A stretch of 64,000 nucleotides of DNA from NCBI RefSeq assembly GCF_904426505.1, contig NZ_CAJGBN010000071.1, positions 62,001-126,000 on the forward strand. The letters run 5' to 3'. The notes beneath the pieces were generated by a model. The model saw only the letters and a program-made list of their open reading frames with translations, searched no databases and was not told the DNA's origin. Both the position numbers and the translations under genes were made by a program. Shown piece after piece: positions 1 to 64,000 of this stretch; within the stretch, counting starts at the first letter, position 1, and each line of letters begins with the position of its first letter. Source of the stretch: Rubrivivax sp. A210. GTDB lineage: Bacteria > Pseudomonadota > Gammaproteobacteria > Burkholderiales > Burkholderiaceae_C.

Positions 1-43
1 AAAGGCAGGCAGATCGAGAATTTGAACAACTTCATCGTACCGA

Positions 44-157
44 TCAGAAGGCGTGCAGGAACCGTCGCGAGCGGCCCGAGCTTGGTTCGAGCAACGCAGC
101 CGTACACCCGTACGGCGAGTAGCACAGGACCGAGATCGGGTCGCGCAGCAGGTTCAT
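44..157 (-). CDS. conserved small ORF (37 codons), copy A
   Basis: A 37-residue ORF beginning MNLLRDPIS and ending RSRRFLHAF. Its start codon lies nine bases after the stop of the HzsA-like gene on the same strand, behind an AAGG that could serve as a ribosome site. A second copy at 40659-40772 has identical length, start and stop. By hand, 101 of 114 bases and 30 of 37 residues match, with no indel and three synonymous changes. It matches no family I recognise. It could be a translationally coupled small protein, a leader peptide for a gene left of the window, or a structured RNA or repeat that happens to stay open. Confidence 0.4.
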   Translation of the reverse strand: MNLLRDPISVLCYSPYGCTAALLEPSSGRSRRFLHAF

Positions 158-166
158 GCGCGCCTT
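44..166 (-). repeat. dispersed intergenic element, copy A
   Basis: About 120 bases repeated in inverted orientation at 40649-40772. Both copies begin with GAAGGCGCG-like sequence directly after the stop codon of a same-strand gene. Inside each is a short hairpin: GCTCGAAC, loop CAA, GCTCGGGC here, with a perfect 8-bp version in copy B. Near-identical position behind two unrelated genes suggests a mobile or copied element. Confidence 0.6.
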
Positions 167-3136
167 CTAGGGCCTGCAGCCGCTGGCGATCCATGCGGCA
201 ATGGTGTTGTAACCGGAGCTGGCGGGCGGGAGTATCGCCGTGGTCTGGGCGAGCGCGCCAGCCGGGTGGGGCACGGTGGAAGGCTTGCTGAGCAGCGCAT
301 TGGCGCTGGCGTCGCAGACGTTCGTCACCAGCGTCAGCGTGACGTTGTAGTCGCCGCCGGCGCTGCCGGTCAGCACGAAACGGTTGCGCGCCGTGCCGGC
401 AGCAGGCGCGTGGCAGCCGGCGCATTGCGCGCGCAGCACCGGCAGCACCTGGGCCGCGAACACGGTCTGGCTCAGGCCGCTGACGCTGCGCACGCCGCTG
501 CCAGCGTCGAAGGGGTCGTTGAAATACTGGCCGCCCAGGTCCATCCACTCGGCCACCAGGCGCTTCTCGGCAGGCGTCAGCAGGCTGGGGTGGTCGGGCG
601 CGGTGGCCGGCGGGCTGGGGTGGGCGGTGCGCGCGTCGGCGCCGGCCAGCAGGGTCTGGCCCCACAGGATTTCACCGAGGCGGCTCTTGCGCGCCTGGCC
701 GGCGCCACCAGCAGCGCCGGAGCTGGTCTCGACCAGCGGCGGACCCAGCACCAGCTCGGGCACGCCCTCGCGCAGGCGCACCCGCGGCGCGCCGTTGGCA
801 TCGAACTGCGGGTCGCCCAGCATCAGCTCCTCGTAGGAGACGAGGCGCCCGCTGCCGCCGACCAGGGCGCGCAGGTCCAGCCGGGCGCGGTCGGCGTGGC
901 AGCCCGTGCAGGTGAGCGCGCCGGCCGTGCCGCGGCTCTTGGTCCACAGCGGCTGGATGTGGTCGGGGTAGTTGATGACGCCGTTCACCGGCGCCGGCGT
1001 CGTGAGGTCGTCGGCCGGCCGCGGGTTGCCCACGTAGCGCAGGCTGATGGCCGGCCGCGCCGCCACGCCGGCCTGGGCGGTGTCGGCCCAGATGTCCTCG
1101 TAGACCGGGTCGGCCGCGAGATTGAGTGCCACGGGGTCGAGCCGCGTGCGCAGCGAGGCCAGGGTCTCGCCGCTCAGGTGCTGCGCCGCCAGCGCCTGCT
1201 TGAGGCCGGCCGGCAGCGCGTTGACCACGGCGCCGGAATTGAGCGCCGCGCCACGCCGCGGGCTGTGGCAGCCGTCGCAGGTGCGGCGCTCGCCCGGCCG
1301 CACCTGGATCCAGTTGGTGTGGGTCTGCAGCGCGCGGCCCTGGCTGTCGACGATGGACAGCGCCAGCGGCACATCGGCCGGCACCTGCAGCTTGAAGGAG
1401 CCGTCGGGTTCGACCGGCGCGTAGCCGACGATCTGCTGCTGCTCGAAATCGGTCTCGCCGATGGCGCGCCGCAGGCCGGTGGACCCGCTGGGCGGCGGCA
1501 CGCCGCGGATGGCGCGCACGAAGCGCGCCGGCGCACAGAGATAGGCCGGGTCGGCCGGGTTCTTGATGCGAGCCAGGTCGGCCACCGAGGCCCGCGTGTC
1601 GGCGGCGTCCAGAGGCCGCGTCTGCGCGATGCCCACGCCGCAGCCGACGCGGTCGGCATCGGTCAGCACCGCCTCGGCCATGCGCTGCAGGCCGTCGGTG
1701 TCGTAGACGCTGCGCACCTCGATCAGCGCCAGGTCGCGCGCCGCGAGGTCGGTGTCCACGGTGGTCGGCTCGACCACATTGGGCTCGGGCCGTGGCTGCA
1801 GCGCGATGGGGTCGGTGTACATGAAGCCCGGCGGCGGCGCGGCCACGATGAGCCAGGTCTGCTTCAGCTTGCTCGGATCGAACATCCAGATCGCGTAGGC
1901 GGCCGGGGCGTTGTCACGCACGCTGTCGGCGGCCACCGCCTCGACGGTGCGCTCGCCGTCCTGCATGCGCGCCAGTTCCTCGGGCGTCAGCGTGGTGCAG
2001 TTGACGACCACGCCGCCCCGCGTCACCTCGCAGGGCCGCCAGGCGACGAGGATGCGGTCGCTGCCGTCCCACAGCGGGTAGGGCGTGGTGGCGCGGCCGG
2101 CGGCCGAGAGGCCGCGCTCGCTGTTCATCGTGCGTTCGGTCGGCTCGGCCTGGCCGCCCCGTTCCGGCACCGTGCTGCTGGCCGGGGTGTTGAATTCGGA
2201 ATAGCGTGCCGCGTCGATCATCTGCAGCGAGCCGCCTTCCTGGGTGCGCGACAACGGCATCAGCGACGAGACCACCTGGCCGGCGTAGGCGCCGCGTGGG
2301 TCCATGTCGCGCGGGTGCAGGTAGCTGTTGCCGGGGCTGTGGGCGCCGTAGAGCACGAAGAGGTCGGTGCCGTCGGGCTTGGCGCGGAAGATGGCGAAGC
2401 GGTTGCGGTCGGCCACATGCTCCCAGCGCGCGAACATGATGTCGCCGTTGGGGCGGATGACCGGGTTGCGCTCGTGGCTCTGGTTGAAGCTGATCTGGCG
2501 GATGTCGGTGCCGGTGGCCGTCATCGTGTGCAGGTTGAGCACGCGCTCGCGCTCGTACTCGTCGGTGGCGTAGTAGCTGTGGCCCAGGGCCTGGTTGAGG
2601 TGCGACTTGGCCTGGCGGTTGGACGCGAACACGATGCCGCGGCCGGCCGGCAGGTAGACCGGATCGACATCGTCGTCGGCGGCGCTGCCGGTGAGGCGGC
2701 GGAAGCTGCCTTCGCGCAGGCCGCCCACGCTCATGTCGTATTCCCAGATGTTCCAGCGCCCGGTGCAGGCCGGCGCATCGCCCGCCGGCGTGGCCACCGT
2801 GGCGGCATTGCTGGCCGGGCAGCGCAGCGCGAAGACGATCTTCTTGCCGTCGTAGGACACCTCGGGGTCACTGGCGTCGCCCTGGCCCTGGGTGAAGCGC
2901 TCGGTGAGATTGAACTCGGGCGCGCTGGCGCTGCTCTTCTCGCGCAGCATCAGGTCGCCGCCGGGTGCGCTGTCGGTGCCGTCGGTCGGATTGATGGTCA
3001 CCGCCGTGCTGCGCTTGACGTAGGCGATGGGCACGTCACCGTTGACGATGGCGTCGCCGCCGCCGCTGCAGGCGGCCAGCGCCAGCAGGATCGCGGCAAG
3101 GCCGCTCGCTGCCAGGAGCGAGAGTCGGGACTTCAT
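167..3136 (-). CDS. HzsA-like cytochrome c lipoprotein (hydrazine synthase alpha-related)
   Basis: A 989-residue exported protein. The start at 3136 is chosen because it follows AGGAG at 7 bases and opens a lipoprotein signal (ALAACSGGG lipobox near residue 22). The N-terminal half resembles a TolB/PD40-type beta-propeller as in hydrazine synthase alpha-related proteins (DPEVSYDGKK, NPVIRPNGDIMFARW). Three CXXCH haem sites lie at about residues 620 (CDGCH), 743 (CTGCH) and 905 (CAGCH). Function outside anammox bacteria is unknown and no HzsB/C partner is visible, so hydrazine synthesis should not be assumed. It lies 34 bases downstream of an ApbE gene, probably in one operon. Confidence 0.75.
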   Translation of the reverse strand: MKSRLSLLAASGLAAILLALAACSGGGDAIVNGDVPIAYVKRSTAVTINPTDGTDSAPGGDLMLREKSSASAPEFNLTERFTQGQGDASDPEVSYDGKKIVFALRCPASNAATVATPAGDAPACTGRWNIWEYDMSVGGLREGSFRRLTGSAADDDVDPVYLPAGRGIVFASNRQAKSHLNQALGHSYYATDEYERERVLNLHTMTATGTDIRQISFNQSHERNPVIRPNGDIMFARWEHVADRNRFAIFRAKPDGTDLFVLYGAHSPGNSYLHPRDMDPRGAYAGQVVSSLMPLSRTQEGGSLQMIDAARYSEFNTPASSTVPERGGQAEPTERTMNSERGLSAAGRATTPYPLWDGSDRILVAWRPCEVTRGGVVVNCTTLTPEELARMQDGERTVEAVAADSVRDNAPAAYAIWMFDPSKLKQTWLIVAAPPPGFMYTDPIALQPRPEPNVVEPTTVDTDLAARDLALIEVRSVYDTDGLQRMAEAVLTDADRVGCGVGIAQTRPLDAADTRASVADLARIKNPADPAYLCAPARFVRAIRGVPPPSGSTGLRRAIGETDFEQQQIVGYAPVEPDGSFKLQVPADVPLALSIVDSQGRALQTHTNWIQVRPGERRTCDGCHSPRRGAALNSGAVVNALPAGLKQALAAQHLSGETLASLRTRLDPVALNLAADPVYEDIWADTAQAGVAARPAISLRYVGNPRPADDLTTPAPVNGVINYPDHIQPLWTKSRGTAGALTCTGCHADRARLDLRALVGGSGRLVSYEELMLGDPQFDANGAPRVRLREGVPELVLGPPLVETSSGAAGGAGQARKSRLGEILWGQTLLAGADARTAHPSPPATAPDHPSLLTPAEKRLVAEWMDLGGQYFNDPFDAGSGVRSVSGLSQTVFAAQVLPVLRAQCAGCHAPAAGTARNRFVLTGSAGGDYNVTLTLVTNVCDASANALLSKPSTVPHPAGALAQTTAILPPASSGYNTIAAWIASGCRP

Positions 3137-3170
3137 GGCTTGCTCCTGGGGAGGACGGGGGTGGGGTCGC

Positions 3171-4169
3171 TCAGGGGGCGGCCGTCTGCACGCCGTGCAG
3201 AAGGCCGGAGGACACGTGCATCGCGCCGGCGGCGTCCACCACCACGGCATCAATGTCGGTCAGCGTCTCCACCAGCGCCAGGCCGCGCTCGGCGCCCAGC
3301 ACGAAGACCGTCTTGGACAGCGCCTCGCTGGTAAGGCCGTCGGGGGCCAGGATGGTGACGCTGTGTACGCCCCGTGGCGAACGGCCGCTGGCGGGGTCGA
3401 TGAGGTGGTGGTGGCGCTCGCCGGCTTCCTCGAAGTAGCGCTCGTAGTCGCCCGAGGTGGAAATCGACACGTCTTCCAGCGGCAGCACGGCCACCGTCTC
3501 GCCGGCGCGGCGCGGGTCGCGGATAGCCACGCTCCAGGGGCGGCCGCGGCGGTCACCGATGACGCGGCTGTCGCCGCCGGCACTGACCATGGCGTGCTCG
3601 ATGCCGCGCTGGCGCAGCAGCCTCGTCGCGCGGTCGACCGCATGGCCCTTGGCGAAGCCGCCAAGGTCGATGCACATGCCGGGGCGGGCGAAGCGCAGCG
3701 TGTGCTCGCGCGTGTCCAGCTCCAGGTGCTGCCAGCCGACGCATTCGCGCGCAGCCTGCAGCGCGGGCTCAGTGGGGCGCACGCGGCGGCGGTAGTCGTA
3801 GAGGCGCCCCACCGCGGCATAGCTGATGTCGAAGGCGCCGTTCGACAGGCGGCTGAAGCCCAGCGCGCGCTCGACCAGACCGAACATCTCAGCCGACAGC
3901 GGCACCGGGCCCAGGGCCGCCTCACGGTTGATGCGCGACAGCTCCGAGGTGGTCTTGTGGGGGCTCATCGCGCGGTCGATGCGGTGCATCTCGTCCATCA
4001 CCGCGGCGATGGCGGCAGCCCCTTCCTGGGCGTCTTCGGCCCACAGCTCCACCGCGATGGCCGTGCCCATGATGGCCTCCTCGCGCTTGAGCCAGCCGGC
4101 GGCGGCGCGCGGCGCGCGGCGCACGAAATCGAAGCGGAACTGTCCGGGGGCGGTGGTGGCAAACAGCAT
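3171..4169 (-). CDS. apbE: FAD:protein FMN transferase (ApbE family)
   Basis: ApbE proteins cleave FAD and attach FMN covalently to a Thr/Ser of target flavoproteins, usually in the periplasm or periplasm-facing redox complexes. The family core is present: CIDLGGFAKGHAVD, SAGGDSRVIG, and a C-terminal TSEALSKTVFVLG segment that forms the Mg site. About 332 residues from the ATG at 4169; a GTG start at 4271 is possible, and neither has a convincing ribosome site. No signal peptide or lipobox is evident at either start. It precedes the HzsA-like gene by 34 bases. No obvious FMN-accepting target (RnfG/NqrC/NosR-like) is in the window. Confidence 0.85.
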   Translation of the reverse strand: MLFATTAPGQFRFDFVRRAPRAAAGWLKREEAIMGTAIAVELWAEDAQEGAAAIAAVMDEMHRIDRAMSPHKTTSELSRINREAALGPVPLSAEMFGLVERALGFSRLSNGAFDISYAAVGRLYDYRRRVRPTEPALQAARECVGWQHLELDTREHTLRFARPGMCIDLGGFAKGHAVDRATRLLRQRGIEHAMVSAGGDSRVIGDRRGRPWSVAIRDPRRAGETVAVLPLEDVSISTSGDYERYFEEAGERHHHLIDPASGRSPRGVHSVTILAPDGLTSEALSKTVFVLGAERGLALVETLTDIDAVVVDAAGAMHVSSGLLHGVQTAAP

Positions 4170-4371
4170 GGTGGTGCGCCGGTGGTGCGGCGTTCTGGGT
4201 AGCGGGTGGTGCGCAGCGCTTTGATCCAGCGCAAGCCTGTTATCGGATGCCGTGGAAGGTAACTGTTGCACGGCGACCGCGCAGTGACGGCTGGTGCCGA
4301 CCTGCGTGCAGTTGCGTCAGATGTAAGCCCTTGCGCGGCGCCATGCCCGACACACGCGCGTCACACGCCCG

Positions 4372-5211
4372 TCACATGCCTTTGAACAGGCCGGTGTAGC
4401 TGCGGCTGACCTCGAGCTTCTCGGCGTGACCCTTGACGGCGACGATCTGGCGCCCGCGGAAGTCGCGCGTCACGCCGGCAATCGCCTTCACCGCCACCAG
4501 GGTGCTGCGGTGGATCTGCCAGAACAGGCGCGGGTCGAGCTCGTCGACCAGCTCCTTGATGGGCTTGCGGATCAGCGCCTCGACCTGGGCCGTCTGCACC
4601 CGCGTGTACTTCTCGTCGCTGATGAAGAAGAGCACCTCGTCGACCGGAATCATCTGGATCGCCTGGCCCACGGTGGCCTGTATCCATTCCAGGTAGCGCG
4701 GCGCGCCGCCCGGGTTGATGCGCGCAGCCAGCTGGTGCAGCAGCTGCTGCAGCGGGGGGCCTGCCTCGCCATCGGCGGCCTCGGCACCGCCCTGGCGCGC
4801 CGCCAGGCGTTTGCGGATGCGCTCCACCGTGAGCTGCAGGCGTTCACGCTCTGCGGGCTTGAGCACATAGTCGGCCACGCCCTGCTCGAAGGCCTCGACC
4901 GCGTACTGGTCGTAGGCGGTGATGAAGACGATCTCGGGCAACCACTCTTCGTCGCCGCCCTCGCGCGGGGGCAGCTGGGCGATCTGGCGCGCCGCGTCGA
5001 CCCCGCTCAAGCCCGGCATGCGGATGTCGAGGAAGACGATGTCGGGCCGCTGCTCATCGGCCATCTGCACTGCCTCGAGGCCGTTGCGCGCCTCGGCAAC
5101 GATTTGCAGCTCGGGCCAGACCTCGGCCAGGCGGGCGCGCAGTTGTTCGCGCATCAGGCGCTCGTCGTCGGCCAGCAGGGCGCGCGGTGCGGCTTGGGTG
5201 GGGTCGTTCAT
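4372..5211 (-). CDS. LytTR-family response regulator
   Basis: A 279-residue regulator. The receiver domain occupies roughly residues 10-130, with acidic pocket ADDE and phospho-acceptor Asp62 in VFLDIRMPG. A linker is followed by a C-terminal LytTR DNA-binding domain (about 170-279; FISDEKYTRVQT, LFWQIHRSTLVAV). It is 34 bases downstream of its histidine kinase and surely its partner. AlgR/LytR-type regulators bind direct repeats; the target genes cannot be read from the sequence. Confidence 0.9.
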   Translation of the reverse strand: MNDPTQAAPRALLADDERLMREQLRARLAEVWPELQIVAEARNGLEAVQMADEQRPDIVFLDIRMPGLSGVDAARQIAQLPPREGGDEEWLPEIVFITAYDQYAVEAFEQGVADYVLKPAERERLQLTVERIRKRLAARQGGAEAADGEAGPPLQQLLHQLAARINPGGAPRYLEWIQATVGQAIQMIPVDEVLFFISDEKYTRVQTAQVEALIRKPIKELVDELDPRLFWQIHRSTLVAVKAIAGVTRDFRGRQIVAVKGHAEKLEVSRSYTGLFKGM

Positions 5212-5245
5212 GCGCCCATCCTAGCCGCGCCTGCCACAACCGCGA

Positions 5246-6682
5246 TCAGGCGAAGGCGCCTTCAATGCTCTTGTAGGGCACGGTGATGGTGACGACGGTG
5301 CCGCTGGGCTGGTTCTCGGCCACCGTGAGCGCGGCCTTGGGGCCGTAGAGCAGCTGCAGGCGCTCGCGGATATTGGCCAGGCCGACGCCGGTGCCGGCGG
5401 TGGCCGCCTTGCCGAAGCCGAGGCCCGTGTCGGCCACCGTCATCTGCAGCCGGCCGTGCACGATTTCGGCCGCCACGCGCAGGCTGCCGCCCTCGGGCTT
5501 GGGTTCGAGGCCGTGCTTGATGGCGTTCTCGACCAGGGTCTGGATCATCATGGGCGGGAACTCGGCCGAGAGCAGGCCGTCGGGCACGGCAACTTCGGTG
5601 ACGAGGCGCTCTTCCATGCGCACCTTGAGGATCTCCAGATAGGGCCGGATCACCGCGATCTCGCGCCCGAGGTCGCGCACACCGCCGCCGCTGCCGCCAG
5701 CGGCCTCGCGCATGGTGGGCATGCTGGCACGCAGCAGCGCGATCAGGTTCTTCTGCATCTCGCTGGCGCGCTTGGGGTCGGTCTCGATCAGGTGGTCGAT
5801 GCTGGCCAGGGTGTTGAACAGGAAGTGCGGCTCGACCTGGGCCTGCATCGCCGCCATGCGCGCTTCCACCACCTGGCGCCGCAGCGATTCGGCCTCGGCC
5901 GTCTCGGTGGCCTGGGCCGCCTTCACCTCGGCCTGCTTCTGGCCCTTGTAGGTGTACTTGATGATGGCCGAGGCCAGGATCCACAGCGTGGTGAACTGCA
6001 TCATGAAGTCGCCGATGCCGATGCGCGTGGTGCGCTTGGTCTTGCCGGGCCTGGCCTGGACGCGGCTCAGCTCCTCGATCGCCGCCTCGGCATCGCGGCG
6101 CGCCTCGGCGGCGTCGCGCGCTGCCTCCTCGGCGTCGCGCCGGGCCTCGCGTATCGATTCCTCGATCTGGCGCCGCGCCTCGGCCACGGCCTCGCGCACC
6201 GAGTCGGCGGCCACGCCCGGCGGCAGCGTGATGTGGACGCCGGCGGCCGAGGCGGCGCTGTCTGCGGCGCTGGCGGCACGCCGCGCCTGCTCGGCCGCGG
6301 CCTCGGCCGCCGAGGCCGCCTGCGCTGGCGTCGACTCCCGCCCGACGATGCGGATGCCGTCCTTGCCGATGTTGATCTCGACGCCGCCACCGCCGGCGCC
6401 CGATGGGGCTTCGATGCGTATCGGTGCTTTCGGCGGCTTGGGCGGCGGCGGCGGCAGACCGCTGCGCGCCGGCTGGTTCTCGATCTGCTCGGTGATGGTC
6501 CAGGTGAAGGGCGGCAGGTCGTGCAGGATGCCCATCACGATGAGCAGCGCCAGCGCCAGCACGATGAAGCGCTTCCAGCTGATGCCCACCAGCCAGTTGG
6601 CATAGGCGTGGAAGGCGCGCAGGGCGCCGCTGGCGTAGCGCTGCCAGCGCGAACCGGAGGTTGGAGGAGTGGCGGCTGTCAT
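5246..6682 (-). CDS. LytS-type sensor histidine kinase
   Basis: A 478-residue membrane kinase. One membrane segment lies near residues 38-55 (FIVLALALLIVMGIL). A long Ala/Arg/Glu-rich coiled coil (about 125-205) follows, then a second hydrophobic stretch around 225-242. The His_kinase domain (VEPHFLFNTLA, His acceptor) and HATPase domain (N-box LVENAIKHGLEP, G-box DTGLGFG, GVGLANIRERL) occupy the C-terminal half. The Ala-rich coiled coil is unusually long for this family and may place the sensing region between the two membrane segments. It is the first gene of the pair. Confidence 0.9.
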   Translation of the reverse strand: MTAATPPTSGSRWQRYASGALRAFHAYANWLVGISWKRFIVLALALLIVMGILHDLPPFTWTITEQIENQPARSGLPPPPPKPPKAPIRIEAPSGAGGGGVEINIGKDGIRIVGRESTPAQAASAAEAAAEQARRAASAADSAASAAGVHITLPPGVAADSVREAVAEARRQIEESIREARRDAEEAARDAAEARRDAEAAIEELSRVQARPGKTKRTTRIGIGDFMMQFTTLWILASAIIKYTYKGQKQAEVKAAQATETAEAESLRRQVVEARMAAMQAQVEPHFLFNTLASIDHLIETDPKRASEMQKNLIALLRASMPTMREAAGGSGGGVRDLGREIAVIRPYLEILKVRMEERLVTEVAVPDGLLSAEFPPMMIQTLVENAIKHGLEPKPEGGSLRVAAEIVHGRLQMTVADTGLGFGKAATAGTGVGLANIRERLQLLYGPKAALTVAENQPSGTVVTITVPYKSIEGAFA

Positions 6683-6802
6683 GGGCGGCCTGGCGGGGCG
6701 GAATGCATACGGTGGACTGTACGCAGCCGCGGCGGCGCCGCCAGCGCCGCGCGATGCGTTGCGCGCACCGCGCGACGGCCTGCCAAGACGCCGGACAGGC
6801 CG

Positions 6803-7699
6803 TCAGCCGAAGAGTTCGCCGCGCGCCGACTGCGTGATCGCGACGACGCAGGGATGGGTGATGCGGCGCTCGACCGAGATGGCGTAGAAGCGGTCGACCA
6901 GCTCGTCGCTGCGGCCCAGGACCTGCACGCCGTATTGCGCCACGGTCTCGGCCTCCACCACCGTGGGCGAGATGAAAACGCCACGGCCCTCGCGGCCGAA
7001 GGCCTTCATCAGCGCGCCGTCATCGAACTCGCCCACGATGCGCGGCTGCAGGCGGTGGCGCATCAGCCAGGCCTCGACCTGGGGCCGCATCGACGAGGTG
7101 GCGCCCGGCATCAGCATGGGTGCGCCGTCCAGGCAGGCGGGGAAGTCGCCGAGCAGCGAGCGGCACAGGGCGGGGGCGCCGAAGACCGTCATCGTCGAAC
7201 GCCCGAGCTCGTGGTTGAAGGCCTTGATGCTGAAGCGCGGCGTCAACGGCTCGTCGGCGATGACGAGGTCGACCCGGTGCAGCGCCAGCTGCGCCAGCAG
7301 GTTGTCGAAAGTGCCCTCGATGCAGATCAGCCGCACCGACTCGGCCACGCCCAGCGCAGGCTCCAGCAGGCGGTAGGCCACCGACTTGGGCACCGCGTCC
7401 TCAAGGCCGACGCGGAACTCCAGCGTCTGTTGTGCGCCGCTGCGCGCGGCGCTCATCGCCGCCTCGAGCTCGCCGCCGAGGGCGAAGATCTCGTCGGCAT
7501 AGCGCAGGGCAACGCGGCCGTCGGCGGTGAGCTCGAGGTTGCGACCGCTGCGCTTGAACAGGCGCCGGCCCAGGCGCTGTTCGAGCAGCTTGATCTGGCC
7601 CGAAAGCGTCTGCGGCGTGGTGTGCAACTGCTCACCGGCGCGCACCACCCCGCCAGCCCGAGCTGCCACCCAGAAATAGTAGAGGTGCTTGAAGTTCAC
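6803..7699 (-). CDS. nhaR: LysR-family regulator, NhaR-like
   Basis: 298 residues. The N-terminal winged helix-turn-helix begins MNFKHLYYFWVAARAGGV, the typical NhaR opening, and continues through TPQTLSGQIKLLEQRLG. The LysR substrate domain follows. In enterobacteria NhaR activates the sodium/proton antiporter gene nhaA. No antiporter is adjacent here, so the symbol reflects family resemblance only. It is divergent from the Rrf2-type gene, with 109 bases between start codons. Confidence 0.8.
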   Translation of the reverse strand: MNFKHLYYFWVAARAGGVVRAGEQLHTTPQTLSGQIKLLEQRLGRRLFKRSGRNLELTADGRVALRYADEIFALGGELEAAMSAARSGAQQTLEFRVGLEDAVPKSVAYRLLEPALGVAESVRLICIEGTFDNLLAQLALHRVDLVIADEPLTPRFSIKAFNHELGRSTMTVFGAPALCRSLLGDFPACLDGAPMLMPGATSSMRPQVEAWLMRHRLQPRIVGEFDDGALMKAFGREGRGVFISPTVVEAETVAQYGVQVLGRSDELVDRFYAISVERRITHPCVVAITQSARGELFG

Positions 7700-7808
7700 G
7701 TTGCGGTTTATGCGATATGACTTCGTTCAAATTTCGAATTTACGCGAATCGGCAAAGGCCCTAGATTTCTCGCTGTTTTTCGCTTCGAAGTATCCAGGGA
7801 GCCTCGCC
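7700..7808. promoter_or_regulatory. divergent AT-rich promoter region nhaR / rrf2
   Basis: 109 bases, notably AT-rich for this genome. It contains the short palindrome AAATTTCGAATTT (about 7732-7744) near the nhaR start, a plausible LysR-type or Rrf2-type operator. The Rrf2 gene has AGGGAG about eight bases before its ATG. Promoter boxes cannot be assigned confidently. Confidence 0.4.
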
Positions 7809-8309
7809 ATGCGCATGAGTACCAAGGGCCGGTATGCCGTCAACGCCCTCATCGATCTCGCCCTGCGCGAGCCAGCCGGACCGGTGGCGCTCGCGTCCAT
7901 CGCCCAGCGCCAGCAGATTTCGCTGTCCTATCTCGAACAGCTTTTCAGCGCGCTGCGCCGCGACGGCGTGGTCGAGAGCACGCGCGGGCCGGGCGGCGGC
8001 TACACCCTGGGTCGGCCCGCCGACCAGATCAACATCGGCCAGGTCGTGCGCGCCGTTGACGACCCCATGCAGGAAGCGCCTCAGGAGACCCCCGACCCCA
8101 GCGCCGCGCTCTGGCGGCGCATGCAGCTGGTGATGCTGGACCACATGTCCACCATCCTGCTGGCCGAACTGGTGCAGGAGCAGATAGCCCAGGGCGCCAC
8201 CCCGGCCACGCCACCGCCTGCACCCTCGGCCCGGCGCCCGGCAACCAAGCGCCTGCGCGTGATGGCACCAAACTCGGTCTTCGCCCTCGGGCGCGATTTC
8301 GCCGCCTGA
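7809..8309 (+). CDS. Rrf2-family transcriptional regulator, lacks IscR cysteines
   Basis: 166 residues from the ATG at 7809. The N-terminal helix-turn-helix is very like IscR (MSTKGRYAVNALIDLAL, ISLSYLEQLFSALRRDGVV, GPGGGYTLGRP). The three clustered cysteines that bind the 2Fe-2S cluster in IscR are absent: the segment after AVDDPMQ contains no cysteine at all. It is not beside isc genes. It may sense another signal or act as a cluster-independent repressor. Confidence 0.8.
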   Translation: MRMSTKGRYAVNALIDLALREPAGPVALASIAQRQQISLSYLEQLFSALRRDGVVESTRGPGGGYTLGRPADQINIGQVVRAVDDPMQEAPQETPDPSAALWRRMQLVMLDHMSTILLAELVQEQIAQGATPATPPPAPSARRPATKRLRVMAPNSVFALGRDFAA

Positions 8310-8362
8310 ACCCGCGCCGCATCCCCGGGCCTTGCGCCCAGGGCTCAAGAGGCAATGCCAAG

Positions 8363-8391
8363 GGCCCGCCGCATCGAAGCGGCGGGCCTTT
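8363..8391. terminator. strong hairpin terminator between rrf2 and dctM
   Basis: A perfect 10-bp stem, GGCCCGCCGC / GCGGCGGGCC, with an ATCGAA loop, followed on the plus strand by TTTCT. It lies between convergent genes and probably ends both transcripts, the plus-strand one best. Confidence 0.8.
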
Positions 8392-8394
8392 CTC

Positions 8395-10470
8395 CTACTT
8401 GTACAGCGTCTGCGGCAGCCACATGCCGATCTGCGGGAAGATGTACAGCAGCGCCAGCGCCAGCACCTGTATGCCCATGAAGGGCAGCATGCCGGCGAAG
8501 ATCTGGTTCAGCGTCACATGCCGCGGCGACACCCCCTTCAGATAGAAGGCCGCCATCGCCACCGGCGGGCTCAGGAAGGCGGTCTGCAGGTTCAGCGCCA
8601 CCAGCAGGCCGAAGAACAGCGGGTCGACATTGAACTTGGCCAGCAGCGGGATGAAGATGGGCATGAAGATCACGATGATCTCGGTCCATTCCAGCGGCCA
8701 GCCCAGGATGAAGATGATGAACTGCGACAGCAGCATGAACTGCAGCGTCGTCAGCCCCAGCGACAGCACCCAGCGCTCGATCAGATCCTGGCCGCCCAGC
8801 AGCGCGAAGGCGGCCGAGAAGATGGACGAACCCACGAACAGCCAGCACACCATGGCGCTGGTCTTGGCGGTGAGGAAGGACGACTCCTTGACGATGCCGC
8901 CCAGCTCGCGCAGCGTCTTGGCGGCCGCACCGCCACCCGCCGAGCGCGCCGCCACGTAGCGGTAGGCGCCAGCCAGCAGCACACCGCCGAAGGCCCCCAC
9001 CGCTGCCGCTTCGGTGGGCGTGGCCAGACCGAAGACGATGGACCCGAGCACGGCCAGGATCAGTATGGCCAGCGGGAAGAAGGACTCCAGCAGCATCTTG
9101 AAGATCTCGAGCCGTTGCCAGTTCATCGTCCAGCTCACCAGTGCCAGGGCGGTCATGCCCACGCCGAAGACCACCCAGTACCAGGTGGGTGCGGGCACGC
9201 GTTCGGCGGGCGGTGGGGGTGCGGGCGCGGCCGGTGCGGCAGCGGTGGGCGCTACCGCCGCGGCAGGCTCCGCAGCTGCGGGCGCCGCCGAAGCCGCACC
9301 ATCGGCCGCGGGCGGTTCGCTCAGGCCGCCGGACTCCCGCGGCGGTTCGCTCAGGCCGCCGGACTCCCGCGGCGGTTCGCTCAGGCCACCGGCTTCCTGT
9401 GGCGGCTCGCTCAGGCCGCCGGACTCGGCCGCGGCCGGCTCGTCGGCGCCCAAGGCACCGCCGGCCTGCACCAGGCCGGCAGTGTCCACCGCGGCCACGG
9501 GCGCCGTACTGCCCAGGTACATCAGGCCCAGCAGGGCCGCGATGGACAAGGCCGGCAGCAGCGCAATCATCAGCTGCCCGCCCACCTTGGCGCGCGGCAG
9601 CGACGCGTCGCGCAGCGCCACGCCCAGCCCCGCCAGCGCGTTGCGGTGACCGCCGCTTGCGCTCAGGCGCGCGGCCAGGGGCGGCAGCGCCACCAGGCGC
9701 TCCTGCGACGGCAGCGGCGGCGCCAGATGCGGCTTCCACTTGGCGAGGATGATGACGTAGCCCACGTACAGCGCCGCCAGCATGACGCCGGGGAAGAAGG
9801 CGCCGGCGTAGAGCTTGACCACCGAGACGCCGGCGGTGGCGCCATAGACGATGAGCAGCACCGAGGGCGGGATCAGGATGCCCAGGCAGCCGCCGGCGGT
9901 GATGGCACCGGCGGCCAGCTGCACGCTGTAGCCGGCGCGCAGCATGGCCGGCAGTGCCAGCAGGCCCATCAGCGTGACCACCGCGCCCACGATGCCGGTG
10001 GCGGTGGCGAAGATGGCGCAGGTGACGATGGTGGCCACCGCCAGCGCGCCGGGCACCTGGGCCAGCGCCAGATGCAGGCTCTTGAACAGCTTTTCGATCA
10101 GGTTGGCGCGCTCGACCAGGTAGCCCATGAAGACGAAGAGCGGGATGGCGATGAGCACGTCGTTGCTCATCACCGAGTAGGCGCGCTGCACCATCAGGTC
10201 GAGGATCTGGCGCGTGGCCAGCTCGGGGTTGACGCTGCGGTAGGCAATCCAGCCGAAGACCATGCCCATGCCCATCAGCGTGAACGCCGTGGGGAAGCCC
10301 AGCATGATGGCCACCACGATCAGCGCCAGCATCAACAGGCCCAGGGCGCCCAGGTCTTCGCGGTTCAGCTGGCCGTCGAAGAAACCGGCCCAGGGCGTGA
10401 AGATCAGCACCGTGGTCAGGATGATCGCCATCAGCGAAAAGCCGAACCACAACTCCTTGCGTATCTTCAT
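8395..10470 (-). CDS. dctM: TRAP transporter large permease (DctM-type) with long insertion
   Basis: Multi-spanning subunit that moves an organic anion with sodium. At 691 residues it is far longer than the usual ~430. Typical DctM segments occur at the N-terminus (FPTAFTLMGMGMVFGW, TGIVGAVVTLMGLLALPAM, GGCLGILIPPSVLLIVYG) and C-terminus (FGLATPTEAAAVGAFG, GWPLEWTEIIVIFMP). Between them lies a roughly 200-residue insertion with extra hydrophobic stretches and a Pro/Ala-rich, tandemly repeated loop at 9311-9430. The ATG at 10470 overlaps the end of dctQ by four bases (ATGA), indicating translational coupling. Confidence 0.88.
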   Translation of the reverse strand: MKIRKELWFGFSLMAIILTTVLIFTPWAGFFDGQLNREDLGALGLLMLALIVVAIMLGFPTAFTLMGMGMVFGWIAYRSVNPELATRQILDLMVQRAYSVMSNDVLIAIPLFVFMGYLVERANLIEKLFKSLHLALAQVPGALAVATIVTCAIFATATGIVGAVVTLMGLLALPAMLRAGYSVQLAAGAITAGGCLGILIPPSVLLIVYGATAGVSVVKLYAGAFFPGVMLAALYVGYVIILAKWKPHLAPPLPSQERLVALPPLAARLSASGGHRNALAGLGVALRDASLPRAKVGGQLMIALLPALSIAALLGLMYLGSTAPVAAVDTAGLVQAGGALGADEPAAAESGGLSEPPQEAGGLSEPPRESGGLSEPPRESGGLSEPPAADGAASAAPAAAEPAAAVAPTAAAPAAPAPPPPAERVPAPTWYWVVFGVGMTALALVSWTMNWQRLEIFKMLLESFFPLAILILAVLGSIVFGLATPTEAAAVGAFGGVLLAGAYRYVAARSAGGGAAAKTLRELGGIVKESSFLTAKTSAMVCWLFVGSSIFSAAFALLGGQDLIERWVLSLGLTTLQFMLLSQFIIFILGWPLEWTEIIVIFMPIFIPLLAKFNVDPLFFGLLVALNLQTAFLSPPVAMAAFYLKGVSPRHVTLNQIFAGMLPFMGIQVLALALLYIFPQIGMWLPQTLYK
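9311..9430 (-). repeat. in-frame 30-bp tandem repeat, four units
   Basis: Four consecutive 30-bp units encode SGGLSEPPRE-like decapeptides inside the dctM insertion. The first two are identical and the others diverge slightly (CCACCGGCTTCCTGT in the third). The frame is kept. This is a likely site of length variation between strains. Confidence 0.9.
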
Positions 10471-11090
10471 CGCGCACCCTCCTGCTGCACGACGAACTTG
10501 TCGAGACCCTCGATGTCTTCGTCCTTCACATGCACCATCTCCTTGAGCTTGTCGACGTCGACCTCCTCCACGTCCTGCTCGCGCGACGGCCAGTCGCCCT
10601 GGCGGATGCAGATGGTGCAGCGGATGATCTCGATCACCCCTTGCAGCAGCAGGAAGCCGCCGGCCAGCGGCAGCATGGTCTTGAAGGGATAGATGGGCGG
10701 GCCGTCGGAGGTGACGTTGGAATGCTCCTGGATGGCCCAGGCCTCGGCGGCGTAGAAATAGCCGGCCCAGGTGAGCGCGAACACGCCGGGCAGGAAGAAC
10801 AGGAAGTACAGGATCAGGTCCACCGTGGCCTGGGTGCGCGGCTCGAAGAAGCTGTAGAGCACGTCGCCGCGCACATGGCCGTTCTTGGACAGGGTGTAGG
10901 CGCCGGCCATCATGAACAGCGTGCCGTACTGCTGGATCATGACGTCGAAGGACCAGGAGTGAGGCGCATCGAGCACGTAGCGCGAGAAGACCTCCCAGCT
11001 GATCTGCAAGGTGAGCGTGACGATCAGCCACGAGAACGCGTGGCCGACGAGGGTGCTCAGCTGGTCGACTTTAAGCAGCAATTTCTGCAT
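10467..11090 (-). CDS. dctQ: TRAP transporter small permease (DctQ-type)
   Basis: 207 residues with four predicted membrane segments (AFSWLIVTLTLQISWEVF, YGTLFMMAGAYTL, LILYFLFFLPGVFALTW, TMLPLAGGFLLLQGVIEII) and a charged C-terminal tail. The ATG at 11090 is chosen because membrane similarity begins there, although the upstream ribosome site is weak. It lies downstream of dctP beyond a terminator-like hairpin and overlaps dctM by four bases. Confidence 0.88.
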   Translation of the reverse strand: MQKLLLKVDQLSTLVGHAFSWLIVTLTLQISWEVFSRYVLDAPHSWSFDVMIQQYGTLFMMAGAYTLSKNGHVRGDVLYSFFEPRTQATVDLILYFLFFLPGVFALTWAGYFYAAEAWAIQEHSNVTSDGPPIYPFKTMLPLAGGFLLLQGVIEIIRCTICIRQGDWPSREQDVEEVDVDKLKEMVHVKDEDIEGLDKFVVQQEGAR

Positions 11091-11106
11091 CGATGGCCCG
11101 ATCAAG

Positions 11107-11140
11107 AAAAGCGGCCATCCGGAGGTGCCCGGACGGCCGC
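11107..11140 (-). terminator. intra-operon attenuator/terminator between dctP and dctQM
   Basis: Reading the minus strand after the dctP stop: stem GCGGCC-G-TCCGG with its complement CCGGA-T-GGCCGC (one internal mismatch), followed by TTTTCTTG. It has the form of a partial Rho-independent terminator. Such a site would let the binding protein be made in excess over the membrane subunits. Confidence 0.7.
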
Positions 11141-11157
11141 AGGATGTCAGCGCGGAA

Positions 11158-12291
11158 TCAGGCCTTCTTGGGCGCGCCGAAGAAGTGGCCCACGGCCATG
11201 CGGCGGCTGACGAAGGTGTCCTGCTCCCAGGCCACGGCGCGCTCGGCAAAGGCCTTCTGCGACTCGACGATCTCCTTGAACAGCGCGTTCTCGGACGACT
11301 TCTTCTCCAGGATGGCCGACCACAGCTTGAGTTGGACCTGCAGCACCGAGTCGGGCGTCTTGTAGAACTTGACCTTGTCCTTGCCCTTCAACTCGACATA
11401 GTCCTTGGAGTAACGGTCAATCGATTTCCACGACATGTCGGCCGAGGCCGCCTCGACCGCGCCGGCGATGACAGCCCGCATCTTCTCGGGCAGGGCGTCG
11501 TACTTGGGCTTGTTGAACATGATCTCGAAGGTCTCGGCGCTCTGGTGGTAGCTCTGCAGCATGCAGATCTTGCTCACGTCGGGGAAGCCGAGCAGGCGGT
11601 CGGAGGTGGCGTTGTTGAACTCGGCCGCATCGAGCAGGCCGCGGTCCATGGCCGGCACGATCTCGCCGCCAGGCAGCGCGTTGACGGCTGCACCCATGGC
11701 GGTGAAGAGGTCGATGGCGAGGCCGTTGGTGCGGAACTTCAGGCCCTTGAAGTCTTCGGGCTTGGTGATGGGCTTCTTGAACCAGCCCAGCGGCTGGGTG
11801 GCCATCGGGCCGTAGAGAAACGACTGCACCGTGGTGATGCCGATGGAGGCGTAGAGCTTGGCCAGCAGTTCCTTGCCGCCGCCGTACTTGTGCCAGGACA
11901 ACAGCATGTTGGCGTCCATGCCGAAGGCGGGGCCCGAGTTCCACAGCGCCAGCGCGTTCTGCTTGCCGTAGTGGTAGCCCAGCACGCCGTGACCGCCGTC
12001 CAGCGTGCCCTTGGCCACCGCCTCGAGCAGGCCGAAGGCCGGCACCACGGCGCCGGCGGGCAGCACCTCGATCTTGAGTTCGCCGCCGGTCATGTCGTTG
12101 ACCTTCTTGGCGAAATCGAGCGCGTACTCGTGGAAGATGTCCTTCGAGGGCCAGGTGCTCTGCCAGCGCATGCTGGTCGGCGACTGGGCGCTGACGATGG
12201 CGGGCGCCACCATCGCGCCGGCGCCGACGGCACCCGCGGTGGCGGATTTCAGGAAGCGGCGGCGCGGGGCCGGCGTCGTGGTCTTGTTCAT
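11158..12291 (-). CDS. dctP: TRAP transporter solute-binding protein, Tat-exported
   Basis: Periplasmic binding protein of 377 residues. A twin-arginine signal (PRRRFLKSATAGAVG...AIVSAQ) ends near residue 36. The family core follows (MRWQSTWPSKDIFHEYA, FKGLKFRTNGLAIDLFTAMG, ALPGGEIVPAMDRGLLDAAEF). It resembles the TakP group, which binds 2-oxo acids or related carboxylates; the actual ligand is not determined. It is the first gene of dctPQM. Confidence 0.92.
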   Translation of the reverse strand: MNKTTTPAPRRRFLKSATAGAVGAGAMVAPAIVSAQSPTSMRWQSTWPSKDIFHEYALDFAKKVNDMTGGELKIEVLPAGAVVPAFGLLEAVAKGTLDGGHGVLGYHYGKQNALALWNSGPAFGMDANMLLSWHKYGGGKELLAKLYASIGITTVQSFLYGPMATQPLGWFKKPITKPEDFKGLKFRTNGLAIDLFTAMGAAVNALPGGEIVPAMDRGLLDAAEFNNATSDRLLGFPDVSKICMLQSYHQSAETFEIMFNKPKYDALPEKMRAVIAGAVEAASADMSWKSIDRYSKDYVELKGKDKVKFYKTPDSVLQVQLKLWSAILEKKSSENALFKEIVESQKAFAERAVAWEQDTFVSRRMAVGHFFGAPKKA

Positions 12292-12412
12292 GCGGGGTCT
12301 CCAGCGGTGCGGGTGTGGTGCGCCTTCACGCAGACGGCGTCCGGGCGAAGTTCGACCATCGGACTATTGCCAGCGCATCACGAGGCCGCAAGTCGGTGTT
12401 TCCCCCGGACGG

Positions 12413-12441
12413 CGGCCCCGACTCCCGCACGCGCGGGGCCG
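12413..12441. terminator. possible hairpin downstream of the YceI cluster
   Basis: An 8-bp inverted repeat, CGGCCCCG / CGGGGCCG, with a 13-base loop and no T-run, in the 193-base gap between the last yceI gene and dctP. It may be a weak terminator. The rest of the gap must hold the dctP promoter, but no clear boxes are visible. Confidence 0.35.
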
Positions 12442-12484
12442 ACACGGTCGAAGCAGAACTGACCGCGGCGCGCCTAATCGCCGC

Positions 12485-13087
12485 TCAAGGGCGCCGTCGG
12501 CCCTCGACCTGCACGCGCAGGCGCACGCGGTCGCCGACAAGGGGCAGGCCGAAACTGGCGCCGAACTCGCTGCGCAAGACCTCGCCCTCGAAATCGCCGC
12601 CGCAGACCTCCGCGCCCTGCTCATCGTTGCGGCAGGCGTAGTGCGCGGCCACCAGCGACAGCGGTTGGCTCACGCCGCGCAGCGTGAACTCGCCGCGCAC
12701 CTCGGCGACGCGGCCGCTTTCAAAGCGGAAACGCGTCGCGACGAAATAGGCGTCGGGAAACTCGGCGCTGGCCAGCAGGTCGGCCTGGCGCAGGCGGGCG
12801 TTGAAGAACGGGAAGCCGGCGTCGACGGTGGCGGTCGGGATGACCAGGCTCACCTCGCCGCGGCCGGCGGCGCGGTCCAGCGTCACCTGGCCCTGGACCG
12901 GCCCGATGCGACCACGGATGGTGGAGGTGGCGAAGTGCATCACCTCGAAGGTGACCCAGCTGTGCGCGGGGTCGAGCGTGTAAATCGCCGGCTCGGCCGG
13001 CGCTGGCGGCGCCACGCAGGCGACCGACAAAAGCACAAACGCCCGGCTCAGGGCCGGGCGTCGGGGGAAGGCAAAGGGCATTTTCAT
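12485..13087 (-). CDS. YceI-family periplasmic lipocalin-like protein (third copy)
   Basis: 200 residues with a signal peptide ending near APAEPAIYT. YceI proteins form an extended beta-barrel that binds polyisoprenoid or other amphiphilic molecules. Family markers: YTLDPAHSWVTFEVMHFATSTIRGRI and the C-terminal FGASFGLPLVGDRVRLRVQVE. Two cysteines (YACRNDEQGAEVCGG) match a pair in the neighbouring copy. It is the last gene of a cytochrome b561 plus three YceI operon. Confidence 0.9.
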   Translation of the reverse strand: MKMPFAFPRRPALSRAFVLLSVACVAPPAPAEPAIYTLDPAHSWVTFEVMHFATSTIRGRIGPVQGQVTLDRAAGRGEVSLVIPTATVDAGFPFFNARLRQADLLASAEFPDAYFVATRFRFESGRVAEVRGEFTLRGVSQPLSLVAAHYACRNDEQGAEVCGGDFEGEVLRSEFGASFGLPLVGDRVRLRVQVEGRRRP

Positions 13088-13132
13088 GCCCCATGGTGCC
13101 CGAGCGCGACGGGGCGCGCTCGCGTGCCCCGC

Positions 13133-13711
13133 TTACTGCTTGACGGCTTCGACCTGGATCACCAGGCGCACGGCGTCGGGCACGCCCATGTCCAGGCCCC
13201 AGTTCATGCCGAACTTGCTGCGCGTGACGGTGGTCTCGAAGTCGCCGCCGCAGACCTCGCGCTTGAGCATGGGGTTGGGGTAGCAGTTGAAGTTGGTGGC
13301 CTTGAGCACCACCGGCCCGGTCTTGCCCAGCAGCGTCAGCGTGCCGGCCACTTCGGTGACCTTGTCGCCATTGAAGCTGAACTTGTCGCCGACGAACTTG
13401 ATGGTGGCGTGCTTCTTGGTGTCGAAGAAATCGGCCGACTGCAGGTGGCCGTTGAACTGCGCCGTGCCGGTGTTGATGGAGGTGGCGTCGATGGTGATCT
13501 CGACCTTGCCCGACTTGCCGGCGCGATCGAACTGCACCGAGCCTTCCTTCTTGTCGAAGCGGCCGCGGTTGGTGGAGGTGCCGAAGTGCGGCACTTCGAA
13601 GGTGACGAAGGTGTGCGTCGGGTCGATGGCGTAGGTGTCGGCGGCGGCCATGGCGGGCACGGCGGCGGCGCAGAGGGCGGCAAGGGCGGTGAGGGCGAAG
13701 AAGGACTTCAT
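13133..13711 (-). CDS. YceI-family periplasmic protein (second copy)
   Basis: 192 residues. The ATG at 13711 follows AGGAG at eight bases and opens a clean signal peptide (ALTALAALCAAAVPAMA). The mature start, DTYAIDPTHTFVTFEVPHFG, is the YceI hallmark. It shares the paired cysteines (FNCYPNPMLKREVCGGDFE) with the third copy, so those two are the closer pair and probably arose by tandem duplication. Confidence 0.93.
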   Translation of the reverse strand: MKSFFALTALAALCAAAVPAMAAADTYAIDPTHTFVTFEVPHFGTSTNRGRFDKKEGSVQFDRAGKSGKVEITIDATSINTGTAQFNGHLQSADFFDTKKHATIKFVGDKFSFNGDKVTEVAGTLTLLGKTGPVVLKATNFNCYPNPMLKREVCGGDFETTVTRSKFGMNWGLDMGVPDAVRLVIQVEAVKQ

Positions 13712-13758
13712 GGAAAACACTCCTGGAGGGGGTTGTTGCGAGGGAGGGGAAGAAAGCG

Positions 13759-14343
13759 TCAAAGCGGGCCCAGGCCACCCAGCTGCAGCTTGAAGCGCAC
13801 CTGGATGTCGTTGGCCAGCATCGAGGTGTCGGCCCAATCGCCGTCACCCACCTTGAAATCGAGGCGCTTGATCGTGAAGGCACCGCTGGCGGTGCTGGTG
13901 GCACCCGATTGCGTCAGCTGCACCGGCACCACGATGTCCCGCGTGCTGCCCTTGATGCTGAGCTTGCCGGCGACCTCGAACTTGCCGGGGCCGGCGGCCT
14001 TGATGGCGCTGGACTGGAAGCTGGCCTGCGGGAACTTGGCGACGTTGAGCCAGGTGGGCTTGGGCACCTCGACATCGACATCGGGGCTGCCGAAGCGGGC
14101 ACTGCCGGTCTCGATGCTGAAGCTGACGCTGCCGGTCTCGGGCTTCTTGGGGTCGAGCGCGATCTGGGCCGCGAACTTGCCGAACTTGCCCTCCACCGGC
14201 ACGCCCATCTGGCGCGTGATGAAGGCGATCTCGCTGCCGGCGGCATTCAGCTGGGCCTGCTTGGGCTGGGCCTGGGCCAGCGTGGCGGCGGTCAGCAGGG
14301 CCAGCGGGAGATGACGGAAGACCGTGCGGAATGAGGTGTTCAT
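13759..14343 (-). CDS. YceI-family periplasmic protein (first copy)
   Basis: 194 residues with signal peptide (LPLALLTAATLAQAQ). More divergent than the two downstream copies: it starts AQLNAAGSEIAFITRQMGV, has no paired cysteines, and keeps the family core (PTWLNVAKFPQASFQS, GKLSIKGSTRDIVVPV). It follows the cytochrome b561 gene by 18 bases. Confidence 0.9.
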   Translation of the reverse strand: MNTSFRTVFRHLPLALLTAATLAQAQPKQAQLNAAGSEIAFITRQMGVPVEGKFGKFAAQIALDPKKPETGSVSFSIETGSARFGSPDVDVEVPKPTWLNVAKFPQASFQSSAIKAAGPGKFEVAGKLSIKGSTRDIVVPVQLTQSGATSTASGAFTIKRLDFKVGDGDWADTSMLANDIQVRFKLQLGGLGPL

Positions 14344-14361
14344 GGCGATGCTTCGGAAGAT

Positions 14362-14916
14362 TCAGCGGGAGCGGCGGCCAGGCAGCATGCGCAGAAGCAG
14401 GCCGTCGCCGTCGAAGAACTGGTGCTTGAGCGCGGCGGCCACATGCAGCGCCACCAGGCCGGCCAGGCCGAAGGCGAGCAGCTTGTGCAGCAGCTTGAAG
14501 CTGTCGGCCAGGGCGCGGTCGGGGCCTACGAAGTCAGGCAGGGGCAGCACGCCGAAGAGCACGATGGGAAAGCCAGACGCCGAGCTGTAGGCCCAGCCCG
14601 ACAGCGGCAGGGCAAAGAAGCTTACGTAGAGCAGCAGGTGTACGGCCTGCGCTGCGTGGGCCTGCCAGGCCGGCATGGCCGGCTCGGCGGGCGGGCGGTG
14701 GGTGAGACGCCACAGCAGGCGCAGCGCCGACAGCGCCAGCACCATGACGCCGGCCCATTTGTGATAGTTGAAAAGTTTCAAACGCGCCGGAGTCAGCGGC
14801 AAGTCGTGCATGTACACGCCGAGCGCGAGATTGCCGATGATCAGCAGAGCCAGCAGCCAGTGGGCCGCGATGGCAACGCCGTCATAGCGCTGAATGGGGG
14901 TGGAGTGGGTCGTCAC
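14362..14916 (-). CDS. cytochrome b561 (YceJ/CybB family)
   Basis: 184 residues with four membrane segments. Histidines suited to bind two b haems are in segment 1 (VAIAAHWLLALL), before segment 2 (FNYHKWAGVMV), segment 3 (AVHLLLYVSFFALPL) and segment 4 (LLHKLLAFGLAGLVALHVAAAL). These proteins exchange electrons between quinol and periplasmic acceptors. Adjacency to yceI genes recalls the E. coli yceJ-yceI pair; the three-YceI arrangement is expanded. Confidence 0.9.
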   Translation of the reverse strand: MTTHSTPIQRYDGVAIAAHWLLALLIIGNLALGVYMHDLPLTPARLKLFNYHKWAGVMVLALSALRLLWRLTHRPPAEPAMPAWQAHAAQAVHLLLYVSFFALPLSGWAYSSASGFPIVLFGVLPLPDFVGPDRALADSFKLLHKLLAFGLAGLVALHVAAALKHQFFDGDGLLLRMLPGRRSR

Positions 14917-14970
14917 GGGACGCAGTATCCCGGCCGCTGCACGCCCCTCCGTTCAATGCCTTTGATGGCG

Positions 14971-15819
14971 TCAGACAGCGCAGCCGAACAATCTTCCGGC
15001 CAGTGCCTCGCTCTCGGCCGGCGCCAGCAGGCCGTGGCGAAGGCCGAAGTCCAGGGTCACGAGGGCGGCGTCCACCGTCATCCTGCCGCCGGCGGCCAGG
15101 GCCAGGGCCTCGTCCACCGTCATCAGCGTGAAGCCGGCGACCTCGCCGTCCTGGTTGCTGGGCGCTACACCTTCGGGCAGGGCGAGGTCCCAACTGTGCA
15201 GGTCTTCGAGTTGAAGGCCTTCGGGGATGTCGCGCCGAAGCCGGATCACGCGGCCGGCGCGGGCAACAGCCATCTGGTCCGGGCTCAGGCCGGCTTCTTC
15301 AAAGCCCTCGCGCACCAGGGCCTGCCAGGGGCTTTGGCCGGCGGCCACGCCGCCGCCGATGAGGTTGTCGAAGCAGCCGGGGTCGGTGGCCTTGTGCGGC
15401 GAGCGCTGGGCGATCCAGAGATGGCTGGGCCGGCCACCCGCGCCGGCAAGAAACCCGTTGGCGTGAGCGCCAAGGGTCAGCGTGCCCCAGAAGCGCGCAG
15501 CGGCACGTTCCATCAGCGCCAGCGGCATGCGCGTCTCGGGGTCGAAGAGCGGAAAGGCCTCGTCGCGCCAGGCCACGATCAGCCCTTGCTCGCGCAGCGC
15601 GGCGTGCATGGCGGCCAGCGCGGCGTCGCGCTCGGAAGCGATCAGATTGACGTCGGCGCCGACCGCCAGCCACTGCGGCCAGGCGCGCAGCGCCGGCAGG
15701 TGGGCGCGAGCCACCGAGCCGACCCGGCGTCCGTCGACGCGGAAGGGCAGGCGCGCTGATTCATCGCAGGCGCTGGCTGCGCGCAGCAGAGCCGACCAGT
15801 CCAGCGCCGCCACGTTCAC
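14971..15819 (-). CDS. Nudix hydrolase with DUF4743 (thiamin pyrophosphokinase-related)
   Basis: 282 residues from a GTG whose bases overlap the preceding stop (GTGA), a strong coupling signal. The N-terminal DUF4743 domain (about 1-110) precedes a Nudix fold with box GGGVAAGQSPWQALVREGFEEAGL. Fungal and plant relatives (Tnr3-like) act on oxidised thiamin diphosphate derivatives. Coupling to a thiamin-diphosphate-dependent oxidoreductase gene agrees with a cofactor-cleansing role, but that is inference. Confidence 0.85.
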   Translation of the reverse strand: MNVAALDWSALLRAASACDESARLPFRVDGRRVGSVARAHLPALRAWPQWLAVGADVNLIASERDAALAAMHAALREQGLIVAWRDEAFPLFDPETRMPLALMERAAARFWGTLTLGAHANGFLAGAGGRPSHLWIAQRSPHKATDPGCFDNLIGGGVAAGQSPWQALVREGFEEAGLSPDQMAVARAGRVIRLRRDIPEGLQLEDLHSWDLALPEGVAPSNQDGEVAGFTLMTVDEALALAAGGRMTVDAALVTLDFGLRHGLLAPAESEALAGRLFGCAV

Positions 15820-18800
15820 GCCGCCTGCTTCACCGCGCCGGCGCGCCAGCGCTCCATCAGGGCGTTCCACTTGGTGCGCGCCGCGGCGAGGTGGTGCTCC
15901 TTGACGTGGCCGTAACCGCGGATCTCTTCAGGGATGCGCGCGATCTCGGCCGCCAGCGCGCGGTTGTCGACTTGCAGCGCCGGCAGCAGGCCTTCGATGC
16001 AGGCGCGGTATTCCTCGATGAGCGCGCGCTCCATGCGGCGCTCGGCGCTGCGGCCGAAGATGTCCAGCGGGCCGCCGCGCAGGCCCTTCATGCGCGCCAG
16101 CAGGGTGAAGGCGCTGCGCATCCAGGGCCCGTAGGCCTGCTTGAGGCCGTGGCCCTGGGCGTCCTTCTTCGCGGTGGCCGGCGGCGCGAGGTGGTGGACG
16201 AGCTTGTAGTCGCCCTCGAACAGGGCCGCGATCTTGTCGGTGAAGGCGGCGTCGGTGTGCAGGCGCGCGACCTCGTACTCGTCCTTGTAGGCCATCAGCT
16301 TGAAGAGGCCGCGCGCCACCGCATCGCTCAAGGCGCCGGCACTGCCGCAGGCGCGCGCCTCGGCCGCGCGCACCTGCTCGACCGTGGCCTGGTAGCGCGC
16401 CGCATAGGCCGCGTCCTGGTAGGCAGTGAGAAAGGCGACGCGGCTGGCGATGGTTTCGTCCAGGCCCGGTCGGCGCACGAACTGGATCACGTTCTGCGCC
16501 TTGAACAGGGCCTGCACGGCGGCCAGGTCATGGGCGCAGCGCCGGCCCCATTCGAAGGCGGCCTTGTTGTTCTCGGCCTGCACGCCGTTGAGCTCGATGG
16601 CGCGCATCAGCGCCGCCCGCGACAGCGGCAGCCGGCCCTGCTGCCAGGCATAGCCCAGCATCAGCGGGTTGGTGTAGATGCTGTCGCCCAGCATGGCCTG
16701 CGCCACCTGCTCGGCGTCGAAAGCACCGACCAGCGCATCGCCCACGCTGGCGCGGATGGCGGCCTCGCAGTTGCCGCCCGGCGCCACCCAGTCGGGGTTC
16801 TTCACGAAGGCCGCGGTCGGCGTGCCGTGGGTGTTGAGGGCGACGAAGGTGCGGCCCTGCTGCATCACCGTGAGCGTGTACTTCATGGCACCCACGATGC
16901 CGTCGCAGGCGATCACCAGATCGGCCTGGGCGGTGTCGACCTTGGTGGTGTGGATGGCCTCGGGCCGGTTGGCGATCTGGATATGGCTCCAGGTGGCGCC
17001 GCCCTTCTGCGCCAGGCCCCCGGCGTCCTGCGTGACCACGCCCTTGCCTTCGAGATGGGCCGCCATGCCCAGCAGCGAGCCTATGGTGATGACGCCGGTG
17101 CCGCCGACGCCGCCGACGACGATGCCCCAGGCAGTTTCTGCAACCGGGATCACCGGCTCGGGCAGCGGCGGCAGCGCCGCGAGGTCGCCGCGCTGCTCTT
17201 TCCTGGGCTTCTTCAGCTGCCCGCCCTCGACGGTGACGAAGCTGGGGCAGAAGCCCTTGACGCAGGAGAAATCCTTGTTGCAGCTGTTCTGGTTGATGCG
17301 CCGCTTGCGCCCGAACTCGGTCTCCACCGGCTCGATGCTGAGGCAGTTGCTCTGCACGCTGCAGTCGCCGCAGCCCTCGCACACCAGTTCGTTGATGACG
17401 ACGCGCTTTTCCGGGTCGGCCAGCTTGCCGCGCTTGCGGCGACGGCGTTTCTCGGTGGCACAGGTCTGGTCGTAGATGATGACCGTGGCGCCCGTCAGCT
17501 CGCGGAACTGGCGCTGGAGGGCGTCCAGCTCGTCGCGGTGGTGCACGGTGACGCCACTCTCAAGCGCCACGCCTTTGTACTTCTCGGGCTGGTCGCTCAC
17601 GATCACCAGCTTCTTCACGCCCTCGGCGAGCAGGCTCTTGTGGATCTGGATGACGCTGTGGCCTTCGGGCCGCTCGCCGACCTGCTGGCCGCCGGTCATT
17701 GCCACGGCGTCGTTGTAGAGCAGCTTGTAGGTGATGTTGACGCCGGCCGCAATGCTCTGGCGGATGGCGAGGATGCCGCTGTGGAAGTAGGTGCCGTCGC
17801 CCAGGTTGGCGAAGACATGGGCGGCCTTGGTGAACGGCGCCTGGCCGACCCAGGCCACGCCCTCGCCGCCCATCTGGCTGAAGGTGTTGGTGCTGCGGTC
17901 CATCCACACGCTCATGTAGTGGCAGCCGATGCCGGCCAGCGCCCGGCTGCCCTCGGGCACGCGGGTGCTGGTGTTGTGCGGGCAGCCGCTGCAGAACCAG
18001 GGCGCGCGGTCGCCGGTGTCCACCTTCAGCGCCGCCAGCTGGGCCTCGCGGGCGGCGACGACGGCCAGGCGCGTGTCCATGCGGCGCACGATGTCGGCCG
18101 AGACGCCCAGCTTCTTCAGCCGCTTGGCGATGGCCTTGGCGATCAGGGCCGGCGTGAGATCGGCCTTGGCGCGCAGCAGCCAGCTGTCGCTGGGGTTGGG
18201 CCGGCTCCACTCACCGCCGCTGCCGCTTTCGGGCTCGTCGAACTTGCCCAGCACGTTGGGGCGCACATCAGGGCGCCAGTTGTACAGCTCTTCCTTGAGC
18301 TGGTATTCGATGACCTGGCGCTTCTCCTCGACCACCAGGATCTCCTGCAGCCCCTGTGCAAAGTCACGCGTGATGGTGGCTTCCAGCGGCCACACCACGT
18401 TCACCTTGTGCAGGCGCAGGCCGATGGCGCGACAGGTGTCGTCATCGAGGCCGAGGTCGGCCAGGGCCTGGCGGGTGTCGTTGAAGGCCTTGCCGCTGGC
18501 GATGATGCCGAAGCGATCATTCGGCCCGGCGATGACGTTGTGGTTGAGCCTGTTGGCGCGCACATAGGCCAGGGCTGCGTACCACTTGTAGTCCATCAGC
18601 CGCGCCTCCTGCTCCAGCGGCGCATCGGGCCAGCGGATGTGCAGGCCGCCGGGCGGCATCGCGAAATCCTCGGGCAGCACGATGCGCACGCGGTCGGCGT
18701 CGACGGCGACGCTGGCGCTGGACTCCACCACCTCCTGGATGGTCTTCATGCCGCTCCACACGCCCGAGAAGCGGCTCATCGCAAAGGCGTGCAGGCCCAT

Positions 18801-19376
18801 GTCAAGGATGTCCTGCACGCTGCTCGGAAAGAAGACCGGCAGGCCGCAGGCCTTGAAGATGTGGTCGCTTTGGTGGGCCGCGGTGCTGCTCTTGGCGACA
18901 TGGTCGTCGCCGGCGATGGCGATGACGCCGCCGTGGCGGCTGGTGCCGGCCATGTTGGCGTGCTTGAAGACATCGCTGCAGCGGTCCACGCCCGGACCCT
19001 TGCCGTACCAGATGCCGAACACGCCGTCGACCGTCTTCTCCTGCGGATAGAGCGCGAGCTGCTGCGTGCCCCAGACCGCGGTGGCGGCCAGTTCCTCGTT
19101 GACGCCGGGCTGGAAGACGATGCGGTTCTCTTCCAAATGCTTCTTGGCCGCCCACAACGCCTGGTCATAGGTGCCCAGCGGGCTGCCGCGGTAGCCGCTG
19201 ATGAAGCCGGCGGTATCCAGCCCGGCGCGCGCATCGCGCTGGCGCTGCAGCATGGGCAGGCGCACGAGGGCCTGCACGCCGCTCATGAAGGCGCGGCCCG
19301 AGGCGAGGCCGTACTTGTCGTCGAGGCTGATGGTTTCGAGCGCCTTGCGGATCGACTCGGGCAGGGGGGCATTCAT
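15816..19376 (-). CDS. indolepyruvate ferredoxin oxidoreductase (fused IorA-IorB)
   Basis: 1186 residues. Oxidatively decarboxylates aryl-pyruvates or related 2-oxo acids to acyl-CoA. Order: pyrimidine-binding TPP half (SGYRGSPLGTYD near the N-terminus), TPP/Mg half (GDGTYFHSGILAIRQS, LLYNDAVAMTGGQ), a 4Fe-4S segment (CEGCGDCSVQSNC, NSCNKDFSCVKGFCPSF), then the IorB-like gamma domain (GVGGTGVITIGSLLGMAA) and a C-terminal DUF6537-like region. This fused form is common in aerobic Proteobacteria. Divergent from an Lrp-type regulator gene, which likely controls it. Confidence 0.92.
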   Translation of the reverse strand: MNAPLPESIRKALETISLDDKYGLASGRAFMSGVQALVRLPMLQRQRDARAGLDTAGFISGYRGSPLGTYDQALWAAKKHLEENRIVFQPGVNEELAATAVWGTQQLALYPQEKTVDGVFGIWYGKGPGVDRCSDVFKHANMAGTSRHGGVIAIAGDDHVAKSSTAAHQSDHIFKACGLPVFFPSSVQDILDMGLHAFAMSRFSGVWSGMKTIQEVVESSASVAVDADRVRIVLPEDFAMPPGGLHIRWPDAPLEQEARLMDYKWYAALAYVRANRLNHNVIAGPNDRFGIIASGKAFNDTRQALADLGLDDDTCRAIGLRLHKVNVVWPLEATITRDFAQGLQEILVVEEKRQVIEYQLKEELYNWRPDVRPNVLGKFDEPESGSGGEWSRPNPSDSWLLRAKADLTPALIAKAIAKRLKKLGVSADIVRRMDTRLAVVAAREAQLAALKVDTGDRAPWFCSGCPHNTSTRVPEGSRALAGIGCHYMSVWMDRSTNTFSQMGGEGVAWVGQAPFTKAAHVFANLGDGTYFHSGILAIRQSIAAGVNITYKLLYNDAVAMTGGQQVGERPEGHSVIQIHKSLLAEGVKKLVIVSDQPEKYKGVALESGVTVHHRDELDALQRQFRELTGATVIIYDQTCATEKRRRRKRGKLADPEKRVVINELVCEGCGDCSVQSNCLSIEPVETEFGRKRRINQNSCNKDFSCVKGFCPSFVTVEGGQLKKPRKEQRGDLAALPPLPEPVIPVAETAWGIVVGGVGGTGVITIGSLLGMAAHLEGKGVVTQDAGGLAQKGGATWSHIQIANRPEAIHTTKVDTAQADLVIACDGIVGAMKYTLTVMQQGRTFVALNTHGTPTAAFVKNPDWVAPGGNCEAAIRASVGDALVGAFDAEQVAQAMLGDSIYTNPLMLGYAWQQGRLPLSRAALMRAIELNGVQAENNKAAFEWGRRCAHDLAAVQALFKAQNVIQFVRRPGLDETIASRVAFLTAYQDAAYAARYQATVEQVRAAEARACGSAGALSDAVARGLFKLMAYKDEYEVARLHTDAAFTDKIAALFEGDYKLVHHLAPPATAKKDAQGHGLKQAYGPWMRSAFTLLARMKGLRGGPLDIFGRSAERRMERALIEEYRACIEGLLPALQVDNRALAAEIARIPEEIRGYGHVKEHHLAAARTKWNALMERWRAGAVKQAA

Positions 19377-19515
19377 GGCGGCGACTCCTGGCTGGGCCCG
19401 GCGGCGAAGAAGGGCAGTTTAGGGAATCGGGCGGCATATGTCTTTTCCTTCGATGCCCTGAATCCAGGCCATGGCGCAAGCTTCTTGCGCCAAAATTAAG
19501 AAAAAGGAGATGATC

Positions 19516-20079
19516 ATGCCCAGAAGACCTGAATTGGGGAAAACCAGATCACCACCGCCTGCCGCGGCCACACCCCTTGTGCCCGCCACACCTGCCGCTC
19601 CCACGCTCGACCGCTACGACATCGCCATCCTGCGCGAGCTGCAGGCCGACGCCCGCCTGTCCAATGCCGAGTTGGCGGCGCGCATCGGCCTTTCGGCCGC
19701 GCCCACCTGGCGCCGCGTGCGGCAGCTCGAAGACCAGGGCTTCATCACCGGCTACCGCGCCGAACTCGACCGCCGCCGCATCGGCCTGGGCGTGCTGGCC
19801 TTCGTGCGCGTGGACGCCGAACGCAACAACGCCGAGGCCACCGCCGCGCTGGAGGCCGCCATCCGCGCCCGCCCCGAGGTTGTGGCCTGCCACTACATCA
19901 GCGGCGCCGGCACCTTCGAGCTGCATGTGGTGGCCACCGATCTGGACGCCTTCTCGCGCCTGGCGATGGAGGTGCTGTTCAAGCTGCCCAATGTGAAGGA
20001 CTTGCACACCAGCTTTTCGCTGGGCGAGGTCAAGGCCGGCGCGGCGCTGCCGCTGGGCCATCTGGGCGCCGGCTGCTGA
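19516..20079 (+). CDS. Lrp/AsnC-family regulator
   Basis: 187 residues. Of two in-frame ATGs, the second (19516) is preferred because AAGGAG lies six bases before it, while it abuts the first. A Pro/Ala-rich leader (about 1-30) precedes the helix-turn-helix (YDIAILRELQADARLSNAELAARIGLS) and the RAM ligand domain. Divergent from indolepyruvate oxidoreductase with a 139-base shared promoter gap, so a local regulator responding to an amino acid is the natural reading. Confidence 0.88.
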   Translation: MPRRPELGKTRSPPPAAATPLVPATPAAPTLDRYDIAILRELQADARLSNAELAARIGLSAAPTWRRVRQLEDQGFITGYRAELDRRRIGLGVLAFVRVDAERNNAEATAALEAAIRARPEVVACHYISGAGTFELHVVATDLDAFSRLAMEVLFKLPNVKDLHTSFSLGEVKAGAALPLGHLGAGC

Positions 20080-20137
20080 TGCGATGGCGCCGGTGCTACG
20101 CTCGCGCCTCGCCGCAACCCAGCCCCTGCCGTAACCG

Positions 20138-21235
20138 ATGAGCCGCCTGCTCGACGCCCTGCTCACCACCGATCCGGTGCAGCGTGCGCGGCTTTCGCAG
20201 GCCGGGCTGGCGATGCTGCTGCTGACGGCCGGTGTGGCCGCCATGCACTACTACGTGTGGATAGGCCAGGCCAAGGCGGCAGCCGTGAACCTCTGGTCGG
20301 CCGCCACGTTGGCCGGCATGGCGATCTTCTTCGTGCTCATCCGCAGCGGCGTCTCGCGGCGCTGGCACGAGCCCTCGCTGACCGTGCCGCAGATGGTGTT
20401 CGCGCTCACCAGCGGCGCCATCGCCTACGCCCTGGTGGGCGCCGGCCGCGGCGCCGTCTTCCCCATCGTGATGGTGATCCTGATGTTCGGCATGTTCTCG
20501 GCCTCGCCGCGCGAGATGCGCTGGATCAGCCTCTACGCCGTGGCCCTCTTCGGCGCCACCATGCTGACGAAATCGCTGCGCGACCCGGCGGCCTATCCGC
20601 CGGCGCTGGAGCTGGGCCACTTCCTGCTCGTCGCCACCATGATGCCTGCGGTGTCGGTGCTGGCCGGGCGCTTGTCGCGCCTGCGCCACCGCTCGCGCAT
20701 GCAGCGCGCCGAACTGGCCCAGGCGCTATCGCGGCTGCGCGAACACACCACGCGCGACGAGCTCACCGGCCTCGTCAACCGCCGCCACATGCAGGTGGTG
20801 ATGGAGCAGGAACACCAGCGCTGCGTGCGCTCGGGCCAGACCTTCTGCATCGCCGTGCTCGACATCGACCGCTTCAAGCCGGTCAACGAGCGCCACGGCT
20901 ATGCCGTCGGCGATGCCGTGATCCGCGCCGTCGCGCAGGAAGCGCTGCGCCATGTGCGCGCCTCCGACGTGCTGGCGCGCTGGGGCGGCGAGGAATTCGT
21001 GCTGCTGATGTCGGACACGCGGGCGGCGCTGGCGCGCGGCGGCCTGGAGCGCCTGCACCAGCGCGTGGGCGCGCTGCGCATCCTGCACGGTGACGAGGCC
21101 CTGGGCGTGACGCTCTCGGGCGGCCTGGCCGAGCACCACGCCGGCGAGAACGTGATGCAGACCCTGGAGCGCGCCCAGCAGGCGCTGATCGAGGCCAAGA
21201 CCCACGGCCGCGACCGCGTCGTCGCCGCGGTATGA
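20138..21235 (+). CDS. membrane diguanylate cyclase (GGDEF)
   Basis: 365 residues. About six hydrophobic segments (residues 25-185) precede a GGDEF domain. The active site is intact (GGEEF), and an RASD inhibitory I-site lies five residues before it, so the enzyme should make cyclic di-GMP with product feedback. No EAL domain. The membrane part is of the MASE type in outline but not a subtype I can name. Confidence 0.92.
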   Translation: MSRLLDALLTTDPVQRARLSQAGLAMLLLTAGVAAMHYYVWIGQAKAAAVNLWSAATLAGMAIFFVLIRSGVSRRWHEPSLTVPQMVFALTSGAIAYALVGAGRGAVFPIVMVILMFGMFSASPREMRWISLYAVALFGATMLTKSLRDPAAYPPALELGHFLLVATMMPAVSVLAGRLSRLRHRSRMQRAELAQALSRLREHTTRDELTGLVNRRHMQVVMEQEHQRCVRSGQTFCIAVLDIDRFKPVNERHGYAVGDAVIRAVAQEALRHVRASDVLARWGGEEFVLLMSDTRAALARGGLERLHQRVGALRILHGDEALGVTLSGGLAEHHAGENVMQTLERAQQALIEAKTHGRDRVVAAV

Positions 21236-21253
21236 GATGAGGGCCGAACCGCG

Positions 21254-21358
21254 ATGATCCTGCTGATCCTCGAAGCCCTGCTGGCCCTGGCCATCCTCGT
21301 CTTCATCGTCTGGTGGACGATGTTCTCGGGTAGACGCAAGGAAGGCAAGGACGACTAG
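21254..21358 (+). CDS. 34-residue single-span membrane protein
   Basis: A short ORF 18 bases after the GGDEF gene: MILLILEALLALAILVFIV, then WWTMFSGRRKEGKDD. One membrane helix followed by a basic/acidic tail is typical of genuine small membrane proteins. Its stop overlaps by four bases the stop of the convergent recombinase-like gene. There is no strong ribosome site. Confidence 0.55.
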   Translation: MILLILEALLALAILVFIVWWTMFSGRRKEGKDD

Positions 21359-23358
21359 GAAGCCTCCCGCGGCGGCCGCAAAAAAGAGCCGGGCTCGCGC
21401 CGCAGCCGCCGCCACAGCGCCGCGGTGATGCGGTCGCGGTCGTGCAGGCGCACGCCGCGCGAGCGCAGGGCGACGCGGAAGGCGAGCCAGAAGCTCACCG
21501 TCAGGTTGAGCACGCCGGTGGCGGCGATGCCGGCCACGCACCACCAGAACGCCGGCTCGGCCAGCAGCTGCCAGCCCAGGGCGCCGAGCGCGGCGCCGAG
21601 CTGGCCGGTGGACAGCGTGACGTGGCGCACCTCGATGGGCAGGCCGACGAAGCCCAGCAGCGCCGGCATCAGGCCCAGCATCAGGCCCAGCGACACATTG
21701 GCGGCCACGCCCGAGACGTTCTGCCGCCACCAAGCCGACCAGCGCCGCGCCCGCGCCGCGCCCAGGCGGGCCACGATGCGCGGGTTCCAGGCCAGGGCGC
21801 TGTCGAGGCGGTGGAAGACGAACCAGTTCTCGGCCCAGCCGGCGATCAGCGAGCTGGCAAAGAGCAGCACGCCGGTAAAGGCGGCATAGAGCGCCGTCGG
21901 CCCCAGCAGCGTGAGGCTGTGCAGCACGTAATGCGCATCCTTCTCACCCACCAGCGGCACGCCGAAGGCCGCTACCGCCACCAGCTGCACCGCCAGCACC
22001 AGCGGCCCGCACAGCAGCAGATTGCCGACGATGCCGGCCATCTGCGAGCGGATCAGCTGCGCCACGCGGTCGACGAAGGCCTCGATCTCGGCGTCGCCGG
22101 CCTCGCTGCCCACCGGCAGCGAGGCGGCCATGGCCGGCGCCGTCATCGCCGGCTGCTTGGTCGCCACCGTCCAGTGCAGCAGCATCACGACGACGAAGCT
22201 GGCGGCGTAGTTGGCGCCCGACCAGAAGCCGGTCCAGAAGGCCGACAGGCCGATGGCAGCGATGGCGAACTTGGCAAAAGTGGTGCCGGCGATGACGGCG
22301 CCGCCGCCGGCGGCGCGGCGCAGCATGTCGCGGTACTCGTCGCGGCTGCGCGTGATGTAGTGCTCGCCGGTCTCGGCGCTGCGTTCGGCCACCTGACGGG
22401 CCAGCAGCGAGTAGTGGCGGGCCAGCAGCGCGCGCAGGCCGCTCTGCTCGGCCAGCGCGCGCAGCAGCTCCAGCCACAGGCGCCGGCCCTCGTCCACCGG
22501 GTCGGGCGCGAGCACGCAGTTGACCAGCTGCTCGATGCGCAGAGTGCGCCCCTGCAACTGGTCGAGGTCGAACACGATGTTGACCGAGACGCCGTACTGC
22601 TCGAGGTGCGGCATCACGCTGGCGGCGGCGCGGCGGCAGCGGTCGAGCAGGGCGCGCAGGTAGGCGGCGGCCTGCAGCGCGTCAGCCGCGCGGCCTTCGG
22701 TGAGCGCGGTGCGCAGCGCGTCGGCGGCGTGGCTGAGCTGGCGGAAGGGCTCGTCGCGCAGCAGCGCCGGCTCCATGCGCAGGCGCAGCGCCGGCGCATA
22801 GCCGGCCGCCTGCACCGTGCTGACGAGGATGGTGATGGCGTCGAGCAGCGCCCCCTGCACGAAGGCCGGCCCGGGCCCGAGCAGGCGCGCCGCCTGGTCC
22901 AGCGTGGCGCGGTCCAGCGCCTCGACCCAGGCCGCGTCGCCGGGCTCGAAAAGCAGGCGGAACAGCGCTGCCAGGTCCATGGTGTCGGGCGTGCCCGGCA
23001 GCAGCCGCGCCTGGATGCGGCGCAGCAGCTCACTGCCGAAGGAGCGGCGAGCGCCGAAGCCGAAATCAGCCAGCAGCGCGGCGGCGTCGATCTCGGCCCA
23101 GAAGGCCCGGGCGACGCCTCGCACGCGCTCACCCAGCTCTTGCTGGCGCTCGAGCTGATTGAGCAGGTGGCGCAGCCGCGTGGCCGGCAGCGGCGTGCGC
23201 TGCGGCTCGGCTTGAGCGGTCGCTGCGGCCGGCAGGGCCGACTGCGGCGCGTGGCGCAGCCATTCCATCAAGCGCACCAGCCACAGGTGGCGCTCGGGCG
23301 GCGGCGCCTTGGGGTCGGCGGCATTGGCCAGTGCGGTGAGATCCCAGCCGGCCGCCAT
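21355..23358 (-). CDS. SpecificRecomb (Gcr-type) family membrane protein
   Basis: 667 residues. Annotated in databases as a site-specific recombinase through the gonococcal gcr literature, but the sequence shows several membrane segments in the second half (AGTTFAKFAIAAIGLSAFWTG, VVVMLLHWTV, LLLCGPLVLAVQLVAVAAFG, LLFASSLIAG) and no tyrosine or serine recombinase catalytic motif. An inner-membrane role is more plausible. It lies 14 bases downstream of apaG. Confidence 0.75.
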   Translation of the reverse strand: MAAGWDLTALANAADPKAPPPERHLWLVRLMEWLRHAPQSALPAAATAQAEPQRTPLPATRLRHLLNQLERQQELGERVRGVARAFWAEIDAAALLADFGFGARRSFGSELLRRIQARLLPGTPDTMDLAALFRLLFEPGDAAWVEALDRATLDQAARLLGPGPAFVQGALLDAITILVSTVQAAGYAPALRLRMEPALLRDEPFRQLSHAADALRTALTEGRAADALQAAAYLRALLDRCRRAAASVMPHLEQYGVSVNIVFDLDQLQGRTLRIEQLVNCVLAPDPVDEGRRLWLELLRALAEQSGLRALLARHYSLLARQVAERSAETGEHYITRSRDEYRDMLRRAAGGGAVIAGTTFAKFAIAAIGLSAFWTGFWSGANYAASFVVVMLLHWTVATKQPAMTAPAMAASLPVGSEAGDAEIEAFVDRVAQLIRSQMAGIVGNLLLCGPLVLAVQLVAVAAFGVPLVGEKDAHYVLHSLTLLGPTALYAAFTGVLLFASSLIAGWAENWFVFHRLDSALAWNPRIVARLGAARARRWSAWWRQNVSGVAANVSLGLMLGLMPALLGFVGLPIEVRHVTLSTGQLGAALGALGWQLLAEPAFWWCVAGIAATGVLNLTVSFWLAFRVALRSRGVRLHDRDRITAALWRRLRREPGSFLRPPREAS

Positions 23359-23372
23359 CTTCGTTCAGTGAA

Positions 23373-23747
23373 TCAGTGAAGAGCGCCGGGGAAGACCAGC
23401 GCGAACTCGGCCACCGGGGCGTCGAAGGGCCACGCCTCCTCGGTCATGCAGAAGTAGGTGCCGCGCATGGCGCCGTGGGGCGTGGCAATGCGCGTCCAGC
23501 TCGTGTACTCGAAGTTGTCGCCCGGCTTGAGCAGGGGCTGGTGGCCCACCACGGCCAGGCCGCGCACGTCTTCGACATGGCCGTTGGCATCGGTGACAAC
23601 CCAGTGCCGCGCCACCAGCTGAGCCGCGATGTCGCCGGTGTTGCGTATGGTCACCGTGTAGGAAAAGGCATAGGGGCCCTCGGGTGGGTGCGACTGCTCG
23701 GGCAGGTACTGCACGCGCACGCTGCAGCTGAATTCGGGCTTGGCCAT
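23373..23747 (-). CDS. apaG: ApaG protein
   Basis: 124 residues from the ATG opening MAKPEFSCSVRVQYLPEQS; an ATG three codons upstream (23756) is also possible. The ApaG/FnIII-like fold markers are present (YTVTIRNTGDIAAQLVARHW, VVGHQPLLKPGDNFEYTS, MRGTYFCMTEEAW). Mutants in enterobacteria show altered cobalt resistance and Ap4A levels; the biochemical function is unsettled. Divergent from rpe, with only 49 bases between start codons. Confidence 0.93.
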   Translation of the reverse strand: MAKPEFSCSVRVQYLPEQSHPPEGPYAFSYTVTIRNTGDIAAQLVARHWVVTDANGHVEDVRGLAVVGHQPLLKPGDNFEYTSWTRIATPHGAMRGTYFCMTEEAWPFDAPVAEFALVFPGALH

Positions 23748-23754
23748 ATGGTTC

Positions 23755-23790
23755 ATTCTAGGAGGGCGGCCTCTAGGGCCCTCCTAGAAT
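23755..23790. promoter_or_regulatory. perfect palindrome between apaG and rpe, twin TAGAAT boxes
   Basis: Arms ATTCTAGGAGGGC and GCCCTCCTAGAAT (13 bp, perfect) around a 10-base centre. Each outer end reads TAGAAT outward, a good -10 box, placed so that transcription would begin at or next to the ATG of each gene. It could be paired divergent promoters giving leaderless mRNAs, or an operator. No convincing -35 box was found. Confidence 0.5.
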
Positions 23791-23796
23791 GGGGCC

Positions 23797-24459
23797 ATGA
23801 AGACCTACCGCATCGCGCCCAGCCTGCTTTCGGCCGACTTTGCCCGCCTGGGCGAGGAGTTGCGCGACGTCATCGCCGCCGGTGCCGACTGGATTCATTT
23901 CGACGTGATGGACAACCATTACGTGCCCAACCTGACCTTCGGGCCCATGGTCTGCCAGGCGCTGCGCAAGCACAGCAGCGTGCCCATCGACGTGCATCTG
24001 ATGGTGCAGCCGGTGGACGCGCTGGCCCTGGCCTTTGCCAAGGCCGGGGCCGACCTGGTGAGCTTCCACCCCGACGCCAGCGCCCACGTCGACCGCACCC
24101 TGCAGCTCATCAAGGGTGAAGGCAAGCAGGCCGGGCTGGTGTTCAACCCGGCCGAGCCGCTGGATGTGCTGGAATGGGTGATCGACAAGGTCGACCTGGT
24201 GCTCATCATGAGCGTCAACCCCGGCTTCGGCGGCCAGAGCTTCATCGACAGCGCGCTGCGCAAGATAGAAAGGGCGCGCAAGCTGATTGACGCCAGCGGG
24301 CGCGACATCCGGCTCGAGGTCGACGGCGGCATCAAGATCGACAACATCCGCCGCGTCGCCGACGCCGGCGCCGACACGTTCGTCGCCGGCAGCGCCATCT
24401 TCGGCCAGCCCGACTACCGCGCCGTCATAGCCGCGATGCGGGCGCAGCTCGCCGCCTGA
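23797..24459 (+). CDS. rpe: ribulose-phosphate 3-epimerase
   Basis: 220 residues, full length. Interconverts D-ribulose 5-phosphate and D-xylulose 5-phosphate in the pentose phosphate and Calvin cycles. TIM-barrel signatures are intact: [57 protein letters not shown]. The metal-binding His/Asp set is present. No Calvin-cycle gene is adjacent, so the housekeeping role is assumed. Confidence 0.97.
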
Positions 24460-24466
24460 GCGGCAT

Positions 24467-24901
24467 TCAGAGGCGGTCAATGCGCCGCGCCAACACCACC
24501 GACGTGGTGGTCCTGAGCACGCCGTCGATGGCGCCGATCTCGTCGAGCAGCGCGTCCAGCCGCGCCGGCGATTCCGCGCGCAGCAACGCCAGGTAGTCGA
24601 ACTCACCGCTCACCGAGCAGAGCTGGCGCAGCTCGGGTATCGCCGCCAGGCGCTGCGTGACCAGGCGCGCCGCCTTGGGCTCGGTGGCGATACCGACATA
24701 GGCCTCGACGCCGCGCTCGCCCTCGTCCTGGCCCAGGCGCACGGTGTAGCCGACGATCACCGACTGCTTCTCCAGCCGCGCCAGCCGTGCCAGCACGGTG
24801 GTGCGCGCCACGCCCAGGCGGCGCGCCAGATCGGCGGTGCTGCTGCGGGCGTCAGCCTGCAGCAGTGCGATCAGGCGGCGGTCCAAAGTGTCCAGCGTCA
24901 T
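24467..24901 (-). CDS. Lrp/AsnC-family regulator
   Basis: 144 residues of standard length. Helix-turn-helix (LDRRLIALLQADARSSTADLARRLGVA, TTVLARLARLE) and RAM domain (VSGEFDYLALLRAESPARLDALLDEIG). It is convergent with rpe (seven bases between stops) and divergent from the AP2-like gene. The saccharopine-dehydrogenase-like gene nearby suggests a lysine or other amino acid target, but that is speculative. Confidence 0.9.
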   Translation of the reverse strand: MTLDTLDRRLIALLQADARSSTADLARRLGVARTTVLARLARLEKQSVIVGYTVRLGQDEGERGVEAYVGIATEPKAARLVTQRLAAIPELRQLCSVSGEFDYLALLRAESPARLDALLDEIGAIDGVLRTTTSVVLARRIDRL

Positions 24902-24979
24902 GCCATATTGCCCAGTCGGAGCGGTTTCGATACCCCCGACGGCGCGAGGGTGGGGGGCAGTCCTACAGTCGAACTACAC

Positions 24980-24995
24980 GGTGTCGATAGACACC
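24980..24995. promoter_or_regulatory. inverted repeat GGTGTC-GATA-GACACC
   Basis: A perfect 6-bp inverted repeat in the 148-base gap between the divergent lrp and AP2-like genes. The size and place fit an operator. It is too short and lacks a T-run, so it is unlikely to be a terminator. Confidence 0.4.
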
Positions 24996-25049
24996 CCAAG
25001 AATAGAAGAGGTAGCAGGGAGAAACGTCTACCGAGGCTCGGCTCCTGCG

Positions 25050-25610
25050 ATGAAATTTCGTGAGGTCATCATTTTCAGCGGCGAGACCTTCCAGGTCCCG
25101 CAATGCATCCAGCGCATAGACCACCGCGCCACCCATGGATGGCAACTGCGTTACGGCGGTACCCGCCTTTACTCCGACCACAGCGTCGATGGCAGCGGTG
25201 CGGCCACGGCACTGGCGGCCGCCACCAAGGAATTGCTCAAGCGCATCGCCAAGCTGCCAGCACCATCGCTGTTGCAGCGCGGCCCCAGCGCCAGCAAGAC
25301 CAGCGATCTGCCGCCCGGCATCAGCGGCCCCATCGTGCGCCTGCGGCGCGGCAGCCGCACGCGCGACTGCAGCCTGAGCGTGCTGATCCCGCGCTACGGC
25401 GACAAGCCGCTGCGGCGCTCCATCTACATCGGCACCGAGAACACCTACACGCTGGCGCGCTTCCACGCCGCGCTGGACCGCGCCATCGAGATGCGCAAGG
25501 TGGCCGAGGCCAACTACGAGAAAGCCGCCACGCGCCACAAGCGCGAACAGGGGCGCGCGCTCAAGGCCAAGATGGCGGAAGACAAATTGCAGCAATCGGC
25601 GGTCAATTAG
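25050..25610 (+). CDS. AP2/ERF-like DNA-binding protein (tentative)
   Basis: 186 residues. Two segments have the pattern of bacterial AP2-like domains: HGWQLRYGGTRLYSD followed by an Ala-rich helix (AATALAAATKELLKRI), and SLSVLIPRYGDKPLRRSIYIG followed by a helix (LARFHAALDRAIEMRKVAEANYEKA). The C-terminus is a charged helix. Such proteins occur in Burkholderiales genomes without assigned roles. The reading frame is open upstream to 24798, but codon use and the family pattern support the start at 25050. Confidence 0.5.
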   Translation: MKFREVIIFSGETFQVPQCIQRIDHRATHGWQLRYGGTRLYSDHSVDGSGAATALAAATKELLKRIAKLPAPSLLQRGPSASKTSDLPPGISGPIVRLRRGSRTRDCSLSVLIPRYGDKPLRRSIYIGTENTYTLARFHAALDRAIEMRKVAEANYEKAATRHKREQGRALKAKMAEDKLQQSAVN

Positions 25611-25633
25611 TCGAAATCTCAAGTCGTTTCGAC
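25610..25633 (+). terminator. possible weak hairpin terminator
   Basis: Inverted repeat GTCGAAA / TTTCGAC with a 10-base loop at the end of the AP2-like gene, followed after 11 bases by TTTCTTTC. It is weak as a Rho-independent terminator and could instead be an operator for the downstream dehydrogenase gene. Confidence 0.3.
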
Positions 25634-25726
25634 GAACACGCAGTTTCTTTCGTCAGCCGTCTTTCCTAGACTGCCCGGCAGTGGCCGCTCTCGGCCGCCG
25701 CCCGCAACCCGCTACGAAAGACTGCC

Positions 25727-26821
25727 ATGCGCATCACCCTGCTCGGCGCCGGCCACATCGGCCACACCATCGCCCATCTGCTTGCCGCCAGCGGCGACTA
25801 CCAGCTCACCGTGGTCGACCGCAGCGCCGCCGCGCTGGCGCGCCTGGCCGCGCTGCCCGTGCGCACCGTGCAGGCTGAGACCGACGACGCGGCGGCCGTG
25901 CTGGCCGTGCTGCGCGGCCAGGACGCGGTGATCAACGCCCTGCCCTACCACCTGGCCACGCTGGCGGCGACGCAGGCGCGCGAGGCGCGCTGCCATTACT
26001 TCGACCTCACCGAGGACGTGGCCGCCACACGCGCCATCAAGGCCCTGGCCGAGGGCGCGCCCACCGCCTTCATGCCGCAGTGCGGGCTGGCGCCGGGCTT
26101 CATCGGCATCGTCGCCCACCACCTGGCGCTGGGCTTCGACACCCTGATCGACGTGAAGATGCGCGTCGGCGCGCTGCCGGCCTTTCCGACCAACAGCCTC
26201 AAGTACAACCTGACCTGGAGCGTGGACGGCCTCATCAACGAGTACTGCCACCCCTGCGAGGCCATCCGCGAGGGCCGCAACATCGAGGTGCTGCCGCTCG
26301 AAGGGCTGGAGCACTTCAGCCTCGACGGCACCGAGTACGAGGCCTTCAACACCAGCGGTGGCCTCGGCACGCTGTGCGAGACCCTGGCAGGCCGCGTGCA
26401 GACGCTGGACTACAAGAGCGTGCGCTACCCCGGCCACCGCGACCTGATGAAGATGCTGTTGGAAGAACTGCAGCTCAACAAGGACACGGCGACGCTCAAG
26501 GAGATCATGCGCAAGAGCATTCCCAGCACGATGCAGGACGTGGTGCTGGTCTTCGTCACCGTCAGCGGCCTGCGCGGCGGCAACCTGGTGCAGGAGGTCT
26601 TCGCGCGCAAGATCTTCGCCGACCGCAGCGAGACCGCGCCGCTGTCGGCCATCCAGATCACCACCGCCGCCGGCATCTGCGCCGCGGTCGACCTGTTCCG
26701 CGAGGGCAAGCTGCCGCAGCGCGGCTTCATCCGCCAGGAAGAGGTGGCCCTGCCCGACTTCCTGGCCAACCGCTATGGCAGTGCCTACCAGCAGAGCCGG
26801 CAGGTGGAGTCGATCGGCTGA
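25727..26821 (+). CDS. saccharopine dehydrogenase-family oxidoreductase
   Basis: 364 residues. N-terminal Rossmann fold with the NAD(P) motif LLGAGHIGHTIAHLLAASG; Asp31-region VVDRSAAAL suggests NAD preference. The catalytic half follows the saccharopine or lysine dehydrogenase family (CHYFDLTEDVAATRAIK, MPQCGLAPGFIGIVAHHL, SVDGLINEYCHPC, VRYPGHRDLMKMLLEELQL). Likely roles are lysine 6-dehydrogenase or a saccharopine reductase-type step; the substrate cannot be fixed from sequence alone. Confidence 0.8.
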   Translation: MRITLLGAGHIGHTIAHLLAASGDYQLTVVDRSAAALARLAALPVRTVQAETDDAAAVLAVLRGQDAVINALPYHLATLAATQAREARCHYFDLTEDVAATRAIKALAEGAPTAFMPQCGLAPGFIGIVAHHLALGFDTLIDVKMRVGALPAFPTNSLKYNLTWSVDGLINEYCHPCEAIREGRNIEVLPLEGLEHFSLDGTEYEAFNTSGGLGTLCETLAGRVQTLDYKSVRYPGHRDLMKMLLEELQLNKDTATLKEIMRKSIPSTMQDVVLVFVTVSGLRGGNLVQEVFARKIFADRSETAPLSAIQITTAAGICAAVDLFREGKLPQRGFIRQEEVALPDFLANRYGSAYQQSRQVESIG

Positions 26822-26892
26822 GGGGGTTTGTTGCTCGGGAAGGCGGCCGGCTGCAAGATGCGGCCGGTCTGCCACCACCGCCCGAGCCCGCC

Positions 26893-27372
26893 ATGCCCGA
26901 AACAAGCCAAGCCGCCACTCACGACCTCGTCATCTCGCGCCTGCTGAGCGCCCGCCGCGCCCAGTTGTGGCGTGCCTGGACCGACCCGGCGCTGCTGAAG
27001 GAATGGTGGTGCCCCAAGCCCTGGACCACCGAGGTGCGCGCCTTCGACCTGCGCCCGGGCGGCGCCTTCCACACCTTCATGAGCGGCCCCGACGGCGGCA
27101 CCAGCGACAACCCGGGCTGCTTTCTGGAGATCGTGCCGCAGCAGCGCATCGTCAGCACTTCCTGCCTGATCGCCGACTGGCGCCCGGCCACGTCATGGAT
27201 GCCGATGACCGCCATCTTCACCTTCGCCGATGAGGGCGGGGGCACACGCTATACCGCCACCGCGATGCACCTCGACGCGGCCACGCGCGACCGCCATGCC
27301 GAGATGGGCTTTTACGAGGGCTGGAACCTCTGCATCGACCAGCTCGACGCCTTTGCGCTTCAACTGGGCTGA
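26893..27372 (+). CDS. SRPBCC (AHSA1-like) domain protein
   Basis: 159 residues forming a single START-like hydrophobic-cavity domain: ISRLLSARRAQLWRAWTDPALLKEWW at the N-terminus, FDLRPGGAFHTFM, and a C-terminal helix FYEGWNLCIDQLDAFA. AHSA1-like proteins are small ligand-binding proteins with varied roles. It is convergent with hoxW (six bases between stops) and unrelated to hydrogenase by family. Confidence 0.85.
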   Translation: MPETSQAATHDLVISRLLSARRAQLWRAWTDPALLKEWWCPKPWTTEVRAFDLRPGGAFHTFMSGPDGGTSDNPGCFLEIVPQQRIVSTSCLIADWRPATSWMPMTAIFTFADEGGGTRYTATAMHLDAATRDRHAEMGFYEGWNLCIDQLDAFALQLG

Positions 27373-27378
27373 GGAGGC

Positions 27379-27834
27379 TCAGCCCTTCAACCAGCCCTGG
27401 GCCCAGGCCAGCGCGGCTTCCAGATGGGCCATCGCGGCGTCGCCGGGCGCCTGGCCCAGCTCGAAATGCTCGCCGCGTATCGCCAGCAGCGTGGCGGCAG
27501 GCGGCTCGCTGCCGTGGAGGTCGCGGTAGACCTGCAGCAACGCCTGGGGCGACATCGCGTGGCTGCTGAAGCTGGCGTCGCGCTGCGGCTCCACCGTGCT
27601 CACGGCATAGGGCGGTGCGGCGTCCAGACTGGCGTCGACGAAGAGCACGCGGGCGCGGCTGACGAGGTCGAGCGCGTGCTCGGGCTGCAACTGGTAGTCG
27701 TCCAGGCATTCGACGCCGCCGCAAGGCTCGAGCATGGCGCGCAGTCGCTCGACGAAGAGCGGCCCCAGGGCGTCGTCGCCGCGGCTGCGATTGCCCCAGC
27801 CGAACACCAGCACCGGCGGCGGGCTGCGGCTCAT
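27379..27834 (-). CDS. hoxW: hydrogenase maturation protease for the soluble hydrogenase
   Basis: 151 residues. Endopeptidase that clips the HoxH C-terminus after nickel insertion. Active-site acidic residues that contact nickel are in FGWGNRSRGDDALGP and in CLDDYQLQPEHALDL; LFVDASLD follows the family pattern. Starts inside the end of hoxH (ATGA overlap). Position and similarity match hoxW of the Cupriavidus soluble hydrogenase operon; no hoxI follows. Confidence 0.93.
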   Translation of the reverse strand: MSRSPPPVLVFGWGNRSRGDDALGPLFVERLRAMLEPCGGVECLDDYQLQPEHALDLVSRARVLFVDASLDAAPPYAVSTVEPQRDASFSSHAMSPQALLQVYRDLHGSEPPAATLLAIRGEHFELGQAPGDAAMAHLEAALAWAQGWLKG

Positions 27835-29363
27835 GCGGACACCGGATTCAGCGCCTGATCCAGGGCCAGGTGCTCGAAGCGCCCCGGACCCTCGCGGCGG
27901 GCGCGGTCGACGGTCTCGCCACCGGGGCCGACCAGGGCCACTTCCAGCGGCATCTGGCCCAGCGCATGGGTGGCGCAGGACAGGCAGGGATCGTAGGCGC
28001 GGATCGCGACCTCGATGTGGTTGAGCAGGCCCTCGGTGAGCTCGCGGCCGTCCAGGTACTCACGCGCCACCGAGCGCACGGCCTCGTTCATGGCCTGGTT
28101 GTTGTGGGTGGTGCTGACGATGAGGTTGCACATGGTGACGAGGTCGTCGTCGCCCACCTCGTAGTGGTGGATCAGCGTGCCGCGCGGCGCCTCGATCACG
28201 CCGACGCCGCTGCGGCGCTCGCCGCGCGCCACCGCGCCGCCGGCCATCAAGTCGCCGGCAAGGATGTCGGGGTCGTCCAGCAGTTGCTCGATGACCTCCA
28301 CGCAGTGCAGCACCTCGACCATGCGCGCCCAGTGGTAGGCCAGCGGCGCATGGATGGGCTGGCCGCGGCCCCAGGCGACGAATTCGCGCCGCTCAGCCTC
28401 GGCCAGCGGGCTGGGAATGAAATCGCAGTTCTGCAAGCGCGCCAGCGGGCCGACGCGATACCAGCCGTGCTCGCGGCCCAGGCTGCGCAGATAGGGAAAC
28501 TTCATGTAGCTCCAGGGCTTGACCTCTTCTTCGATGAGGTCGAGGTAGCCCTGGTCGCTGGCGCCGTCGAAGATCAGGCCGCCATCGGCATCGCGGGCGC
28601 GGATGACGCCGTCGTAGAGATCGAGCGCGCCGTCGCCGCGCACCAGCGACAGCATGTGGGCGCGGCTCTCGCCGAAATGGTCGTACAGCGCCGGGTTCTG
28701 GGCGTGCAGGCTCTTGACGATGGCCACGGCGTCGATGGCCCAGGCCTTCATCTGCGCCAGGTCGCGCAGCAGCCCTTCGCGGTCGGCGGCGCTGACGTGC
28801 TTGTTGACGCCGCCCGGCACCGAGCCCGTGCCGTGCACGCGCTTGCCGGCGGTGACGCGGATGACCTCCTGCCCGAACTTGCGCAGCAGCACGCCCTTCT
28901 TGGCGATCTCGGGGTGGGCCGCGGCGACGCCGACGATGTTGCGGCGCGCCACCTCGCTGTCGAAGCCGAACAGCAGGTCGGGCGAGCTGAGGTGAAAGAA
29001 ATGCAGCGCATGGCTTTGCATCACCTGGCCGTAGTGCATCAGGCGGCGGATCTTGTCGGCCGTGGGCGTGACCGGGCGCGCGCCGACCACGCGGTCGAGT
29101 GCCTTGCTGGCCGCCAGGTGGTGCGACACCGGGCAGATGCCGCACAGGCGCTGCACCATCACCGGCACTTCCCAGTAGGGGCGACCCTGGATGAACTGCT
29201 CGAAGCCGCGGAATTCGACGATGTGCAGGCGCACCTGCTGCACGCGGTTGGCGTCGTCGAGCAGGAGGGTGACCTTGCCATGGCCCTCGACCCGCGTCAC
29301 CGGTTCTATGGCCACGCGGCGCAGGCCGGCCGGGTGGGCCGCGGTTTCAAGTGGGGCGCTCAT
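27831..29363 (-). CDS. hoxH: NAD-reducing hydrogenase large subunit
   Basis: 510 residues. Carries the Ni-Fe active site: L1 motif RLCGICPVSHH and L2 motif DPCLSCATH hold the four cysteine ligands. About 30 residues after the L2 His form the tail removed by the HoxW protease. RVEGHGKVTLLLDD at the N-terminus is typical of group 3 enzymes. It is slightly longer than Cupriavidus HoxH (488). It lies three bases after hoxY and overlaps hoxW by four. Confidence 0.97.
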   Translation of the reverse strand: MSAPLETAAHPAGLRRVAIEPVTRVEGHGKVTLLLDDANRVQQVRLHIVEFRGFEQFIQGRPYWEVPVMVQRLCGICPVSHHLAASKALDRVVGARPVTPTADKIRRLMHYGQVMQSHALHFFHLSSPDLLFGFDSEVARRNIVGVAAAHPEIAKKGVLLRKFGQEVIRVTAGKRVHGTGSVPGGVNKHVSAADREGLLRDLAQMKAWAIDAVAIVKSLHAQNPALYDHFGESRAHMLSLVRGDGALDLYDGVIRARDADGGLIFDGASDQGYLDLIEEEVKPWSYMKFPYLRSLGREHGWYRVGPLARLQNCDFIPSPLAEAERREFVAWGRGQPIHAPLAYHWARMVEVLHCVEVIEQLLDDPDILAGDLMAGGAVARGERRSGVGVIEAPRGTLIHHYEVGDDDLVTMCNLIVSTTHNNQAMNEAVRSVAREYLDGRELTEGLLNHIEVAIRAYDPCLSCATHALGQMPLEVALVGPGGETVDRARREGPGRFEHLALDQALNPVSA

Positions 29364-29366
29364 GGT

Positions 29367-29930
29367 TCAGTCGTAGTGGATCAGGCCGTGGCCCAGATGC
29401 GGCGTGCGGCCGGCCATCAGGTCGTTGAGAAAGGCCCAGAAGGCATCGGCCGAGGGCGGGCAGCCGGGCAGGAAGTAGTCGACGTGGACGACCTCGTGGA
29501 TGGGGTGGACCTTGTTCAGCGGCAGCGGCAGCTCGGGGTCGCTGGGGATGGCGCTGCCGGCGGCCAGGCCGTGGCGGCTGCCGTAGACGTTGGTGAGCAT
29601 CACGCCCAGGTCGAGGTGGTTGCGCTGCGCCGGCAGGCCGCCGGTGATGGCGCAGGCGCCCACCGCCACCAGGGTCTTGCAATGGGCGCGGAACTCGCGC
29701 AGCACCATCACGTTCTCGGCATTGCACAGCCCGCCCTCGACGAGGCCGATGTCGCAGTGGCCGATTTCCTTGATGTCGGTGAGGGGCGAGCGGTCGAATT
29801 CGATGCGCTCGAGCAGCGTGAGCAGGCGCTCGTCGATGTCGAGCAGGCTCATGTGGCAGCCGAAGCAGCCGGCCAGCGAAACCGTGGCCACCTTCAGCTT
29901 GCGCGGGCCGTGGGGCAGCACCGGGTTCAT
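29367..29930 (-). CDS. hoxY: NAD-reducing hydrogenase small subunit
   Basis: 187 residues. Carries the proximal 4Fe-4S cluster; cysteines in SLAGCFGCHMSLLDID, VGACAITGG and YFLPGCPPSADAFW are in the expected places. Like other group 3 small subunits it lacks a signal peptide and the C-terminal ferredoxin-like half. Start at 29930 overlaps the end of hoxU by four bases (ATGA). Confidence 0.95.
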   Translation of the reverse strand: MNPVLPHGPRKLKVATVSLAGCFGCHMSLLDIDERLLTLLERIEFDRSPLTDIKEIGHCDIGLVEGGLCNAENVMVLREFRAHCKTLVAVGACAITGGLPAQRNHLDLGVMLTNVYGSRHGLAAGSAIPSDPELPLPLNKVHPIHEVVHVDYFLPGCPPSADAFWAFLNDLMAGRTPHLGHGLIHYD

Positions 29931-30661
29931 GGCTGGTCCTCGCCTTCGACCTGGGCCGAAACCGGCCTTGCGTCGTAGCGGCGCTCGCCGATGGGGACGA
30001 CGAAGCCGCGCCGCTTGGGCAGGATCACGCCCACCGGGCACACCTGGGCGGCGCGGTCAGCGAGGTTCATGTCGGTGTCGCCCAGGCGGCCGCTGGCGCT
30101 GTTGACGAGCAGCCGCGTGCCCATGCCGTGGCCGCCTATGGCGAACACGTTCTTGCCGTCCACGTCGCGGCTGGCGCGCACGCACAGCTCGCACAGGATG
30201 CAGCGGTTGAAGTCGAGCAGGATGTCCGGGTGGCTGGCGTCGACCGGGCGATCAGGATAGAACTCCTCGAAGTGCGGCCCTTCCATGCCCATCTCGTAGG
30301 CCGTGGCCTGGAGCAGGCAGTGGCCGCTCTTCTCGCAGCTGGGGCAGAAATGGTTGCCCTCGACGAAGAGCATCTGCAGCAGCGTCTTGCGGTGGGCGTT
30401 CAGCTCCTCGGTATTGCTTTCCACATCCAGCCCGGCGGCGGCCTGCACGGTGCAGGCGGCGGCGGCGCGGCCATTGACCTTGACGGTGCAGATGCGGCAG
30501 GAGCCGTGGGCCTGGAAATCGGGGTGCCAGCACAGGTGGGGGATGTAGCGGCCGGCGCGCGTGGCCGCCTGCAGCACGCTGTCGCCGGGGTGGAAGTGCA
30601 GGTCTTCGCCGTCCAGCGTGAAGCTGCGGCTGCCGTCCTGCTCGTAGCGGCCGGCGCTCAC
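29927..30661 (-). CDS. hoxU: NAD-reducing hydrogenase diaphorase Fe-S subunit
   Basis: 244 residues, NuoG N-terminal-like. Order: 2Fe-2S ferredoxin domain (HPDFQAHGSCRICTVKV), His-Cys 4Fe-4S motif (FVEGNHFCPSCEKSGHC), and a ferredoxin pair (FNRCILCELCVRASRDVDG, RAAQVCPVG). The GTG start overlaps the hoxF stop (GTGA). It relays electrons between HoxY and HoxF. Confidence 0.95.
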   Translation of the reverse strand: MSAGRYEQDGSRSFTLDGEDLHFHPGDSVLQAATRAGRYIPHLCWHPDFQAHGSCRICTVKVNGRAAAACTVQAAAGLDVESNTEELNAHRKTLLQMLFVEGNHFCPSCEKSGHCLLQATAYEMGMEGPHFEEFYPDRPVDASHPDILLDFNRCILCELCVRASRDVDGKNVFAIGGHGMGTRLLVNSASGRLGDTDMNLADRAAQVCPVGVILPKRRGFVVPIGERRYDARPVSAQVEGEDQP

Positions 30662-32463
30662 TTGGCGTCCTCCAGATAGGCGCCGGCATCGTCGCGGCCG
30701 GTCATGCGGCGCGCGATGGACAGCTCGTCGTCGAGGTCGAAGCCGGGCTCGAAGTAGAGCGACTTCAGGTGCTTCTCGTAAGCGGGGCGGAACTTCAGGA
30801 TGGTGTCGCGCAGCGGGTTGCAGGCGGCGGCGCCCAGGCCGCAGTGGGTGGCTGTATGCATGAGCTTGTCGAGTTCGAACAGCACGTCGATGTCGTGGCG
30901 CGAGCCCTGGCCGGCGGCCAACTTGTCCATGCGCTTGACCACCAGCGCCGTGCCGACGCGGCAGGGGGTGCAGAAGCCGCAGCTCTCGTGGGCGAAGAAG
31001 TGGGCGAAGGCGCGCGCCACCTCGAACATGTCGCGGCTGCGGTCGAAGACCATGAAGGCGCCGGCCGTGGGCACGTCCTCGAAGGCGATGCGGCGGCCGA
31101 ACTCGAAGGCCGAGAGGCACACGCCCGAGGGTCCGCCCACCTGCACCGCCTGGGTGTCATGGGCGCCGCAGTCCTCGAGGATGCGGCCGATGCGGGTGCC
31201 GAAGGGGTATTCGTAGAGGCCGGGCCGTTCGCAGTCACCCGAGACCGAATGGATCTTGGTGCCGGTGGACTTGGGCGTGCCGATGCCGGCCCACCAGGCG
31301 CCACCGTGCAGGGCGATGTGGGCCGCCGCGCAAAAGGTCTCGACGTTGTTCACCACCGTCGGCAGGCCGAGGTAGCCGGCCTCCACCGGGAAGGGCGGGC
31401 GTATGCGCGGCGTGCCGCGGTGGCCTTCCAGCGATTCGATGAGCGCGCTTTCCTCGCCGCAGACATAGGCGCCGGCGCCGAGATGGATGGCGATGTCGAA
31501 ATCGAAGCCGGCGCGGCCCTGGATGGCCGTGCCCAGCAGGCCGGCGGCGCGGCGGCGCGCCAGCACCTCCTGCAGCGCCGGCAGCAGGTAACGGTATTCG
31601 CCGCGCAGGTAGACGAGGCCGCGGCGCGCGCCTATGGCCAGGGCGGCGATGGTCATGCCCTCGAACACGGTGTCGGCCTGGCGCGTGAGCAGCACGCGGT
31701 CCTTGAAGGTGCCGGGCTCGCCCTCGTCGGCGTTGCAGACCACCACGCGTTCGGCGCCGGGCGCGCGCCGGCACAGCTCCCACTTGGTGCCGGTGGCAAA
31801 GCCGGCGCCACCGCGGCCGCGCAGGCTGGCGCGCTTGACCTCGGCCAGCGTCGCGTCAGCGCCGCGCGCCAGGGCTGCCGCCAGCGCACTGCCCGGCGCG
31901 GGCGGCTCGCCCAGCAGCACGTCGGCGCGCTGGATGTGGTCGTGTACCTCGAACCAGGCCGCCGGCCATTGCTCGACCGGCGTGCCCCCGCGTATCAAGT
32001 CGGCCATCAGCGCGACACGGCGCGCATCCAGCCGGGTTACGACCTGCTGGTGGTTGATCAGCAGCGCCGGGCCCTGGTCGCACAGGCCGGTGCATGAGGT
32101 GCGGTCCACGCTGACGAGGCCGTCGCGCGAGACGTGGCCGGGCGCCACGCCCAGGCGGCGGCAGAGATCGGCCATCAGCGCCTCGCTGCCGCCCATGCGG
32201 TCGGTGACGTTGTCGCTGAAAAGCACGCGAAAGCGCCCCACCGGCGCCAGGTGCAGAAAGCGGTAGAAGCCGGCCACCCCCTCCACCTGGGCCAGCGTCA
32301 GCCCCAGGGCCTGGGCCACGCGGCCCAGCGCCGGCCGCGGCAGCCAGCCGACGGCGGCCTGCAGTTCGCGCAGGATCTGCACCAGCGCATGAGGGTCGCG
32401 GCCGTGGCCGGCAAGGACGGCGTCGCAGACGGCTGCGTCAGGAGCGGTGAGGGTGGAATGCAC
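30658..32463 (-). CDS. hoxF: NAD-reducing hydrogenase diaphorase flavoprotein (NuoEF-like)
   Basis: 601 residues from the GTG at 32463, almost exactly the length of Cupriavidus HoxF (602), which supports this start despite a poor ribosome site. The N-terminal NuoE-like domain (1-160) retains only two of its cysteines (DRTSCTGLCDQG), so its 2Fe-2S cluster is doubtful. The NuoF part has the FMN/NAD motifs RGRGGAGFATGTKWELC and CNADEGEPGTFKDR, GAGAYVCGEESALI, and the 4Fe-4S motif ESCGFCTPCRVG. First gene of hoxFUYHW. Confidence 0.95.
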   Translation of the reverse strand: MHSTLTAPDAAVCDAVLAGHGRDPHALVQILRELQAAVGWLPRPALGRVAQALGLTLAQVEGVAGFYRFLHLAPVGRFRVLFSDNVTDRMGGSEALMADLCRRLGVAPGHVSRDGLVSVDRTSCTGLCDQGPALLINHQQVVTRLDARRVALMADLIRGGTPVEQWPAAWFEVHDHIQRADVLLGEPPAPGSALAAALARGADATLAEVKRASLRGRGGAGFATGTKWELCRRAPGAERVVVCNADEGEPGTFKDRVLLTRQADTVFEGMTIAALAIGARRGLVYLRGEYRYLLPALQEVLARRRAAGLLGTAIQGRAGFDFDIAIHLGAGAYVCGEESALIESLEGHRGTPRIRPPFPVEAGYLGLPTVVNNVETFCAAAHIALHGGAWWAGIGTPKSTGTKIHSVSGDCERPGLYEYPFGTRIGRILEDCGAHDTQAVQVGGPSGVCLSAFEFGRRIAFEDVPTAGAFMVFDRSRDMFEVARAFAHFFAHESCGFCTPCRVGTALVVKRMDKLAAGQGSRHDIDVLFELDKLMHTATHCGLGAAACNPLRDTILKFRPAYEKHLKSLYFEPGFDLDDELSIARRMTGRDDAGAYLEDAK

Positions 32464-32533
32464 GGCGGTGGGCGGCAAAGCCTTCGTTGCCCACAGTGTG
32501 CGCCCGGATGCCGCGCCGCAGCATGGGGCCGAA

Positions 32534-32547
32534 TTGACTCCGGTCAA
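32534..32547 (-). promoter_or_regulatory. Fnr-type box upstream of hoxF
   Basis: TTGAC-TCCG-GTCAA: a perfect palindrome matching the Fnr/FixK consensus TTGAY-N4-RTCAA. It is about 71 bases before the hoxF GTG, consistent with an activator site. No sigma-54 box of the TGGCAC-N5-TTGCA type, used by Cupriavidus hox promoters, was found in the gap. Confidence 0.7.
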
Positions 32548-32576
32548 ACATCGGCCGGCAAGGCCAGAACCCCTGA

Positions 32577-32690
32577 GACTTTCGCCGCGCTGCGCGGCCC
32601 CATCAAGCAAACGCCGCGGAACCGGCTCTGCCGGGCCGCTGGCGTTGCCCCCTGGGGGGAGGCGCCGAAGGCGCTTCGGGGGGGTCTTGT
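32577..32690 (-). repeat. GC-rich element with terminator-like hairpins after fnr
   Basis: Directly after the fnr stop: runs of C and G flanking GCGCC-TTC-GGCGC, then CCCCCC/GGGGG-rich sequence and GCCGCGCTGCGCGGC further on. The arrangement resembles dispersed GC-rich elements common at operon ends in Burkholderiales. It likely ends the fnr transcript and separates it from hoxF. Confidence 0.5.
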
Positions 32691-33434
32691 TTAGTGAGCG
32701 GCGCCGTTCAGCACCTGCTGCAGGCCCACCGGATCGGTGATGCGGATCTGGCGGTTGCGCACGAAGAGCAGGCCGTCGGCCTGGAACTTCGAGAAGGTGC
32801 GGCTCACGGTTTCCAGCGTCAGGCCGAGAAAGCTGCCGATCTCTTCACGCGTCATGCGCAGCAGCACCGAGCTGGCCGAGAAGCCGCGCGCCTGCAGGCG
32901 GTTGGTCAGATTGAGCAGAAAGGCGGCCAGGCGCTCCTCGGCATACATGCTGCCCAGCAGCAACATGACGCCCTGGTTGCGCACGATCTCGCGGCTCATG
33001 ATGCGGTGCAGCTGCAGCTGCAGCGAGGCGACCTCGGCGGACAGCAACTCCAGCGCCTCGAAGGGGATGACGCAGACCTGGGAATCTTCCAGCGCCGTGG
33101 CGTCGACCTCGTGGCGGCGCGAGCCGATGCCGTCCAGGCCCAGCAGTTCACCGCCGAGCTGGAAGCCGGTGACCTGGCTGCGGCCGTCCTGCGAGTTGAC
33201 GGCGGTCTTGAAGAAGCCGGTCCACACCGCGTAGAGCGATTCGAAGCGGTCACCCGCCTGGTAGAGCGGGGCGCCGCGCGCCACCTTGCGGCGGGTGGCG
33301 ACGAGGCGGGAATCGATGTATTCCATCTCCAGCCGCGTCAGCCCCACCGGCAGGCAGATCTCGCGCAGATTGCAGCTCGAGCACTCGACCTCGCAGGCGT
33401 TGGTGTGGATCGGGCGAAAGACGGATCTGTCCAT
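32691..33434 (-). CDS. fnr: oxygen-sensing Fnr-type transcription regulator
   Basis: 247 residues. Four N-terminal cysteines (14, 18, 21, 27) and one central cysteine (DSQVCVIPF) reproduce the Fnr 4Fe-4S ligand spacing C-x2-C-x5-C. The cNMP-fold sensor and dimer helix are followed by a helix-turn-helix (LRMTREEIGSFLGLTLETVSRTFSKFQ) whose E..SR recognition residues read TTGA half-sites. Start at 33434 is chosen to match Fnr N-termini. The nearby TTGAY-N4-RTCAA-like boxes make the surrounding operons its likely targets. Confidence 0.95.
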   Translation of the reverse strand: MDRSVFRPIHTNACEVECSSCNLREICLPVGLTRLEMEYIDSRLVATRRKVARGAPLYQAGDRFESLYAVWTGFFKTAVNSQDGRSQVTGFQLGGELLGLDGIGSRRHEVDATALEDSQVCVIPFEALELLSAEVASLQLQLHRIMSREIVRNQGVMLLLGSMYAEERLAAFLLNLTNRLQARGFSASSVLLRMTREEIGSFLGLTLETVSRTFSKFQADGLLFVRNRQIRITDPVGLQQVLNGAAH

Positions 33435-33592
33435 GGGCGGGTCGGTTCCTGGGCGCTGCGGGAGCGCGCGGGCATGATAGCCGCCCCTGCCTGCGCGGCC
33501 ATGACGGCTTGTCGCAGGCAAGCATCGGCCTCGAGACGGCCCTGGCGGGCTCCAACCGGCACCAGCGGGCTATTGCGGGACTCTTGCGTGCT

Positions 33593-34999
33593 CTAGCGGG
33601 CTGTGCCGCCCAGCCATTCAGCCACCGCCCGCGCGCCCTCCTGGCCGTTGCGGATGCAGTCTCCCACCGCAACCCCGCCCTTCCAGTTGGCGACGAAAAA
33701 CAGGCCGGGCAGCGCCTGCGCCGCCGCGGTGGCGCGCGCAACCCGGCCCAGATGGCCCAGCGTGTACTGCGGGATGGCGCGCGGCCAACGCGTCACCACC
33801 TGCCAGCGCGGCGCGGCGCCGGCGCCCAGCAGGGCCTGGTGCTCGACCCAGGCGATGTCCGCAATGGCGGCCTCGTCCAGCGCCGGCAACTCGGGCTGGC
33901 GCCGTCCGCCGATGAAACTGGTGAGCAGCACCTCGCCGGCCGCCGCGCGGCCCTCGAACATGCTGCTGGAAAACAGCACGCCCAGCACGCGGCGGCCCTC
34001 GCGGCGCGGCACCAGGCAGCCGAAGCCATCGAGCGGATGCGCCACATCCGCACGCGCATAGACGCTGGCGACCGTGGCCACCGGCGCATAGGCGATCTCC
34101 TGCAAGGCAGCCGCGGCGTCGGCCGCGTGCTCGCGCAGCAGCGTGGCCGTGACATCGGCGGGCGTGGCCAGCACCAGGGCGCGGGTGCGCCAGCGCAGCG
34201 CCTCGCCGGCGCGCTGGGCGTCGACCGTGAAGACGCCGTCGCCGCCCCGCGCGATGCGCGTGACCCGGGTCTCCAGCGCCAGCGGGCCCACGGTGGCGGC
34301 CAGGGCGTCGGTCAGCACCTGCATGCCGCCGGCGAAGGAAAAGCTCTTGGCGGTGTTCTTGGCCGTCTCCTTGGCCCGCCGCCGCTCGGCGCCGCCGAGG
34401 ATCTGGCCGCGGATCAGGCTGCCCCAGCGCTGCTCCAGCGCCTGCAGCTTGGGGAAGGCCGCCTGCACCGAGATCTGCTCTGGGTCACCGGCATAGATGC
34501 CGGCAACGAAGGGGTCGATGGCGTAGTCCAGGAACTCCGGCCCGAGGCGGCGGCGCACGAAGGCGGCGATGGTTTCCTCGCGTGCCGGATCGCCGCGCGC
34601 AACGAAGGGCTCGCGCAGCAGCCCCAGCTTGGCGCCGGCCGAGAACAGCGGCGTGCGCAAAAAGGCGCCCGGCGACATCGGCAGCGCATGCAGGGCGCCG
34701 CCGCGCACCACATAGCGCTTGGCCGCCGCCTCGCTGGCAAAGCGCATCTGCCCCTGCAGGCCCAGGGCCTCGACCATCTCGCCGATCAGCGGCGTGGTGT
34801 CGAGCGCGCTGTTGGGCCCGCGCTCGTAGAGCGCGCCCCCCCTTGCAACGCTGGTGATGACGCCGCCGGCGCGCGGCTCGGCCTCGAGCACCTGCACGCG
34901 CAGGCCGGCGCGGCGCAGGCCCTGGGCGGTAGACAGGCCGGAAATGCCGGCGCCGACGACGAGGGCGTCGAGCAGATCGGGGGTGGCGGCTGCGGTCAT
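33593..34999 (-). CDS. hemG: protoporphyrinogen oxidase (HemY type)
   Basis: 468 residues. FAD-dependent oxidation of protoporphyrinogen IX, penultimate haem step. N-terminal dinucleotide motif DALVVGAGISGLSTAQGLRR; substrate region and C-terminal FAD motif GLFFVANWKGGVAVGDCIRNG are family-typical. This is the oxygen-dependent class by homology. It lies between the TPR gene and fnr on the same strand; supply of haem for the 8-haem and 11-haem cytochromes may explain its presence. Confidence 0.92.
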   Translation of the reverse strand: MTAAATPDLLDALVVGAGISGLSTAQGLRRAGLRVQVLEAEPRAGGVITSVARGGALYERGPNSALDTTPLIGEMVEALGLQGQMRFASEAAAKRYVVRGGALHALPMSPGAFLRTPLFSAGAKLGLLREPFVARGDPAREETIAAFVRRRLGPEFLDYAIDPFVAGIYAGDPEQISVQAAFPKLQALEQRWGSLIRGQILGGAERRRAKETAKNTAKSFSFAGGMQVLTDALAATVGPLALETRVTRIARGGDGVFTVDAQRAGEALRWRTRALVLATPADVTATLLREHAADAAAALQEIAYAPVATVASVYARADVAHPLDGFGCLVPRREGRRVLGVLFSSSMFEGRAAAGEVLLTSFIGGRRQPELPALDEAAIADIAWVEHQALLGAGAAPRWQVVTRWPRAIPQYTLGHLGRVARATAAAQALPGLFFVANWKGGVAVGDCIRNGQEGARAVAEWLGGTAR

Positions 35000-35044
35000 G
35001 GGCGGGATGGCGTCGAGGGTGGGCCATCACGGCCGGCGCGGCGC

Positions 35045-35674
35045 TCAGCGGGGCGGCGGCAGGGCCAGCCGGGCGCGTTGCTCGGCGCGCACGATGGCGG
35101 CTGAGAGTTCGGTGTGTCGAGTATCGCCGGGCGCAAGCCGGGCCCGCAGGCGCCGCCAGTGCGTCGCCGCACCGGCGAAGTCGCCCGCCTCCCAGGCGGC
35201 GCTGCCGGCCAGGTCCAGCGCCTGCGGATGGTCGGCGTCCAGACCCAGAGCGCGGGCGATCAGCGCCGTCGGCTCGCCGGCCAGGCGGCCACCCTGGGCC
35301 AGGCCCAGGGCCTCGGCCAGTTCGACCCAGACGCCGGCATCGCGTGCCACCTTGGGCGCCATCTCCAGCGCCTGGCGGTAGCCGGCCACGGCGAGATCGA
35401 AGCGCTCGGCGCGCAGGTCCATGCGCGCCTTCAGCACGCGGGCGCGGGCGTCACGGGGATAGCGCGCGATCTGCTGCGCCAGCGCTTCGTAGCGGGTATC
35501 GGCGGCTGAATCGGCCGCCAGCGGCGGCAGCTCGGCCTCGGCGGCCGGGGCCAGGGCGCGCCAGCCCAACCAGGCGGCCAGCGCCAGCGCACCGGCCAGC
35601 GCGGGCAGCCCCCAGCGCCGCGGCAGGCGCCAGCGCCGACCCTCAGCCTGCATCGCCATGCGGGCCGCTGCCAT
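35045..35674 (-). CDS. TPR protein, NrfG/CcmI-like cytochrome c assembly factor
   Basis: 209 residues from the ATG at 35674 (a GTG one codon earlier is possible). An N-terminal anchor (GLPALAGALALAAWLGW) is followed by about four TPR-like repeats (RYEALAQQIARYPRDARARVLKARMDLRAERFDLA...). This matches NrfG and the TPR half of CcmI/CycH, which present apocytochrome to the haem lyase. It begins nine bases after the octaheme reductase stop, a position matching nrfG in nrf operons. Confidence 0.8.
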   Translation of the reverse strand: MAAARMAMQAEGRRWRLPRRWGLPALAGALALAAWLGWRALAPAAEAELPPLAADSAADTRYEALAQQIARYPRDARARVLKARMDLRAERFDLAVAGYRQALEMAPKVARDAGVWVELAEALGLAQGGRLAGEPTALIARALGLDADHPQALDLAGSAAWEAGDFAGAATHWRRLRARLAPGDTRHTELSAAIVRAEQRARLALPPPR

Positions 35675-35683
35675 CACGGCGCC

Positions 35684-37375
35684 TCAGCGTGCCGCCGGGG
35701 CCGATGCCGGCGTGGCCGCGGCCACCGGCCTGCCGAGCCCGCGCCTGGCCGCCATCGCCTCGTCGAGCAGCTTGATGCCGCCCTGCGAGATGACCATGCC
35801 CTTGTTGATGGACTCCATCGCGAGGTCGGGGTTGTGGAAGTGGCTGCCGTTGGAAGCGGTCCAGTACTCCCAGTGCACATGGGCCTCGTAGTGGCGGCCG
35901 CGCGCATCGTCGAGAACGGCCTTGTCGACACCCAGGTTCTGCGCCTCCTCGAACTTGTCGACGAAGCGGGTGAGCCAGAACTCGGCCTTGCGCAGCTTGC
36001 CCTGGTACTTGTTCTTCATCGAATCGATGGTGTAGATGGCCTGCTTCTCGGTCCACACCTTGTGGCAGCCCAGGCAGGCTTCCTTGACATAGTTCTTGGG
36101 GCTGGTCTGCCAGTGCGAGGTGTAGGTCTTGCCGGTCTTGGCATCCTTCATCTTGGGCATGTGGCAGCCGCTGCACTCGACGCCTTCCTTGTCGTGGCGG
36201 CTGTTGTAGTAGGTCTCGGTGTCGGGGTGCTGGGCCTTCCAGAGGCCGGCGCCGGTGATGCCGTGCTTGAAGTCGCGGAAGCGCAGGTCGGTGTAGTGCT
36301 TGGCGATGCCGTTCACGTCCTTGAAGGGGAAGTGATTGGTGCGCGGGTCGTCCATGCCGATGGGCTTGCCGGTGACCGGGTCGGTGCCGGGGTTGCAGTT
36401 GTATTCCACATGGCACTGGCCGCATTGCAGCTTGGTGTCGTAGCGGCTGAGCATGGCGATCTTGCGCGTGTAGCCGCGCTCGCCAAAGTCGCGCACGTCG
36501 ATCTTGGCGCCCTTGGGGTCGGCGTGCCAGAGCGTGTCCTTCTCGGGCCGCGTGAGCGCCTGGATGAGGCCGTCGCGGATGATGCGCGGCTTCGCGTTGT
36601 GCGGGTCGTGGCAGAAGATGCAGTTCATCGAGTGGTTCACGTCCTTGATGAACTCGTTCACCTTGGACAGCCGGCTCCACTTGGCCTTGGGCTCGGCATC
36701 GCCCAGGTAGGCCCAGTCGAGGATGTGGTCGGCCGTCTTGCACGACATGCACACCGGGTTGGCCGCCGCCGCCGTGCCCGGCTTGAAGACCTTGTGCGGC
36801 TCGCCCGGGTACTGGTCGACCAGCACGTCCCAGATCTTGAAGTCGCCACCGGCGCGTGCCAGGCCTTCGCGGCCCTGCTTGTTGACGAAGCGGCCGCCGA
36901 AGGCGCGGTCGACCACCAACTGGTCGTAGAGCATGAAGGCGTGCGATCGGGGCTCGTTATGCTCTCGCGTGAAGCCGTGCGGCATCATCAGCTTGTCGAA
37001 GGCCGGGTCGGGCGAGGGCCCGGTGGCCAGCACCTTCTCCTTCTGCGCCGTCTTCTCGAAGTTCATCGCGTAAAGCGTGCGGTACTGGTTCTGGTGGCAG
37101 CTGCCGCAGGTGCCCGAGTCGGTCTTGGTGACCGGCCGGCCCTTGCCCTTGGCGCCGTGCGCCGCCAGGCCCTCGTGGCAGCTGTGGCAGGCCACAGTCT
37201 TGTGCTGGCCGGCTGCGTGGAACTCCTTGACCTCCTTGTGGCAGTCGTAGCAGTCGGCCACGTCATAGCCCGGCGTCTTGGGCTTGCCCTGGGCCTGGGC
37301 ATCGCCCCAGGCCAGCGTGAGCAGCAGCGCGCAGAGCGCGGCAAGGGGAAACTGCAGGAACCTGGCCAAGGACAT
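35684..37375 (-). CDS. octaheme ammonia-forming cytochrome c nitrite reductase
   Basis: 563 residues with signal peptide (residues 1-29, LTLAWGDAQAQ). Eight haem sites: CYDCH 42, CHSCH 63, CGSCH 90, CMSCK 209, CIFCH 252, CGQCH 318, CSGCH 401, CLGCH 434. The single CXXCK supplies the lysine-ligated catalytic haem of the NrfA superfamily. CGQCHVEY and AQHPDTE carry the catalytic Tyr325 and His383. Tyr325-Asn-Cys327 matches the Tyr-x-Cys thioether pair of the octaheme enzyme of Thioalkalivibrio. Six-electron reduction of nitrite to ammonium in the periplasm is expected. RBS GGAG lies before ATG 37375. Confidence 0.93.
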   Translation of the reverse strand: MSLARFLQFPLAALCALLLTLAWGDAQAQGKPKTPGYDVADCYDCHKEVKEFHAAGQHKTVACHSCHEGLAAHGAKGKGRPVTKTDSGTCGSCHQNQYRTLYAMNFEKTAQKEKVLATGPSPDPAFDKLMMPHGFTREHNEPRSHAFMLYDQLVVDRAFGGRFVNKQGREGLARAGGDFKIWDVLVDQYPGEPHKVFKPGTAAAANPVCMSCKTADHILDWAYLGDAEPKAKWSRLSKVNEFIKDVNHSMNCIFCHDPHNAKPRIIRDGLIQALTRPEKDTLWHADPKGAKIDVRDFGERGYTRKIAMLSRYDTKLQCGQCHVEYNCNPGTDPVTGKPIGMDDPRTNHFPFKDVNGIAKHYTDLRFRDFKHGITGAGLWKAQHPDTETYYNSRHDKEGVECSGCHMPKMKDAKTGKTYTSHWQTSPKNYVKEACLGCHKVWTEKQAIYTIDSMKNKYQGKLRKAEFWLTRFVDKFEEAQNLGVDKAVLDDARGRHYEAHVHWEYWTASNGSHFHNPDLAMESINKGMVISQGGIKLLDEAMAARRGLGRPVAAATPASAPAAR

Positions 37376-37460
37376 GGTCCTCTCCTCGTGATCCGTGAAG
37401 GATGAGAAGACCATGCTGGCACCGCAAAGATGCATGAACAAGGCCACTTCTGCGCCGGCC

Positions 37461-37474
37461 TTGTTCCAGATCAA
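37461..37474 (-). promoter_or_regulatory. Fnr-type box upstream of the octaheme reductase
   Basis: TTGATCTGGAACAA on the minus strand (TTGTTCCAGATCAA on plus): one half-site perfect, the other with one mismatch. It lies about 86-99 bases before the reductase ATG and overlaps the stop codon of the upstream HdrD-like gene. Confidence 0.6.
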
Positions 37475-39483
37475 GCCGGCTGCGTCAGCGCCTCGGCCAC
37501 CAGCTCGGCGATGTCGCGCGTGGGCGGCGCCACGTCGGGCCGCGCGGCGGCCAGGCCGTCGCCCATCATCACGGCGCAATAGGGGCAGGCCGTGGCCACC
37601 ACCTCGGGGGCCTGGGCCAGGGCCTGCTCGGCGCGGGCGACGTTGATGCGCGTGCCTGTCGTCTCTTCCATCCACATGCGGCCGCCGCCGGCACCGCAGC
37701 ACATGGACTTTTCGCGCGCCAACACAAACTCCAGCGGCGGCGTACCGCCCGCCAGGCGCGCCAGCACTTCACGCGGCGCGTCGAACTCGCCGTTGTGGCG
37801 TCCCAGGTAGCAGGGGTCGTGGAAGACCACGCGCTGGGGGCTGGGCTGCAGCTTCACTCGGCCCTGGCGCATCAGTTCGGCAATCAGCGCCGTGTGGTGT
37901 ACCACCTCGTAGTGGCCGCCAAACTCGGGGTATTCGTTGCGCAGGCTGTTCAGCGCATGGGGGTCGCAGGTGACGATGCGCTTCACGCCCATCTCGGTGA
38001 GCGTCGCCACCAGGCCGGTGGCGAGCTGCTGGAACAGCATCTCGTTGCCGACACGGCGCGCGCATTCGCCGGTGGAGCCTTCGCGCGCACCCAGGATGCC
38101 GAAGCGCACGCCGGCATGCTGGAGCACGCTGACAAAGGCGCGCGCAATCTTTTGGCCGCGCGGGTCGTAGGACATCGCCGAGCCCACGTAGAACAGCAGC
38201 TCCAGCCCCTCCATGTCGGCCGCGCTGCGCACCACGGGCACACCCAGCTCGCGCGCCCAGTCGCCGCGCTGATCGGACGCCAGGCCCCAGGCATTGCCCT
38301 GCGATTCCCAGGCCTCGAAGACCTTCTTCAGCTCGTGCGGAAACTCGCCGACGATCATCACCTGGTGCTGGCGCATGCGGAAGAACTTGTCCAGGTGCTC
38401 CAGCTCGATGGGGCAGGCGGCCTCGCAATAACCGCAGCTGGTGCAGGCCCACAACGTCTCTTCGCCGATCACCGGGCCCACCAGGGCCGGCAGCTTGGAT
38501 TCGGGGTCGCCGGCGACGATCAGTTCGCCCTGCTCCAGCAGGTGGTGCTTGACGCTGTCGTGTACCTTCTTCAGCGACAGCGGCTTGCCGGTCAGATGGG
38601 TGGGGCAGGCGTCCTTGCAGCGGCCGCATTCGGTGCAGGTGAAGGCGTCCAGGCCTTCCTTCCACGTCAGGTCGCGCACGGTGCGCACGCCCGCCTTCAT
38701 GTCGGCTTCGTCGGTGGCCTCCATCAGCTTGGCTATGTCGACCGAGGGCACGCGGTGGGCCGGCCGGCCGCGGCGGAAGAAGAGCACCGGCAGCGCGGTG
38801 ACGATGTGGAAGTGCTCGCCTGCCGGCAGCAGCACCAGGAAGGCGAACACCACCGCCATCTGCAACCAGTACGACAGGTGGTAGCCCACGGCCTGGGCCG
38901 GCGCACTCAAGCCCGCCGCAGCCTGGGCCAGCGCGCCGCCGATGAAGGCAAAGCCCTGCTCGTGCGCCACCGAGGCGTGCAGCGGCGAGAGGCGGGCGAA
39001 GCGGAAGGCATCGAAGGCGAAGTCGGTGACCATGATGGTGAGGATCAGGCCCAGCACCAGGATGGCCTCGCGGTTGGGCTCCAGCCGCGGCGGGCGCAGC
39101 ACGAAGCGGCGCCAGAAGGCGTAGAGCACGGCGGCGGTGACGGCCAGCTCGACACCGTCCTTGAAGGCCGCGAAGGGCCCGCCAAAGGCATCGGGAAACG
39201 ACGCCGGCTCGAAATAGCCGATGGCGATGAGCTGCAGCTTGCGCAGCAGCAGCGAGCAGAAGCCGAGGAAGATCACCGCGTGCATCAGCCCCGGCCGCCA
39301 TTCGCGCCTCAGCATGCGCTGCTGCAGCAGGCCGTTGACGAGCACGCTGAGTGCGCGCTCGCCGGCGTCGGCCCAGCGCACATCGGGGGCCAGGGCGATG
39401 ACGATGCGCAGCTTGCGCCAGGCCAGCCAGCCAAAGCCGGCAAAGCCCAGCAGCATCAGCAGCGTGATTCCGACGGGGCTCAT
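37471..39483 (-). CDS. membrane HdrD-like Fe-S oxidoreductase
   Basis: 670 residues from the ATG at 39483. An N-terminal NarI-like membrane domain (about 1-235, roughly six segments with His residues able to bind b haem) is fused to two 4Fe-4S motifs (CTECGRCKDACP, CTSCGYCEAACP) and a C-terminal cysteine-rich CCG-type domain (DPCYLGRHNGEFDAP, SMCCGAGGGRMW). The design matches quinone-linked HdrD/GlpC-like proteins. Together with the downstream octaheme reductase (95-base gap) it could pass electrons from quinol, but the partner is inferred. Confidence 0.82.
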   Translation of the reverse strand: MSPVGITLLMLLGFAGFGWLAWRKLRIVIALAPDVRWADAGERALSVLVNGLLQQRMLRREWRPGLMHAVIFLGFCSLLLRKLQLIAIGYFEPASFPDAFGGPFAAFKDGVELAVTAAVLYAFWRRFVLRPPRLEPNREAILVLGLILTIMVTDFAFDAFRFARLSPLHASVAHEQGFAFIGGALAQAAAGLSAPAQAVGYHLSYWLQMAVVFAFLVLLPAGEHFHIVTALPVLFFRRGRPAHRVPSVDIAKLMEATDEADMKAGVRTVRDLTWKEGLDAFTCTECGRCKDACPTHLTGKPLSLKKVHDSVKHHLLEQGELIVAGDPESKLPALVGPVIGEETLWACTSCGYCEAACPIELEHLDKFFRMRQHQVMIVGEFPHELKKVFEAWESQGNAWGLASDQRGDWARELGVPVVRSAADMEGLELLFYVGSAMSYDPRGQKIARAFVSVLQHAGVRFGILGAREGSTGECARRVGNEMLFQQLATGLVATLTEMGVKRIVTCDPHALNSLRNEYPEFGGHYEVVHHTALIAELMRQGRVKLQPSPQRVVFHDPCYLGRHNGEFDAPREVLARLAGGTPPLEFVLAREKSMCCGAGGGRMWMEETTGTRINVARAEQALAQAPEVVATACPYCAVMMGDGLAAARPDVAPPTRDIAELVAEALTQPA

Positions 39484-39579
39484 CGCATCCTTTCCGTCCG
39501 GCCTGGCACAGGCATGCACAGCAGGGGTGCGCCACGCGTCGGTCGGGGCTCACTCTAGGAAGCGGCGGGCCGGGCCCGT

Positions 39580-39593
39580 CTGATCCAGGTCAA
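39580..39593. promoter_or_regulatory. Fnr-type box between the HdrD-like gene and menA
   Basis: CTGAT-CCAG-GTCAA on plus (TTGAC-CTGG-ATCAG on minus), one mismatch to TTGAY-N4-RTCAA. It is about 97-110 bases before the HdrD-like start and about 130 before menA, so it could serve either or both of these divergent genes. The remaining 238-base gap shows no other clear signal. Confidence 0.6.
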
Positions 39594-39721
39594 GCAAGCC
39601 CCACAGGCCCCGCCCACCCGCCGGGAGCGGGGGCCTCACTTCAGCCGGCGCTGGTTAGACTCCGCGCCAGACGCACCACGCAAGCCCTTTGGGGCGGCGC
39701 CCGGGTGCAGGAGGTGGATGG

Positions 39722-40648
39722 ATGCAGATCGAGGAACGCGCTGCCATTGCGGGTGACCGCCGGCTTTCGGCCTGGCGGGCCTGGGTCATTGCCGCGCGCC
39801 CGCATACCTTGTCGATCAGCATCAATCCGGTGCTGGTGGGCTGTTCGCTGGCCTGGGTCGAGACCGGCCGCATCGACTGGGCGGTGATGCTGCTGGCCAT
39901 GCTGGGCGCGCTGCTGCTGCAGACCGGCACCAACCTCGACAACGACGTGAGCGATTTCGAGCGCGGTACCGACCGCGCCGGCCGCCTGGGCCTGCCGCGC
40001 GCCACCCAGTTGGGCCTGCTCAGCACGGCCCAGGTGCGCACCGCTTCGCGCGCCTGCTTCGTCCTGGCAACGCTGGCCGGCCTGGCCCTGGCCTGGCACG
40101 GCGGCTGGGCCATCCTCTTGCTGGGCGTGCTCTCGGCGCTGGCGGCCATGGCCTATTCCGGCGGGCCGCGGCCCATTTCCTACACGCCCTTCGGCGACGC
40201 CGTGGTGCTGCTCTTCTTCGGCTTCGTCGCCGTCTGCGGCAGCTACTACCTGCAGACCCTGACGCTGAGCCCGGCGGTGTGGGCGGCGGCGGCCATCGTC
40301 GGCCTGCCGGCGTCGGCGGTGCTGGTGGTCAACAACTACCGCGACCTCGACCCCGACCGTCAGGTCGGCAAGATCACGCTCGCGGTGTGCATGGGGCGGG
40401 CCTTCAGCCGCTGGGAGTACGCGCTGCTGATGCTGCTGCCCTATGCGCTGCTGGGCGTGCTGGCCGAGCAGGCGCGCTTCGGCTGGGCGCTCTTGATCCC
40501 GCTCATCACGCTGCCCATGGCCCTGGGCCTGGTGCGCCAGTTCTGGCGCGCCACGCCGGGCCCGGCCTTCAATCCGCTGCTGGCGCGCACGGCCACCTTC
40601 CAGGTCATGCTGTCGCTGGTGCTTTGCGTCGCCATCCTCCTGTCCTGA
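39722..40648 (+). CDS. menA: 1,4-dihydroxy-2-naphthoate prenyltransferase (MenA-like)
   Basis: 308 residues with eight to nine membrane helices. UbiA-superfamily aspartate motifs: NLDNDVSDFERGTDR and NNYRDLDPDR. This MenA form attaches the polyprenyl tail to make demethylmenaquinone. ATG at 39722 follows AGGAGG. No other men genes are in the window. Divergent from the HdrD-like gene; a lower-potential menaquinone would suit hydrogen oxidation with nitrite. Confidence 0.88.
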   Translation: MQIEERAAIAGDRRLSAWRAWVIAARPHTLSISINPVLVGCSLAWVETGRIDWAVMLLAMLGALLLQTGTNLDNDVSDFERGTDRAGRLGLPRATQLGLLSTAQVRTASRACFVLATLAGLALAWHGGWAILLLGVLSALAAMAYSGGPRPISYTPFGDAVVLLFFGFVAVCGSYYLQTLTLSPAVWAAAAIVGLPASAVLVVNNYRDLDPDRQVGKITLAVCMGRAFSRWEYALLMLLPYALLGVLAEQARFGWALLIPLITLPMALGLVRQFWRATPGPAFNPLLARTATFQVMLSLVLCVAILLS

Positions 40649-40772
40649 GAAGGCGCGAATGAACCTGCTGCGCGACCCGATCTCGGCCCTGCGCGCATCA
40701 AAGTGCGGGTGTACGGCTGCGGTGCTCGAGCCAAGCTCGGGCCGCTCGCGACGGTTCCTTCACACCTTCTGA
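40649..40772 (+). repeat. dispersed intergenic element, copy B
   Basis: Inverted copy of the element at 44-166. Starts immediately after the menA stop. Its internal hairpin is a perfect 8-bp stem, GCTCGAGC / GCTCGGGC counting one G-T pair, with a CAA loop. Confidence 0.6.
40659..40772 (+). CDS. conserved small ORF (37 codons), copy B
   Basis: Reads MNLLRDPISALRASKCGC, then TAAVLEPSSGRSRRFLHTF. Start lies ten bases after the menA stop, behind GAAGG, and the ORF ends 34 bases before cbiM. Changes against copy A cluster in codons 10-16; both ends are nearly invariant. It could be a leader peptide for the nickel transporter or a menA-coupled small protein. Function unknown. Confidence 0.4.
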   Translation: MNLLRDPISALRASKCGCTAAVLEPSSGRSRRFLHTF

Positions 40773-40806
40773 AGCCGCAGCGGCCACCACCGCCGGAGTG
40801 CCCTGC

Positions 40807-41649
40807 ATGCACATGGCCGACGCCTTGCTGTCACCCGCGGTGGGCTGCACGATGTGGGCGGCCAGCGCCGCCGCCCTGGCCTGGGCCACGCGCCGCCTGA
40901 AAGCGCAGGCCGACGAGGGCCGGCTCAAGACGCAGGCCGACGAGGGCCTGGTGCCGCTGATGGGCGTGCTGGGCGCCTTCATCCTGGCGCTGCAGATGCT
41001 GAACTTCGCGATCCCGGCCACCGGCTCCAGCGGCCATCTGGGTGGCGGGCTGCTGCTGGCCATCCTGGTCGGCCCGGCCGCTGCCCTGGTGGTGATGGCC
41101 TCGGTGCTGGGCATACAGGCGCTCATCTTCGCCGACGGCGGCCTGCTGGCCTGGGGCGCCAACCTTTTCAACCTGGGTGTGCTGCCCTGCCTGCTGGCCT
41201 ACCCGCTGTTGTATCGGCCGCTGGCTGGCGCCGCGCCTTCCGCGCGACGCGCTGGCATTGCCGCGCTGGTGGCGGCCGTCGTGGGCCTGCAACTGGGCGC
41301 GGCCGGCGTGGTGGCCGAGACGGCGCTGTCGGGCGTGGCCGGGCTGCCGTGGCAGACCTTTGCCTGGCTGATGCAACCCATCCATCTGGCCATCGGCATT
41401 GCCGAGGGCCTGGCGACGGCGGCGCTGCTGGCGTTTCTGCGCGCCAACGCACCCGAGTTGCTGCGCCGCACGGACCCCGGCGCCGAGTGGCGCCGGCCGC
41501 TGATGCGGCGCGCAGCACTGGCGGCACTGGTGGCGGGCGGCGTGCTGTCGTGGTTTGCCTCGCCGCTGCCTGACGGGCTGGAGTGGTCGCTGGCGCGCGC
41601 CGGCGCGGCCACGGCGGCGCCGGCACCGAGCCCCGCCACGGCCCCATGA
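40807..41649 (+). CDS. cbiM: nickel/cobalt ECF transporter substrate component (CbiM + PDGLE)
   Basis: 280 residues from the ATG opening MHMADALLSPAVG, the invariant N-terminus whose amine and His bind the metal. About seven membrane segments are followed by a C-terminal extension containing ASPLPDGLEWS, the PDGLE domain that in other systems is the separate accessory subunit. GGAG lies eight bases before the start. First of the cbiMQO operon, and presumably feeds nickel to the hydrogenases. Confidence 0.9.
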   Translation: MHMADALLSPAVGCTMWAASAAALAWATRRLKAQADEGRLKTQADEGLVPLMGVLGAFILALQMLNFAIPATGSSGHLGGGLLLAILVGPAAALVVMASVLGIQALIFADGGLLAWGANLFNLGVLPCLLAYPLLYRPLAGAAPSARRAGIAALVAAVVGLQLGAAGVVAETALSGVAGLPWQTFAWLMQPIHLAIGIAEGLATAALLAFLRANAPELLRRTDPGAEWRRPLMRRAALAALVAGGVLSWFASPLPDGLEWSLARAGAATAAPAPSPATAP

Positions 41650-42413
41650 GGCCGCATGCCGCGGCGCTGGAGCAGCTGCGCGCCCTTGACGGCCTGGCCA
41701 CGCACCGCGGCCCCCAACAAGATGCGCGCGCCCACCTGCTGGTGACGGCGCTCTTCCTGCTGGCCGTGCTCTCTTGCGGCCGTGACCGCGTGGCACCGCT
41801 GCTGCTGCTGGCCGCCTATCCGGCCTGGATGGTGATTCGCTGTGGCCTGCCTTTCGCCCTGCTGGGCCGCGCGCTGCTGCTGGCCCTGCCGCTGCTGCTG
41901 CTGGCCGTGGGCGCGTCACCCTGGCTGGACCGCGCGCCGGCCCGCCTGCCCGGCGGCGCCCAGATCGCCCACGGCTGGCTGGTGCTGGCGGCCACCCTGC
42001 TGCGCGGCGTGCTATCCGTGACAACGGCGCTGACCCTGGTGGCCGCCACCGGCCTGCGCCCACTGTGTGCCGCACTCACGCGCCTGGGCATGCCCGAGCT
42101 GCTGACAGCGCAACTGCTGCTGCTGCACCGCTATGCCTTCGTGATGCTGGACGAGGGCGCGCGCATGCACACGGCCTGGCAGCTGCGCGCCGGTGCCGCA
42201 CGGCGCCCGCCGCTGCGCGTCTGGGCGCCCATGGCTGGCCAGTGGCTGCTGCGCACGCTGGCGCGCGCCGGCCGCATCCATCAGGCCATGCTGGCGCGCG
42301 GCTACGACGGCCGTCTGCACCTGGCCCACGGCAGTCGCTGGCGCGCGGGCGACAGCCTCCATGTCGCCGGCTGGGCCGCGGCCATCGTTGCCGCACGGTG
42401 GCTGGCGGGATGA
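41646..42413 (+). CDS. cbiQ: ECF transporter transmembrane component
   Basis: 255 residues. ATG overlaps the cbiM stop (ATGA). Membrane segments through residues 30-150, and the coupling helix motif AGRIHQAMLARGYDG that docks on the ATPase. Confidence 0.9.
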   Translation: MRPHAAALEQLRALDGLATHRGPQQDARAHLLVTALFLLAVLSCGRDRVAPLLLLAAYPAWMVIRCGLPFALLGRALLLALPLLLLAVGASPWLDRAPARLPGGAQIAHGWLVLAATLLRGVLSVTTALTLVAATGLRPLCAALTRLGMPELLTAQLLLLHRYAFVMLDEGARMHTAWQLRAGAARRPPLRVWAPMAGQWLLRTLARAGRIHQAMLARGYDGRLHLAHGSRWRAGDSLHVAGWAAAIVAARWLAG

Positions 42414-42423
42414 TGGTGGCTTG

Positions 42424-43173
42424 ATGGCGACCCCGGCAGCGGTCGAGCTGCGCGACCTGGCCCACGTCTACCCCGATGGCACGGCGGCGCTGCGCGGCGT
42501 CGATCTGCGCATTGAAGCCGGCGAGACCGTGGCCCTGGTGGGCGCCAATGGCGCCGGCAAGTCCACCCTGCTGGCCCATCTGAACGGCCTGCTCACTGCC
42601 GCCGAAGGCCAGGTGCTGATCGCCGGCATGGCGGTGGCGCCGGCCACGCTGCGCGAGATCCGCCGCCGCGTCGGCTATGTCTTCCAGCAGGCCGACGACC
42701 AGCTCTTCATGCCCACGGTGGCCGAAGACGTGGCCTTCGGGCCCAGCAATCTGGGCCTGGACGCGGCCACGGTGGCGGCGCGCGTACAGGCGGCGCTTGA
42801 GCGCGTAGCTGCGGCCCACCTTTCGGCGCGCGCACCCTGGCGGCTCTCGGGCGGCGAGAAGCGGGCCGTGGCCATCGCCGGCGTGCTGGCGATGGCGCCC
42901 GAGGTGCTGGTGCTGGACGAGCCCTCGTCCGACCTCGACCCCGCGGCGCGGCGGCGCCTGATCGAATTGCTCAAGGGCCTGCCCCAGACCCTGGTGCTGG
43001 CCACGCATGACCTGGCCCTCGCGCTCGAGGTCTGCCGCCGCGTGGTGGTGCTCAGCGAGGGCCGCGTGCGAGCCGACGGCGCGCCGGCGGCGGTGTTCGC
43101 CGACGCGGCGCTGCTGGCGCAGTGCCGGCTCGAAATGCCGGCCTGGGTGCCGGCCGGCCTGGGCCGGCTCTAG
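42424..43173 (+). CDS. cbiO: ECF transporter ATPase
   Basis: 249 residues. Walker A GANGAGKSTLL, Q-loop FQQADDQLFM, signature LSGGEKRAVAIAG, Walker B VLVLDEPSSDLDP, and switch His ATHDLALAL. Ten bases after cbiQ. Its stop overlaps the stop of the convergent SRPBCC-cNMP gene by four bases. Confidence 0.94.
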   Translation: MATPAAVELRDLAHVYPDGTAALRGVDLRIEAGETVALVGANGAGKSTLLAHLNGLLTAAEGQVLIAGMAVAPATLREIRRRVGYVFQQADDQLFMPTVAEDVAFGPSNLGLDAATVAARVQAALERVAAAHLSARAPWRLSGGEKRAVAIAGVLAMAPEVLVLDEPSSDLDPAARRRLIELLKGLPQTLVLATHDLALALEVCRRVVVLSEGRVRADGAPAAVFADAALLAQCRLEMPAWVPAGLGRL

Positions 43174-44261
43174 TAGCGACCGTGCTGCTTGACGATGTAG
43201 TTGGTCAGCTCGGCGGCCTGGATGGACAGTCGCGTCTGCGTCACGTGCACATTGGCGGCGATGGCGCGCATCACGTCGTAGACCAGGCGCGGATGGCTCT
43301 CGATCAGGCTTTCGAGCGCCTCGCGCTCCAGCACCAGCACCCGTGCGGCGCTGGTGGCCACCAGCGAGGCATAGCGCACGGCGCCGTCGAGGAAGCCCAG
43401 CTCGTGGGCGAAGCCGCCCTTGGCCAGCGTGGTGAGCGTGGTTTCGTCGGGCGTGCCCAGGTGCTTGATGACGCCGAGCGCGCCCTCGGCGACGACATAG
43501 AGGTGGTTGTCGGCCGCGCCTTCGCGCGCCAGCACGTCGTGGGCGGCATGGGTGTGGCTGGTGACCACGCCGGCCAGCACGGCGGCCTGGGCGGGGGTGA
43601 GAAAGCGCGCCAGCGGCGAGGCGATGACGTCGTCGATCAGCGGGGTAGGCAGCGTGGAAGAGGAAGCGCTCAAGGGAACCTCGGTCGGTACGGCGGCCAT
43701 GGGCCCGGCACGCACAGGCACGGGCTCCGGCGCGGCGGCAACGGCCTGGGGAGGAGGCTCGGGTGCCGCGGCGGGGGCTGCCGCGACCACAGTTTGCGCT
43801 GGCGCGGGGGGCGCGATTTGCGCTGGGGCAAATTCCTTCAAGGTGGCGGCGGCGCGCTTGACGAAGGCGTCGACCATCTGCTTGGCCACCAGCCCGGCGG
43901 CCGGCCCGGCCAGCGCATCGAGGCGGCCGTCGGCCACTTCGAAGGTCATCGCGAAATCGACCCGGCAGCCGACGCCGCCGATGGGCGTGAAGCGCCAGTC
44001 GCCCTGCAGGTTGCGAAATGGGCCCTGCACCAGCAACACCCGCAGCCACTCGGGCCGGCGCTTGGGGTTGCGCGTCTGGAAGGCGAAGCGGATCTTCAGG
44101 TAGCTGAACTCCAGCCGCGCCGCCACCCACTCATCGCTGCGCTCCAGCACGGTGGCGCTGGCGCACCAGGGCAGGAACTGGGGATAGTGCTCGGCCCTCT
44201 CGATGAGATCGAACATGTCCTCGACGGAATACGGCAGCAACACCGATCGCTTGATTTCCAC
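43170..44261 (-). CDS. fusion of COQ10/RatA-like SRPBCC domain and cNMP-binding domain
   Basis: 363 residues. Residues 1-145 are a polyketide-cyclase/COQ10-like lipid-binding fold (VLLPYSVEDMFDLIERAEHYPQFLPWC). A Pro/Ala-rich linker (about 148-200) leads to a cyclic-nucleotide-binding fold (about 210-330; AREGAADNHLYVVAEGALGVIKHLG, HELGFLDGAVRYASLVATSA). No DNA-binding domain follows; only a short C-terminal helix does. The pairing of a ubiquinone-binding-like domain with a cNMP sensor is unusual and its role unknown. Confidence 0.8.
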   Translation of the reverse strand: MEIKRSVLLPYSVEDMFDLIERAEHYPQFLPWCASATVLERSDEWVAARLEFSYLKIRFAFQTRNPKRRPEWLRVLLVQGPFRNLQGDWRFTPIGGVGCRVDFAMTFEVADGRLDALAGPAAGLVAKQMVDAFVKRAAATLKEFAPAQIAPPAPAQTVVAAAPAAAPEPPPQAVAAAPEPVPVRAGPMAAVPTEVPLSASSSTLPTPLIDDVIASPLARFLTPAQAAVLAGVVTSHTHAAHDVLAREGAADNHLYVVAEGALGVIKHLGTPDETTLTTLAKGGFAHELGFLDGAVRYASLVATSAARVLVLEREALESLIESHPRLVYDVMRAIAANVHVTQTRLSIQAAELTNYIVKQHGRY

Positions 44262-44323
44262 CCGGCCTCCCGCCGTACCATCCGCAGCGGAAAAGTGTAG
44301 CCGTGCCCGATGAAAGCCCGCCG

Positions 44324-45379
44324 ATGACTCTTGTGCCCAGTCAACCGACCCCCGCGCCTTCGCGCCGCCGCCTGCTGACGGGCCTGGCTGCCGCCGCCCT
44401 TGCCCTGCCCGCCGCGCTGCGCGCCCAGGGCCGCATCACGCTCAAGGTCAGCCATTTCGTCGCCCCCACGCACCGGCTGCAGAGCGACCTGCTGCTGCCC
44501 TGGGCCAAGGACATCGAGACCCGCACCCAGGGCGCGGTGACGGTGCAGATCTCGGCCGCCAACTCGGCCCTGGGCCAGGCCCAGAACCAGCTCGACCAGT
44601 GCCTGAACGGCGTCGTCGACGTTGCCTACGGCCTGTGCGGCCTGCCGCGCGGGCGCATGGCTCGCAGCATGCTGATCGAGCTGCCCTTCATGGCCGCCAC
44701 CGCCGAGGCCGGTTCGCGCACGCTGTGGAACCTCTACCCACGCCTGCTGGGCGACGACTACAAGGGCCTCAAGCCGCTGCTGCTGATGACGCACAACGCC
44801 GGCGGCCTGCACACGCGCGGCAAGGTGGAGCACCCGGCCGACCTGCGCGGGCTGCGCATCCGCACGCCGTCGCCCACGGTCTCGCTGCTGCTCAGCGCGC
44901 TGGGCGCCATCCCCGTGGGCATGCCGCCGACCCAGCTCTACGAGAACCTCGACAAGGGCGTCATCGACGGCGCCGCCACCACCTGGGACGCGGTGCATTC
45001 CTTCCGCCTCGACGAGGTGGTGCGCCACCATCTCGACGCCCGCTTCTTTACCGCCGCCTTCTGGTTTGGCATCAACCAGCGCCGTTTCGACGCCCTGCCG
45101 GCCGATGTGCGCGCCGCCATCGAGGCCGCCTCCGGCGAGGCCCTGCTCAAGCGCGTGCAGCCCATGTGGGACAGCTGGGACGACGGCGGCCGTGCCGCGG
45201 CCAGGGCGCGCGGCAGCCAGGTGTTGCTGCCCGATGCCGCGCTGCAGGCCGAGTGGCGCAACGCCGCCGCGCCGCTGCTCGATGGCGCGCTGGCCGAGTT
45301 CCAGAAGGAAGGTGTGGCCAATGCGCGCGAAATCCACGGCGCCATGCTGCGCGAGATCGCGCGCTTGTCCAAGGGTTGA
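44324..45379 (+). CDS. dctP: TRAP transporter solute-binding protein (second system)
   Basis: 351 residues from the ATG at 44324 (a GTG at 44303 is also in frame). A Tat signal (SRRRLLTGLAAAALALPAALRAQ) precedes the binding fold (LKVSHFVAPTHRLQSD, LRGLRIRTPSPTVSLLLSALGA, LYENLDKGVIDGAATTWDAV). It differs clearly from the dctP at 11158. First gene of a second TRAP operon. The ligand is not known. Confidence 0.9.
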   Translation: MTLVPSQPTPAPSRRRLLTGLAAAALALPAALRAQGRITLKVSHFVAPTHRLQSDLLLPWAKDIETRTQGAVTVQISAANSALGQAQNQLDQCLNGVVDVAYGLCGLPRGRMARSMLIELPFMAATAEAGSRTLWNLYPRLLGDDYKGLKPLLLMTHNAGGLHTRGKVEHPADLRGLRIRTPSPTVSLLLSALGAIPVGMPPTQLYENLDKGVIDGAATTWDAVHSFRLDEVVRHHLDARFFTAAFWFGINQRRFDALPADVRAAIEAASGEALLKRVQPMWDSWDDGGRAAARARGSQVLLPDAALQAEWRNAAAPLLDGALAEFQKEGVANAREIHGAMLREIARLSKG

Positions 45380-45397
45380 GCCGGGAATGAGCCAAGG

Positions 45398-45904
45398 ATG
45401 AGCCGGGGCCGGGCGCGCGGCTGGGTCGCGCGCATCGAGGGCTTCACGCGCGCCGCCGCCCTGGCCGGCGCCGCGCTGCTGCTGCTGTGCGCGCTGCTCA
45501 ATGTCGGCGACATCGCCACGCGCCGCGTGCTGCAGCTCAACCTGGCCGGCATGGTCGACCTGACCCAGCTGCTGGTGATGGCCGCCGCCTTCTTGTGCAT
45601 TCCCTACACCTTTGCGCGCGAGGCGCAGATCGAGGTCGACTTCGTCACCACCCGCCTGCCGCCGCGCGCCCATGCGGCGCTGCGCTGCGCCACCGCGCTG
45701 GCCGCGGCGGCCTACATGACCCTGGCCACCTGGACCACGGCCAGCGCGGCGCTGCAGGCCCTGCACAACGGTGACCGCTCGAGCACGCTCAACGCGCCGC
45801 TCACCTGGTACTGGGCGCCAGTGGTGGCCGGCTGCGCGCTCGCGGTGCTGGCCTGCGCCGCGGTGGCGCTGGCCCAGGGGCTGCGCGCAGGCGCCAAGGC
45901 ATGA
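45398..45904 (+). CDS. dctQ: TRAP transporter small permease (second system)
   Basis: 168 residues with four membrane segments (AAALAGAALLLLCALLNVG, LLVMAAAFLCIPYTFA, ALAAAAYMTLATWTT, VVAGCALAVLACAAVAL) and the family loop REAQIEVDFVT. AAGG precedes ATG 45398. The 3' end overlaps dctM by four bases. Confidence 0.88.
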   Translation: MSRGRARGWVARIEGFTRAAALAGAALLLLCALLNVGDIATRRVLQLNLAGMVDLTQLLVMAAAFLCIPYTFAREAQIEVDFVTTRLPPRAHAALRCATALAAAAYMTLATWTTASAALQALHNGDRSSTLNAPLTWYWAPVVAGCALAVLACAAVALAQGLRAGAKA

Positions 45905-47196
45905 CCGCCGGGCCCTGGGCGGGCGCGCTGGCCTTTGCCCTCGTGCTGCTGCTGATCCTGCTGCAGGTGCCGGTGGCGGTGGCGATGGGCCTGGTGGGCC
46001 TGATCGCCATCACGCTGGCCGACGGCTGGGGCGCGGCCGGCTTCATGCTCGGCCGCGCCGCCTTCGATGCCGCCTTTCCGTATGCACTGTCGGTCGTGCC
46101 GCTGTTCGTGGCGATGGGCGTGCTGGCGGCGCGCGGCGGCCTCGGTCGCGCGCTCTACACGCTGGTGGCCTCGCTGCTGGGCCACTACCGCGGCGGCCTG
46201 GCCCACGCCACCATTGGCGCCTGCGCCGCCTTCGGCGCCATTTGCGGCTCGAGCATCGCCACCGCCGCCACCATGGGCCGCATCGCCCTGCCCGAGATGC
46301 GATCGCGCGGCTATGCCGACACCCTGGCCGCGGCCTCGGTGGTGGCCGGCGGCACGCTCGGGGTGATGATCCCGCCCTCGATCTTCTTCGCGCTCTATGG
46401 CGTGTTGACGGGCCAATCGATAGGCCAGCTCTTCCTGGCCGGCGTGCTGCCGGGGCTGCTGGGCACGGTCCTGTACATGCTGGCCGTGGCCTGGTCGGTG
46501 TGGCGGCGGCCCGAAAGCGGCCCCGCCGGCCCGCGCCACAGCCGCGCCGAACGCCTGGCCGCGCTGCGCCGCGTGTGGCCGGTGCTGCTGCTTTTCGGCC
46601 TGGTGATAGGCGGCATCACGCTGGGCTGGTTCTCGCCCACCGAGGCCGCGGCGGTGGGCGTGGTCGGGGCGCTGGCGCTGACCGGCCGCACCATGCCGCG
46701 CACCGAATGGCGGGCCGCGCTGGCCGAAATCGCGCTGACCACCGGCATGATCTTCACGCTGCTGATGGGCGCCAACCTCTTCAACTACTTCATCGAATCG
46801 ACCCGGCTCACCGACGGCCTGATCGCCGGCGTCGCCGCCCTGGGCCTCAACCGCTGGGCCGTGATCGCGCTCTTGATGCTGTTCTACATCGTGCTGGGCG
46901 CGCTGATGGACGAGATCTCGATGATCCTGCTCACGGTGGCACCGGCCTATGCGCTGGTCACCGGCCTGGGCTTCGACCCGATCTGGTTCGGCGTGATGCT
47001 GGTGACGGTGTGCGAGATCGGCATGATCGTGCCGCCGGTGGGCATGAACCTCTTCGTCGTGCAGCGGGTCACGGGCCTGAGCATGGGCACGGTGGTGAGC
47101 GGTGTTGCACCATTTGCGGTCGCCGACTGCGCCCGGCTGGTGCTCTTGTGCCTGCTTCCCGGCCTGGCCACCTGGTTGCCGCACGCGCTTAGCTGA
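45901..47196 (+). CDS. dctM: TRAP transporter large permease (second system)
   Basis: 431 residues, the normal length for DctM, unlike the extended copy at 8395. Family motifs: FGAICGSSIATAATMGRIALPEM, GGTLGVMIPPSIFFALYG, GWFSPTEAAAVGVVG, VCEIGMIVPPVGMNLFVVQ. ATGA overlap with dctQ. Followed by the 145-base hupS promoter region. Confidence 0.92.
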   Translation: MTAGPWAGALAFALVLLLILLQVPVAVAMGLVGLIAITLADGWGAAGFMLGRAAFDAAFPYALSVVPLFVAMGVLAARGGLGRALYTLVASLLGHYRGGLAHATIGACAAFGAICGSSIATAATMGRIALPEMRSRGYADTLAAASVVAGGTLGVMIPPSIFFALYGVLTGQSIGQLFLAGVLPGLLGTVLYMLAVAWSVWRRPESGPAGPRHSRAERLAALRRVWPVLLLFGLVIGGITLGWFSPTEAAAVGVVGALALTGRTMPRTEWRAALAEIALTTGMIFTLLMGANLFNYFIESTRLTDGLIAGVAALGLNRWAVIALLMLFYIVLGALMDEISMILLTVAPAYALVTGLGFDPIWFGVMLVTVCEIGMIVPPVGMNLFVVQRVTGLSMGTVVSGVAPFAVADCARLVLLCLLPGLATWLPHALS

Positions 47197-47235
47197 AAAC
47201 CCTTAGTTGATACAGCCTCGCCACCACCCGCCGGT

Positions 47236-47249
47236 TTGATCTGCATCAG
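47236..47249 (+). promoter_or_regulatory. Fnr-type box upstream of hupS
   Basis: TTGAT-CTGC-ATCAG, one mismatch to TTGAY-N4-RTCAA, 93-106 bases before the hupS ATG. No sigma-54 or HoxA/HupR-type element is evident in the same gap. Confidence 0.65.
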
Positions 47250-47341
47250 CTTCCGTGCGCAATGCCCCTTCAGACTGCGCGGCATTGACCGCCGCGGGGA
47301 CCGCAGGACGGTCTGTCCCAACCCGAAGTCGAGGAGGCAGG

Positions 47342-48442
47342 ATGACCGAAACCTTCTACGAGGTGATGCGCCGCCAGGGCATCACCCGCCGCAGCTACCT
47401 CAAGTTCTGCAGCCTCACGGCCGCGTCATTGGGGCTGGCCCCGGCCTTCGCGCCGCGCATCGCCCACGCGCTCGAGACCAAGCCGCGCACGCCCGTGCTG
47501 TGGCTGCACGGGCTGGAATGCACCTGCTGCACCGAGAGCTTCATCCGCAGCTCGCACCCGTTGGCCAAGGACGTGATCCTGTCGATGATCTCTCTCGACT
47601 ACGACGACACCATCATGGCCGCCGCCGGCCACCAGGCCGAGGCGGCGCTGGAACAGGTGATGAAGGAATACAAGGGCAACTACATCCTGGCAGTGGAAGG
47701 CAACCCGCCACTGGGCGAGGACGGCATGTACTGCATGCCGGGCGGCAAGCCCTTCGTCGAGAAGCTCAAGCACGTCGCCAAGGACGCCAAGGCCGTGATC
47801 GCCTGGGGCTCGTGCGCCAGCTGGGGCTGCGTGCAGGCGGCCAAGCCCAACCCGACGACGGCGGTGCCCATCAACAAAGTGATCACCGACAAGCCCATCG
47901 TCAAGGTGCCCGGCTGCCCGCCCATCCCCGAAGTGATGACGGCGGTGGTGACCTACATCGCCACCTTCGACCGCATCCCCGAGCTCGACCGCCAGGGCCG
48001 GCCCAAGATGTTCTACAGCCAGCGCATCCACGACAAGTGCTACCGCCGGCCGCACTTCGACGCCGGCCAGTTCGTCGAGCAGTGGGACGACGAGGGCGCC
48101 AAGGCCGGCTACTGCCTCTACAAGATGGGCTGCAAGGGCCCCACCACCTACAACGCCTGCAGCACCACGCGCTGGAACGAGGGTGTGAGCTTCCCCATCG
48201 CCAGCGGCCACGGCTGCATAGGCTGCAGCGAAGACGGCTTCTGGGACAAGGGCTCGTTCTATGACCGCCTGAGCGGCATCAACCAGTTCGGCGTCGAGGC
48301 CAATGCCGACAAGGTGGGCATGGCGGTGGCCGGCGTCACCGGCGCGGCCATCGTGGCGCACGCCGCCGTCAGCGCCATCAAGCGCGCCGCCGACCGCGGC
48401 AAGACCCAGGCCCAGGGTGAAACTACAAAGGCAGAAGGCTGA
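47342..48442 (+). CDS. hupS: membrane-bound [NiFe] hydrogenase small subunit, oxygen-tolerant type
   Basis: 366 residues. Tat signal [11 protein letters not shown]. The proximal cluster region is LECTCC (Cys60, 62, 63) and GSCASWGC (Cys158, 163). The extra cysteines at 62 and 163 are the pair that convert the 4Fe-4S cluster to the 4Fe-3S form of oxygen-tolerant group 1d enzymes. Distal and medial ligands follow, and a C-terminal membrane anchor ([19 protein letters not shown]) docks the cytochrome b. GAGGAGG precedes the ATG. Confidence 0.97.
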
Positions 48443-48444
48443 TC

Positions 48445-50238
48445 ATGGCTGTCATCGAGACCCAGGGCTACAAGCTCGACAACAGCGGCCGGCGCATCGT
48501 CGTCGACCCGGTCACCCGCATCGAGGGCCATCTGCGCGTCGAGGTCAACCTCGACGACAAGAACGTGATCCGCAATGCCGTCAGCACCGGCACCATGTGG
48601 CGCGGGCTGGAGGTCATCCTCAAGGGCCGCGACCCGCGCGACGCCTGGGCTTTCGTCGAGCGCATCTGCGGCGTCTGCACCGGCACCCATGCGCTGACCT
48701 CGGTGCGCGCGGTGGAAGACGCGCTCAAGATCAAGATCCCCGACAACGCCAACATCATCCGCAACCTGATGCATGCGACGCTGTACGCGCATGACCACCT
48801 GGTGCACTTCTACCACCTGCACGCGCTCGACTGGGTCGACGTGGTGAGCGCGCTCAAGGCCGACCCCAAGGCCACGTCGGAGCTGGCGCAGTCCATCAGC
48901 AGCTGGCCGCTGTCGTCGCCGGGCTATTTCCGCGACCTGCAGAACCGGCTCAAGAAGTTTGTCGAATCGGGCCAGCTGGGCCCCTTCCGCAACGGCTACT
49001 GGGGCCACCCGGCCTACAAGCTGCCGCCCGAGGCCAACCTGATGGCGGTGGCGCACTACCTGGAAGCGCTGGACTTCCAGAAGCAGATCGTCAAGGTGCA
49101 GACCGTGTTCGGCGGCAAGAACCCGCACCCGAACTGGCTCGTCGGCGGCGTGCCCTGTTCGATCAACCTCGAGGCCACCGGGGCCGTGGGCGCGATCAAC
49201 ATGGAACGCCTGAACATGGTGTCCAAGATCATCGACGACACCATCGCCTTCATCGACCAGGTCTACGTGCCCGACCTGCTGGCCATCGCCTCGTTCTACA
49301 AGGACTGGGGCGCCATCGGCGGCGGCCTGTCCAGCATGAACCTGCTGGCCTACGGCGAGTTCCCCGACATCGCCAACGACGACAGCAACAAGAGCCTGCT
49401 GATGCCGCGCGGCGCCATCGTGGGCGGCAACCTCAAGGACATCCAGCCGGTCGACCTGAAGGACCCGGCCCAGGTGCAGGAGTTCGTCAACCACAGCTGG
49501 TACAAGTACGGCGACGAGACCAAGGGCCTGCACCCCTTCGACGGCGTCACCGAGCCCCACTTCGAGTTGGGCAAGGGCACCAAAGGAACCAAGACCAATA
49601 TCGAATCGCTGGACGAGAGCGCCAAGTACTCGTGGATCAAGTCGCCGCGCTGGCGCGGCCATGCCATGGAAGTGGGCCCGCTCGCGCGCTACGTCATCGG
49701 CTATGCGATGGGCCGGCCGGAGTTCAAGGACCCGGTGGACATGGTGCTGAAAAAGCTGGACGTGCCCATCACCGCGCTCTTCTCCACCCTGGGCCGCACG
49801 GCGGCGCGCGGGCTCGAGGCCTCGTGGTCGGCGCACCGCATGCGCTACTTCTTCGACAAGCTGATCGCCAACCTCAAGGGCGGCAACTTCGCCACCGCCA
49901 ACATCGACAGCTGGGAGCCCAAGACCTGGCCGGCCGCCGCGCAGGGCGCGGGCTATTGCGAGGCACCGCGCGGGGCTTTAGGCCACTGGATCAAGATCAA
50001 GGACACCAAGATCGACAACTACCAGTGCGTGGTGCCCACGACCTGGAATGCCGGCCCGCGTGACACCAAGAACCAGATCGGCGCCTACGAGGCCAGCCTG
50101 ATGAACACGCCGATGGCCAAGCCCGACGAGCCGCTGGAGATCCTGCGCACCATCCACAGCTTCGACCCCTGCCTGGCCTGCTCCACCCATGTGGTGTCGC
50201 CCGAAGGCCAGGAAATCGGCCGCGCCACGGTGCGCTAG
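48445..50238 (+). CDS. hupL: membrane-bound [NiFe] hydrogenase large subunit
   Basis: 597 residues, full length. L1 motif [11 protein letters not shown] and L2 motif DPCLACSTH hold Ni-Fe ligands; the tail [15 protein letters not shown] is the segment cut by Hup[15 protein letters not shown] near the N-terminus. Two bases after hupS. Confidence 0.98.
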
Positions 50239-50256
50239 GCTCGAAAGGCCACGACC

Positions 50257-50943
50257 ATGAGCACGCCCCACGACAAGCTCTTTCCGGTCTACGTTTGGGA
50301 GGCGCCGGTCCGCATCTGGCACTGGGTGATGGCGCTGGCCTTCGTCGTGCTGGGCGTCACCGGCTACCTCATCGGCAGCCCGCCGGGCTCGGTGGGCGGC
50401 GAGGCCAGCGACCACTTCCTGTTCGGCTACATCCGGTTCACCCACTTTGCGGCGGCCTATGTCTTCGCCATCCTGTTCGCGATGCGCATCGTCTGGGCCT
50501 TCATCGGCAACCGCTTTGCGCGCGAGATCTTCGTCGTGCCGCTGGCGGCGCTGAACGGCAAATGGTGGCACGGCCTCTTCGACGCCCTGCACTACTACGC
50601 CACTTTCCGCGGCAAGGGCCCGGTGGCCCAGGGCCACAACCCGCTGGCGCAGGCGGCCACCTTCGTCTTCTACGTGCTGGGCACGGCCTTCATGATCCTG
50701 AGCGGATTCGCCATGTACGGCGAGGCCCAGGGCATGGAAAGCCTGACCTTCAAGCTCTTTACCTCGTGGATGATGCCGCTCTTCGGCTACAGCCAGAACA
50801 TGCACACCTTTCACCACCTGTGCATGTGGTACCTCATCACCTTCGTGCTGGTACACCTGTACATGGTGGTGCGCGAAGACTCCTTCTCCAAAGAGACCAT
50901 CATCAGCTCGATGATCAGCGGCTGGCGGACCTCGCGCGAATGA
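50257..50943 (+). CDS. hupC: Ni/Fe-hydrogenase b-type cytochrome
   Basis: 228 residues. Four membrane segments with His residues for two b haems (APVRIWHWVMALAF, THFAAAYVFAILFAMR, MHTFHHLCMWYLITFVLVHLYMVV). Anchors HupSL and passes electrons to quinone. Overlaps hupD by four bases. Confidence 0.95.
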   Translation: MSTPHDKLFPVYVWEAPVRIWHWVMALAFVVLGVTGYLIGSPPGSVGGEASDHFLFGYIRFTHFAAAYVFAILFAMRIVWAFIGNRFAREIFVVPLAALNGKWWHGLFDALHYYATFRGKGPVAQGHNPLAQAATFVFYVLGTAFMILSGFAMYGEAQGMESLTFKLFTSWMMPLFGYSQNMHTFHHLCMWYLITFVLVHLYMVVREDSFSKETIISSMISGWRTSRE

Positions 50944-51560
50944 GCGCATCCAAGGTTCTGGTCCTTGGCATCGGCAATCTGCTGTGGGCCGACGAAGGCT
51001 TCGGCGTGCGCGCCGTCGAGGCGCTGCACGCCGGCTGGCAGCTGCCGCCATCGGCCACGCTGATGGACGGCGGCACGCAGGGCCTGTACCTGCTGGAGCC
51101 GGTGTGCGAATCAGACCATGTGCTGGTCTTCGACGCCATCGACTACGGCCTGCCGCCCGGCACGCTGCGCGTGCTGCGCGACGCCGAGATCCCGCAGTGG
51201 AGCGACACCACCATGAGCCTGCACCAGGCCAGCTTCATGGAATTGCTGTCGCTGGCGCGGCTGCGTGATCGCTTTCCGCGCCGCATCACGCTGATCGGCG
51301 TGCAGCCCGCGGTGCTGGACGACCTGGGCGGCAGCCTGAGCCCGCTGGTGCGGGCGCGGGTACAAGAGGCCGTGGTGCTGGCGCTGGCCGAACTGGCGGC
51401 CTGGGGCTTTGCCGCGCAGGTGCGCAGCGGGCCGCCCGAAGAGGCGCTCAATGCCAGCCCGCTGGCCCTGGCCGATTACGAAGGCGGCCGGCCCGGGGCC
51501 GACGCGGCCTGCCGCGTCGGCGACGCCCGCTTCCTGAACCAGGTCCACGGAGGAGCCTGA
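50940..51560 (+). CDS. hupD: hydrogenase maturation protease for HupL
   Basis: 206 residues. Nickel-sensing acidic residues in GIGNLLWADEGFGVRAVE and DGGTQGLYL, with LVFDAIDYG following. Cleaves the HupL C-terminus. ATGA overlap with hupC. Confidence 0.95.
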   Translation: MSASKVLVLGIGNLLWADEGFGVRAVEALHAGWQLPPSATLMDGGTQGLYLLEPVCESDHVLVFDAIDYGLPPGTLRVLRDAEIPQWSDTTMSLHQASFMELLSLARLRDRFPRRITLIGVQPAVLDDLGGSLSPLVRARVQEAVVLALAELAAWGFAAQVRSGPPEEALNASPLALADYEGGRPGADAACRVGDARFLNQVHGGA

Positions 51561-51563
51561 GCC

Positions 51564-51878
51564 ATGTGCCTGGGAACGCCGCTGCAGGTGCAGACCTGCC
51601 TGGAGACCCAGGCCTGGTGCGAGGCCGATGGTGAAGGCGAGTGGCTGGACATGATGCTGGTCGGCGCCCAGCCGCCGGGCACCTGGGTGCTGGGCTTCCA
51701 GGGCACAGCGCGCCTGGTGATGACGCCCGACGAGGCGGCCCAGGCCCGCGCCGGCCGCGCTGCCCTGGCCGCGGTGCAGCGCGGTGACGCCGACGTTGAC
51801 GCCTTCTTCGCCGACCTCGTCGGCCGTGTACCCGAACTGCCGCCGCATTTGCGCGGCCCGGCCAGCGAGAGCGCATGA
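51564..51878 (+). CDS. hupF: HypC-family hydrogenase chaperone (HupF)
   Basis: 104 residues. Starts MCLGTPLQV with the conserved Cys2 of HypC-type chaperones, and ends with a longer charged tail than hypC at 58611. HupF/HoxL is thought to protect or deliver the Fe(CN)2CO unit to HupL when oxygen is present. Three bases after hupD; overlaps hupG. Confidence 0.92.
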   Translation: MCLGTPLQVQTCLETQAWCEADGEGEWLDMMLVGAQPPGTWVLGFQGTARLVMTPDEAAQARAGRAALAAVQRGDADVDAFFADLVGRVPELPPHLRGPASESA

Positions 51879-52339
51879 GCACCCAGCCCGCCCATTCCCC
51901 TGCCCATCAAGCCCTGCACCCCCTGGTGCAGCGCCTGGTGCTGCTGACCGGCGCTGCCGTGCTTGACGGCGCCGACTGCGAGGCCTGGGCCGCCCGGCCT
52001 GGCGCCGCGATGCTGGTCTTCACCGAGGAGCCCGAGCGCTTCAAGGAAACGCTGGACCTGGCGGTCATCGTGCCCGAGCTCCATGCGGCACGCCGCGGCG
52101 CCTTTCGCGTCGGCCTGCTGCCACCGGCAGCGGCGCGCGAGCTTGCGCGCCGCTACGGCTTTGCGCGCTGGCCGGCCTTCGTGATGCTGCGCGACGGCCA
52201 GTACCTGGGCGCGGTGGACGGCATCCGCGACTGGGACGACTATGTAGCCGAACTCGACCGCCTGCTCGCTGCCACACCCACGCGCGCCCCGGGCATAGGC
52301 GTCCCCGTGCGTGCGGCCGGGCCTTCGGCCTGCGCCTGA
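51875..52339 (+). CDS. hupG: HupG/HoxO/HyaE hydrogenase chaperone
   Basis: 154 residues, thioredoxin-like fold without a CXXC. Family segment LVFTEEPERFKETLDLAVIVPEL and FARWPAFVMLRDGQYLGAVDGIRDWDDY. It binds the small-subunit precursor during assembly. Confidence 0.9.
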   Translation: MSTQPAHSPAHQALHPLVQRLVLLTGAAVLDGADCEAWAARPGAAMLVFTEEPERFKETLDLAVIVPELHAARRGAFRVGLLPPAAARELARRYGFARWPAFVMLRDGQYLGAVDGIRDWDDYVAELDRLLAATPTRAPGIGVPVRAAGPSACA

Positions 52340-52349
52340 GAATGTGCCG

Positions 52350-53207
52350 ATGACACCCTTCCCCATCCCCATCCGCAGCCTGATGCCGGCGCCCGAAGAC
52401 GGCGTCGAGTTCATGCCCATGCCGCGCGAGATGAGCACCTTCGAGATGCCGGCCGTGCCCGAGCCCGGCCCGGGGCGCGATCTTGCCGGCGCGCACGACG
52501 TGCTGCAGGTCTTCCTGGGCCACTTCCGCCACTGGCTGGACCACGGCGGCGAAGCGCCTGCGCTCGATCTGGCCGGCCTGGCGGCGCCGGCGCTCAAGGT
52601 GCTCAACGAGACCCTGGGCGAAGGCGAGGTCGCGGCCCTGGTCGATGCCGGCCACGAGGTGCGCGTCCAGGAGACGGTGTTCTCCGGCGTCTGGCGCGAG
52701 CAGCACTTCGCCGCCGACGGCGCACTGCTGCACGACTACCTGCTGGCCGCACCGATCCCGCCGCTGCTGGCGGCCCTGGCGCAGCAGAGCGCCGATGCCC
52801 GTCTGCGTGTGCTGCCGCTGCCGGCGGGCGCGATGAACGTGCCGGCATTGGTCCACGAGCTGCAGGAGGCGATGGACCGTTGCACGCCGGCCAGCCCGCC
52901 CCACATCGTCAACCTCACGCTGCTGCCGCTGTCGAGCGAGGACAGCGCCCACCTCGATGCGCTGCTGGCCGGCGGCGGCGTCGTCATCCTCTCGCGCGGC
53001 TTCGGCAACTGCCGCATCGCCAGCACCGCGGCGCGGCACGTCTGGCGCGTGCAGTACTTCAACAACATGCAGACGCTGATCCTCAACACCATCGAGGTCG
53101 TCGCCCTGCCTGAAGTCGCGCTCGCCGCACCCGAAGACCTGGCCGAAAGCCACGAGCGCCTGGCCGAGCTGGCGCAGTGGATGGCCGAATCGGCCGCCTC
53201 GGCCTGA
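52350..53207 (+). CDS. hupH: HupH/HoxQ/HyaF hydrogenase assembly protein
   Basis: 285 residues. Conserved segments FMPMPREMSTFEMP, ETLGEGEVAALVDA, VQETVFSGVWRE and GFGNCRIASTAARHVWRVQYFN, the last typical of this family. Acts with HupG on the small subunit. Confidence 0.92.
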   Translation: MTPFPIPIRSLMPAPEDGVEFMPMPREMSTFEMPAVPEPGPGRDLAGAHDVLQVFLGHFRHWLDHGGEAPALDLAGLAAPALKVLNETLGEGEVAALVDAGHEVRVQETVFSGVWREQHFAADGALLHDYLLAAPIPPLLAALAQQSADARLRVLPLPAGAMNVPALVHELQEAMDRCTPASPPHIVNLTLLPLSSEDSAHLDALLAGGGVVILSRGFGNCRIASTAARHVWRVQYFNNMQTLILNTIEVVALPEVALAAPEDLAESHERLAELAQWMAESAASA

Positions 53208-53212
53208 GCCCG

Positions 53213-53407
53213 ATGGACGAGCAAGCGGCCTCCGGCGGCCTGGGCCCGCGCCTGGAATGCAAGATCTGCTGGACGGTGTACGACCCCGCCGCCGGCGACG
53301 AGGTCTGGCAGATCCCGCCCGGCACGCCCTTTGCCACGCTGCCGCCGCACTGGAGCTGCCCCAACTGCGCGGCCGAGAAGACCGCCTTCCTGGTGCTCGA
53401 TGACTGA
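53213..53407 (+). CDS. hupI: rubredoxin (HupI/HoxR)
   Basis: 64 residues. Iron site CKICWTVYDP and CPNC are present in the classic rubredoxin arrangement, with the GTPFATLPPHWSCP core. Needed in oxygen-tolerant systems for assembling the small subunit's Fe-S clusters in air. Starts five bases after hupH. Confidence 0.95.
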   Translation: MDEQAASGGLGPRLECKICWTVYDPAAGDEVWQIPPGTPFATLPPHWSCPNCAAEKTAFLVLDD

Positions 53408-53972
53408 GACAGCGCCACAGGACGGCCTGGCTTCGCCCGCCGCCGCGCTGCAGACGCGCTTCGAAGCCATCTGGCACGGCCCCATGGCCGGCCTGCCCAT
53501 GCTCAACCCGGCGCTGGATGTGCAGGCCCTGGGTTTCCGCCCCTGGGGCGGGCACTGGCTGGGCGTGCTGCTCACCCCCTGGTTCATGAACCTGGTGCTG
53601 ATGCCGCGCCTGGCGGCTCAGTGGCAGCCGCTGGCCGAGCGCGAATCGCGCCTGGTCGTGTTCCCGGCCGGCGTCTTCGAGTTCCTTGGCAACCAGGATG
53701 CCGAACTGGGCAACTACCTGGCCTGCTCGCTGTTCTCGCCGATGTTCGAGTTTGCCGATGCCGAGACCGCTGCGGACACCGCACGGGCCGCGCTCGAGGC
53801 CCTGCTCGACCCCGCCAGCCGCATCGAGGCCGAGGCGCCGCCCGAGCTGGGCACAGCACCTGTCGCTGCCCCGATCGCGGCACCTGCCACCGCCTTGCCA
53901 ACGGCCGCCGCGCCCGCCGCCATCAGCAAGCGCGGCTTCCTTTTCGGCACGACGGCGAGTCGTGGGCCCTGA
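53400..53972 (+). CDS. hupJ: HupJ/HoxT hydrogenase assembly protein (HybE family)
   Basis: 190 residues. HybE-fold markers FEAIWHGPMAGLPMLNPALDVQALGF, GVLLTPWFMNLVLMP, and SLFSPMFEFAD. The C-terminal third is an Ala/Pro-rich tail. Overlaps hupI by eight bases and hupK by eleven. Confidence 0.9.
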   Translation: MTETAPQDGLASPAAALQTRFEAIWHGPMAGLPMLNPALDVQALGFRPWGGHWLGVLLTPWFMNLVLMPRLAAQWQPLAERESRLVVFPAGVFEFLGNQDAELGNYLACSLFSPMFEFADAETAADTARAALEALLDPASRIEAEAPPELGTAPVAAPIAAPATALPTAAAPAAISKRGFLFGTTASRGP

Positions 53973-55038
53973 GGGCGAACTGCGCATCAGCCTGCGCATC
54001 GCCGCCGGCCGCATCGCGCACTGCCAGATCGCCTCGACGCGGCCCGATGTCGCCGCGCGCCTGCTCGAAGGCCGCAGCACCGCAGAGATCGCCGCCGCCG
54101 TACCGCGCCTCTACGCCATCTGTGCCGTCTCGCAGGGCCAGGCCTGCGCGCTGGCGCTTCAGGCCGCCAGCGGCAGCGTGCCCGATGCGGCAGGGATCGA
54201 ACGCGCACGCAAAGCCGTGGCGGCCGAGACCCTGGGCGAAACGGCGCGCCGCGTGCTGCTGGACTGGCCCCGCCTGCACGGCGAGCAACCCGATGGCGCG
54301 GCCATCGCCGCCGCGCGCAGCACGCTGGGCCCGGCGCCACCGCCCGAGGCGCTGGCGCTGGCCGTGTGGGGCGAAGCGGCCACCGATTGGCTGGCGCGCG
54401 ACACGCCGGTGGCGCTGCAGCTCTGGGCCGATGCGGGTGCCACGGCCACGGCCCGCGTGATCGCGCGGCTGGCGGCGCAGCCGCTCGAAGCTGGCGAGCT
54501 GGCCGCGGACGAGACCGCCCTGCTGCCCAGCCCGCCATCGCCGCAGATGCTGGCCGCGCTGGCCGCAGCGACCCTTGCCGACGCCAGCTTTGCCCAGCGC
54601 CCGCTGCACGCGGGCCGGCCGGCCGAGACCGGCGCACTGGCGCGGCGCCGTGACGACGCCCTGGTGGCCGCGCTGCTGCCGAGGTCACGCGCGCTGGCGA
54701 GGCACGTCGCCCGCCTGCGCGAGCTGGCCCTGCTGCTCACCGGGCGGCCGGCGCTGGCCGTCGGTGCGATGGCGCTGCCCGAAGGCACCGGCCTGGGCTG
54801 GGTGGAGAACGCACGCGGCCTGCTCATCCACCTGGCGCGGCTGCAGGCCGGGCGGGCCCGGCCCTACCGCATCGTCGCGCCCACCGAATGGAATTTCCAC
54901 CCGGCCGGCGCGCTGGCCGCGGCCTTGACCGGGTACACGGCGGGCGATGCCGCCGCGCTGCAGAATCGCGTGCAGCAACTGGTGGCGTCGCTGGACCCCT
55001 GCGTCGCCTGCCACATCGAGATCAACCCGCATGCATGA
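53962..55038 (+). CDS. hupK: HupK/HoxV hydrogenase assembly scaffold
   Basis: 358 residues from a GTG at 53962. A degenerate relative of the large subunit: the C-terminal motif SLDPCVACHIEIN resembles the L2 DPCxxCxxH but the L1 motif is lost. HoxV-type proteins act as a scaffold holding the Fe unit. It overlaps hupJ and hypA. Confidence 0.88.
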   Translation: MGPEGELRISLRIAAGRIAHCQIASTRPDVAARLLEGRSTAEIAAAVPRLYAICAVSQGQACALALQAASGSVPDAAGIERARKAVAAETLGETARRVLLDWPRLHGEQPDGAAIAAARSTLGPAPPPEALALAVWGEAATDWLARDTPVALQLWADAGATATARVIARLAAQPLEAGELAADETALLPSPPSPQMLAALAAATLADASFAQRPLHAGRPAETGALARRRDDALVAALLPRSRALARHVARLRELALLLTGRPALAVGAMALPEGTGLGWVENARGLLIHLARLQAGRARPYRIVAPTEWNFHPAGALAAALTGYTAGDAAALQNRVQQLVASLDPCVACHIEINPHA

Positions 55039-55372
55039 AATGTCCCTGGTTGAAAGCGTGCGCGAAATCGTCGAGGAGACGGCACGCGCCAATGGTGCCC
55101 GGCGCGTCGCGCTGGTGAGGCTGGAGATCGGTGTGCTGGCCCAGGTCGAGCCCGAGGCGCTGCGCTTCGCCTTCGATGTGGTGATGCGCGGCTCGCTGGC
55201 CGAGACGGCGCGGCTGGAGATGGTGGCCACGCCCGGCACGGCCTGGTGCATGGCCTGCTCGCAGGCGGTGGAAATCGCGGCGCGCGGCGACCCCTGCCCG
55301 CGCTGTGAGAGCTGGCAGCTGCAGGTGAGCGGCGGCGACCGCATGCGCGTGCTGGACATCGAGATCGAATGA
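55031..55372 (+). CDS. hypA: hydrogenase nickel incorporation protein HypA
   Basis: 113 residues. MHEMSL start with the nickel-binding His2; zinc motif CMAC and CPRC. Hands nickel to the large subunit with HypB. Confidence 0.95.
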   Translation: MHEMSLVESVREIVEETARANGARRVALVRLEIGVLAQVEPEALRFAFDVVMRGSLAETARLEMVATPGTAWCMACSQAVEIAARGDPCPRCESWQLQVSGGDRMRVLDIEIE

Positions 55373-55396
55373 AGACCGAATGAACAGGAGTTGGCC

Positions 55397-56305
55397 ATGT
55401 GCATGACCTGCGGCTGCGGCAGCGGCGAGACCCGCATCGAGGGCGAGGCCCCCGCCCACGTCCACACCCACGCCGATGGCACGACGCACAGCCATGGGCA
55501 TGGCGACCATGGCCACGGCCATGCCCATGAGCACGCCCATGAGCACGTCCATGACCACGGTGCCCTGCACTACGGCACCGGCGCGGCCGGCGCCTCGGCG
55601 CCGGGGATGACGCAGGCGCGCATGGTGCAGATCGAGCGCGACATCCTGTCCAAGAACGACCTCACGGCCCGCCGCAACCGCGCCTGGCTGGGCGCGCGTG
55701 GCATCTTCGCGCTCAACCTCGTCAGCAGCCCGGGCGCCGGCAAGACCACGCTGCTGGTGCGCACCATCGAACGCCTGCGCGAGCGCCTGTCCATCGCGGT
55801 GATCGAGGGTGACCAGCAGACCAGCTTCGACGCCGACCGCATCCGCGCCACCGGCGCGCCGGCGCTGCAGATCAACACCGGCAAGGGCTGCCACCTCGAC
55901 GCCGAGATGGTGGCCAGCGCGCTGGAGCGCCTGGCGCCGGCGGCGGGTTCGGTGCTGATGATCGAGAACGTCGGCAACCTCGTCTGCCCGGCGGGCTTCG
56001 ACCTCGGCGAGGCGCACAAGGTGGTGGTGTTGTCGGTCACCGAGGGCGAGGACAAGCCGCTCAAGTACCCCGACATGTTCCACGCCGCCTCGCTGATGCT
56101 GCTCAACAAGGCCGACCTGCTGCCGCACCTGCGCTTCGACGTCGAACGCTGCATGGCCTATGCGCGGCGCGTCAACCCGGCGCTGCAGATCGTGCAGCTC
56201 TCGGCCACCACCGACGAGGGCATGGACGCCTGGCTGGACTGGATTGCGCGCGGCGCAGCGGCGGCACAGCAGGCGTCGCAACCAGCGGCCACGGCCACCG
56301 CCTGA
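55397..56305 (+). CDS. hypB: hydrogenase nickel GTPase HypB, His-rich
   Basis: 302 residues. N-terminal MCMTCGCG metal motif, then a dense His stretch ([20 protein letters not shown] and beyond, about residues 20-55) for nickel storage. The P-loop GAGKTTLL, Switch [25 protein letters not shown] and NKADLLPHL are intact. Confidence 0.96.
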
Positions 56306-56309
56306 ACCC

Positions 56310-58610
56310 ATGCAGCGCTGCGCCATCCGCGTGCGCGGCGCGGTGCAGGGCGTGGGCTACCGGCCCTTCGTCTACCGGCTGGCGCAGGAGATGAGCCTGG
56401 CCGGCTGGGTGCTCAACGATGCCGAGGGCGTGGCCATCGAGGCCGAGGGCGCGGCCGACACCTTGAAGCGCTTCGTGCAGCGCCTGCACAGCGAGGCGCC
56501 GCCGCGCGCCCGCGTCGAGGCGGTCGAGACCAGTCCCTGCATCGCCCTGCACAGCGGCGGCGGCTTCGCCATCCGGCCCAGCCGCGGCGGCGTGGTGAAG
56601 ACCGGCGTCGCGCCCGACATGGCGACCTGCGACGACTGCCTGGCCGAACTCTTCGACCCCGCCGACCGCCGCCACCGCTACGCCTTCATCAACTGCACCC
56701 AGTGCGGCCCGCGCTACACCATCACGCGCGCCCTGCCCTACGACCGCGCCCAGACCAGCATGGCGGCCTTTGTGCAGTGCCCGCAGTGCGCCGCCGAATA
56801 CGCCGACCCCGGCCACCGCCGCTTTCACGCCGAGCCCAATGCCTGCCCGGCCTGCGGCCCGGCGCTGCGGCTGGTCGATGCCCAAGGCCGCGCCATCCCC
56901 GGCGACCCCATCACCGCCACGCTGGCGCTGCTGCGCGCCGGCGCCATCGTCGCGATCAAGGGCCTGGGCGGCTTCCATCTGGCCTGCGACGCCCGCCAGC
57001 CCGCCGCGGTGGCCGCGCTGCGCCAGCGCAAGGCACGCGAGGAGAAGCCCTTTGCGGTGATGGCGGCCAACACCGCATCGGCCGCGCGCTGGGTGCAGGC
57101 TGACACCACGGCGCTGGCCCTGCTGGCCGCGCCCGAGCGGCCTGTCGTGCTGCTGCCTATGCAGCCGGGTGCGGCCGAACAGATCGCAGGCGTGGCCCCC
57201 GGCCTGGCGCAACTGGGCCTGATGCTGCCCTCCACACCCATCCAGCATCTGCTGTTCCACGAGGCCGCCGGCCGCCCCGCAGGCAGGGCCTGGCAAGACG
57301 AGGCGCAGGAACTGCTGCTGGTGATGACCAGCGCCAACCCCGGCGGCGAGCCCATCGTCACCGCCAACGACGACGCCCTGCTGCGCCTGCAGGGCATTGC
57401 CGACGCCGTGCTGCTGCACGACCGCGACATCGTTGCGCGCTGCGACGACAGCGTGCTGCGCCTCACCGCCGCGGGCGCGCCGCAGTTCATACGCCGCGCC
57501 CGCGGCTGGACGCCGCGGCCCCTGCGCCTGCCGCGCGCCGGGCCCGCGGTGCTGGCCACCGGCGCCTGGCTCAAGAACACGGTCTGCCTGACGCGCGGCG
57601 ACGAGGCCTTTCTCTCGCCCCACATCGGCGATCTCGACAACGCCGCCAGCTGCGCCGCGCTGGAAGACGCCGTGGCCCATCTCTGCCGCGTGCTCGATGT
57701 GCGCCCGCAAGCGGTGGCCCACGATCTGCATCCCGATTTCCACGCCGCTCGCTTTGCCGCCGCCTACGCGCGAGAGCACGGCCTGCCAGCCCATGCGGTG
57801 CAGCACCACCACGCCCACATCGCCGCCATCGCCGCCGAGCATGGCGTCACCGGCCCGCTGCTGGGCCTGGCCCTGGACGGCGTGGGCCTGGGCAGCGATG
57901 GCGCGGCCTGGGGCGGCGAGCTGCTGCGTGTCGATGGCGGCGGCTTCACCCGCCTGGGCCATCTGCGCCCCATCGCCCTGCCCGGCGGAGACATCGCCGC
58001 CCGCCAGCCCTGGCGGCTGGCCGCGGCCGTGCTGCACACGCTGGGCCGCAGCGACGAGATCGCGCGCCGCTGGGCCCACCACCCGGCCGCGGCCACGGTG
58101 GCGCGCATGCTGGCCCAAGGCCTGCGCTGCCCGCCCAGCAGCGGCATGGGCCGCTGGTTCGACGCCGCCGCGGCCCTGCTGGGTGTGCGCGAGCTGCAGG
58201 CCTACGAGGGCCAGGCGCCCATGCTGCTGGAGGCGCTGGCCGGCCAGTACGCCGGTGCCTTCGACGACGACGAGGCAGCTGCGCTGGTGGCCGTTGATGG
58301 CAGCACGCTGAACCCGCTGCCGCTGCTGGCCCGCCTCATCGACGCGCCCGATGCCCCGCAAGGTGCTGCCCTCTTCCATCACGCCCTGGCCGTGGCGCTG
58401 GCGCGCTGGCTGCGCCAGGCGGCAGAATCCAGCGGCCTGGACACGGTGGCGCTGGGCGGTGGCTGCTTCCTGAACGCGCGGCTGTCGCGCCTGCTGGCAG
58501 ATCGGCTGCCCGGCCTGCGCGTGCTGCAGGCCGGCCAGGCCCCGCCCAATGACGGTGGCATCGCGCTGGGCCAGGCCTGGATCGCGATCTGCCGCGAAGG
58601 AGAGTGTTAG
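56310..58610 (+). CDS. hypF: carbamoyltransferase HypF
   Basis: 766 residues. Order: acylphosphatase (AIRVRGAVQGVGYRPFVYRL), two zinc fingers (CDDCLAELFDP...CTQCGPR and CPQCAAEY...CPACGPA), YrdC-like domain (IKGLGGFHLACDA), and Kae1-like domain (HDLHPDFHA, HHHAHIAAIAAEHGV, ALGGGCFLNARLSRLL). Makes the thiocarbamate on HypE that becomes cyanide ligand. Confidence 0.96.
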   Translation: MQRCAIRVRGAVQGVGYRPFVYRLAQEMSLAGWVLNDAEGVAIEAEGAADTLKRFVQRLHSEAPPRARVEAVETSPCIALHSGGGFAIRPSRGGVVKTGVAPDMATCDDCLAELFDPADRRHRYAFINCTQCGPRYTITRALPYDRAQTSMAAFVQCPQCAAEYADPGHRRFHAEPNACPACGPALRLVDAQGRAIPGDPITATLALLRAGAIVAIKGLGGFHLACDARQPAAVAALRQRKAREEKPFAVMAANTASAARWVQADTTALALLAAPERPVVLLPMQPGAAEQIAGVAPGLAQLGLMLPSTPIQHLLFHEAAGRPAGRAWQDEAQELLLVMTSANPGGEPIVTANDDALLRLQGIADAVLLHDRDIVARCDDSVLRLTAAGAPQFIRRARGWTPRPLRLPRAGPAVLATGAWLKNTVCLTRGDEAFLSPHIGDLDNAASCAALEDAVAHLCRVLDVRPQAVAHDLHPDFHAARFAAAYAREHGLPAHAVQHHHAHIAAIAAEHGVTGPLLGLALDGVGLGSDGAAWGGELLRVDGGGFTRLGHLRPIALPGGDIAARQPWRLAAAVLHTLGRSDEIARRWAHHPAAATVARMLAQGLRCPPSSGMGRWFDAAAALLGVRELQAYEGQAPMLLEALAGQYAGAFDDDEAAALVAVDGSTLNPLPLLARLIDAPDAPQGAALFHHALAVALARWLRQAAESSGLDTVALGGGCFLNARLSRLLADRLPGLRVLQAGQAPPNDGGIALGQAWIAICREGEC

Positions 58611-58856
58611 ATGTGCTTGGCGATACCCGTGCGCGTGGTCGAACTGCTGGCCGATGACAACGCCATCGTCGATCTGGCAGGCATACGCAAGACCATTTCG
58701 CTGGCCCTGGTGGACGGCGTGCAGGTCGGTGATTACGTGATCCTCCACGTCGGCTATGCGCTGTCGCGGCTGGACCCCGAAGAGGCCCAGCGCACGCTGG
58801 AGCTCTTCGCCGCGGCCAAGCCGGCAGCGCCCGTCACCGAGCCAGCGGCGCCGTGA
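58611..58856 (+). CDS. hypC: hydrogenase maturation chaperone HypC
   Basis: 81 residues. MCLAIPVRV start with Cys2 that holds iron; [20 protein letters not shown] is the usual C-terminal half. The ATG follows the hypF TAG with no gap, and its stop overlaps hypD (GTGA). Confidence 0.95.
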
Positions 58857-59992
58857 AGTACATCGATGAGTTCCGCGACGGCGAGGTCGCGAAGGGCATC
58901 GCGCAGGCCATCGCGGCCGAGGCCAGGCCCGACCGCCGCTACCAGCTGATGGAGTTCTGTGGCGGCCACACGCACGCCATCTCGCGCTATGGCGTGGCCG
59001 ATCTGCTGCCGCCGCCGGTGGCCATGATCCACGGCCCCGGCTGCCCGGTGTGCGTGCTGCCCATAGGTCGCGTCGATCTCGCCATCCAGTTGGCGCTGGA
59101 GCAGCGCGCCATCGTCGCCACCTATGGCGACTGCCTGCGCGTGCCGGCCTCCAACGGGCTTTCTCTGCTCAAGGCCAAGGCCCGGGGTGGCGATGTGCGC
59201 ATGGTCTACACCCCCGCCGATGCGCTGGCGCTGGCTGCGGCCCATCCGGACCGCGAGGTCGTCTTCTTCGCCATCGGCTTCGAGACCACGACACCGCCCA
59301 CGGCCCTGGTCATCCAGCAGGCGGCGCAGCGGGGCCTCACCAATTTCAGCGTCGTCTGCAACCATGTGCTCACGCCCGCGGCCATCACCCACATCCTCGA
59401 GTCGCCCGAGGTGCGCCGCTACGGCACGCTGCCGCTGGACGGCTTCATCGGCCCGGCCCATGTCTCCACCGTCATCGGCAGCCAGCCCTATGAATACTTC
59501 GCCGAGGAGTACCGCAAGCCGGTGGTCATCGCCGGCTTCGAGCCGCTGGACGTGATGCTGGCCATCCTGATGCTGGTGCGCCAGATCAACGAGGGCCGCG
59601 CCGAGGTCGAGAACGAGTTCAGCCGCGCCGTCACGCGCGAAGGCAATCTCAAGGCCCAGGCCCTGGTGTCCGAGGTCTTCGAACTGCGTCGCACGTTCGA
59701 GTGGCGCGGCCTGGGCGAGGTGCCCTACAGCGCCCTGGCCATCCGTGCGGCCTATGCCGCCTTCGACGCCGAGCGCCGCTTCGGCCTGGTGACGCGGCCG
59801 GTGGCCGACAACAAGGCCTGCGAATGCGGCGCCATCCTGCGCGGCGTGAAGCATCCGCGCGACTGCAAGGTCTTCGGCACCGTGTGTACGCCCGAGAACC
59901 CCATCGGCTCTTGCATGGTGTCCAGCGAAGGTGCCTGCGCCGCGCATTACAGCTACGGCCGATTCAAGGATGTGCCGATAAGCGCCGGTTGA
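58853..59992 (+). CDS. hypD: hydrogenase maturation protein HypD
   Basis: 379 residues from a GTG. Motifs [26 protein letters not shown] (Fe-binding Cys), [10 protein letters not shown], and the C-terminal 4Fe-4S set ([36 protein letters not shown]). Forms the HypCD scaffold for Fe(CN)2CO. Confidence 0.96.
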
Positions 59993-60027
59993 GCCGCGTT
60001 ATTGCGAAATTGCGCAATCGCGCGACC

Positions 60028-60041
60028 TTGTTCGATGTCAA
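60028..60041 (+). promoter_or_regulatory. Fnr-type box upstream of the 11-heme cytochrome
   Basis: TTGTT-CGAT-GTCAA, one mismatch to TTGAY-N4-RTCAA, 95-108 bases before the ATG. The spacing matches that of the hupS and HdrD-like boxes. A perfect palindrome ATTGCGCAAT lies just upstream at 60009-60018. Confidence 0.5.
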
Positions 60042-60135
60042 CCGGGCCCTGGGCGGTCTGGCGAGAATGATCCTGCTCACTGGCGCGCACGCCGGCGTCC
60101 GCTCCGTCGCGCGCCCCTCACCACACGGGGTCACC

Positions 60136-62223
60136 ATGTCGACAGGGAAGAACATGCTCAGGATGCTAGGGTCCGGGGCCACACGCATGCTCGCCGCAGC
60201 GCTGCTGCTGGCCTGCTGCGCCACGCCGCTGCAGGCGCAGGGCGCAGGCGATGTGGCCAATGCGGCCGCCATCTCGGCGCTCAAGCAGAAGTGCCTGGAT
60301 TGCCATGACGACCCGAAGATCGAGTCCGAGGCCGGCAAGTCGATGACGGTGCTGGGCGACGACTTCCAGCGCTCGGCCCACCGCAAGCTCGATTGCAGCG
60401 ATTGCCACGCCACGGCCGCGACCGTCAAGCACCCCAAGGAGGCGCTGGGCGCGGTCAAGCCCGAGGTCTGCCAGGAGTGCCACGCCGACGAGTTCAAGGC
60501 CATCGCCGGCAGCATCCACGGCCGCCGCGCCAAGGGCGACAAGGCGGTCAAGGACTGCATGGGCTGCCACGACAGCCTGCACCTGGTGCGCAAGGGCGGC
60601 GACCCGGCCTCGACGCTGTCGCCGGTCAACCAGATCAAGACCTGTGGCGCCTGCCACGAGGAAATGATGGCCAACTACGAGCGCAGCGAACACGCGCACG
60701 CGCTGCTCAAGTCCGGCCTCACGGTGGGTGCGCCCTCGTGCTCTTCATGCCACGGCAAGCACGACATCCATCCCAAGACCGAGGCCGCGGCCACCACCAA
60801 CCACCTCAACATCCCCGAGACCTGCGGCAAGTGCCACGCCGGCATCCTGCGCGAATGGCAGACCAGCGCCCACGGCGCTCTCTGGAAGAAGAACGGCAAC
60901 GGCGACAAGAAGGCCGGCGAGGGCCCGGTGTGCTCGAGCTGCCACGAACCGCATGCCATCAAGCGCCCCGACAGTGCCCAGGTGCGCGGCCAGGTGGCCG
61001 ACCGCTGCGGCAACTGCCACGAGAAAGTGGCGGCCAGCTTCAAGGACAGCTTCCACGGCAAGGCCAGCGAGCTCAACAACCGCAAGGCCGCGGTCTGCGC
61101 CGACTGCCACACGCCCCACCACAACCTGCCCAAGTCCGACCCCAAGTCCAGCATCCACCCGGACAACCTGGCCCAGACCTGCGGCGCCTGCCACAAGAAC
61201 GTCAACGCCTCCTTCCTCACCTTCGACCCGCACTCCAACCCGAAGGATCCCAATCGCAACGCCATCGTCTACTGGCTGTGGCTGGGCATGACCTCGCTGC
61301 TGGTGGGCGTGTTCGGCTTCTTCGGCCTGCACGGCCTGCTGTGGATGCAGCGCGCCGTGGTGGGCAAGCTGCGCGGTGAATTCACCTTCGGCCACGGCGG
61401 CGACGGCCCCTATGTGCGGCGCTTCTCGAAGATGCAGATGGGCGTACACGTCACCATCGTCAGCAGCTTCCTGCTGCTGGCGGCCACCGGGCTGCCGCTC
61501 AAGTTTGCCGGCGCGCCCTGGGCGCCGAGCGTGATGGCCGTCTTCGGCGGCGCCGAGACTGCCGGTGTGCTGCACCGCCTGGCCGGCATGGTGACCTTCG
61601 GCTACTTCGCCGTCCACCTGGGCATGCTGCTGCACGGCTGGTTTGTCAAGAAGGAGCGCGGCTACCTCTGGGGGCCCACCTCCATGGTGCCCCAGCCCAA
61701 GGACCTGTTCGACTTCATCGGCATGATCAAGTACTTCCTCTACCTGGGGCCGAAGCCGAAGTTCGACCGCTTCACCTACTGGGAGAAGTTCGACTACCTG
61801 GCGGTCTTCTGGGGCGTGGCCATCATCGGCCTGTCGGGCCTGATGCTGTGGCAGCCCACCGCGGCCACCACCTTCCTGCCCGGCTGGGTGCTCAATGCGG
61901 CCTACATCGTGCACAGCGACGAGGCCCTGCTGGCCACCGGCTTCATCTTCCTGTTCCACTTCTTCCACACCCACCTGCGGCCCGAGGCCTTCCCGCTCGA
62001 CCCGGTGGTCTTCGTCGGCCGCATGCCACTGGCCCGCTTCAAGGAAGAGCGCACGCTGGAATACGAGCGCCTGGTCGCCGAAGGCAAGCTCGACGACTAC
62101 CTGATGCCTCCCCCGACGCCGGAAGAATGGCGCCGCGCCTACATCTTCGGCTTCACGGCCGTGACCATCGGCGTGGTGCTCGCGGTGTTCATCTTCTGGG
62201 CCCTGCTCAGCGGCATCCATTGA
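60136..62223 (+). CDS. 11-heme cytochrome c fused to cytochrome b (hydrogenase-type)
   Basis: 695 residues. Signal peptide ([16 protein letters not shown]), then eleven CXXCH motifs between about residues 52 and 350: CLDCH, CSDCH, CQECH, CMGCH, CGACH, CSSCH, CGKCH, CSSCH, CGNCH, CADCH, CGACH. The C-terminal third (from about 376) has about five membrane segments with His residues like b-type cytochromes ([57 protein letters not shown]). It interrupts the hyp cluster between hypD and hypE. A quinone/c-haem relay is expected; partner unknown. Confidence 0.88.
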
Positions 62224-62260
62224 TGCGGGAGCGCTGGGCGGTGCGTGCCATCATGGCGGC

Positions 62261-63310
62261 ATGAGCACCGTCCGCCCCGGCTACGTCCGCCCCCTGGACA
62301 TCAAGAACGGCCGCATCGATCTCTCGCACGGCAGCGGCGGGCGCGCGATGGCCCAGCTCGTGGCCGAGCTGTTCCGGCCCGCCTTCGACAACGAATGGCT
62401 GGCCCAGGGCAACGACGGCGCCAGCCTGGCCCTGCCGCCGGGCCGGCTGGTGATGGCCACCGACAGCCACGTCGTGTCGCCCCTCTTCTTTCCCGGCGGC
62501 GACATCGGCAGCCTGTCGGTACATGGCACGGTCAACGACGTCGCGATGTGCGGCGCCACCCCGCTGTACCTGGCAGCCGGCTTCGTGCTCGAGGAAGGCC
62601 TGCCGCTGGCCGACCTGGCACGCATCGTGGCCTCGATGGCCGCAGCGGCGCGCGAGGCCGGCGTGGCCATCGTCACCGGCGACACCAAGGTGGTGGAGCG
62701 CGGCAAGGGCGACGGTGTCTTCATCACCACCACCGGCGTGGGCGTGGTGCGCGAAGGCGTACACGTCTCGGGTGACGCGGCGCGCCCGGGCGACCGCATC
62801 CTGGTGAGCGGCACGCTGGGCGACCACGGCGTGGCCATCATGTCGCTGCGCGAGAACCTCGGCTTCGAGACCGCCATCCAGAGCGACAGCGCGGCGCTGA
62901 ACGGCCTGGTGGCGGCGATGCTGGACGCCGTGCCGGCGCTGCACTGCCTGCGCGACCCCACGCGCGGCGGCCTGGCCACCACGCTCAACGAGATCGCGGC
63001 GCAATCGGGCTGCGGCATGCTCGTCGAAGAAGCCGCCATCCCGGTGCGGCCGGCCGTCGAGGCCGCCTGCGAGTTCCTGGGCCTGGACCCGCTGTATGTG
63101 GCCAACGAGGGCAAGCTGATCGCCATCTGTGCGCCCGAAGACGCGCCGCGCCTGCTGGCCGCGATGCGCGCCCATCCGCTGGGCCGGGATGCCGCCGACA
63201 TCGGCGAGGTGGTGGCCGACCCCCATCACTTCGTGCAGATGCGCGCCCGCTTCGGCGGCCGCCGCATCGTCGACTGGCTCACCGGCGACCAGCTGCCGCG
63301 CATCTGCTGA
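62261..63310 (+). CDS. hypE: hydrogenase maturation protein HypE
   Basis: 349 residues. AIRS-like fold: SHGSGGRAMAQLV, DSHVVSPLFFPGGDIG, VNDVAMCGA, and the C-terminal LPRIC, whose Cys is carbamoylated by HypF then dehydrated to thiocyanate. Separated from the cytochrome gene by 37 bases. Confidence 0.96.
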   Translation: MSTVRPGYVRPLDIKNGRIDLSHGSGGRAMAQLVAELFRPAFDNEWLAQGNDGASLALPPGRLVMATDSHVVSPLFFPGGDIGSLSVHGTVNDVAMCGATPLYLAAGFVLEEGLPLADLARIVASMAAAAREAGVAIVTGDTKVVERGKGDGVFITTTGVGVVREGVHVSGDAARPGDRILVSGTLGDHGVAIMSLRENLGFETAIQSDSAALNGLVAAMLDAVPALHCLRDPTRGGLATTLNEIAAQSGCGMLVEEAAIPVRPAVEAACEFLGLDPLYVANEGKLIAICAPEDAPRLLAAMRAHPLGRDAADIGEVVADPHHFVQMRARFGGRRIVDWLTGDQLPRIC

Positions 63311-63329
63311 GCCGGGCGAGGCGGCCCGC

Positions 63330-64000
63330 TTGCGCATCCTCTTCCTCACGCGCAGCTTCAACGGCCTGGCGCAGCGCCTGTACCTCGAGCTGAGCGCAGC
63401 CGGCCACACGGTCGCCATCGAGCTCGACATCGCCGATGCCGTGACGCTCGAAGCGGCCGAACTCTTCGATCCGCAGCTGGTGATCGCGCCCTTTCTGCAG
63501 CGCGCCATTCCGCAGGCGCTGTGGCAGCGCCACGTCTGCCTGGTCGTCCACCCCGGCATCGCCGGCGACCGCGGGCCCTCGGCGCTGGACTGGGCCATAG
63601 ACCGGGGCCTGCCCGCGTGGGGCGTCACCGTGCTGCAGGCCGAGGCCCAGATGGACGCCGGCCCGGTGTGGGCCAGCGTCGGCTTCGCGATGCGCGAAGC
63701 CACGAAGTCCAGCCTCTACCGCCGCGAAGTCACCGAGGCCGCGGTACAGGCGGTGCTGGCCGCGGTGCAGCGCTTCGAGGTCGGCCTGGCGCCAACGCCC
63801 GCCGGCGCCGGCCACTGGCAGCCGCTGATGCAGCAGCAAGACCGCCTCATCGATTGGCGACGCGACGACACGGCCACTGTGCTGCGCAAGATCCAGGCAG
63901 CCGACGGCATGCCCGGTGTCGAAGACCGGCTCTTCGGCCGCCCGTGCCGCCTTTTCGACGCCCATGCCGAGCCCTGCGCTGCACCGGGCCCGATCCATGA
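63330..64000 (+). CDS. hoxX: HoxX hydrogenase maturation protein, N-terminal part
   Basis: About 223 residues visible, running off the right edge. Starts TTG, giving LRILFLTRSFNGLAQRLYLEL, matching the HoxX N-terminus. The formyltransferase-like domain is present (VVHPGIAGDRGPSALDWAI, EAQMDAGPVWASVGF). In Cupriavidus HoxX makes the CO ligand of the Ni-Fe site from formyl-tetrahydrofolate under air. The C-terminal crotonase-like half is beyond the window. Confidence 0.9.
   Translation, partial: MRILFLTRSFNGLAQRLYLELSAAGHTVAIELDIADAVTLEAAELFDPQLVIAPFLQRAIPQALWQRHVCLVVHPGIAGDRGPSALDWAIDRGLPAWGVTVLQAEAQMDAGPVWASVGFAMREATKSSLYRREVTEAAVQAVLAAVQRFEVGLAPTPAGAGHWQPLMQQQDRLIDWRRDDTATVLRKIQAADGMPGVEDRLFGRPCRLFDAHAEPCAAPGPIH

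Follow-up and report, generated by a model that had tools for sequence, protein, structure and literature searches.

Octaheme nitrite reductases (ONRs) are defined in PMC5433712 by seven CXXCH haem motifs and one CXXCK motif, active-site Tyr, Arg and Cys residues and an identity above 40%, together with the six-electron reduction of nitrite, a hexameric assembly and a covalent Tyr-Cys bond, the last shown for the Thioalkalivibrio enzyme TvNiR. The onr gene is reported in PMC10716430 as occurring mainly in Gammaproteobacteria and Desulfuromonadia; since that source follows GTDB taxonomy, its Gammaproteobacteria may include genomes such as those discussed here, and an earlier detection is therefore possible. 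Our search of the open-licence literature found nothing on ONR in Burkholderiales; one paper that brings together octahaem cytochromes and Ramlibacter concerns MtrCAB and uses ONR as the abbreviation of a funder.

Attachment of the haem at CXXCK has been described for the pentahaem nitrite reductase NrfA. According to a 2025 review (PMC12285233), the CXXCK haem requires NrfEFG in E. coli, S. oneidensis is without these proteins and seems to mature NrfA via CcmF and CcmI, the C-terminus of NrfA is bound by the TPRs of both NrfG and CcmI, and the protein which recognises CXXCK and attaches its haem is described there as unclear.

Positions 35045-37375 of the window (the whole 64,000-nucleotide stretch of Rubrivivax sp. 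A210 DNA that was analysed) contain two minus-strand genes spaced by 6 bases, an ONR gene and then a gene for a TPR protein. These and the features around them are the following:

32691..33434, minus strand: FNR-type regulator, third gene downstream of ONR, with a cluster of four N-terminal cysteines
33593..34999, minus strand: protoporphyrinogen oxidase (TIGR00562, 291.1 bits, cut-off 97.85)
35045..35677, minus strand: TPR protein, CcmI/NrfG-like (Pfam, PDB and structure matches, model, conservation behind ONR)
35684..37375, minus strand: octaheme nitrite reductase, 563 aa
37461..37474, minus strand: FNR/CRP-type box TTGAT-CTGG-AACAA, 9/10 consensus bases
37471..39483, minus strand: heterodisulfide-reductase-like membrane protein containing 4Fe-4S and CCG domains, the upstream neighbour

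The octaheme nitrite reductase

The ONR gene starts with an ATG at 37375, preceded by the stretch GAGGAGAGG, and its product is likely exported, judging by eye from the hydrophobic N-terminus. A motif scan of the protein returned seven CXXCH motifs and one CXXCK motif, starting at residues 42, 63, 90, 209 (CMSCK), 252, 318, 401 and 434, and the protein also contains QHPDTE at 382 (Gln382-His383), EYNC at 324 (Tyr325-Asn-Cys327) and Arg157. The original prediction had listed eight haem motifs including one CXXCK, a QHPxxE histidine and Tyr325-Asn-Cys327, and was right in both motifs and numbering, though it named no strand. When the protein was used as a phmmer query against PDB, the eight-haem nitrite reductases of Thioalkalivibrio ranked first (E 4.8e-149), with the octaheme enzyme of Trichlorobacter ammonificans (8rv0) at 1.3e-147 and NrfA only from 8e-27; Pfam Cytochrom_C552 also matches it, with 184.6 bits. 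Matches as strong as the first PDB hit and the Foldseek hit given below rule out a chance resemblance. Aligned to TvNiR, it is identical at 229 of 503 positions (45.5%), and Arg157, Lys213, Tyr325, Cys327, Gln382 and His383 of the window protein fall on TvNiR Arg131, Lys188, Tyr303, Cys305, Gln360 and His361, respectively. Because the window protein agrees with the PMC5433712 definition in its haem motifs, its active-site Tyr, Arg and Cys and its identity above 40%, we call it an ONR.

The six catalytic residues are invariant in all 80 rows of an alignment that combines the window and TvNiR with 78 of the 80 relative loci; L069 and L080, for which no ORF was picked, are absent from these counts and from the ONR tree. 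Nineteen histidines of the window ONR are kept in at least 76 of the 80 rows as well as in TvNiR. By the pattern CXXC[HK], all eight haems occur in the same order in 64 of the 78 loci and fewer are found in the other 14, some of which are explained by CX3CH or CX4CH spacing or by a contig end. Variant spacing was seen at the first motif in L018 (CX3CH) and at the last motif in L040, L057, L063, L071 and L076 (CX4CH), all five outside the Burkholderiales group defined below; the ONR at L029:6001-7635 has seven haem motifs only by the CXXC[HK] pattern, with the first and last both present.

An AlphaFold model of the ONR was made from 28 sequences (mean pLDDT 81.5, pTM 0.81); the ONR alignment A2 left out L058 and 52 other loci. 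Searched with Foldseek, the model found solved ONR structures as its best match (E 1.8e-48), with TM scores of 0.83-0.84 by query and 0.89-0.94 by target, and it reached 0.55-0.58 by query against NrfA structures. Matches to the sulfite reductase MccA were insignificant (E 0.5-1.3), and neither HAO nor OTR was present among the 50 structural matches listed. Among these listed matches, none to HAO, OTR or MccA stands above those to ONR or NrfA, and the predicted structure speaks against membership of these three families. Nor is it an NrfA, having eight haems and not five and being separated from the NrfA rows of the tree by a branch at 100. It shares with NrfA the catalytic domain and the CXXCK motif, and differs in its three extra N-terminal haems and in its Y-x-C motif, which is absent from the two NrfA rows looked at. 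Similar to TvNiR and the T. ammonificans enzyme 8rv0, it has the haem order HHHKHHHH, the catalytic Arg, Tyr, Cys, Gln, His and Lys, and the same fold; it nevertheless differs from TvNiR at more than half of the aligned positions and lies on the opposite side of a branch at 100 in the tree, and the FNR-type box and downstream TPR gene are features of the window's own group as opposed to these two enzymes. Sequence, model and tree all support the prediction of an octaheme nitrite reductase whose active site is of the TvNiR type. The protein adds a new enzyme to a family already known; it is a real ONR, is probably functional, and, from the residues present, probably carries the Tyr325-Cys327 cross-link.

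Relatives and distribution

A scan of GTDB species genomes gave 318 relatives, of which only the best 80 were kept, so that counts by group are lower bounds. The ONR tree (85 rows, from a short search, with 21 of its 82 inner branches drawn open) was built from the window, the relative loci, TvNiR and, as its only non-ONR rows, two NrfA. In it, 44 ONR rows including TvNiR split from the rest at a support of 100, and the other side of that branch comprises the window and 38 loci together with the two NrfA rows. We refer to these 38 loci as the Burkholderiales group, most of them being titled Burkholderiales or Betaproteobacteria, with other titles in a few cases (L006, L020, L034, L041); if the root is placed on the NrfA branch, which is very long, they are a grade and not a clade. 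The window lies inside this group, in supported sets of 15 rows (99) and 21 rows (98), and the phylogeny against ONR and NrfA suggested with the original prediction thus places it among Burkholderiales ONRs, apart from TvNiR and NrfA. The titles of L030 (Bordetella parapertussis), L035 (Nitrospira japonica) and L041 (Chitinophaga pinensis) look like loose metagenome-bin labels; in the tree, the ONRs of L030 and L041 group with Burkholderiales ONRs.

ONR was found in 6 of the 60 genomes of the genus. Across 299 genomes of the family, ONR-like scores were obtained in two, the window's own genome and G102, while G171 has an NrfA score. The G102 ONR (L089) groups with TvNiR and apart from the window ONR; occurrence is patchy, and two kinds of ONR occur in the family. 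In G102, a CcmF gene is located just beside this TvNiR-group ONR. The claim that such enzymes are rarely described in these bacteria stands only as regards their patchiness within genus and family: at least 38 of the best 80 of 318 loci fall in one Burkholderiales-type group, and ONR in Burkholderiales is under-described rather than rare.

The downstream TPR gene and haem attachment

The TPR protein has a probable N-terminal transmembrane helix (modelled helix 25-46) followed by a TPR domain, in a model with a mean pLDDT of 87.1. Pfam TPR_CcmH_CycH matches it with 34.6 bits (2.1e-8), below the cut-off of 42, and the NCBIfam NrfG model NF007692 with 31.2 bits (1.6e-7) against a cut-off of 306; with this score so far below the cut-off, we call the protein NrfG-like only. 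A profile of 23 TPR relatives searched against PDB had NrfG (2e2e) as its best natural protein (E 8.9e-13), and NrfG was also the best natural structure by E-value for the TPR model, engineered TPRs scoring alike.

A TPR gene is found directly downstream of ONR in 30 of the 36 testable loci of the Burkholderiales group (two of the 38, L003 and L060, end too soon), where it overlaps the ONR end or begins at most 131 bases after it, these gaps being approximate because gene starts in the relative loci were picked by script. The six loci without it (L029, L031, L033, L034, L037, L039) are one clade, and five of them have ccmI 232-279 bases upstream of ONR, the sixth, L034, having only about 0.6 kb of upstream sequence. 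Both an upstream ccmI and a downstream TPR gene are present in L008, L014, L023, L025 and L041, and in 10 loci ccmI is followed by ONR after 100-279 bases. In loci from outside the group, a single weak match to the TPR profile was seen (L065, 67 bits), with flanks of about 1.5 kb in L089, L163 and L164. In a TPR tree of 43 rows, which left out this weak match, 31 ONR-linked TPRs split from 12 CcmIs at 100/100, and the TPR protein is outside the CcmI clade of ccm operons. In L012, L025 and L030, the ONR-linked TPR has retained a long N-terminus of CcmI-like appearance. The simplest history would be one in which ccmI was duplicated in an ONR locus lying behind a ccm operon, and the copy then specialised.

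The TPR protein is a probable maturation partner of the CcmI/NrfG type and would act as an apocytochrome chaperone. The original prediction had given it a haem-lyase role; the part in maturation is supported, whereas the lyase itself would be CcmF or NrfE and this protein resembles NrfG and CcmI. It belongs to the same TPR family as the CcmI of the general Ccm system, which is the arrangement reported for S. oneidensis NrfA, but falls, with the other ONR-linked TPRs, in a clade of its own next to the housekeeping CcmI. As for E. coli NrfEFG, the ONR-linked TPR subunit resembles NrfG (the 2e2e match above), but no NrfE- or NrfF-like gene was found among the window neighbours scanned. This "NrfG without NrfEF" looks like a modest new variant of known helper arrangements.

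CcmF matches (E 1e-50) were counted in 40 ONR-locus genomes, L040 and L060 not being among them: 29 have one, eight have two, one has three and two have none. For the 37 of these genomes that belong to the group, the corresponding numbers are 27, eight, one and one, and the matches of the single three-CcmF genome are partly pieces. Copies may have been missed, because most of these genomes are metagenome bins and a short CcmF end such as that of L005 does not reach the threshold. One CcmF match was found for R. lithotrophicus (strain record). Nine named loci (L005, L008, L025, L029, L031, L033, L037, L039, L041) have CcmF at no more than 6 kb from ONR, with a CcmF end directly before ONR in L005, and three members of the genus (G009, G037, G042) have it on the ONR contig at a distance of 9-13 kb. 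The window's own genome has two CcmF genes. The one on C56 is accompanied by a CcmI and by genes resembling CcmE, G and H (several names assigned by eye); the one on C12 has companions resembling CcmC, G and H, the last two named by eye, and is beside other cytochrome genes. The TPR profile had no match on the C12 stretch around the ccm set. This TPR-less set, at L129 (G000:C12) 1184-9200, is accompanied by several cytochromes c and repeat proteins and is perhaps part of an electron-transfer cluster with its own maturation genes.

We tentatively suggest that the group's duplicated CcmI, inherited with ONR, alone re-targets a single general CcmFH lyase to CXXCK, so that the lysine motif would be recognised by the TPR subunit instead of by an NrfE-type lyase; we hold this to be possible, somewhat short of probable. 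A rather unlikely alternative is that the C12 set (CcmC, F, G and H-like, no TPR gene) is the ONR lyase, equivalent to NrfEF, with the ONR-linked TPR protein as its G subunit. This would fit the lack of a TPR match in the C12 stretch examined, whereas C56 has CcmI. It would also fit the CcmF counts in the genus, where 3 of the 6 genomes with ONR and 8 of the 54 without it have at least two matches, some of these being pieces (Fisher p 0.07). However, the C12 set adjoins other cytochrome genes, and one CcmF match is what was found in the other 3 of the 6 ONR genomes of the genus and in 29 of the 40 named-locus ONR genomes, although genomes are often incomplete. A second CcmF was dropped as an ONR marker, having no strict association with ONR in the genus. 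Some members may have a dedicated lyase, but the partner that accompanies ONR more constantly is the TPR protein.

Control, neighbouring genes and nitrogen physiology

The box TTGATCTGGAACAA at 37474-37461 matches TTGAT-N4-ATCAA at 9/10 positions, about 90 bases before the ONR start, and overlaps the stop of the upstream gene. In the roughly 320 bases upstream of ONR, a box of at least 8/10 is present in 35 of 37 group sequences (2.4 in shuffles) and one of at least 9/10 in 24 of 37 (0.1 in shuffles), counts which include the window and from which L012 and L019 were left out as too short upstream. Control segments elsewhere in the same loci reached 8/10 in 9.4% and 9/10 in 1.2% of cases. The box was rejected as a trait of all ONRs, there being no clear enrichment outside the group (13 of 40, with 8.7 expected). 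The FNR-type regulator at 32691-33434 is a candidate for acting on the ONR box. Neither it nor the Crp/Fnr gene of R. lithotrophicus was retained as a conserved neighbour, searches yielding scattered weak matches only; the latter, at L009:8317-9024 (Ramlibacter lithotrophicus), is a Crp/Fnr-type gene whose protein has no cysteine and which faces the end of the ONR-TPR pair. We would like to note that such conservation, whether of the TPR gene or of the box, is association, not mechanism.

The protoporphyrinogen oxidase gene follows the TPR gene after 45 bases in the window, is also found behind ONR-TPR in L008 and L012, and in L025 comes after about 0.5 kb, a hint of coupled haem supply. On the upstream side, the heterodisulfide-reductase-like gene is probably outside the ONR unit. 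It recurs near ONR in L011, L024 (at the locus edge), L026 and L027, all titled Rubrivivax, with position and orientation that differ among these loci, and its product is unlikely to be a direct ONR donor, because its Fe-S domains are probably cytoplasmic; it may feed electrons into the quinone pool. A menaquinone-type menA gene is also near ONR, at 39689-40648 on the plus strand and at L024:2773-3594 (45% identity), and menaquinone would suit a low-potential donor. The original prediction had set the enzyme in a hydrogen-oxidising context. The window does contain hydrogenase clusters, with NiFe large and small subunits and, by eye, HoxF, but a HoxF query had no match in the 80 relative loci with their flanks of up to 6 kb, and a link between hydrogen and ONR, for which proximity to these clusters was the sole ground, is regarded as unsupported.

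Elsewhere in the genome there is a full-length NarG (2172 bits), around which NarK-, NarH-, NarJ- and NarI-like genes were recognised by eye. The ONR is the genome's only match to PF02335, the NrfA/ONR family. The best NirK match (37.7 bits) is below its cut-off of 296.3, NirS matches are short pieces only, the best of which (41 bits) is formally above the Pfam cut-off, and none of the 12 NapA matches is above cut-off. As a possible electron donor, a divergent NapC/NrfH-like cytochrome was found away from the ONR locus at 37.8 bits (42.9 as a whole protein), and one further NapC/NrfH-like match, at 21 bits, is below cut-off. Given NarG, no second NrfA/ONR, no NirK above cut-off and only short NirS pieces, nitrate ammonification is likely, and the simplest route encoded in this genome would likely run from nitrate through nitrite to ammonium.

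The same chemistry at low flux could instead serve to detoxify nitrite, NO, hydroxylamine or peroxide without conserving energy. ONRs also reduce hydroxylamine, sulfite and peroxide (PMC5433712), and no quinol dehydrogenase gene is present among the window neighbours scanned. NO-sensing regulators of the FNR family use boxes similar to the one found here. The complete NarG, with no second NrfA/ONR and no NirK above cut-off, argues for ammonification, and we consider a purely protective role unlikely. It is very unlikely that the TPR protein is an unrelated scaffold that owes its position to operon hitch-hiking: TPR domains are promiscuous and 6 of the 36 testable loci have no downstream TPR gene, but against this stand the separate clade, the 30/36 linkage, NrfG as the best natural structural match, and the ccmI directly upstream in five of these six loci. 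That the physiological substrate is sulfite or a different sulfur compound is most improbable, for although TvNiR structures with sulfite exist (3f29) and PMC5433712 reports sulfite reduction by the family, the MccA matches are insignificant, the nitrite-type catalytic set is invariant and the genome has NarG.

On the observed gene content, motifs, residue invariance, fold, tree placement and conservation of the TPR gene and box, we regard as probable an FNR-controlled ONR-TPR unit in which TPR-assisted maturation yields an enzyme converting nitrite to ammonium. At low oxygen, a regulator of the FNR family would turn on the unit. ONR would be exported to the periplasm, with seven haems going to CXXCH motifs and the catalytic haem to CXXCK. 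Anchored in the membrane, the TPR protein would be a copy of CcmI that serves ONR alone; it would hold the apoprotein and hand it to a CcmF/CcmH lyase, which would attach the lysine-ligated haem. NarG would make nitrite from nitrate, and ONR would reduce it to ammonium with six electrons at haem 4, by way of Arg157, Tyr325 (probably cross-linked to Cys327), Gln382 and His383.

If the tentative reading of the TPR protein is true, it would stand between E. coli NrfEFG and the CcmI of Shewanella as a third strategy of maturation. Where a genome combines a single CcmF match with an ONR-linked TPR gene, the question of CXXCK recognition can be tested by one gene deletion. Burkholderiales are better known for denitrification; the ONR loci described here point to likely nitrate ammonifiers among them, which bears on nitrogen retention.
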